Part shown: piece after piece, positions 1 through 29,657 of the stretch
Position numbering within the stretch: position 1 is the stretch's first letter
Layout: each line of letters begins with the position of its first letter
DNA from: Janthinobacterium agaricidamnosum NBRC 102515 = DSM 9628
GTDB lineage: Bacteria > Pseudomonadota > Gammaproteobacteria > Burkholderiales > Burkholderiaceae_D
Direction: 5' to 3'
Length of the DNA stretch: 29,657 nucleotides
Assembly (NCBI RefSeq): GCF_000723165.1
Contig: NZ_HG322949.1
Span: forward strand, 3,365,687-3,395,343
Notes under the pieces: model-generated
The model's database searches: none
The model's input: only the letters and a program-made list of their open reading frames with translations
Told to the model about the DNA's origin: nothing
Translations under genes and position numbers: made by a program

Positions 1-33
1 ACCCAGGCGATGAGTTGGTGTTCCTCGATTCAT
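1..33 (-). CDS. 5' end of a probable paralogue of the GH71/99-like lipoprotein gene (partial)
   Basis: Reading leftward from the ATG at 33-31, eleven open codons (MNRGTPTHRLG) run to the window edge. They align with the first eleven codons of the neighbouring glycoside-hydrolase-like gene (MKPGKSSYRLG): M, G and RLG fall in the same places. The DNA upstream of both starts is also homologous, with an identical 41-bp block and further diverged similarity. I infer a tandem duplicate whose body lies left of the window. Only 11 residues are visible, so the product is a guess from the neighbour. A GA-rich stretch (GAAAAGATC) just before the ATG could be a weak ribosome binding site. Confidence 0.5.
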   Translation of the reverse strand, partial: MNRGTPTHRLG

Positions 34-54
34 GATGATCTTTTCATAAAAATC

Positions 55-111
55 CAGGTGGCGACCGCCGGCCGCCACCGCGCAGCTGCCCGGCGCTGCC
101 CCGCCCTACCC
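55..111 (-). repeat. Leader repeat, left copy: hairpin plus G-quadruplex motif
   Basis: Positions 71-111 are identical over 41 bp to 1674-1714. Positions 55-65 match 1663-1673. The only difference is 5 extra bases (66-70) in this copy. On the minus strand the block contains GGG-TA-GGG-C-GGGG-CAGCGCC-GGG (111-89), a canonical G-quadruplex pattern. It is followed by a hairpin at 79-57 with 7-bp arms GGTGGCG/CGCCACC and a 9-nt loop. The 5-nt insertion falls in that loop and leaves the stem intact. The hairpin ends 23 nt before the start codon at 33. Confidence 0.75.
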
Positions 112-118
112 GTCGGCG

Positions 119-150
119 CCGCCATCGCGATGCAGCACTTGCGATGGCGG
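119..150. other. Perfect stem-loop between the two paralogues
   Basis: CCGCCATCGC (119-128) and GCGATGGCGG (141-150) are perfect 10-bp complementary arms around a 12-nt loop. The structure sits downstream of the glycoside-hydrolase-like gene and upstream of the left paralogue, and is missing from the other leader copy. No T-run follows on the minus strand, so it is not a classical terminator. It may stall or protect the transcript between the two genes. Confidence 0.5.
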
Positions 151-275
151 ATGCCTTGCTATTCCATATTGCTATTTGGAAATATTCTGGACGCGATCAT
201 AAAACAATCTTTCGATGTTGCGTCGCACAATACAAGACATAGGAAACCATCGCCGCCAATCTTGCCGAGTAATCA

Positions 276-1646
276 TCACTGACTGATCGGGCGATCCGGT
301 GCCAGCGTGCTCTTGCCCTGCAATACCTTGCCGGCCTCGGTCGCCAGGCGCAGGTAGAAATCGCTGCTCAGGCTTTCGCCGTCGGCGTCGAGCGGCGTGA
401 ACGGGCCGCGCGGCTTGCCTGGCTCGTACGGGCTCGGGCTGGTCGGAATTTCGACCGGCTCGAAGGCCTTGCTCGGCGCCACCTTGTACATCGCGGTCGC
501 TTCGTCGACTTCATCGAACATCGCGCCGAAGAAGGTGTTGGCGCCGGCCGAACGGGCTTCGTAGAACTGGGTCCACCAGAAGCGGCCGCCGACGCGCGGC
601 TGGCCATGGGTGCCTGGATAGATCACCGGGATGTAGCGCTTGCCGATCCGGCCGGCTTCGGCGATATCGGCGTCCATTACGCTCTTGCGGTAATTACGCG
701 CGCCCTGCTGGTCGCGGAAGCGCCCCACCAGCCATGGATTGATCGCATCGAAACGGCGGTACACCGCGGCCCAGGCCGGATCAGGCGAGGAATCGGCCGT
801 CAGCGTGCGCCAACGCGACGGCACGCCGCCGATCACATAGGCGCGCTGGTTGGCCGGCGCGTCGCGCTGGAACCAGTCGAGCAAGGCGTTGGCGGCGGCC
901 GGCGTGGCCGGCCGGTTGGTAAAGCCGAAACCCCACAGTTCCACCACCGGCAAGCCGCCCTGGTGCAGATAGCGCGCCGACGACAGCGAACCGTCGGCGG
1001 CCAGCGCGGCCCAGTGATCCTTGACGTTCTTGACGACGTCGGCATCCTGGGCGCCGCTGGTGTCGTATTCGACCGCCCAGACCCGGCCGTGCGCCTCGGC
1101 GGCGGCGCGCACATTGGCGGTGACGCCGTCGCGGAAGCGGCGGTTGACCGATCCCGGCTTGATTTCGCTGACGAATTCCTGCAGCAGCACGCCGTCCAGG
1201 CCATAGTTTTTCATCCATTCGAAATGGCGCTTGACGGTGGACGGGTTCCACGAACTGTACAGCACGGCGGGCGTACCGTCCGGCATCGTGAAGCCGGTCT
1301 TGCATTGTTCGGATACCGGAATGTCGCGCATGTCGGGCCACATGTCGACCGTCACATTGCTGGCCGCCGGCGTCGCGCCTGGCGCCCAGTGACGCCAGCC
1401 ATTGCCGGCGATATCGATCGGCGAGCCGTCGCCTTCGCAGGCGAACCAGCCCTGGTAGCCGAAGATCAGCTTGTTATCCAGCGTGCTGGCGTCGACCGCC
1501 GGAGCGGCCTCACTGCTGGCGGCGCCGGCTTTCAGGCTGGTGTCCTGGCCGCTATTGCCGGCGCTGCCGCCGCACGCGGCGAGCAAGCCGGCCGACAAGG
1601 CCATGGCGATGACGCCAAGGCGGTAACTTGATTTTCCTGGTTTCAT
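276..1646 (-). CDS. GH71/99-like glycoside hydrolase lipoprotein
   Basis: A 456-residue predicted lipoprotein. A short basic N-terminus and hydrophobic stretch lead to the lipobox LAAC, with the lipidated cysteine at about residue 25 followed by GG, so it should be anchored in the cell envelope. A Gly/Ser/Ala-rich linker precedes the domain starting near LIFGYQGWFACEGDG (about 60-75). The body resembles GH71/99-like proteins often annotated as xylosidase/arabinosidase: RHFEWMKNYGLDGVLLQEF in the middle, and FFGAMFDEVDEATAMYK near the C-terminus with clustered acidic residues that are candidate catalytic groups. Family knowledge points to cleavage of a polysaccharide, but the substrate cannot be read. 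No clear Shine-Dalgarno precedes the ATG at 1646. Instead the leader carries the repeated hairpin and G-rich element. A probable tandem paralogue begins at 33. Confidence 0.75.
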   Translation of the reverse strand: MKPGKSSYRLGVIAMALSAGLLAACGGSAGNSGQDTSLKAGAASSEAAPAVDASTLDNKLIFGYQGWFACEGDGSPIDIAGNGWRHWAPGATPAASNVTVDMWPDMRDIPVSEQCKTGFTMPDGTPAVLYSSWNPSTVKRHFEWMKNYGLDGVLLQEFVSEIKPGSVNRRFRDGVTANVRAAAEAHGRVWAVEYDTSGAQDADVVKNVKDHWAALAADGSLSSARYLHQGGLPVVELWGFGFTNRPATPAAANALLDWFQRDAPANQRAYVIGGVPSRWRTLTADSSPDPAWAAVYRRFDAINPWLVGRFRDQQGARNYRKSVMDADIAEAGRIGKRYIPVIYPGTHGQPRVGGRFWWTQFYEARSAGANTFFGAMFDEVDEATAMYKVAPSKAFEPVEIPTSPSPYEPGKPRGPFTPLDADGESLSSDFYLRLATEAGKVLQGKSTLAPDRPISQ

Positions 1647-1662
1647 GGTTTTGTGGAGATAT

Positions 1663-1714
1663 CAGGTGGCGACGCCGCCACCGCGCAGCTGCCCGGCGCT
1701 GCCCCGCCCTACCC
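1663..1714 (-). repeat. Leader repeat, right copy: hairpin plus G-quadruplex motif
   Basis: Second copy of the leader element. On the minus strand the order is the G-quadruplex motif (1714-1692), then the hairpin GGTGGCG-ACGC-CGCCACC (1682-1665, 7-bp arms, 4-nt loop), then the ATG at 1646 about 18 nt further on. The region between hairpin and start has no good Shine-Dalgarno. Two paralogous genes share this arrangement, and the only length change lies in the loop, which argues for a selected RNA structure rather than chance. Confidence 0.75.
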
Positions 1715-1717
1715 CAA

Positions 1718-1737
1718 ATATTTCCATATGGAAATAT
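1718..1737. promoter_or_regulatory. 20-bp perfect AT-rich palindrome, candidate operator
   Basis: ATATTTCCATATGGAAATAT is a perfect 20-bp palindrome just upstream of the leader repeat of the glycoside-hydrolase-like gene. The left leader holds a related but imperfect version (TTCCA and TTTGGAAATATT near 165-187). Its symmetry fits a dimeric regulator site. The regulator is unknown. Confidence 0.45.
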
Positions 1738-1761
1738 CACAACTGGGATCATAAACAATAT

Positions 1762-1809
1762 TTTCCTGTTGCGGCGAATAATATCGCCACAGGAAACAAT
1801 TATTGTAAA
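1762..1809 (-). promoter_or_regulatory. Candidate promoter and inverted-repeat operator of the GH71/99-like gene
   Basis: On the minus strand TTTACA (1809-1804) and GATATT (1785-1780) are separated by 18 nt and resemble sigma-70 -35 and -10 boxes. Overlapping them is an imperfect inverted repeat at 1762-1796: TTTCCTGT...ACAGGAAA outer arms and GGCGA...TCGCC inner arms around ATAATA, with three unpaired bases (1770-1772) on one side. The overlap suggests a repressor or activator site. The left leader has diverged traces of the same segment. Confidence 0.4.
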
Positions 1810-1825
1810 GTTAGCAGGAGATGCT

Positions 1826-1984
1826 TCAGGCAACTGCGGCGACGGCCATCGCCGGCAGGTAGAGAGCGAGGAATTCAGGCGGCATGCGGCGCGCGCGGCC
1901 GCTGCTCAGTTCTCTGCATACCAGCTCCCGGCGGCCACGCATGATGGTGGCCTGGTCGCTATCGCGCACCGGCTGGAAGCGGTG
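1826..1984 (-). pseudogene. C-terminal remnant, possibly of an acyl-CoA thioesterase
   Basis: Immediately after the tyrB stop codon, and in the same frame, 52 codons remain open to a TGA at 1828-1826. The translation starts HRFQPVRDSDQATIM and continues through a KREL-like segment to RARRMPPEFLALYLPAM. It reads like real protein, and the pattern of a charged RELVC segment followed by RRMPPEF resembles the C-terminus of hotdog-fold acyl-CoA thioesterases. There is no start codon with a ribosome binding site and the N-terminal part is missing, so it looks like a gene truncated by a deletion that ended at tyrB. The family assignment rests on memory of motif shape only. Confidence 0.3.
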
Positions 1985-3184
1985 TCAGCGCCGGCGCAGC
2001 ACTTGTCCGATCGCGTCGGCCGCCGGGGCGATGGTTTCCTGGGTCAGCGCGGCCAGGCAGACGCGGCCGGAATCGAGCAGGTACAGCGCGAATTCATCGC
2101 GCAGGCTGATGGCTTCGGCTTTGCTCAGGCCGGTGTAGCTGAACATGCCGGTCTGCTTGTGCAAATAGCTGAAATCGAAACCCGGCACGCGGGCGCACAG
2201 CGCGTCATGCAAGCCGCTGCGCATGGCGATGACGCGCTGCCGCATCGCTTCCAGTTCGGTGCTCCACTCGGCGCGCAAGGCCGGGTTGTCGAGCACCCGC
2301 GCGATGATGCGCGCGCCATGGATCGGCGGGCTGGAGTAATTGCGGCGGATGGTCGCCTTCAATTGCCCCAGCACGTTGGACGCTTGTGCGCTGTCGCCGC
2401 ACACCACGTTGAGCGAGCCGCAGCGTTCGCCGTACAGCGAAAAATTCTTCGAGAAGGAACTGGCGGCCAGCAAGGCCACGCCTTCGCTCGCGAAGTGGCG
2501 GATCGCAAACGCGTCTTCGGCGATGCCCTGGCCGAAACCCTGGTAGGCGATATCGAAGAACGGCAGCAAGCCGCGCCGCTTGACCAGCTGGCACAGTGCG
2601 CGCCATTGGTCCGCATCGAGGTCGGCGCCGGTCGGATTGTGGCAGCAGGCGTGCAGCACCACCACGTCGCCGGCCGGCAGTTTTTCCAGGTCGGCCAGCA
2701 TGCCGGCGAAATCGATGTGGCCGGTGGCCGCGTCGAAATAACGGTAGCTCGATACCGGCAGGCCGGCGCCGTTAAAAATACTGTGATGATTGTCCCAGGT
2801 CGGATCGCTGACCCAGACCCGGGCTTGCGGAAAATAATGCGCGAGGAAGTCCGCGCCCACTTTCAGCGCGCCGGAACCGCCCAGCGTTTGCGCCGTGGCG
2901 ATGCGGTCGTCCAGAACGGCGCCATGCTCGGCGCCGAAGATCAGTTCGCGCACCGCGCGGCGATAGGCGGCGTTGCCTTCCATCGGCAGATAAGGGCGCA
3001 CGCCGAGATCGGCGGCCAGGTCGGTTTCAGCCTTCAACACCGCGCGCATGGCGGGCATCTTGCCTGCCGCATCGAGGTACACGCCGATGCTCAGGTTGAT
3101 TTTATTGGCCCGCGTATCCTTGCCGAAGTTTTCATTGAGCGTCAGGATAGGATCGCCAGGATAGGCTTCAACTGCTGTAAACAT
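1985..3184 (-). CDS. tyrB: Aromatic-amino-acid aminotransferase
   Basis: A 399-residue class I (fold type I) PLP-dependent aminotransferase, the normal length for TyrB/AspC proteins. The N-terminus (ILTLNENFGKDTRANKINLS) is typical of the subgroup. The substrate/PLP motifs include HNPTG (182-186), FDIAYQG with Asp211 and Tyr214, and SFSKNFSLYGERCG with the Schiff-base Lys246 and a phosphate-binding Arg254. It should transaminate tyrosine and phenylalanine with 2-oxoglutarate, giving 4-hydroxyphenylpyruvate. The ATG at 3184 is preceded by AAGGGA at good spacing. It lies 43 nt behind hppD on the same strand, so the two probably form one tyrosine-degradation transcript. Aspartate may also be a substrate. 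The sequence alone does not settle specificity. Confidence 0.9.
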   Translation of the reverse strand: MFTAVEAYPGDPILTLNENFGKDTRANKINLSIGVYLDAAGKMPAMRAVLKAETDLAADLGVRPYLPMEGNAAYRRAVRELIFGAEHGAVLDDRIATAQTLGGSGALKVGADFLAHYFPQARVWVSDPTWDNHHSIFNGAGLPVSSYRYFDAATGHIDFAGMLADLEKLPAGDVVVLHACCHNPTGADLDADQWRALCQLVKRRGLLPFFDIAYQGFGQGIAEDAFAIRHFASEGVALLAASSFSKNFSLYGERCGSLNVVCGDSAQASNVLGQLKATIRRNYSSPPIHGARIIARVLDNPALRAEWSTELEAMRQRVIAMRSGLHDALCARVPGFDFSYLHKQTGMFSYTGLSKAEAISLRDEFALYLLDSGRVCLAALTQETIAPAADAIGQVLRRR

Positions 3185-3227
3185 GTGTTTCCCTTATCTG
3201 CATGCGCACGGCGCAGCCATGGGTGGA

Positions 3228-4304
3228 TCAGGAAGTTTTCAAGACACCGCGCTGGATCTGGTCGCGCTCGATCGATTCGAACAGCGCCTTGAAATTGCCT
3301 TCGCCGAAACCATCGTCGCCCTTGCGCTGGATGAATTCGAAGAATACCGGGCCCAGCACGGTATTCGAAAAAATTTGCAGCAACAGGCGATTGCCTTCCG
3401 CGCCGGTGTTGCCGTCGAGCAGGATACCACGGGCTTGCAAGTCCGGCACGGATTCGCCGTGATGCGGCAGGCGTCCTTCCAGCATTTCATAATAAGTGGC
3501 CGGCGGCGCCTTCATCAACGGCAGGCCGGCCGCCTTCAACTGGTCCAGCGTGCCGATCAGGTCGTCGGTGAACAGCGCGATGTGCTGGATGCCTTCGCCA
3601 TTGAACTGCATCAGGAATTCCTCGATCTGGCCGGAACCCCTGGACGACTCCTCGTTCAGCGGAATGCGGATCTTGCCGTCCGGCGCGCTCATCGCTTTCG
3701 ACGTCAGGCCGGTATATTCGCCCTTGATGTCGAAATAGCGCAGTTCGCGGAAATTGAACAGTTTTTCATAAAACGCCGCCCAATAACTCATGCGGCCGCG
3801 GTACACATTGTGGGTCAGGTGGTCGATCACGGTCAGGCCGGCGCCTTTCGGGTTGCGCTCGACGCCTTCGATGAATTCAAAGTCGATGTCATAGATCGAC
3901 TTGCCTTCTTCAAAACGGTCGATCAGGTACAGCGGCGCGCCGCCGATGCCCTTGATCGCCGGCAGCCGCAATTCCATCGGACCGACCGGCATGTCGACCG
4001 CCTGCGCGCCCAGTTCCAGCGCGCGGCGATAGGCTTGCTGCGCATTCTTGACGCGGAACGCCATGCCGCAGGCGGACGGACCGTGTTCGGCGGCGAAAAA
4101 GGCGGCGGCGCTGCCCGGTTCGTTATTGACGATGAAATTGATCTCGCCCTGGCGGAACAGGGTCACGTCTTTCGAGCGGTGGCGCGCCACCTTGGTGAAG
4201 CCCATCGTTTCAAACACCGGCTCCAGCACGTTCGGCACAGGCGATGCGAACTCGACGAACTCGAAGCCCATCAGGCCCATAGGGTTTTCAAACAGATCAG
4301 ACAT
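3228..4304 (-). CDS. hppD: 4-hydroxyphenylpyruvate dioxygenase
   Basis: A 358-residue non-haem Fe(II) dioxygenase that converts 4-hydroxyphenylpyruvate to homogentisate, the second step of tyrosine catabolism. The three iron ligands are visible: His162 (VIDHLTHNV), His241 ([11 protein letters not shown]) and Glu323 (PVFFEFIQR). The C-terminal family signature [14 protein letters not shown] is intact. The start at 4304 ([11 protein letters not shown]) matches the family N-terminus. The reading frame stays open 53 codons further upstream, but that extension would run through the promoter region. It is followed by tyrB and is divergent from an Lrp-type regulator, which probably controls both. 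Downstream homogentisate genes are not in the window. Confidence 0.95.
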
Positions 4305-4385
4305 GGCGTATTCCCGGATTAAGCCAACAAAGTAGGACCAGACCGGCGCCAGGAACGCGTCCTGTCCTGCGGCTGGGGAGTTGAA

Positions 4386-4460
4386 ATTATATTGCGCACT
4401 CGCCGCGAAAAGTGCGCATCCTGATCTCTCCCCACCACAAGTTACACACAAAATGCGCAT
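4386..4460. promoter_or_regulatory. hppD promoter and TGCGCA-type operator sites between hppD and the Lrp-family gene
   Basis: On the minus strand a perfect -10 hexamer TATAAT lies at 4391-4386, about 80 nt before the hppD start, with only a weak -35. Directly upstream is an inverted repeat TGCGCACT (4393-4400) / AGTGCGCA (4411-4418) with a 10-nt spacer. A third TGCGCA lies in the palindrome ATGCGCAT (4453-4460), closer to the regulator gene. Spaced dyad sites fit the multimeric binding of Lrp/AsnC proteins. I infer that the divergent regulator acts here on hppD-tyrB and perhaps on itself. Confidence 0.5.
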
Positions 4461-4503
4461 CAAAGCGCTATGATGTGATTATTTTAAATTCCAGAATATC
4501 GCC

Positions 4504-5022
4504 ATGACAAGCATTACCGTAGACCGCCACGACCTGGAGATCCTGGCCGAGCTGCAGCGCGACGGCCACCTGACCAATAGCGCGCTGGGCGAGAAGATCC
4601 ATTTGTCGACGTCACAGGTCGGGCGCCGCGTGCAGCGGCTGGAAGAGGCGCGCGTGATCGACCACTACGCGGCGGTGCTGGACCCGCTGGTGGTCGGCCT
4701 CGGCGTGATGGCCTTCGTGCAAGTGACGCTGGACCGGCACGGTGCCAACCGCGGCGAACTGTTCGAGCAAGCCGTCGCGGCGTTCCCGGAAGTGCTGGAA
4801 TGCTTTTCGGTGACCGGCGAAGCCGATTACGTGGTGCGGGTGGTGTCGCACGACCTCAGCTCGTTTTCCGAATTCATCATGGACAGCCTGCTGCGGATTC
4901 CCGGCGTGACCAACGTCAAGTCGAATATCTCGCTAAAGAAAATCAAGCAAGTGGCGATCCTGCCGCTGGACCATATCTCGCAGCCGAGGCCATCGAAACA
5001 GCGGGTGCTGTTCAGCGCCTGA
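4504..5022 (+). CDS. Lrp/AsnC-family transcriptional regulator
   Basis: A 172-residue protein with the usual Lrp/AsnC architecture. An N-terminal winged helix-turn-helix (about residues 7-55, including LHLSTSQVGRRVQRLEE-like residues with STSQVGRR in the recognition helix) is followed by an alpha/beta RAM ligand domain (about 70-145, ending PGVTNVKSNISLKKIK). Family members sense amino acids and form octamers. Being divergent from hppD-tyrB, it most likely regulates tyrosine/phenylalanine catabolism. That is inference from position. The C-terminal 20 residues are basic and extend slightly beyond the usual length. Its TGA abuts the stop codon of the converging S41 gene with no base between. 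Confidence 0.9.
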   Translation: MTSITVDRHDLEILAELQRDGHLTNSALGEKIHLSTSQVGRRVQRLEEARVIDHYAAVLDPLVVGLGVMAFVQVTLDRHGANRGELFEQAVAAFPEVLECFSVTGEADYVVRVVSHDLSSFSEFIMDSLLRIPGVTNVKSNISLKKIKQVAILPLDHISQPRPSKQRVLFSA

Positions 5023-6006
5023 TCAAGGATGCCCGGCGATCAGCGCCATCGCCGCGGCCCGTTCTTCGCCGGGCGCGGTCACGACATCCGGCTGCACGCC
5101 CTTGCCTTCCCAGCCTTCATTGGTATTGGGTGCAACAATCATCTTGGTCGGCAAGAACATGCTCAGCTTGCTGCCCAGTTTCTCTAATTCGCCGGCAATC
5201 CCGGCGCCCGCCGTCACCTGGCCGATAACGGTCGCGCGTTTCAGGTGCTGCATCGCATATGCAAAACCTTCGGTGGCCGAGCCGGTGTCCTTGTCGACCA
5301 GGATGTACAACCTGGCATCGGGCAGACGCCGCCCGGGGACAAAGGCATAGGTCCATTCCTGCTGGCTGTAGGCATTATTCTTGGTATAGCCATAAAGATA
5401 ATACTGCTCGTCGCCAGTCTGGTAAAAATAAGACGCCAGGAAGCGGCCGATTTCGCCGTCGCCGCCCGGATTGCCGCGCACGTCGATAATGACATTCTTC
5501 GCATTGGCCGCGAGCGCCATGGCGCCTGCCGCGGCGCCGAACGTACCGTCGCTGGCCTTCCAGCTCCCCTTGGAACGGATGTAGGCGGTGCTGGTGTCGA
5601 GATCCAGTTGCACCGACTCAAAACCCTGGCTGCTCATTTTTGCCTCTCCGGCAGGCGATTTTTCCTGCATTTTCTTTTGCAGCAGTTCATCGCAAAAGAT
5701 GTGCAGGTGAACATCTTTGTGAACGCTGCGCAAGTCCGCAGTGAGCCGCTTGGCAAGCTCGCAATGATCAAGCTGATGGTAATGGCCGGCTTTTTCCGCA
5801 AGCGGCAATTGATCCGCATAACGCTGGGCAATCTCCGGAAACGGATACGAAGCGAGCAGTTTTTCACGAATGACATCGAGCACCGCATGCACGTTCTGGT
5901 CGGAAACCGTATTATCTGCGGCAGCGGCAAACTGAGGAAAAACGCCGATAGTGAGCATTGAAAATGCCAGCAAGCGGCTGGCTTGAATCAGCTTGGGTGT
6001 ATGCAT
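5023..6006 (-). CDS. Exported S41-family (C-terminal-processing-type) peptidase-like protein
   Basis: About 327 residues from the ATG at 6006; an in-frame ATG at 6024 would add six. A signal peptide is evident: a basic start, the hydrophobic LLAFSMLTIGVF, and an FAAAAD cleavage region. After an N-terminal helical region comes the S41 core: VIIDVRGNPGGDGEIGRFLASYF, then DTGSATEGFAYAMQ with the likely nucleophilic serine, then ATVIGQVTAGAG. This arrangement resembles IRBP/tail-specific-protease-like S41 proteins without a PDZ domain. It should act in the periplasm; no substrate can be inferred. No strong Shine-Dalgarno is visible for either start. The gene converges on the Lrp-type regulator, so the two are not co-transcribed. 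Confidence 0.8.
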   Translation of the reverse strand: MHTPKLIQASRLLAFSMLTIGVFPQFAAAADNTVSDQNVHAVLDVIREKLLASYPFPEIAQRYADQLPLAEKAGHYHQLDHCELAKRLTADLRSVHKDVHLHIFCDELLQKKMQEKSPAGEAKMSSQGFESVQLDLDTSTAYIRSKGSWKASDGTFGAAAGAMALAANAKNVIIDVRGNPGGDGEIGRFLASYFYQTGDEQYYLYGYTKNNAYSQQEWTYAFVPGRRLPDARLYILVDKDTGSATEGFAYAMQHLKRATVIGQVTAGAGIAGELEKLGSKLSMFLPTKMIVAPNTNEGWEGKGVQPDVVTAPGEERAAAMALIAGHP

Positions 6007-6088
6007 CGTATCAATAAAAATCATTTCACATCGATCAACGCCTGCGTTGCCTGTTGCGGCTTAGCGGTACGCGCGGCGAACCTGAGGG

Positions 6089-6106
6089 GGACATGACGAC
6101 ATGTCC
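6089..6106. promoter_or_regulatory. Inverted repeat upstream of the S41 gene
   Basis: GGACATG-ACGA-CATGTCC forms perfect 7-bp arms with a 4-nt spacer. It lies in the 334-nt gap between the divergent S41 and RutE-like genes, nearer the former. A second weaker pair TGCATTT/AAATGCA flanks 6164-6188. These could be operator sites. I see no gene in the gap. Confidence 0.3.
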
Positions 6107-6275
6107 GCCAACATATGAATTATATGAAGAAAAGCCTGAATGACGCACCGGCCTCCGACAGAATGCATTTTCATGGCATCGAAATGCAGGCCAGCCGTAT
6201 CAGGCGGCGTTTAGCGCGCCCAGCAGTCCTTGAACGCATATGCCTAATCCGGATAAGCTAGCGCGGCATGATTCG

Positions 6276-6305
6276 TTCACGCGGCCCGGCCGGGCGGGCT
6301 ATAGT
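6276..6305 (+). promoter_or_regulatory. Candidate promoter of the RutE-like gene
   Basis: TTCACG (6276-6281) and TATAGT (6300-6305) are 18 nt apart, about 55 nt before the ATG at 6359. The spacer contains the 12-bp palindrome GCCCGGCCGGGC (6284-6295), which may be a regulator site or just GC-rich spacer. Confidence 0.35.
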
Positions 6306-6358
6306 CGTCGCACAGTATTGCCGGCCCCGCCCCCGCCCTCTCGACCAAGGAAAGCATA

Positions 6359-6949
6359 ATGCCTATCGCCCTGCATGATACCGCCCTCGACCAATTGTTC
6401 CGCAAGGCCCGCAGCGTCAGCCGCTTCCAGGACCGCGCCATCGACGACGACACCATCGCCGAACTGTACGACTTGCTGAAATGGGGGCCGACCGCCTTCA
6501 ACGCCCAGCCGGGCCGCTACGTGGTGCTGCGCTCGGATCAAGCCAAGCAGCGGCTGGCGCCGGCGCTGTCGTCCGGCAACCGCGACAAGACCCTGGCCGC
6601 GCCGGCGGTGGTCATCGTCGCGTACGATCATCAATTCTTTGAACACTTGCCGCAGCAATTCCCGGCCTATGACGCCAAGCCGCTGTTCGTAGCCAATCCC
6701 GGCCTGGTCGAGCCCACCGTCTTGCGCAACGGCTCGCTGCAAGGCGCCTACCTGATCCTGGCGGCGCGCGCGCTGGGACTCGACGCCGGGCCGATGTCAG
6801 GTTTCGACGCGGCCGCCGTCAACCGCGAGTTTTTCCCGGATGGCCGCTACCGCGCCAACTTCATCGTCAACCTCGGTTATGGCGAGCCCGATTCGACCTT
6901 CCCGCGCGGCCCGCGCCTGAGTTTCGAGCAAGCGGTGAGCGTGCTGTAA
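6359..6949 (+). CDS. rutE: RutE-like malonic semialdehyde reductase (nitroreductase family)
   Basis: A 196-residue flavoprotein of the nitroreductase fold, the same length as RutE. Recognisable family segments are the N-terminal LDQLFRKAR, the FMN-contacting LKWGPTAFNAQPGR (about 40-53), ALSSGNRDKTLAAP, GSLQGAYLILAARALGLDAGPMSGFD (about 124-149), NLGYG and the terminal PRLSFEQA. E. coli RutE reduces malonic semialdehyde to 3-hydroxypropionate in pyrimidine breakdown. No other rut genes are nearby, so here it may be a stand-alone aldehyde or quinone/nitro reductase. A good ribosome binding site (AAGGAAAG) precedes the ATG. Confidence 0.85.
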   Translation: MPIALHDTALDQLFRKARSVSRFQDRAIDDDTIAELYDLLKWGPTAFNAQPGRYVVLRSDQAKQRLAPALSSGNRDKTLAAPAVVIVAYDHQFFEHLPQQFPAYDAKPLFVANPGLVEPTVLRNGSLQGAYLILAARALGLDAGPMSGFDAAAVNREFFPDGRYRANFIVNLGYGEPDSTFPRGPRLSFEQAVSVL

Positions 6950-7173
6950 GCCCTGACCATGGCGGCGCCGGGATCATGCGATAAGGGGTGGGCGACCATG
7001 CAGAATTCCAGCCCTGGATGGTTGGCCGCCAGCGCGCGTATATGGTAGGAGCCAGCGTCGGTCTTGGGGCCGAAAGGCAGGCCGAGAAAGATGCTGCTGC
7101 GGTAGCGGGTTTGCTGCTTTCTGCTGATCAGAAACATCGCAGAATTACGCAAGAAATCGTCCAGGGCCGCCAT
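6877..7173 (-). CDS. Doubtful small hypothetical protein antisense to the 3' end of the RutE-like gene
   Basis: An open frame of 98 codons starts at an ATG (7173) preceded by GGGAG at 6-nt spacing (MAALDDFLRNSAMFLISRK). This is the only gene-like feature in the 254-nt gap between rutE and the TonB-dependent receptor. Its last 24 codons run antisense inside rutE, where the translation becomes low in complexity. I recognise no family. It could be a decayed gene fragment or chance. The ribosome binding site is the only positive evidence. Confidence 0.2.
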   Translation of the reverse strand: MAALDDFLRNSAMFLISRKQQTRYRSSIFLGLPFGPKTDAGSYHIRALAANHPGLEFCMVAHPLSHDPGAAMVRAYSTLTACSKLRRGPRGKVESGSP

Positions 7174-7203
7174 GTCATGCTCCCTTGCAGATGACAATAC
7201 TTC

Positions 7204-9282
7204 CTAGAACCGCGAATTCAAGCCCAGCCACAAGCGCCGGCCCTCATCCACCAGCCAGTTGCCGTTGATGGTGGCGCGCGGCCGGCGGTCGACGTCGACC
7301 ACCTTGTCGCTGGCGTTCAGCAGCGAGGCGTTCAGCGTCAGCGTCTTGCTGATGTTGTAGGTCGCGCCGAGGTCGAAGGTGGTGGCGCCCGGACGCGTGC
7401 GCACGCCGGCGCCGCCATTGCGGTACGCGGCCCAGAACTGTTCGCTGACAACGTTGACGCGCACAAACGACGACAACGCGTCGGCCGGCTGCCAGTCCAG
7501 CTTCAGGTTGGCCGCATGTTTGGGCGTCTTGTCCAGCGGCTGGCCTTTCAGGGAACTGCCGTTGAACGCCATTTCGCCGTCGCTTTCGCGCCTGGAATCG
7601 GTGTAGGTATAGTTACCCGACAACTTCCACGCCTTCGTCAACGGCACTGTCGCGCCGAATTCGAGACCGCGGAGATTCACCTTGGCGATATTGTTGTAGG
7701 TGTACAAAGGCAAGCCGGTCAAGGGATCGTTGCGACCCGCATAGTCGCTGACGATCTTGTCCTTGAAGTCGTTATTGAACACCGTCACGCTGGCGCTGAC
7801 GCCGTCCGGGGCGTCGTAGCGCAAGCCGATTTCCTGGTTGACGCTGGTTTCCGCCTTCAAGTCCGGATTGCCGTACAAAATGCCCGGCATCGACGTCGGG
7901 CCGCCGCTCGAAATTACGTGATCGGCGGAACTCTGGCGCAGGTTGGGCGCGCGGAACGCCTTGGCGACGCCGCCGCGCAAGGTCAGCAGCGGCGACAACT
8001 GGTACACCGCATAGGCGCGCGGATTGACATGCCGGCCATACTTGTCGTCGTGATCCAGGCGCAGGCCGCCGGTCAGCGACAGCTTGTCGGTGACGAAATA
8101 CTCATCCTCGGCGAACAAGGCCCACGACTTGCGCGTGATCGACGCCGGATTGACATGCGTCAGCGGGGTCTTGCCGATGCGGGCCGGACTCTCGGCGGCG
8201 GTGCCATCAAGTTCATTATGCGCATACTGGCCGCCGATTTTCAGGATATTGCTGGTGAACGGCAGCATCGCCTGCGCATCGAGCAGGGTGTTGGTGATCT
8301 TCGGGTTCGACGATGACGCTGCAAAGCCCGCCGGGCCCAGCGTCTTGCTGCTGGCCTTGCCGATTTCCTGATACAGGCTGAGGTCGGTATTGCCGAAAGC
8401 CCAGCGGCCGGCATGGCTGGCCGCCCAATGCGTGCGGGTGTCTTCCGGTACCGTCTGGCTATCGCCGGCCGCCAGCGTTTTACCCGGCGTATAAGTACGT
8501 TTCAAGCGTTCCTGGCCCGCTTCCAGCGTGATGTCCTGGTTGCCGGCCGGCTTGATGGCCAGCTTGGCGCCCAGCGAGCTGGTGTCGGTGCGGGCGGTGC
8601 CGTCGATCACCTGGTCTTCCTGGCGCTGGTTGACGCCGCCATACAGTTGCAGGCCGACCACGTCGTCCTTGAGCGGTCCGGCAAAATAAAAGTCGCCCTG
8701 GTATTGATTGCCCAGGTTGGAGCGGTCTTGTTGGATGGTGCCGGCATTGAGCGCCCCACCCCAGGTTTTTGCCACTTTGCGCGTGATGATGTTGATCACG
8801 CCGCCGATCGCATCGGAACCGTACAGCGACGACATCGGACCGCGCACCACTTCGATGCGCTCGATGGCCGCCAGCGGCGGAATCAGGCTGGACTGGATGC
8901 CGCCGGTGCCGCGCGAGCTGGTTTCGCGGGTGCCCTGGCGCTTGCCGTCGACCAGGATCAACGTGTATTCGCCCGGCATGCCGCGAATCGAAATGTCCTT
9001 GGCGTTATTGTCGCCGCCGACGATGCTGACGCCTTCCAGATGGCTGACGGCGTCCTGCAAATTGCTGAACGGCTGCTTTTCGAGCTGCTCGCGGGTAATC
9101 ACGGTAATCGACGCCGGCGCTTCCTTGATCTGCTGTTCGTAGCCGCTGGCGGTGACCACCACCTCTTTCAAGGCAATTTCGCGCTCGGCCGGCGCCGCGA
9201 CGGCGGCCGGCACGACGCCGCCGCACAAGGCCGGCAATGCCAGCGCATATTGCATGGTACTTTTTTTCAACGTCAACTTCAT
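7204..9282 (-). CDS. TonB-dependent ferric-catecholate siderophore receptor (FepA/BfeA/CirA-like)
   Basis: A 692-residue outer-membrane receptor. A signal peptide (MKLTLKK..., ending AVAAPAE) is followed by the TonB box KEVVVTAS (about 39-46). The plug domain spans about 50-170, with SNLQDAVSHLEGVSI, SIRGMPGEYTLILVDGKRQ and VVRGPMSSLYGSDAIGGVINII. The rest is a 22-strand-type beta-barrel with FRAPNLRQSS, a LYGNPDLKAETSVNQEIGLRY-like region, and a terminal phenylalanine (LWLGLNSRF), as needed for barrel insertion. It should import the ferric form of the siderophore made by this locus. AAGGGAG precedes the ATG. It is the last gene of the minus-strand run, 86 nt after entA, so it may be read through from upstream or have its own AT-rich promoter in that gap. 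Confidence 0.9.
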   Translation of the reverse strand: MKLTLKKSTMQYALALPALCGGVVPAAVAAPAEREIALKEVVVTASGYEQQIKEAPASITVITREQLEKQPFSNLQDAVSHLEGVSIVGGDNNAKDISIRGMPGEYTLILVDGKRQGTRETSSRGTGGIQSSLIPPLAAIERIEVVRGPMSSLYGSDAIGGVINIITRKVAKTWGGALNAGTIQQDRSNLGNQYQGDFYFAGPLKDDVVGLQLYGGVNQRQEDQVIDGTARTDTSSLGAKLAIKPAGNQDITLEAGQERLKRTYTPGKTLAAGDSQTVPEDTRTHWAASHAGRWAFGNTDLSLYQEIGKASSKTLGPAGFAASSSNPKITNTLLDAQAMLPFTSNILKIGGQYAHNELDGTAAESPARIGKTPLTHVNPASITRKSWALFAEDEYFVTDKLSLTGGLRLDHDDKYGRHVNPRAYAVYQLSPLLTLRGGVAKAFRAPNLRQSSADHVISSGGPTSMPGILYGNPDLKAETSVNQEIGLRYDAPDGVSASVTVFNNDFKDKIVSDYAGRNDPLTGLPLYTYNNIAKVNLRGLEFGATVPLTKAWKLSGNYTYTDSRRESDGEMAFNGSSLKGQPLDKTPKHAANLKLDWQPADALSSFVRVNVVSEQFWAAYRNGGAGVRTRPGATTFDLGATYNISKTLTLNASLLNASDKVVDVDRRPRATINGNWLVDEGRRLWLGLNSRF

Positions 9283-9368
9283 GTTATAGAACTCCCTTGC
9301 AGTTTGGATGAATATCTTTTTAATACATTTTTATGAATCCAGGCCCGCTCCAGCCGAGCCCAGATGAG

Positions 9369-10157
9369 CTAGGCGCCGAGCGTGGCGCCGCCGTCCACGC
9401 ACAGCTCATGCATCGTGATATGGCGGGCCCGTTCGGACGCCATGAACATGACGGCATCGGCGATGTCGGCGGCATCGGCGATGCGGCGCAGCGGGATGCC
9501 GAGCCGGAACTGCTGCAGCGACCCGTCGATGATCGCCTGCTTGTGGGCGTCGCTGGTCCATAGCTGGCGCTGCATCGCGGTATCGGTCGATCCCGGCGAC
9601 ACCACGTTGCAGCGGATGCCGTGCGGCGCCAGTTCCAGTCCCAGGCAGCGCGTGAAATGCGCCGACGCCGCCTTGGACGCGGCATACGCCGCCATCTGCT
9701 GGCGCGGCACCGCCGACGCGTTCGACGCCACCGTGACGATCACGCCGCGCCGGCGCGGCACCATGCGGCTGGCGACGGCCCGGCACAGGCGGAACACGCC
9801 GCCGACATTGACGCTGAAGGTCCGTTCCCAGTCGGCGTCGCTGCAATCGAGCGCGGCGCCTGGCCGCAAGATGCCGGCGGCATTGACCAGCACTTCCACC
9901 GGTCCCAGCTCTTGCTCGACGCGCGCCACCGCCGCGTTCACCGCCGCGCTGTCGGCCACGTCGACCGCCAGCGCCAGCAGCGGCGCGCCGCTGCCGGCCA
10001 GCGCCTGCGCCTGTTGCTCCAGCGCGGCCGGCTGGACATCGAACAGCGCCAGCCGGGCGCCCTGCAGCGACATCGCCTGCGCGACCGCCGCGCCGATGCC
10101 TTGCGCCGCGCCGCTAATGAGCACGACCTTGCCTTGAAATTCCATATGACGTTCCAT
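9369..10157 (-). CDS. entA: 2,3-dihydro-2,3-dihydroxybenzoate dehydrogenase
   Basis: A 262-residue short-chain dehydrogenase that oxidises 2,3-dihydro-DHB to 2,3-dihydroxybenzoate with NAD+. The Gly-rich cofactor motif (ISGAAQGIG, about 14-22), the NAAG motif (about 87-90), the catalytic YAASK (about 156-160) and the PGSTDTAMQ loop are present. The first ATG (10157) overlaps the stop of fepC as TAATG and follows AAGGAAAG, so I prefer it over the internal ATG four codons later, which matches the usual family start. The assignment as EntA rather than a generic SDR rests on the surrounding entB/C/E genes and on overall similarity. It is separated from entCEB by the NRPS and transport genes, unlike the E. 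coli order. Confidence 0.9.
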   Translation of the reverse strand: MERHMEFQGKVVLISGAAQGIGAAVAQAMSLQGARLALFDVQPAALEQQAQALAGSGAPLLALAVDVADSAAVNAAVARVEQELGPVEVLVNAAGILRPGAALDCSDADWERTFSVNVGGVFRLCRAVASRMVPRRRGVIVTVASNASAVPRQQMAAYAASKAASAHFTRCLGLELAPHGIRCNVVSPGSTDTAMQRQLWTSDAHKQAIIDGSLQQFRLGIPLRRIADAADIADAVMFMASERARHITMHELCVDGGATLGA

Positions 10158-10984
10158 TACTTTCCTTGATTGATTAATCTGAGCTGGCGGGATTGCTCCA
10201 GCGGCGCCGCCGGCACCACCACCGGCGCGCCGTCGCCCGGCGCCGACAAGACGTCGGCGTCGACTTGATACAGTTGCCGCACCAGTTGCGGCGTGACGAT
10301 CTCGCGCGCCGCGCCGCTGGCCAGCACCCGGCCGTCGCGCAGCGCCACCAGCGTGTCGGCATAACGCGCCGCCGCCATCAGGTCGTGCAGCACCATCACC
10401 ACGCCGCGTCCGGCCGCCGCCAACTGGCGGATGCGGTTGAGCACATCGACCTGGTGGCCCAGGTCGAGCATGCTGGTCGGCTCATCGAGCAACAGCAGCG
10501 GCGTCTCTTGCGCCAGCACCATCGCCAGCCAGCAACGCTGGCGCTGGCCGCCGGATAACTGTTCCAGCGGACGCTGCGCCAGCGCCGTCACATCGGCCGC
10601 CTGCATCGCCTCGCGCACCGCCCGTTCATCGTCGGCCGACCATTGCCGCAGCAAGCCCTGGTGCGGATGGCGGCCATAAGACACCAGGCCGGCGACGCTG
10701 ATGCCTTCCGGCGCTTGCGGCGCCTGCGGCAGCAAGGCCAGGCGCCGCGCCGCCTGCTGCGGACGCATCCGCCACAAGTCGTCGGCCCCGAGCCGAACGC
10801 TACCCTGGCTCGGCTGGTGCAGCCGCGCCATGCAGCGCAGCAAGGTCGACTTGCCGCAACCGTTGGGGCCGACGATCACCGTCACCTTGCCCGGCTCGAT
10901 GGACAAATCGATGCCGTGCAATACCGGCGTTTTTTGATGGCAGGCATGCAGATCCCGCACCGTCAGTGTCTGTTGATCCTTCAT
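10157..10984 (-). CDS. fepC: Ferric-siderophore ABC transporter ATP-binding protein
   Basis: A 275-residue ABC ATPase of the FecE/FepC type. Walker A GPNGCGKST (39-47), Q-loop LLPQ, signature LSGGQRQR (143-150), Walker B LLLLDEPT (163-170) and switch His200 are all intact. It would energise the FepDG permease at the inner membrane. I chose the ATG at 10984, where TGATG overlaps the fepG stop by one base and AAGGAA sits six bases upstream. A GTG one codon earlier is possible. Its own stop overlaps the entA start. Confidence 0.95.
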   Translation of the reverse strand: MKDQQTLTVRDLHACHQKTPVLHGIDLSIEPGKVTVIVGPNGCGKSTLLRCMARLHQPSQGSVRLGADDLWRMRPQQAARRLALLPQAPQAPEGISVAGLVSYGRHPHQGLLRQWSADDERAVREAMQAADVTALAQRPLEQLSGGQRQRCWLAMVLAQETPLLLLDEPTSMLDLGHQVDVLNRIRQLAAAGRGVVMVLHDLMAAARYADTLVALRDGRVLASGAAREIVTPQLVRQLYQVDADVLSAPGDGAPVVVPAAPLEQSRQLRLINQGK

Positions 10985-12060
10985 CACATTTCCTTGTTCC
11001 GCTCACTCAGTAACAGCCACAGCAGGAAAGGCCCGCCCAGCAGGTTGCAAATCACGCCGACCGGCAATTCGGCCGCGCTCAGCAGCACCCGTCCCAGCGT
11101 GTCGGCGCCGCTCACCAGCAAGGCGCCGACCAGCGCCGCGCTGAACAAGGCGATGCGGCCGCCGCCGACCAGCCGTTCGGCGACAAACGGCGCCGCCAGC
11201 GCGACAAAGGCGATCGGCCCGCACACGCCGACCGCCAATCCCGCCAGCAGCACCGCGGTCAGCAGCGCCTGCCACTGGGTGGTCCTGACCGGCAGGCCGA
11301 GGCTGCCGGCAATCTCCAGGTCGAAGCGCAGCAGCGCCAGCCGCCGGCTGCACAGCAACGTCAGCGGCAGCAACAGCAGCAAGCCGGCCGCCAGCGGCGC
11401 CGCGGCGGCGTATCCACGGCCGTTCAGGCTGCCGATGCTCCATGCATACAGCGCGCTGGCGTGCATCAGTTCCTGGCGCGACAACGCCAGCTCGGTCACC
11501 GCGCGCAACAGGCTGGCCAACGCCAGGCCGACGATCAGCAGGCGCTGGCCGCGCCGTCCCAGGTTGCCGGCAGCGATCAGCAACAGCACGACCGCGCCCA
11601 GCGCGCCCAAGGGGCCGACCCACCACGGACCGAACATGCCGCTGGCGCTGCCGATCAGCGCGACGAACACGCCCAGCGTGGCGCCGTCGGCCACGCCCAG
11701 CAAATCCGGCGTCGCCAGCCGGTTGCGGGTCAGGGCCTGGACCAGGCAGCCGGCCAGCCCTAGCGCCATGCCGGCCAGCAGACCGACCAGCAGCCGCGGC
11801 AAACGGAATTCCAGCACCAGCAATTGCATGCCCGGTGCGCCCTCGCCGCGCAGCAGCGCCAGCAATTGCTGCGGCGAAATCCAGCTCGAACCGGCCATCA
11901 GGCCCAGCCCGACAGTCGCGGCCAGCAACAGGCACAGGACGCCGGTCACCCACAGCGAACGGCCGGCATACAGCAGCGAAACACCGCCGCGCCGCCATGC
12001 ATGCAAGCCAGGCTCCAGCGGCGCCGGCAGCTCCTTGCTTACGGCAAACGGCGCGCTCAC
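10984..12060 (-). CDS. fepG: Ferric-siderophore ABC transporter permease, FecCD family (second subunit)
   Basis: About 358 residues with many hydrophobic helices, typical of FecCD/BtuC permeases. Family landmarks include LRLPRLLVGLLAGMALGLAG-like RLPRLLVGLLAG (about 87-98), ALTRNRLATPDLLGVADGA, the central YAWSIGSLNGRGY, and GPIAFVALAAPFVAERLVGG near the C-terminus, the region that contacts the ATPase. I prefer the GTG at 12060 because it overlaps the fepD stop as GTGA and is preceded by GGAG at 8 nt. A GTG seven codons earlier is the alternative. It is longer at the N-terminus than FepD, with a cytoplasmic extension before the first helix. Confidence 0.9.
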   Translation of the reverse strand: MSAPFAVSKELPAPLEPGLHAWRRGGVSLLYAGRSLWVTGVLCLLLAATVGLGLMAGSSWISPQQLLALLRGEGAPGMQLLVLEFRLPRLLVGLLAGMALGLAGCLVQALTRNRLATPDLLGVADGATLGVFVALIGSASGMFGPWWVGPLGALGAVVLLLIAAGNLGRRGQRLLIVGLALASLLRAVTELALSRQELMHASALYAWSIGSLNGRGYAAAAPLAAGLLLLLPLTLLCSRRLALLRFDLEIAGSLGLPVRTTQWQALLTAVLLAGLAVGVCGPIAFVALAAPFVAERLVGGGRIALFSAALVGALLVSGADTLGRVLLSAAELPVGVICNLLGGPFLLWLLLSERNKEM

Positions 12061-13100
12061 AAGGCCGCTCCGCTGTGCCACGCCTTCGAGCGCGCCAGCC
12101 AGATCAGCAGCGGCGCGCCGGCCAGCGCGGTCATCACGCTGATCGGCGTTTCAAACGGCTGCACCGCCAGCCGCGCCGCCAGGTCGGCGGCCAGCAGCAA
12201 GGCCGCCCCCAGCCACGCGGCGGCCAGCAGTTGCGGCGCCAGGCCGGCCTGGCGCACCAAAAAACGCGCCAGGTAAGGCGCCAGCAAGCCGAGAAAGCCG
12301 ATCGGCCCGGCCAGCGCCACCGCGCTGCCGGTCAGCAAGGTGACGCTGGCCGCGACGCCGAGCCGCACCGGCAGCGGCCGGTGTCCCAGCGAGCGGGCCA
12401 TGTCGTCGCCCAGCAGCAGCGCCGACAGCGGGCGCACCAGCAGCAGCGCGCAAGCGCCGCCGGCCAGCACCACCGGCGCGGTCCACAGCACCATGTCCGG
12501 CGTGATGCCGGCCAGCGAACCGAGCACCCAGAAACGGTACTGGTCGTAACCGGCCGGCTGCGACAGCAGGATCGCCGAGCTGATGCCGATGAAGGTGGCG
12601 CCGAGCGCGACGCCGGCCAGCACCAGCCGCAGCGGCGCCGCGGCGTGGCGGCCGGTCTGCGCCACGGCCAGCACGCAGGCGTTGCCGAGCAAGGCGCCGA
12701 GTCCGGCCCACAGCAGATAGGCCGGGCCATTTTCGGCGCCGGCCCAGGCGATCCCGACCACCACGCCCAGCGCGGCGCCGGCATTCACGCCAAGCAGGCC
12801 GGGTTCGGCCAGCGGGTTGCGGGTCACGGTCTGCATCAGCATGCCGGCCAGGCCGAGCGCGGCGCCGACCAGCAGCGCCGCCGCCATGCGCGGCAGGCGC
12901 AGGCTCAGCAGCACCATCCGCACTTGTCCATCGGCGCGCGCGCCGGCGTCGCCCAGCACAAACGCCAGCGCGCGTGCCGGTTCGAGGTCGCCGGCGCCGG
13001 CCAGCAGCGAGGCCAGCGCCAGCGCCGGCAGCGACAACAGCAAGGCCAGCAGGCAGGCCCGGCGCGGCAGCGGACGCGCTAGCGCCCGCTGCACAGACAC
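12057..13100 (-). CDS. fepD: Ferric-siderophore ABC transporter permease, FecCD family (first subunit)
   Basis: A 347-residue FecCD-type permease with about ten predicted membrane helices. Typical segments are LRLPRMAAALLVGAALGLAG-like RLPRMAAALLVG (about 67-78), QTVTRNPLAEPGLLGVNAGA, FWVLGSLAG, and GPIGFLGLLAPYLARFL, the coupling-helix region. The start is a GTG at 13100. A second GTG two codons on has a better-placed GGGG, so the exact start is uncertain. It is 48 nt after fepB and overlaps fepG by 4 nt. It should pair with FepG as a heterodimer. Confidence 0.9.
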   Translation of the reverse strand: MSVQRALARPLPRRACLLALLLSLPALALASLLAGAGDLEPARALAFVLGDAGARADGQVRMVLLSLRLPRMAAALLVGAALGLAGMLMQTVTRNPLAEPGLLGVNAGAALGVVVGIAWAGAENGPAYLLWAGLGALLGNACVLAVAQTGRHAAAPLRLVLAGVALGATFIGISSAILLSQPAGYDQYRFWVLGSLAGITPDMVLWTAPVVLAGGACALLLVRPLSALLLGDDMARSLGHRPLPVRLGVAASVTLLTGSAVALAGPIGFLGLLAPYLARFLVRQAGLAPQLLAAAWLGAALLLAADLAARLAVQPFETPISVMTALAGAPLLIWLARSKAWHSGAAL

Positions 13101-13148
13101 CCCGCGCGGCAGCCGTCAAACACTGTCAAGGATAAGGTCATGATGGCC

Positions 13149-14084
13149 TCAAGACTTGTCGAGCATGGCTTTTTCGATGTCGTTCAAGACCTCCAGCGCC
13201 GCCAGCGGACCGCCGGGGCTGGTCCACAGCGTGCCGTCGACCGCCACCATATGGCCCTTGCGCACCGCGCCCAGCTGGCGGAAAGCGGGACTCTGGCGCG
13301 CCGCCGCCAGCGCGTCGTTGGCCTGGCTGGTATTGAGCGTGCCGACGAACAGCCAGTCGGCGTCGATGCGCGGCAACGCTTCCAGGCTCAACGGCGGCGA
13401 ATGGGCCACCCCGGCCTGCATCTGCGCCGCCGGCCGGCGCAATTTGACGTCGGCCAGCACCAGGCTGGCGAAGGCGTCCTTCAGCATGTAGGCCGGCCCC
13501 TGCGGATTCCAGCGCACCACGCTGACGGTGCTGTCGGCCTGTCCGCCCAGCCGGGCGCGCACGCTGTCGGCGCGGCGCTGATAGGCGGCCAGCACCGCTT
13601 CCGCCTCGGCGTCGCGGCCGACCATCGCGGCGATGCGGCGCAGCGCCACTTGCCAGCTTTCGCCCTGCCGGTAGCTGACCGCCGTCGGCGCGATCTTGCC
13701 CAGTTGCGCCAGCAATTGCGGGTCGGGCATGCTGCCGACCAGGATCAGGTCCGGCTGCGCGGCGATCACCAGGTCGAGCACCGGGCTGCCGAAGCCGCCG
13801 ACGCTGGCGATGCCATGGACGGCGTTGCCGAGGTAGCGCGGCATCGCGGCCTGGCCGCGGCCATTGGTCGCGCCGACCGGCTTGAGCTTGAGCGCCAGCA
13901 GCGAATCGAGGTCGATCTCGGACAGCGCCAGCACGCGTTGCGGCTGGGCCGGCAACAGCACCGTGCGGCCGGCCGCGTCGACCACGCTGCGCCCGGCGGC
14001 CACGGCGGAAAAAGACAGCAAGGCAAGCGCCAGCGCCAGCAATGCAGTACGTATCATCGAAATCGGGTGATGGCTGGAATTCAT
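13149..14084 (-). CDS. fepB: Periplasmic ferric-siderophore-binding protein
   Basis: A 311-residue class III periplasmic binding protein (FepB/FhuD/BtuF fold). A signal peptide is clear: a short polar n-region, MIRTALLALALALLSFSA, then an AVAAG cleavage region. No lipobox cysteine follows, so the protein should be free in the periplasm. The mature part has VVDAAGRTVLLPAQPQRVLAL-type opening residues, DLVIAAQPDLILVG, and a terminal WTSPGGPLAALEVLNDIEKAM, as usual for the family. It should carry the ferric siderophore from the receptor to FepDG. The start ATG overlaps the stop of the SIP gene (ATGA). Confidence 0.9.
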   Translation of the reverse strand: MNSSHHPISMIRTALLALALALLSFSAVAAGRSVVDAAGRTVLLPAQPQRVLALSEIDLDSLLALKLKPVGATNGRGQAAMPRYLGNAVHGIASVGGFGSPVLDLVIAAQPDLILVGSMPDPQLLAQLGKIAPTAVSYRQGESWQVALRRIAAMVGRDAEAEAVLAAYQRRADSVRARLGGQADSTVSVVRWNPQGPAYMLKDAFASLVLADVKLRRPAAQMQAGVAHSPPLSLEALPRIDADWLFVGTLNTSQANDALAAARQSPAFRQLGAVRKGHMVAVDGTLWTSPGGPLAALEVLNDIEKAMLDKS

Positions 14085-14968
14085 GGTGTGGTTTCCTCGA
14101 TGTTGGGGGTGGGGGCGGCGGCGTCTTCGGCCAGTTCGAACGCATCCATGATGCGGTGCCGCTCGGCGTGATAGGCCTCTTCGGTGTGTTCATCCTTCCA
14201 GTAAGGCACCGCGTACATGGCGCGGCGCGGCACGCCGCGCTCCTTCAGCAGGTATTCGCGCAGCAGCACCGTTTGCGTGCTTTCGCCGGCCAGCGTCACC
14301 GAGACCGGGCCGGCCGGCCAATCGAGCGCGCGCACCTGCTCCAGCAGCAGCGTGCTGGTCCCGGCCGGCGCGCCCTGGCGCGACAGCCAGCGCACGGCAA
14401 TGCCGGGCGGATGGCGCAACGGCTGGATTTCGCCGGGATCCGGCACTTCGATCAGCGCGTCGCCGCGGGCATCGGCCGGCAAGGCGCGCAGCACCGCCGC
14501 CAGCGCGGCGAACGCGCTCGGATCGCCCAGCAGCAGGTAATAGCCGGCCTGCGGCAGGAAGCGCGGCGGCCCGCCCGGTCCGGCCACCCCGACCGCCGTG
14601 CCGGGCACCGCATGCAAGGCCCAGCTGGACGCCGGGCCGTTATCGCCATGCAGCACGAAATCGATGTCCAGCTCGCCGGCCGCGGCGTCGTGGCGGCCTA
14701 CCGTGTAGGTGCGCGCGATCGGCCGCACGTCGTCGGGCGGCCACACCGGGCCGTCCGGCCCCAGCGTCGGCAAGACCGGTTCGGCCTGGCCGGGACGCGG
14801 CAGCAGCAGCTTGATGTGGGCGCCGTCGCTATGCGGCGGGAAGCCGGCCAAGGCCGGGCCGGCCAGCGTGATGCGCCGCATATGCGGCGTCAGTTGCAGC
14901 GTGCGCCGCACGCGCAGCATGCGCGGCGGCGTGCGCGCCGGTGCGCCGGTCGCAGGGGTGTCACTCAT
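14081..14968 (-). CDS. Siderophore-interacting protein (SIP/ViuB-type FAD ferric reductase)
   Basis: A 295-residue protein of the SIP family. The FAD-binding beta-barrel holds the motif RTYTVGRHD (about 86-94) and the family segment DFVLHGDNGPASSWA (about 103-117). A NAD(P)H-binding-like C-terminal domain follows (YLLLGDPSAFAALAAVLRALP, then TLAGESTQTVLLREYLLKERG). Such proteins (ViuB, YqjH) reduce Fe(III) from catecholates in the cytoplasm without breaking the ligand. This is informative here because no Fes-type esterase is seen in the locus. The start ATG overlaps the NRPS stop (ATGA). Confidence 0.9.
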   Translation of the reverse strand: MSDTPATGAPARTPPRMLRVRRTLQLTPHMRRITLAGPALAGFPPHSDGAHIKLLLPRPGQAEPVLPTLGPDGPVWPPDDVRPIARTYTVGRHDAAAGELDIDFVLHGDNGPASSWALHAVPGTAVGVAGPGGPPRFLPQAGYYLLLGDPSAFAALAAVLRALPADARGDALIEVPDPGEIQPLRHPPGIAVRWLSRQGAPAGTSTLLLEQVRALDWPAGPVSVTLAGESTQTVLLREYLLKERGVPRRAMYAVPYWKDEHTEEAYHAERHRIMDAFELAEDAAAPTPNIEETTP

Positions 14969-17900
14969 GGTCTGGTCTCCTCATCGTCTTGTTTCGTCAT
15001 CGATTGAAGGCTCAGGCGCCTGGCCAGTTCGCGGCCGATATGCGCCAGCGGCGCCGGCCGGCTCATGCCGATATGGGTGCTGTCGATATCGACCCGCTCC
15101 ATGCGGCCGTGCACGTACGGCCGCCAGCCCAGCCAGTCGGGCGCGTCCGGCGCGCGCCGCGCGGCGTGGAAAAACAGCAGGTCGCCATGGTAGGGCCGGT
15201 GCTGCAGCTCGCGGTACTGCAGCATGCCGTGCAAGGCGCTGTCCAGCAGCCGCGCGATGCGCGCCTGGCCGGCCGCCGCCAGCGTGCTGTCCGGCTGCTG
15301 GAAACGCGCCAGCATGGCCTGTTCCGGCAACGGCTGGCCGTCGGCGTCGAGCGGCGACGCGCCGATCACGTCCAGCAAGGTCAGCAAGGCGTCGCGCCGC
15401 TGCGGCAACGGCTTGCCGTGCCAGATATCGCTGGGATAGGCATCCATCATCGCCAGCATGCCGACCTGCTCGCCGGCCGCCTGCAGCCTGACCGCCAGGG
15501 CATGGGCGATGCCGCCGCCGGACGACCAGCCCAGCAAGTGGTACGGCCCGTGCGGCTGCGCGCCGCGCAGCAGCGCCAGGCAGGTCACGACCTGCCGCTC
15601 CACCGACGCCGGCAGCGCGCCGCTGATGCCCTGCGCCTGCAAGCCGTAGATCGGCGTGTCCGGCAATTGCATGGTCAGGCCCAGGTAGCACCACGCCAGC
15701 CCTTCGGCCGGGTGCACGCAGAACAGCGCCGGCCCGGCGCCGCGCTGGATGGTCAGCAACGGCGCAAATTCCGCGCCGGCCTCGGCGGCGGCCGGCGGCG
15801 GCGCATGGCCGTCCAGCGCACCGAGCGCCTGCGCCAGTCCGGCCACCGTGCGGTGGCGGAACAGCGCCGATACCGCCACTTCGCGTTGCAAGGCGATCCC
15901 GAGCCGGTTGGCGGCCTGGATCACTTGCAGCGACTTGCCGCCCAGCGCAAAGAAGTCGTCCGAGCGGCGCAGCGCGCCGACGCCCAGCACGTCGCGCCAG
16001 ACCGCCATCACGGCCTGTTCCAGCGGGCTGGCCGGGCCGTCCGGCTGCGGCGCCTGGTGCGCCGCGTCCAGCGGCAACGCGGCCAGCGCCTTGCGGTCGA
16101 TCTTGCCGTTGGCGTTGCGCGGCAATTGCGGCAAGGCCAGGTAAGCGGCAGGCAGCGCGGCGGCGGCCAGGCGCTCGGCCAGGAAGGCCCGCAACTCCGC
16201 CGGCTCCGGCGCCGGCAAGGCGGCGTCGGCCACCAGGCAGGCCAGCAGCCGCTTGCCGCCGTCGGCCAGTGCCTGCGCCACCACCGCCGCTTCACGCATG
16301 CCGGGGTATTGCAGCAAGGCCGCTTCGATTTCCAGCGGATCGACGCGGTGGCCGCTCAGCTTGAGTTCATCGTCGAGCCGGCCCAGGTAGCGCAACTGGC
16401 CGTCATGGCCCAGCAGCACCCGGTCGCCGGTACGGTAAGCGCGCCGCGCGCCGCCCGCTTCGCCGGCCAGTTCCAGCTGCACGAAACGCTGCGCCGTCAA
16501 CGCCACGCGGCCCAGATAACCGCGCGCCAGCGCTCCGCCAAGCAGGCACAGTTCGCCTTCCACGCCGAATCCGACCGGACGCAGGCTGGCGTCGACCACG
16601 GCCACCGCCACGCCCGGCAAGGGCTGGCCGATCGGCACCGCGTCGCCGTCGAAGGCCAGCGCTTGCGGCCCGGCCAGCCGCGCCGTGGTGCAAATCACCG
16701 TCGCTTCGGTCGGGCCGTAGGTATTGAGCAGCACCACGTGCGGCGCCACCGCGCCGCGCCAGCGCGCCACCCGTTCCGCCAGCGCCGCCTCGCCGCCGAT
16801 GATCAGCAGCCGCACGCTGTCCGGCAAGGCCGCCTCGTGCCGGCTGATGCAAAAGGCCAGCTCGTGCCAGAACGCGGTCGGCAAGTCCAGCACGCTGATG
16901 TGCAGCCGGGCGCACGCCTGCAGAAAACGCGGCAGCGATTCCAGCATGGCGTCGTTGCGCAGGATCAGGCTGGCGCCGTTGCACAGGCTCACAAAAATCT
17001 CTTCGACGCTGGCGTCGAAATGCAGCGGCGCGAACTGCAGCACCCGGTCTTGCGCCGACATCTGGTAGCGCAGCGTGGCGCCGGCCACGAAATGCGCCAG
17101 CGCGTCGCGGCCGATCATGACGCCGTTCGGCCGGCCGGTGGAGCCGGAGGTATAGATCACGTAGGCCAGCGCATCGGCGGCGACGGCAACCGGTTCCTGC
17201 ATTGGCGCCGGCACGGCGGCGGCGTCATCGTCGAGGCACAGCAGCGCCAGTCCGGCGCCGGCCTTGGCGGCATGGCGGCGCAGCGTCAGCACCAGCTGCG
17301 GCCGGGCGTCTTCCAGCACGGCGGCGATGCGCAACGGCGGACCGTCCGGATCGAGCGGCACATACCCGGCGCCGGCCCACAGGATGGCCAGCAAGGCCGC
17401 CACCGTCTCCGGCGCGCGCGGCAACAATAGCACCACCCGGCTGTCCGGCCGCACGCCGCGTTCGCGCAACTGGGCCGCCAGTTGCCGCACCCGCAGCAGC
17501 AGTTCGGCATAGGTCAGCGTCGCGCCGTCCTGCTGCACGGCCAGCCGCTGCGGCGTCTCGGCGGCGTGCCGGCGCAACGCGTCCAGCACCGCTTCCGGCG
17601 GCTGCGCCAGCCTGGCGCCGGCCAGCAGCGCCGGCGCCGCCGCGTCCGGCATCAATGGCGCCGCGGCGTCGTGCGCCGGATCGGCCAGCAACGCCAGCGT
17701 CGCCAGCAAGCCGGCGTGCAGCGTGGCCAGCGTGGCACTGTCGTAGGCGTCGGGATTGGCGTCGAAATCGAGCCGCACGCCGTCCGGCCCGGGCGCCACC
17801 ACGATCGACAGGTCTTCCACCGGACCGGCCGAGACCGGGTGCGCAAGCGCCGCCAGGGCGCCGAATACCAGCGGCCGGTCGAACGGCATCAGGTTGACCA

Positions 17901-18960
17901 CCGCGCCGAACAGGCGCCGGCTGCCGTCGCCGAGGCCGAGGTCATGTTTCAAATGTTCATAACGGTAGCGCTGGTGCGGCCGCAACGCGCGCATGTCGGC
18001 GGCGACCTGCTGCGCCAGCCGGCCCAGCCCGGTATCGCGCCCGATCGGCACATGCAGCGGCACGATATTCATCGCCATGCACGGCACGCCCAGCGACACG
18101 GAGCCGAGCCGTCCCATCACCGGCAAGCCCAGCGTCACTGCGCCGGCGCCGGTCTGGCGCTGCAGCCAGGCGGCGATGGCCGCGATCAGCCAGGCGCTCC
18201 AGTCGACCCCGGCGGCGCCGGCGGCGGCCTGCCATGCCGCCAGGCTGGCGGCCGGCAAGGTGTGGCGCAGGCGGCGCACGCCATGCGCCACCGGCCGGGC
18301 CGGCGCCAGCAACACCGGCGCCGGCGCGTCCTTCAGGCGCGCGCACCAGAAATCGCGGTCGCGCGCGCGGGCGGCGGAAACCTGGTACAGCCGGTCTTCG
18401 GCGATCACCGGTTCCAGCGCGCCCGGACGCGGCGGCGGCGCCGGCCGGCCCGCCGCATTGGCCGAATACAGGTCGGCCACGCGCTGCGCCAGCAAGGCGT
18501 AGCCGAAGCCGTCCAGCGCAATATGATGGACGCGCAGGTACCACAGCGTGCGCGCCGCGCCCAGCGTCAGCAGCGCGCTGCCGAACAAGGGCCCGGACCG
18601 CAAGTCCGCAAGCTGCAGCAGGTCGGCCTGGATCCAGCGCTGCGCCGCGTCGAACGGCGCCGCGGCGGCGCTGAAATCGAGCCGTTCCAGCGCCCAGCCG
18701 CGCTCGGCGGCCGGGGTTTGCCACACTTGCGCGCCGTCGCTGGCGTAACGCTGATGCAAGGCGTCGCATTCGGCCACCGCCTGGCGCAGCGCCGCGTCGA
18801 ACGCGGCCGCATTCAGCGCGCCATGCAATTCCACCGTTTCGGCGGTCCAGTAGGCCGGACTGGCGGGATCGAGCTGCTGGCCCAGCCAGATGCCGTACTG
18901 CGCGGCCGACAGCGGCAGCGCGGCCGCCTGGGCCGGGCGATCCTGGTGCGGAATATCCAT
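14965..18960 (-). CDS. Single-module NRPS (C-A-PCP-TE) for a catecholate siderophore
   Basis: 1331 residues. The condensation domain (about 15-440) has HHIALDG at 145-151. The adenylation domain (about 460-960) has [12 protein letters not shown] (603-614), NTYGPTE (746-752), YRTGD (842-846) and NGKIDRKAL with Lys953. The carrier domain (about 980-1045) has LGGKSL with the phosphopantetheine Ser1010. The thioesterase (about 1070-1320) has GWSSG with Ser1146, candidate Asp1173 and His1296. Architecture and length match EntF, but aligning to GrsA gives the pocket D649, A650, E653, D692, I720, G722, T747, V755, I756, K953. This is unlike the serine code of EntF (DVWHFSLVDK). Acidic E653 and D692 suggest a basic amino acid (inference). 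The A3 lysine of PKG is replaced by Asn612, and the A8 region ([15 protein letters not shown]) is unusual. It starts one base after the entB stop. Confidence 0.93.
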
Positions 18961-18961
18961 C

Positions 18962-19846
18962 CTAGTTGCCCCGCGCCTGGGTCAGCAGACTCCACCAGTC
19001 GGCCAGCGTCGGCTGCTCGGCCAGGTCGACAAACGTCAGGCTGGAACCGGCCCGGCGCCAGCGTTCGACCAGGCTCATCAAACGGATCGAATCCAGCCCG
19101 GCATACAGCAGGTGATCGCCGGCCCGCAAATCGCTGGACGGTATCTGCAGCAGCTGCGCGACCTCGGCCTGCAGCGCTTCCAGGCTGGCCGGCAGCGCGC
19201 TGGCCGGTTGCGGCCGCAGCGCCGCGATCACGTCCTGCGCGGCGCTGACCACGCCGCAGCGCTGCGACACATAATCGAGCGCCATCGCATGCTGTTCGGC
19301 CGAGAAATCGGCCAGCGCATCGCCGACCAGGAAAGGCTGGATGTCGTTCATGAACGCGTCGGCGCTGGTCATCAGGCAGCCGATATGGGCGTACACGCCG
19401 CACACGATCAACTGGTCGCGGCCCTGCGCCCGCATGCGCTGCAACAGGTCGCTGCGCACGAAGGCGCTGTAGCGCCACTTGACCAGCACGGTGTCCTGCG
19501 CGCGCGGCGCCAGCGGCGCCACCACCGGCGCACGGTGCGGCTGCGCGGTCAGGCCGGGGCCCCACCAGTCTTGCAGCAGGCCGCGCTGCTGCGGCGCCTG
19601 CTCCGGCGGCTGCGCGGTGTACACCACCGGCACGCCGGCCGCGTCGCACGCCGCGCGCAGCCGGCCGATATGCTCCAGCAAGGCCGGGATCGGCGCTTCC
19701 TTGCTGTCGTAAAAATCGAGGAAATACTCTTGCATGTCATGGATCAGCAGCACGGCCCGCGCCGGGTCCGGTTTCCAGTCGACCCGGTTGGAAGGCATGG
19801 CGCCGGCGGCCGGCATCGGATAGGAAGCGATTCTTGGAATAGTCAT
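18962..19846 (-). CDS. entB: Isochorismatase with C-terminal aryl carrier domain
   Basis: A 294-residue two-domain protein. Residues 1-210 are the isochorismatase, which hydrolyses isochorismate to 2,3-dihydro-DHB and pyruvate. Asp37 (LLIHDMQEYF), Lys123 (VLVKWRYSAF) and GVYAHIGCLMTSADAF match EntB/DhbB closely, at the same numbering as E. coli EntB. Residues about 220-290 are an aryl carrier domain with LLYAGLDSIRLM, where Ser253 would receive phosphopantetheine and then DHB from EntE. The start MTIPRIASYPMP matches the family. No good Shine-Dalgarno precedes it, and an in-frame GTG 16 codons upstream, close to the entE stop, is the alternative. No phosphopantetheinyl transferase gene is present in the window. 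Confidence 0.95.
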   Translation of the reverse strand: MTIPRIASYPMPAAGAMPSNRVDWKPDPARAVLLIHDMQEYFLDFYDSKEAPIPALLEHIGRLRAACDAAGVPVVYTAQPPEQAPQQRGLLQDWWGPGLTAQPHRAPVVAPLAPRAQDTVLVKWRYSAFVRSDLLQRMRAQGRDQLIVCGVYAHIGCLMTSADAFMNDIQPFLVGDALADFSAEQHAMALDYVSQRCGVVSAAQDVIAALRPQPASALPASLEALQAEVAQLLQIPSSDLRAGDHLLYAGLDSIRLMSLVERWRRAGSSLTFVDLAEQPTLADWWSLLTQARGN

Positions 19847-19903
19847 CGGGAGGTCTTTATCGGTAAATGGCTGAAAAGGTTGAAAGGTTGGCACTGGCGG
19901 CGC

Positions 19904-21556
19904 TCAGGCGGGGCGGCCCGCCTGCGCCAGGGTTTGCGCGATGCGCTCGCGCAGCACGCGCTTGTTGACCTTGCCGACCCCGGTCATCGGGAAACGGTCG
20001 ACGAATTCGATCCGGTCGGGAATCTTGTAATGCGCGATGCCGCGCTCGCGCAGGAAACCGGCCAGCGCCATCGCGCCCGGCGCCTCGCCGCGCGCAATCA
20101 CGAAGGCGCAGCTGCGCTCGCCGAGATAGGCGTCCGGCATCGCCACCAGCGCGGCGTCATGCACGTTCGGATGCGCCAGCAAATGGTTTTCAACTTCATC
20201 GGCGGCCACCTTGTCGCCGCCGCGGTTGATCTGGTCCTTGGCGCGCCCTTCCACCACCAGGTGGCCGGACGGCAGTTGCGACACCAGGTCGCCGGTGCGG
20301 TAAAAGCCGTCGGCGGTGAAGGCGCGCGCATTGTGCTCGGGCGCCTGGTAGTAGCCGCGGATGGTGTACGGGCCGCGCGTCAGCAAATGGCCGACCGCGC
20401 CGGGCGCCACGTCGCGGTCTTCGTCATCGACCACGCGCACTTCGTCGGCGGCAGAAATCGGCCGCCCCTGGGTCTGCGCGACCAGCGCTTCGCTGTCGTC
20501 GTGACGGGTGTAATTGACCAGCCCTTCGGCCATGCCGAACACCTGCTGCAACGCGCAGCCGAGCACCGGCTGCACGCGGCGCGCCACTTCGGCGGTGAAT
20601 TTGGCCCCGCCGACCTGCAGCAGCTGCAGGCTGCTCAAGTCGTGGCGCCGCTGGCCATTGCCGACCGCGTCCAGCCACACCATCGCCAGCGGCGGCACCA
20701 GCGACGTCAGCGTGACCCGCTCGGCCGCGATCAGCGGGAATGCGTCGTCGGGGCTGGCGCGGCGCGCCATCACCACGCAACCGCCGGCATGCAGCACGCC
20801 CAGCGTGCCGGGCGAACTGAGCGTGAAATTATGTGCCACCGGCAATGCGCACAGATAGATGGTCTCCGGCGTCAATCCGCAGATGTCGGCGCTGGCGCGG
20901 ATGCTGTACAGATAATCGTCGGGCGTGCGCGGGATCAGCTTGGGCAAGCCGGTGCTGCCGCCCGACAATTGCAGGAAGGCGACATCGTCGGCCCTCGGTT
21001 CGGCGAAGGCGCGGGGTTCGTCATACAGGCTGTCGAGCGCACAGAATTCCTGCGCGTCGCCGGCCACGATGACCTGCAGCGCGGTACTGTGCTGCGCCAG
21101 CACCTGGCGCGCCAGCTGGCGGTAATCGAAGCCGCCGTCGGTGTCGGCGATGATGTAGGCCACCGCTGCGCTGTGGCTGCAAAAATAGCCGATCTCGGTG
21201 CGCCGGTGGGCCGGCAGCGCAAACACCGGCACCGCGCCGAGGCGGAACAGCGCGAAGCAGACCGCGAAGAATTCGGCGATATTCGGCAACTGCACCACCA
21301 CCCGGTCGCGCGCGCCGATGCCCAGCCGCGCCAGGCCGGCCGCCAGCTGGTCGCTGCGCCGGTCCAGCTCCGGATAGGTCCAGCGCCGCGCGCCGCATAC
21401 CAGCGCCAGGCGCTCGGGGAATTGCCGCGCGCGCCGGCGCAGCATGGCGCCAAACGTCTCGCCGGTCCAGTAGCCGGCGGCGCGGTAGGCCGCGGCGGCC
21501 TGCTCCGGCCAGGGTGTAAAGCCCGGCAAATAATCGGATGACTCGATTTTAATCAT
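19904..21556 (-). CDS. entE: 2,3-dihydroxybenzoate-AMP ligase
   Basis: A 550-residue stand-alone adenylation enzyme that activates DHB with ATP and loads it on the EntB carrier domain. The ATP loop [15 protein letters not shown] (197-211), the aryl-acid pocket motif [10 protein letters not shown] with Asn243 (the residue contacting the 2-hydroxyl in DhbE-type enzymes), [18 protein letters not shown] (419-424) and the C-terminal TGVGKVNK with the likely catalytic Lys529 are intact. An aryl-acid rather than amino-acid substrate is clear, because the pocket lacks the Asp used to hold an amino group. The ATG at 21556 overlaps the entC stop (ATGA). Confidence 0.95.
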
Positions 21557-22824
21557 GACACTGCCTTTGCATGTTCATACAGTTGTTCGCCGGTTGGTTC
21601 GTCTTCCAGTTGCAGTTCCAGGTTCATCGCCGCCAGCATGGTGCGCAGCTTGGCCGAGGTTTCCAGCAATTCCAGTTGCGGTTCGGAGCCGGCCACGATG
21701 CCGGCACCGGCATACAGCGTCGCGCCGGCGGCGCCCACTTCGGCGCAGCGCAGCGTGACCGCCCATTCGCCGTCGCCGTGGCTGTCGCACCAGCCCACCA
21801 GGCCGGCGAAATAACGCCGGTCGAAGCCTTCCGCCTCGGCGATGAAGCTGGCCGCCGGCGCCGCCGGATGGCCGCATACGGCCGGCGTCGGATGCAGCGC
21901 CAGCGCCACTTCCAGCGAGGTGGTGGCCGGATCGGCCAGTTCGCCGCGCACTTGCGTGCCCAGGTGCCACATGGTGGCCGTCGACAGCAGGCTCGGCGCC
22001 GCCGGCACGTGCAGAGTCTTGCAATACGGCCGCATCGCCGCCGCCACCGCCTCCACCACCAGCGCATGCTCGTGCAAATCCTTGGCCGATTGCAGCAAGC
22101 CGTCGGCACGGCGGCGGTCCTCGGCCGGATCGGCGCTGCGCGGTATCGAACCGGCCAGCGGATGCGAGACCAGTGCGCGGCCGTGGCGCGACAGCAGCAG
22201 TTCCGGACTGGCGCCGATCAGGGTGCGCGGCGCGCCGGCCTGGCCGATGGCGGCCCCGGCCAGGTTGATAGCGAAGGTATAGCCGCGCAGATTGCGCGCC
22301 GCCAGCCGCTGCAGCAAGACCGGCAGGTCGATGCTGGCGTCCAGCGTCAGCGAACGCGACAGCACGGTTTTTTCAAAGCGGGCGGCGCCGATGTCGGCCA
22401 GCGCGCGGCGCACATTGGCACGGTACTGTTGCGGCGTCGGCTGCATCAGCGGCGCGCCCGGCAAACGCGCGCCAGGGTTGCCAAGCGCCAGGCCGGGCCC
22501 GGCGGCCGCGTGGTCGACGCCGGCGCCGCTGGCCAGTTGCCGCGGCAAGTACAGATAGGGCGCGGCGGAACTGCTGTCGAGGCAGAATGGCAGCGCGCCC
22601 ATCAGCACCGCCGGTGTCGCCCGCCCGCCTGCGGCGTCCTTGAGGAAGGCCGCCGCATGGGCCGCGATCCGGCCGGGCGCGCATGGCGGCAGGACGGCTT
22701 GCACGCCGTGCGCCAGCAGCGAGCGCCGGGGCGACGCAAAAAATGTCGCGCCCGCCTGGTAATGCAAGAGCAAATCGGCGGCGCTGGCCTGTTCTGAAAA
22801 TACATGATGAAGCCTGTCGTTCAT
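21553..22824 (-). CDS. entC: Isochorismate synthase
   Basis: About 423 residues of the chorismate-utilising enzyme family, converting chorismate to isochorismate and committing it to DHB. Typical segments run in order: [37 protein letters not shown] sequence ([17 protein letters not shown]), [24 protein letters not shown], and the C-terminal [19 protein letters not shown] with the Mg2+-binding glutamates. I chose the ATG at 22824 ([12 protein letters not shown]), preceded by GAGG at 9 nt. The frame is open 11 codons further. It is the first gene of the eleven-gene minus-strand siderophore run, reading from the iron-type promoter near 23050. Confidence 0.95.
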
Positions 22825-22905
22825 GCTAAGGGTCCTCGCAAGAAATAATGACGGCATGGCGGTCGGCTAGCCTGATGAATGATTACCCTGTCCACTAACG
22901 AGACG

Positions 22906-22967
22906 CATGCGGCGCCCGGACGGGACCGGCCGCATGGCCTGCTGCGCAGTGAGCACCGCGCTTTTTT
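22906..22967 (+). other. Hairpins followed by a T6 run in the entC-DAHP synthase gap
   Basis: CATGCGGC (22906-22913) pairs with GCCGCATG (22929-22936). A smaller stem GCGC-a-GTG...CAC-c-GCGC (22944-22961) is followed at once by TTTTTT (22962-22967), so in plus orientation it looks like a weak intrinsic terminator. It lies upstream of the plus-strand promoter proposed for the DAHP synthase, so it would not attenuate that gene. It may insulate against transcripts from the left. In minus orientation it lies in the long leader of entC. Confidence 0.3.
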
Positions 22968-23049
22968 GCTTCCCGCGCTGCATGCGGATCGCATCGGCCG
23001 GGAAGTCGGCACGAGTGAGCGCTGTTTAGGAAAATGCAACTTCGGATTG

Positions 23050-23109
23050 AATTGTAAATGCGAATGAGAGTGATTTGCAATTGATTTATTATTTAAACAC
23101 AATTATTAT
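23050..23109. promoter_or_regulatory. Divergent iron-type promoters with a Fur-box-like operator
   Basis: Plus strand: TTGATT (23081-23086), 17 nt, TATTAT (23104-23109), for the DAHP synthase-exporter pair. Minus strand: TTGCAA (23080-23075), 18 nt, TACAAT (23056-23051), for entC and the rest. Between the minus-strand boxes is GCGAATGAGAGTGATTTGC (23060-23078), resembling the three-hexamer Fur consensus GATAAT-GATAAT-CATTATC at about two thirds of positions. The whole site is framed by an inverted repeat AATTGTAAAT (23050-23059) / ATTTGCAATT (23073-23082), 9 of 10 matching. Fur bound here would block both promoters when iron is plentiful. Confidence 0.6.
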
Positions 23110-23201
23110 TCATGCCAGATGTTCATTTTGCTATGCACCTGGTCCCACCCTACCCCGCAATCCGCGCGCTGCCATGGCAGCCACGCCTACCGAGCCCCGT
23201 C

Positions 23202-24317
23202 ATGAAAAGAGATCAACTTGTGGTCAATGAAGAAAGTTTTTTCAATCTTGCGAGCATCGACTCGATGCCCACGCCGGCCGAACTGCGCGCGCAGTTGCCG
23301 CTCGATGCGGTCGCGGCGCGAACCGTCAGCGACGGCCGCCGCACGGTGCGCAATATCCTGGAGCGGCGCGATCCGCGCCTGCTGGCGGTAGTCGGCCCCT
23401 GCTCGATCCACGATCCCGAGGCCGGGCTGGAATATGCGCGCCAGCTGCGCCAACTGGCGCTCGAACTGTCCGATACGCTGTACATCGTGATGCGCGTGTA
23501 TTTCGAAAAGCCGCGCACCAGCATCGGCTGGAAGGGGCTGATCAACGACCCCGGCATGGACAACACCTTCCGGATCGCCGACGGCATGCGCCAGGCGCGC
23601 AGCTTCTTGCTGGAAGTCAACCGGCTCGGCTTGCCGGCCGCCGCCGAAGCGCTCGATCCGGTGTCGCCGCACTACTTGGCGGAACTGATCAGCTGGGCGG
23701 CCATCGGCGCGCGCACCACCGAATCGCAAACCCATCGCGAAATGTCGTCCGGCCTGCCGATGCCGGTCGGCTTCAAGAACGGCACCGACGGCAGCGTCGA
23801 TACCGCCGTCAACGCGATCTTGTCGACCTCGCACCCGCACTCCTTCCTCGGCATCGACGGCGACGGCCGCACCGCCATCATCCGCACCCTCGGCAACGGC
23901 CACAGCCACCTGGTATTGCGCGGCGGCGGCGGCCGGCCCAACTACGACAGCGTCAGCGTGGCGCTGGCCGAACGCGCGCTGGCCAAGGCCAGGCTGGCGC
24001 CCAACATCGTCATCGACTGCGCCCACGGCAATTCCTACAAGGACCACCGGCAGCAAGCGGCGGTGATGACCGACCTGGCGCACCAGATCCGCCAGGGCAA
24101 CCGCAGCATCCTCGGCACCATGATCGAAAGCTTCCTCGAACCTGGCAACCAGGCCATCCCGTCCGACCTGGCGCAGCTGCGCTACGGCTGCTCGGTGACC
24201 GACGCCTGCGTCGGCTGGAACGGCACCGCCGCGATGCTGCGCGACGCCGCCGCGCTGCTGCGCGACGCGCTGCCGGCGCGCCTCGATGGCGCCACCTGCG
24301 CGACGGGAACCCAATGA
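23202..24317 (+). CDS. Class I 3-deoxy-D-arabino-heptulosonate-7-phosphate (DAHP) synthase
   Basis: 371 residues from the ATG at 23202. It is similar along its length to AroF/AroG/AroH: LLAVVGPCSIHDP with metal-binding Cys67, IVMRVYFEKPRTSIGWKGLINDP, GARTTESQTHREMSSGL, PVGFKNGTDG, a SFLGID region, IVIDCAHGNS, GTMIESFLEPGNQ and the terminal SVTDACVGW. It condenses PEP and erythrose-4-phosphate, the entry step of the shikimate pathway. The frame is open 30 codons upstream, but MKRDQLVVNEESF fits the family N-terminus better. The Shine-Dalgarno is weak. Its position beside the siderophore operon, coupled to the exporter by ATGA, suggests a dedicated isozyme that raises chorismate supply under iron limitation. 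The feedback type cannot be read. Confidence 0.92.
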   Translation: MKRDQLVVNEESFFNLASIDSMPTPAELRAQLPLDAVAARTVSDGRRTVRNILERRDPRLLAVVGPCSIHDPEAGLEYARQLRQLALELSDTLYIVMRVYFEKPRTSIGWKGLINDPGMDNTFRIADGMRQARSFLLEVNRLGLPAAAEALDPVSPHYLAELISWAAIGARTTESQTHREMSSGLPMPVGFKNGTDGSVDTAVNAILSTSHPHSFLGIDGDGRTAIIRTLGNGHSHLVLRGGGGRPNYDSVSVALAERALAKARLAPNIVIDCAHGNSYKDHRQQAAVMTDLAHQIRQGNRSILGTMIESFLEPGNQAIPSDLAQLRYGCSVTDACVGWNGTAAMLRDAAALLRDALPARLDGATCATGTQ

Positions 24318-25513
24318 AACAGCTGTCCCCCACCCAGGCCATCGTCATCGTCGGCGCGATCCAGTTCGTCTACCTGCTCGACTTCATCATGCTGCTGCCG
24401 CTCGGCCCCGACCTGGCGCGCGCGCTGGCTTTTTCCAGCGACAAGCTGGGCTGGCTGTCGGCAGCCTACACCTCGGCCGCGGTGCTGTCCGGATTGCTGT
24501 CGGTGCGCCTGCTGGACCGCTATGACCGGCGTTCGGTCTTGCTGCTGGCGTTCGGCGCGGTCGGCCTGTGCACCCTGGCGGCCACGTTCGCCAGCGGCCT
24601 GTGGACGCTGATGCTGGCGCGCGCGCTGACTGGTTTGTGCGGCGGCCCGGCCATCGCGCTGGGCATGGCGCTCATCATCGACAGCACGCCGCCGGAACGG
24701 CGCGGACGCGCGATCGGCAAGGTCATGCTGGGATTTTCCGCCGCCGTGATCGCCGGCGTGCCGATGGCGCTGGAACTGGCGCGCTGGGGCGGCTGGCGCC
24801 TGCCGTTTTATGCGGTGGCGGCGATGGCGGCGCTGGTGTGGCTGCTGGCGGCGGTGCGCCTGCCCAGCCTGCGCAACCACCTTGAGCCGGACCGCCGGCA
24901 TGCCGTGTCGGCGCGCAGCCTGCTGGCCCGGCCGGCGGTGCGCGCAGCTTGCCTGATGCAGGCGCTGAGCCAGTTTTCCGCCTTCCTGGTGATCCCGCAA
25001 TTTTCCGCCTACCTGCTGCTGAACCTGGGCTTTCCACGCGAACGGCTCGGCATGCTGTACTTTGCCGGCGGGGTCGCCGCGCTGGTGACGGTGCAATTGC
25101 TGGGCCGCCTGGCCGACCGTGCCGGAGCGCTGCCGGCGGCGGCCATCGCCACGCTCGCCTTTTGCGCCGGCCTGGCGCCGTTTTTCAATCTCGGCGCGCT
25201 GCCGCTGGTGCTGCCGTTCATCCTGTTCATGGCGGGCAACGCCGGCCGCAACGTCACCCTGGCCGCCATCACCAGCCAGGTGCCGGCGCCGCACGAGCGG
25301 GCCGGCTTCATGTCCTTGCAAAACATCGTGCAAGACCTGGCGATCAGCGCCGCCGCGCTGAGTTCCAGCCTGCTGCTGGGCCAGCGCGCCGATGGCGGAT
25401 TGACCGGCATGGACACGGTTGCGCTGCTGTCGGCGGGACTGTCGGTGATGGTGCTGGCGGCGCTGCTGCGCTTGCGTTGGCGCTTGCCGCTGGCGCAATT
25501 GCGCCGGCAGTGA
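24314..25513 (+). CDS. MFS transporter, probable siderophore exporter
   Basis: A 399-residue major facilitator with twelve predicted membrane helices. The loop 2-3 motif LLDRYDRRSVLL (about 65-76), a helix-4 RALTGLCGGP, and a longer central loop (about 190-205, RNHLEPDRRHAV) split it into two six-helix halves. Drug/H+ antiporter-type members export catecholates in other bacteria (EntS, CsbX-like). The start ATG overlaps the DAHP synthase stop (ATGA), so production of precursor and export of product are translationally coupled. Substrate assignment is from context. Followed by a strong hairpin. Confidence 0.85.
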   Translation: MKQLSPTQAIVIVGAIQFVYLLDFIMLLPLGPDLARALAFSSDKLGWLSAAYTSAAVLSGLLSVRLLDRYDRRSVLLLAFGAVGLCTLAATFASGLWTLMLARALTGLCGGPAIALGMALIIDSTPPERRGRAIGKVMLGFSAAVIAGVPMALELARWGGWRLPFYAVAAMAALVWLLAAVRLPSLRNHLEPDRRHAVSARSLLARPAVRAACLMQALSQFSAFLVIPQFSAYLLLNLGFPRERLGMLYFAGGVAALVTVQLLGRLADRAGALPAAAIATLAFCAGLAPFFNLGALPLVLPFILFMAGNAGRNVTLAAITSQVPAPHERAGFMSLQNIVQDLAISAAALSSSLLLGQRADGGLTGMDTVALLSAGLSVMVLAALLRLRWRLPLAQLRRQ

Positions 25514-25530
25514 AGCGCCACTGCGTGGCG

Positions 25531-25571
25531 CGCTCACGCTGGCCAGCTGTTTGCAGCGGCCAGCGTGAGCG
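25531..25571. terminator. Long perfect hairpin between convergent exporter and beta-helix genes
   Basis: CGCTCACGCTGGCC (25531-25544) and GGCCAGCGTGAGCG (25558-25571) are perfect 14-bp arms. The 13-nt loop holds a further GCTG/CAGC pairing. It lies 17 nt after the exporter stop and 23 nt after the stop of the opposing gene, so it could end both transcripts. There is no T-run on either side, so it is not a textbook intrinsic terminator. Confidence 0.5.
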
Positions 25572-25594
25572 TGGGGCGAGCGCCCCATCCGATA

Positions 25595-27415
25595 CTATGC
25601 GTAGCAGCCGGCGATCGGCGTCGCCCCCAGCGGCATGCCGTCGATATCGCGCAGGTAGCCCAGGTTCGGGCCGGCAGCCATGCTGCGCGCCGGATGCGCC
25701 TTCATTGGACGGTAGCGGGCATCGACCACGGTCCAGTTATTGTATTGCTGGGCCTGCTCGGCACGGATATCGGTGTTGGCCAGCGCGGCGGAATGCGCAT
25801 CCAGTCCGCTCGCGCCGATCCACGAGGCGGCCGACCCGGCCGTATCGCGCAACACGTATTTGCGTGCGCCGCTGCCGCCCTGCCATGAGCCATCCCCCAT
25901 ATAGGCGTTGTAGTCGCTGGAGCTGGGATTAACGAACGGCGAACCGCCGCCCTGCAATGACATGTACTCGAATCCCTCGTAGCCATATCCCTGCACCAGG
26001 TTGCGATTGAACTGCCACGACACCCCGGTCAGGCCCGGTGCGGCCGGATTGCCACGCACCACGACCTGATTCAGGTTGGCGCCCCACGTCGTGGCGTTGA
26101 TGATGGTGTTGTGCGCGATGACGGTGTTGGCGCCGCCGCCCAGCGAGAATGCGAAGCGCGCATTCAGGATTAAATTGTGGTGGCAATGGTTATTGACATT
26201 GGCCGTCGAATTCATATCGGGGGTTTCACCCTCGAGTTGCCCGAACAGGGCAAACGCGCCGTTGGAATACGAGCCGACGCACAGGCGCGCATTGTTACTG
26301 GGATCATTGCGCCCCACGTTATACGCGATTTCGGTATTGCTGCTCGATGCGTAGGCCTCATACAGCGAGTTGCCGCCGATGTTCCACGAGCTGTTGCCGG
26401 TGACCTGCCCATGGTTGGAGTGGATTTGCTCGACAGCATTGTTTAACCCATCGTAGAAGAACGAATCGACGGCAGCCCAGTTGATCAGGCGCGCATTCGG
26501 CCGCGCCCCGGCAATCGTCAGCAAGGCGCTGCTGTGGTGGCCGCCCGGCTGATCCACGCCCGACTGGCCGAACATGCAATGCGACCACAATGCGCCCACC
26601 GCGCGCTGGGTGTCGCTGAATGTGGCGCCCAGCGCATTATCCCGGCCCAGCCTGGCATGAATGCCGATCACCTGCACATTACCGCTGCTGCCCTCATTCA
26701 CCGGTCCAAACGCCAGGCCACGCTCGGCCTTGGTGATTTCCATCTGCCCCAGGTTGGGGTTTTCGTTATCGAGCGGAACGATATACACCGCACCGGCGGA
26801 TGGGCAATAGCCGATACTGCCGGGTCCGGCCGTTGCGATGTCGGCAATCGCAACCGCGGCGCTGGCGTAAGAAGTCGAGCGTTTCAGCAGCCGAAACCCA
26901 TTTTGGTACACGTCCTGATTCTGCGTGACGCGCAGTGCCCACACGCCCCGCGCCAAAGACTCCCAACCCAGCGCGATCACGCCGCCGACGATCTGCGGCA
27001 GCACTTCGCTGTTGCCGTACGGGACCAGCCGAAACGGCGAATTCAAGCCGCCGCGCACGTAAAATTGCAATCCGCCATACAGCACGCTGCCGCGGCGCAT
27101 GCCGAGCGTAATGTTTTGCACATTGCCGGCGATCGCGGCTTGCACTTGCGCGGCGCTGCTGAAGGGATTGCGCAGCGTGCCGGTGCCGGCTGACGAGGCG
27201 GCGCCCGGGTCGAAGAAATGCGTCGGCGTAAAGTCGATATCGACGCCGCGCTGGAATTTTGCGGCGGCCCGCTGGATCACCCATTGCCGATGATAGGTGT
27301 CCGACAGCAGCGGCAAGGCTATCAGGTTTGCATCTGGCGCAGCCTCGGCATGGTGCGCCTGGCCCTCGTGCAGGTGGATGGTGTGCGGCTGTGCGGCGGT
27401 TGCGATAGTTGTCAT
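25595..27415 (-). CDS. Right-handed parallel beta-helix repeat protein
   Basis: 606 residues from the ATG at 27415 (MTTIATAAQ), preceded by GGAAG. An ATG four codons earlier lacks this spacing. The N-terminus has a histidine-rich stretch (HTIHLHEGQAHH, about 11-22) and no recognisable signal peptide. About residues 65-100 hold THFFDPGAASSAGTGTLRNPF, like the opening of DUF1565/pectate-lyase-type beta-helix proteins. The centre and C-terminal half show N-rich rungs (SWNIGGNSLYEAY, NTEIAYNVGRNDPSNN, NVNNHCHHNLILNARF, TVIAHNTIINATTWG), the usual pattern of a right-handed beta-helix. Such folds bind or cut polysaccharides or form phage and adhesin fibres. No catalytic set is evident. It converges on the exporter and seems to stand alone. 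Confidence 0.8.
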   Translation of the reverse strand: MTTIATAAQPHTIHLHEGQAHHAEAAPDANLIALPLLSDTYHRQWVIQRAAAKFQRGVDIDFTPTHFFDPGAASSAGTGTLRNPFSSAAQVQAAIAGNVQNITLGMRRGSVLYGGLQFYVRGGLNSPFRLVPYGNSEVLPQIVGGVIALGWESLARGVWALRVTQNQDVYQNGFRLLKRSTSYASAAVAIADIATAGPGSIGYCPSAGAVYIVPLDNENPNLGQMEITKAERGLAFGPVNEGSSGNVQVIGIHARLGRDNALGATFSDTQRAVGALWSHCMFGQSGVDQPGGHHSSALLTIAGARPNARLINWAAVDSFFYDGLNNAVEQIHSNHGQVTGNSSWNIGGNSLYEAYASSSNTEIAYNVGRNDPSNNARLCVGSYSNGAFALFGQLEGETPDMNSTANVNNHCHHNLILNARFAFSLGGGANTVIAHNTIINATTWGANLNQVVVRGNPAAPGLTGVSWQFNRNLVQGYGYEGFEYMSLQGGGSPFVNPSSSDYNAYMGDGSWQGGSGARKYVLRDTAGSAASWIGASGLDAHSAALANTDIRAEQAQQYNNWTVVDARYRPMKAHPARSMAAGPNLGYLRDIDGMPLGATPIAGCYA

Positions 27416-27458
27416 AAATACTTCCATAGTGGTGGTTAAAAAATGTCACGACATGCCG

Positions 27459-27504
27459 GGAGCATCGTCCAGCGCGCAGATGCTCCTGGCCTTGCTTGCA
27501 GGCC
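27459..27504 (-). other. Two tandem hairpins in the leader of the beta-helix gene
   Basis: GGAGCATC (27459-27466) pairs with GATGCTCC (27479-27486), and GGCCT (27488-27492) with AGGCC (27500-27504). Both are in the 140 nt between the orphan terminator and the beta-helix start, so they may form a structured 5' leader. No promoter was convincing. Confidence 0.3.
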
Positions 27505-27557
27505 GACCTCGATCAATGGCCTTCCTGCCGTGCGCTGCGTTACGCACGCTTGAGGCA

Positions 27558-27589
27558 ATAAAAAAGCCGCTTGGTTACCCAAGCGGCTT
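27558..27589 (-). terminator. Strong intrinsic terminator on the minus strand
   Basis: AAGCCGCTTGG (27564-27574) and CCAAGCGGCTT (27579-27589) are perfect 11-bp arms with a TTAC loop. On the minus strand the stem is followed by a T-run (TTTTTTAT, with stem Ts). It therefore ends a leftward transcript arriving from the right. No convincing minus-strand gene lies there, which hints at a small RNA or a lost gene. It also isolates the beta-helix gene from upstream transcription. Confidence 0.8.
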
Positions 27590-28133
27590 CGATAGAATGA
27601 CTTTAATTGTGTGGCTTAAATGTGTGGCTTCAATGCTATAAATGGTTAGGCCGAACGAACGGATTTACCTGTACAGTCGACGCAGGTATGCCCGAGTTAT
27701 TAATATATACGGAACTGGCATCAGGAGTTTGATGTAGAACAAACAGTAGTCAATAAATTGACGAAAAACATGTTTGCTGAATACGGCGGCATGGGCCGGC
27801 GGGGTGTCGCAGGACGTGGAGCGACATTGCTCGTCACTGCCTGCATTTTCTTTTTTTATCGATGGCACACAGCCTGCCCGACAAGATGTAGGCAGCCCAC
27901 CAACGCGGCGACCTTCTGGAGCAGCGAATTTTTCTGATGCAGATTTGGGCCAACTATGCCGAGTGCGGCAAAAGTGACGTCAATACGCAGGGTAATAGGC
28001 TAGCGCTGTGCATTCCGGGTGCGACCTTAAGTTGCAACAATTCACTAGATCTCACTTTGACAATTTTATATACAATCCCGGCGCGCAATGAATTGATGGA
28101 GCAAGAATTTACACAAAAATATGGAGTTGCGCC
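27590..28133. other. AT-richer intergenic stretch without a convincing gene
   Basis: The 544 nt between the orphan terminator and the frameshifted small gene are less GC-rich than the rest of the window. On the minus strand a near-direct repeat AAGCCACACA occurs twice just before the terminator (about 27607-27635). A 66-codon plus-strand frame (27937-28137) overlaps the next start as ATGA, but has no ribosome binding site and an unusual Cys-rich composition. A 67-codon minus-strand frame (27868-27665) starts with GTG and lacks a Shine-Dalgarno. I do not call either. AT-rich DNA near 28060-28085 (TTGACAATTTTATATACAAT) may hold a plus-strand promoter. Confidence 0.4.
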
Positions 28134-28456
28134 ATGACTATAAAGTTCCTGGCGCTCGCCGTGGTCTTAATTTTTTCAACTCATGCGGCGGCCGCGCCAT
28201 GCAACAAGAATACGGCCCAAGAGGTTCAAGCCGGGCTCGGCGAGTTCGCCAAGCAGCGCACGGAAGGCGATCACCTGCCTGTGCATTGGGTCATGCGATC
28301 GAGAGGTTGCCTGATGCGAGGCGACTTCAGATGGTCACAGCCTACACCGATATGGATGCATGCCTGAGCGGCGGCGCGCGCGAGATCCTGTTTTACCGCA
28401 AAGGCAAGCTCATGGGCATGACATCGCCGGCATCGGGCGTACGGCTGGTGAAGTGA
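28134..28456 (+). pseudogene. Frameshifted small secreted protein
   Basis: GGAG at 7 nt precedes the ATG at 28134. The first frame gives a signal peptide (MTIKFLALAVVLIFSTHAAAAPC) and a mature start (NKNTAQEVQAGLGEFAKQ ... LPVHWV), but soon turns into an unlikely tail and stops at 28367. The frame one base back continues the sense as AIERLPDARRLQMVTAYTDM, then DACLSGGAREILFYRKGKLMG, to a stop at 28456. The switch falls at about 28292-28300 and fits loss of one base after VHWV. Joined, it would be a protein of about 107 residues with a Cys in each half. I recognise no family. It is either a true pseudogene or a base error in this sequence. Confidence 0.55.
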
Positions 28457-28508
28457 ATACTTCACCAGCCACGCGACGTGTGCACCTCATTAGATAGGAG
28501 CGTCTTTT

Positions 28509-28688
28509 ATGACAAAAAATGAACGTCTGACGCTGCTGTCGCTCACCAAGCAGCTAGTCAGAGTAAGCGATGTTGTTGCGAATATTGCTGCCGCAATGCC
28601 AAACGATAACTTGCGATCGGCCTGCGATAGTGAATTAAAGGTGGCAATGGATGAGGTCAATGAAATTGTAATGGCAATGAATGGGTAG
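28509..28688 (+). CDS. Small hypothetical protein
   Basis: 59 residues, beginning MTKNERLTLLSLTKQLVRVS, mostly helical in character and acidic towards the C-terminus (ELKVAMDEVNEIVMAMNG). GGAG lies 8 nt before the ATG. The stop is only 3 nt before the next gene start, so the two are likely co-expressed. No family recognised. Codon use is less GC-biased than in the siderophore genes, in keeping with accessory or phage-derived DNA. Confidence 0.55.
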   Translation: MTKNERLTLLSLTKQLVRVSDVVANIAAAMPNDNLRSACDSELKVAMDEVNEIVMAMNG

Positions 28689-28691
28689 CCG

Positions 28692-29120
28692 ATGAGGAAC
28701 GTTGATTTCAGTCTAATAGATCGAATACAAAAGACGATTGACAAAGGCGGCGAGCCGCCGGATGATGGCTTTATGGAAGCTAGAATCGCAAAGCTTGAAG
28801 AGTTTGTAGTCGATACGCGTGAGCGCTTGACGAAGATAGAGACGCGTCTGGAGCAGACAGCCACCAAGTCCGACATCGGCGACATCCGGGTCGACATGCA
28901 TAAGGGATTTGTCGACATGACCAAGTGGGTCGTTGGGACGGCAGTTGGCATGGGCGCGGCTGGCATCGTCGTTATGACATTTGTGCTCAATAATGCCGTG
29001 CCGAAATCTACTGCTCCATTGCCAGCTCAGCCGCAGCCGATCATGATCTATACGCAGCCTGCGCCGGTCGCCCCGGTTGCGGCAACAGCGGCGCCTCCTG
29101 CGCCTACTACCCCGCCTTAA
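28692..29120 (+). CDS. Small coiled-coil membrane-anchored protein with a Pro/Ala-rich tail
   Basis: 142 residues. A heptad-like coiled coil covers about 27-60 (MEARIAKLEEFVVDTRERL, KIETRLEQTATKSD). One hydrophobic, Gly-rich membrane segment spans about 79-99. The C-terminal 40 residues are rich in Pro, Ala and Gln (PLPAQPQPIMIYTQPAP). The layout resembles small hypothetical proteins common in phages and prophage remnants of betaproteobacteria, but I cannot name a function. It follows the 59-residue gene by 3 nt. Confidence 0.6.
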   Translation: MRNVDFSLIDRIQKTIDKGGEPPDDGFMEARIAKLEEFVVDTRERLTKIETRLEQTATKSDIGDIRVDMHKGFVDMTKWVVGTAVGMGAAGIVVMTFVLNNAVPKSTAPLPAQPQPIMIYTQPAPVAPVAATAAPPAPTTPP

Positions 29121-29209
29121 TCAAAGCCCGCCACGCGCAGCGCTCGCTGGCATACTATGGTCAAACCATTGTCCGGGCCGACGTTGCGCCTGGTCGTTGG
29201 AGGTGTATC

Positions 29210-29451
29210 GTGAACGCACCAGTTACCCCAACCAAGCCAGGTAATACACTCGCACCGGTTGCTGCTGCCACGGCGGTGATCATGCTGACAGCGGACGAGG
29301 CACAGTTCTACACTGTTACAGGACAATCGATTTGTACTACCCCGCCGACAATCTGGAAATTGTGAAATTGCAAGCCAAGAAGTATTCGACAATCAAGCCG
29401 CCGACCGGCATTCGCCTGATTTCTGTGAGAAGCAGGCAAGTGACGCGATGA
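29210..29451 (+). pseudogene. Small gene, apparently frameshifted
   Basis: A GTG at 29210 with an excellent ribosome binding site (GGAGG, 6 nt) opens a frame (MNAPVTPTKPGNTLAPVAAA ... QFYTVTGQSI) that stops at 29365. One frame back, from about 29328, the sense continues as DLYYPADNLEIVKLQAKKY, then STIKPPTGIRLISVRSRQVTR, stopping at 29451. Joined, this gives a plausible protein of about 80 residues. The shift is of the same kind (one base missing) as at 28134. The second stop overlaps an ATG at 29448 (ATGA), whose frame stays open to the window edge but runs through the hairpin cluster, so I do not call that frame as a gene. Confidence 0.4.
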
Positions 29452-29533
29452 TCCCTGAAATCACCGTCAAGGTGATGTGGCCGTGCATCGTGGCCACTTG
29501 CCACATTCTTTTCTATCGATCAACGCAGGCGTC

Positions 29534-29620
29534 GCGCGCCCTCGGCGCGCCAGGCCGGCGCATGGCGCCGGCAGATGGGCGATTCGAAGCCTTGCGCCTA
29601 CAGGCGCAAGGCTTCGAATC
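29534..29620. repeat. Cluster of three adjacent perfect hairpins
   Basis: Hairpin 1: GCGCGCC-CTC-GGCGCGC (29534-29550). Hairpin 2: GCCGGCGC-ATG-GCGCCGGC (29554-29572). Hairpin 3: GATTCGAAGCCTTGCGCCT (29581-29599) with its exact 19-bp complement at 29602-29620, leaving two central bases. No T-run follows. Hairpin 3 is long for a terminator and resembles palindromic repeat elements (REP/BIME-like) or the trace of a small mobile element. It sits in a non-conserved region after the last small gene. Confidence 0.6.
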
Positions 29621-29642
29621 TCACCATCTTCCGTCCGGCACA

Positions 29643-29657
29643 AATAAAAAAAGCTCC
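29643..29657 (-). terminator. T-run of a minus-strand terminator cut by the window edge (partial)
   Basis: The last bases read GGAGC followed by TTTTTTTATTT on the minus strand. GGAGC would be the closing arm of a stem whose opening arm lies beyond 29657. If so, a leftward gene ends just outside the window. Only half the structure is visible. Confidence 0.35.

Follow-up and report, generated by a model that had tools for sequence, protein, structure and literature searches.

A predicted bis-catecholate siderophore locus of Janthinobacterium agaricidamnosum built around a thioesterase-ending relative of MxcG

A 29,657-nucleotide stretch of the Janthinobacterium agaricidamnosum genome (the window) encodes a single-module nonribosomal peptide synthetase (NRPS) laid out like EntF, with condensation (C), adenylation (A), peptidyl carrier (PCP) and thioesterase (TE) domains. 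This raises the question of which amino acid the enzyme activates and which siderophore it releases. Sequence comparison makes it very probable that the core of the product is bis-DHB-L-lysine (DHB, 2,3-dihydroxybenzoate), two catechols on one lysine, as in iron scavengers of the azotochelin/cepaciachelin type.

An EntF-like layout with a lysine-type pocket

In the ORF listing of the window, a 1331-amino-acid minus-strand frame coincides exactly with the NRPS interval (Table 1). Plus-strand ORFs of up to 829 amino acids overlap this stretch, and plus-strand frame 1 of the interval contains an internal stop. We took the minus frame as coding despite these overlaps because its third-position G+C is 0.89 and its product matches clear protein families. 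Pfam matches along the protein bear out the domain order proposed in the initial annotation and include neither a second module nor an epimerisation domain. The AMP-binding match covers residues 462–816 and its C-terminal part residues 877–953; the PF00975 match covers residues 1078–1203, the end of the thioesterase domain being our estimate. The catalytic residues of the C, PCP and TE domains (HHxxxDG, S1010 and the triad S1146, D1173 and H1296) are intact and invariant in 120 of 120 rows, far beyond chance, the rows being the best-scoring homologues with the window protein included. Among NCBIfam profiles, MxcG scores best (NF038078, 1272.7 bits over residues 12–1050, below its cut-off of 2300).

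Table 1. Features of the siderophore locus, in window coordinates
Feature	Position	Strand	Evidence
TonB-dependent receptor, closest to IreA/Cir-type catecholate receptors	7204..9282	-	Pfam PF00593 + PF07715; NCBIfam IreA 704 bits, below its cut-off
entA-like 2,3-dihydro-2,3-dihydroxybenzoate dehydrogenase	9369..10157	-	TIGR04316 350.7 bits, cut-off 300
ABC transporter ATPase, FecE/FepC-like	10157..10987	-	Pfam PF00005; NCBIfam FecE 297.8 bits, below cut-off
FecCD permease	10984..12081	-	Pfam PF01032
FecCD permease	12057..13100	-	Pfam PF01032
Periplasmic binding protein	13149..14084	-	Pfam PF01497, 76.6 bits
Siderophore-interacting flavoprotein (SIP)	14081..14968	-	Pfam PF08021 + PF04954
NRPS, 1331 aa, C-A-PCP-TE, lysine-type pocket DAEDIGTVIK	14965..18960	-	ORF, Pfam, pocket alignment
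Thioesterase domain, residues 1078 to about 1316, GWSSGG motif	15013..15729	-	Pfam PF00975
Peptidyl carrier domain, residues 982–1046, carrier serine S1010	15823..16017	-	Pfam PF00550
Adenylation domain, residues 462–953, ten pocket positions inside	16102..17577	-	Pfam PF00501 + PF13193
Condensation domain, residues 14–432, HHxxxDG intact at 145–151	17665..18921	-	Pfam PF00668, 171.3 bits
entB-like, isochorismatase + aryl carrier domain	18962..19894	-	Pfam PF00857 + PF00550; no equivalog above cut-off
entE-like DHB-AMP ligase	19904..21556	-	TIGR02275 797.7 bits, cut-off 723.55
entC-like isochorismate synthase	21553..22857	-	TIGR00543 266.8 bits, cut-off 224.75
Fur-like motif, divergent promoter region, conserved in five clusters	23051..23090		Alignment of five intergenic regions
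DAHP synthase, divergent (first step to chorismate)	23112..24317	+	TIGR00034 454 bits, cut-off 173.2
MFS exporter, best profile MxcK	24314..25513	+	NF038077 233.6 bits, cut-off 525 (below); Pfam MFS_1

Alignment placed the ten pocket residues at D649, A650, E653, D692, I720, G722, T747, V755, I756 and K953, reproducing exactly the string DAEDIGTVIK that had been read by eye. The core motifs that anchor these positions also align with linear-gramicidin synthetase, and GrsA (1amu) is among the matches of the protein. Under the GrsA numbering that we assume for the ten positions, the two acidic residues lie at 239 (E653) and 278 (D692), as first proposed, and both are invariant in the 120 rows. 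Six positions (D-A-E-D-x-G-x-x-x-K) are kept throughout these 120 proteins and the identical string recurs in 71, the window protein being counted in both cases. Applied to a second synthetase of this genome, the same method yielded DVWHISLVDK, a serine code. The earlier view of the window pocket as non-serine and probably basic is borne out. That it means lysine is a reading taken from kin. The codes of Myxococcus loci (DAEDIGTVVK, found in four Myxococcaceae loci) and Burkholderia loci (DAEDIGTIIK) each differ from it at one position. Because MxcG and the cepaciachelin synthetases use lysine, we prefer lysine to ornithine, which the initial annotation had also allowed.

A DHB gene cluster and its conserved surroundings

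The NRPS sits in a complete DHB siderophore cluster. Among its genes for making 2,3-DHB, entA, entC and entE score above curated cut-offs, entB is recognized by Pfam, and the entE-like ligase is the genome's only above-cut-off match to its family. The SIP flavoprotein is likely to serve in reductive iron release. A longer ORF (13138–14193) overlaps the periplasmic binding protein in another frame and has no family match in NCBIfam or Pfam. Profile scans found no dedicated amide ligase in the cluster, and no defence families in two flanking ORFs.

By consensus, the Fur-like motif is weak, matching 12 of 19 positions. Ten sites in the window reached at least 12/19 in a consensus scan, nine of them with 12 matches and one with 13, compared with an average of 3.5 sites over 20 simulated sequences; two of the ten fall between entC and the DAHP synthase gene. 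That gap is A+T-rich, and we rejected a Fur box called by consensus alone; it is the five-cluster alignment that makes the site worth naming.

Clusters from Collimonas, Massilia and Chitinimonas (L015, L030, L124 and L125) share the order entC-entE-entB-NRPS-SIP with divergent DAHP synthase and MFS genes. In two Collimonas-type genomes the cluster is colinear and the NRPS is 74–79% identical. Within its own genus, the NRPS gene occurs in one of 40 genomes. An aminotransferase-HPPD-Lrp flank is common to two genomes of the genus; in an empty-site test for recent insertion, the rest of a 17-kb stretch from each of these two had no match to the window or its neighbouring stretches, and there was no clean junction. 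As excerpted, an antiSMASH survey lists a siderophore cluster under Duganella phyllosphaerae but not under J. agaricidamnosum (PMC5080296), a report of ornibactin-like clusters in six Collimonas strains does not contain the word ‘catechol’ (PMC4690342), and another reads Collimonas CAS halos as typical of hydroxamates (PMC4911057).

Upstream of the window lies a second NRPS with an MxcG-like match, which we considered as a possible partner. It proved to have two modules and a terminal reductase (C-A-T-C-A-T-reductase), with the codes DVWHISLVDK and DAMLVGAIIK, and we leave it out of this pathway.

Kinship with MxcG and the cepaciachelin synthetases

To place the enzyme, we used two trees of the C-A-T core, both built from hand-chosen rows. 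The first holds 74: 51 loci, 19 of the 120 proteins, L099, L100, the window NRPS and the upstream two-module NRPS as outgroup. Of 80 loci, 53 had been chosen by number for a search for TE and reductase motifs, after which L052 and L058 were dropped as short; we assigned L036 and L073 to the reductase forms by hand, the search having found no motif in them. The second tree holds 36 rows picked by hand from these 74. On both, the thioesterase forms make up one group with support of 100, which has the window NRPS inside it together with homologues from Azotobacter vinelandii (a species known for azotochelin and protochelin), Chromobacterium violaceum and Burkholderia (known for cepaciachelin); the order of sub-groups within it differs between the trees.

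MxcG, from Myxococcus and others, resembles the window enzyme in its C-A-T core (50–52% identity) and adjoining DHB genes. It ends in a thioester reductase that yields aldehyde, alcohol or amine products, whereas the window NRPS ends in a thioesterase. Judged by sequence, the window NRPS is thus an MxcG relative in which the terminal reductase is replaced by a thioesterase. Like it, the cepaciachelin synthetases of B. ambifaria, Methylophilus sp. 5 and C. violaceum (‘chromobactin’) are one-module C-A-CP-TE enzymes with a lysine-type pocket. Excerpts of the literature assign cepaciachelin to the C-A-CP-TE clusters of Methylophilus and C. violaceum (PMC13251462) and to a B. ambifaria cluster with a Lys code (PMC4906002), and describe a cepaciachelin cluster that includes a TonB receptor, ABC and MFS components and, as a rule, a DAHP synthase (PMC5681537). 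In these excerpts and in the Chromobacterium and Burkholderia loci compared here, such clusters share with the window entC-E-B-A, the TonB receptor and the MFS gene, with DAHP synthase in most Burkholderia. By contrast, their gene order is different, their NRPSs are 46–52% identical to ours and carry GWSLGG in place of GWSSGG, and the SIP gene is unmatched in the five Burkholderia and two Chromobacterium loci compared. We infer from its one module and lack of an epimerisation domain that the homologue P0079 is the chromobactin enzyme of C. violaceum. The A. vinelandii homologue P0045 shares the C-A-PCP-TE order, GWSSGG and the TE group (59% identity over 98%); its putative tie to azotochelin runs through species name and homology. 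What the sequences show directly is the gene content, the order of the domains, their intact catalytic residues, the code of the pocket and the kinship. The window NRPS clearly belongs, as a new member, to a known kind of synthetase and does not represent a new kind of system.

Acylation, release and the predicted product

In the mechanism that we propose, EntC, EntB and EntA would make 2,3-DHB, and EntE would charge the aryl carrier domain of EntB with it. L-Lysine would be activated by the NRPS and tethered to the PCP domain of the same protein, with the condensation domain placing DHB on both lysine amines. From the bis-DHB-lysyl chain the thioesterase would make azotochelin by hydrolysis and probably, by transfer to putrescine or DHB-putrescine, also cepaciachelin or protochelin. 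Export of the siderophore would fall to the MFS protein, the TonB receptor and ABC system would re-import the ferric complex, and the SIP flavoprotein would release iron by reduction; with an all-amide scaffold and reductive release, a Fes esterase would be unnecessary. Lysine, double acylation, product and transport roles are all read here by analogy with kin, and the weakest step is the formation of the putrescine amide by the thioesterase itself.

The earlier proposal, an azotochelin-like conjugate of DHB with a basic amino acid and not enterobactin, is supported by the pocket code and by kinship with MxcG and the cepaciachelin synthetases. A serine-activating EntF with an odd pocket, making an enterobactin-like product, would share the domain order and could point to EntF as the second-best profile (NF007605), yet the score of 590.7 bits is far under the cut-off of 2400. 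EntF has a serine pocket and a Fes-dependent trilactone product, a companion Fes being an auxiliary trait and not a strictly defining one; here the pocket is DAEDIGTVIK, against the serine-type code elsewhere in the genome, and the Fes N-terminal domain (PF11806) has no match genome-wide, as the claim of ‘no Fes’ had it. Nine matches to the PF00756 esterase fold, seven above cut-off, lie elsewhere in the genome. We regard an enterobactin-like product as negligibly probable. Another basic residue (ornithine, arginine or diaminobutyrate), in a bis- or mono-DHB conjugate, is a somewhat better candidate. The two acidic pocket residues would suit ornithine too, and such codes are not a certain guide among closely similar basic residues. 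Even so, lysine is the residue linked to the homologues of the myxochelin and cepaciachelin types, whose codes are nearly identical, and this alternative is improbable. Much the same low probability attaches to a mono-catecholate or chrysobactin-like oligomer, with one DHB per lysine and the thioesterase joining units. EntF-type thioesterases can oligomerise, and C-A-PCP-TE order does not by itself fix the number of acylations. Against such a product, the window NRPS is without the epimerisation domain that the viobactin (cyclic trichrysobactin) cluster has in the excerpted PMC13251462, and without a second module. Its C-A-T core groups with the MxcG kind, which is stated in excerpts to acylate both lysine amines (PMC9611931, PMC8400222). 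This argues for two DHB groups and against the single group that the initial annotation had also allowed.

Given a bis-DHB-lysyl chain, the remaining choice is between acid and amide. Free azotochelin as sole end product, with the thioesterase a plain hydrolase, is a serious but somewhat doubtful reading: the TE triad is intact, the cluster has no dedicated amide ligase, and azotochelin is known, in the excerpted reports, as an end product in A. vinelandii (PMC10669500) and has also been found in Methylophilus (PMC13251462). The same TE group, however, makes cepaciachelin in C. violaceum, B. ambifaria and Methylophilus (PMC13251462, PMC4906002), and protochelin, a putrescine amide, is made in A. 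vinelandii (PMC10669500), again as excerpted. Since those relatives in this group whose products are known finish with a putrescine amide, the pathway here may not stop at azotochelin, and we slightly favour a putrescine amide (cepaciachelin or protochelin) among the end products. Tentatively, the TE of this group could itself be an amide-forming release domain, through which one module would yield azotochelin, cepaciachelin or protochelin by choice of nucleophile, with no ligase. In keeping with this, no ligase appeared among nine scanned ORFs that have no window counterpart, 4 of 8 such ORFs beside one Chromobacterium homologue and 5 of 10 beside one Burkholderia homologue (two of the nine had no Pfam match), and only one of the 34 condensation-domain matches in the genome is in a frame of less than 1000 amino acids, inside another NRPS cluster. 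We rejected GWSSGG versus GWSLGG as a marker of free acid versus putrescine amide: Andreprevotia (L014, GWSSGG) stands beside the GWSLGG group with support of 94 on the second tree.

On the trees, lysine-DHB synthetases that end in a thioesterase stand apart from those that end in a reductase. Except for acid versus putrescine amide, release chemistry in this family is therefore largely predictable from sequence.

The synthetase and its gene cluster

The NRPS is encoded in one open frame, over which Pfam places condensation, adenylation, carrier and thioesterase domains in succession, bearing out the EntF-like C-A-PCP-TE order of the initial annotation. The condensation domain retains its HHxxxDG motif, the carrier its S1010, and the thioesterase its catalytic S1146, D1173 and H1296; all of these are invariant in 120 of 120 compared rows (window included).

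Features of the NRPS, its cluster and its surroundings (window positions unless residues or a locus are named; L101 and L102 are loci of the same genome)
Feature	Position	Strand	Remarks
NRPS	14965-18960	-	single open frame, 1331 residues
Condensation domain of NRPS	residues 14-432		Pfam
AMP-binding of NRPS	residues 462-816 and 877-953		Pfam
Carrier domain of NRPS	residues 982-1046		Pfam
Thioesterase match of NRPS	residues 1078-1203		Pfam
entC-like	21553-22857	-	TIGR00543 above cut-off; before NRPS in reading order
entE-like	19904-21556	-	TIGR02275 above cut-off; before NRPS in reading order
entB-like	18962-19894	-	before NRPS in reading order
Two-module NRPS	L101:13920-20000, continuing in L102:1-1443	+	831.6 bits to MxcG profile
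ORF, 610 aa	25595-27427	-	third-position G+C 0.78; no Pfam, NCBIfam or PADLOC match
ORF, 456 aa	276-1646	-	third-position G+C 0.84; no Pfam, NCBIfam or PADLOC match

The NRPS is followed on the same strand by genes for a siderophore-interacting flavoprotein (SIP) and a periplasmic binding protein, then by those for two FecCD permeases and an ABC ATPase, by an entA-like gene (TIGR04316 above cut-off) and by a TonB receptor gene. Diverging from this strand are the genes of a DAHP synthase and of an MFS exporter; the exporter's top profile, MxcK, scores under its cut-off. The whole genome holds one DHB-AMP ligase above the family cut-off and two phosphopantetheinyl-transferase matches; a search for the Fes N-terminal domain gave no match, in agreement with the earlier remark that a Fes esterase is missing. 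Between the divergent entC and DAHP synthase genes, a motif at 23051-23090 aligns in all five clusters compared (the window, two Collimonas-type, Chitinimonas and Massilia). It resembles a Fur-like site, with a consensus score of 12 of 19 that is weak on its own.

Adenylation pocket and kinship

At what we take to be the ten pocket positions in GrsA numbering, the NRPS reads DAEDIGTVIK, the same string that had first been read by eye. Among the best 120 of 6730 homologues (window included), drawn from 8000 scored candidates, positions 235, 236, 239, 278, 301 and 517 do not vary; the entire code recurs in 71 of these 120, and the remaining codes vary at 299, 322, 330 or 331 only. As a control, the same procedure applied to the two-module NRPS upstream of the window returned DVWHISLVDK for its first module, a serine-type code, and DAMLVGAIIK for its second. 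DAEDIGTVIK is also common in homologue loci found by peptide patterns, which themselves cover 278 and 322 and so bias that set for the code.

The best named profile is MxcG, the myxochelin synthetase (1272.7 bits, residues 12-1050, a span that does not cover the MxcG release domain); the EntF profile scores 590.7 bits. Because both scores lie under their curated cut-offs, the protein is neither MxcG nor EntF by NCBI's rules. In trees built from the C-A-T core, leaving out the release domain, the thioesterase forms make up one group with support 100, both in FastTree (36 of 74 rows) and in IQ-TREE (26 of 36 hand-chosen rows), and the reductase forms, from Myxococcus, Herpetosiphon and actinomycetes, lie outside it. 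Its neighbour in the FastTree tree comprises 12 rows whose protein lacks a release domain of its own (Aeromonas, Pectobacterium, Photobacterium, Pseudomonas) and two long-branched reductase forms. Within the thioesterase group lie proteins named Azotobacter vinelandii (59% identity to the NRPS) and Chromobacterium violaceum (52%), together with five loci from Burkholderia, of which the IQ-TREE tree includes three; the two methods disagree on the order of its sub-groups, and we draw nothing from that order. Thioesterase forms carry GWSSGG, GWSAGG or GWSLGG, and the GWSLGG rows (Chromobacterium, Burkholderia, Curvibacter and one metagenome protein) cluster together with support 100, but the other motif does not.

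Distribution and genomic setting

Within the genus, the gene occurs in 1 of 40 genomes, the source itself; among the other 39, the best match reaches 39% identity, over a generic NRPS. In a family survey scoring two candidates per genome, 15 of 294 sampled genomes (source included) have a single MxcG-profile match above 1000 bits, none above the cut-off, and a further one (G238) shows two half matches. In two of the 15, both of one Collimonas-type genus, the cluster keeps a colinear MFS-to-entA stretch, with DNA identities of 83% and 77% over the longest blocks. The protein of the second (G197) is identical over the aligned core to one named Collimonas silvisoli. G+C content is 69.5% in the cluster (7204-25513) against 60.2% in the remainder of the window. 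Our fair guess is horizontal transfer of the cluster between fungus-associated relatives; differential loss may instead account for its distribution.

The two-module NRPS, C-A(serine code)-T-C-A-T-reductase, starts at 3339919 of the genome's contig C1, ~18 kb before the window, and similarly scoring matches occur in two other family genomes (G197, G208). C1 also carries at least four other large NRPS regions (192-225 kb, 1.52-1.54, 1.90-1.92 and 5.63-5.65 Mb), and condensation-domain matches in the genome total 34. The window is A+T-richer at 27500-29657 (G+C 52-58% per kb from 27 kb on). Six ORFs of at least 90 aa lie or start past 27 kb; the three scanned with Pfam gave no match. At 1985-5022, genes for an aromatic aminotransferase, 4-hydroxyphenylpyruvate dioxygenase and an Lrp-type regulator adjoin, a linkage kept in two other genus genomes.

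Predicted product

Several relatives have published products. Inverse isotope labelling and MS2 linked C-A-CP-TE clusters in Methylophilus and C. violaceum to cepaciachelin, the same compound as that of B. ambifaria, and Methylophilus gave azotochelin and aminochelin too (PMC13251462). The B. ambifaria cluster, with an A domain predicted for Lys, was tied to cepaciachelin, whose fragments contain putrescine (PMC4906002). The structure of cepaciachelin has been described along with a cluster that has TonB receptor, MFS and ABC parts and usually DAHP synthase, and a genome survey placed it in B. multivorans, B. stagnalis and B. cepacia LK29 (PMC5681537); loci of these three species are also among those found by our peptide patterns. 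A. vinelandii makes aminochelin, azotochelin and protochelin; its catechol operon includes ABC genes and an MFS exporter, and ferric azotochelin is the substrate of one of its cytosolic reductases (PMC10669500). MxcG couples DHB to both lysine amines (PMC9611931, PMC8400222). Among the papers listed from an open-licence library on myxochelin, azotochelin, cepaciachelin, protochelin, or siderophores of Massilia, Azotobacter, Janthinobacterium and Collimonas, we found no product determination for this cluster.

We propose that chorismate is converted to DHB, which EntE would load onto EntB, and that the NRPS would activate L-lysine, its condensation domain acylating both amines. Gene content, domains, conserved residues and kinship are read from the sequences themselves; lysine as the substrate, its double acylation and the product are inferred. 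Thioesterase release to water would give azotochelin, and release to putrescine or DHB-putrescine, which is also probable, cepaciachelin and protochelin. Because the known-product relatives in the thioesterase group end in a putrescine amide, we consider an amide product slightly more probable than not. No dedicated ligase was found among the ORFs scanned beside one Chromobacterium (L013, 4 of 8) and one Burkholderia (L019, 5 of 10) homologue, a scan covering part of the ORFs without a window counterpart. The azotochelin-like product first suggested, one or two DHB groups on lysine or ornithine, is supported and narrows to lysine with two DHB groups, likely as a putrescine amide. The SIP flavoprotein would fit reductive release of iron from an all-amide scaffold.
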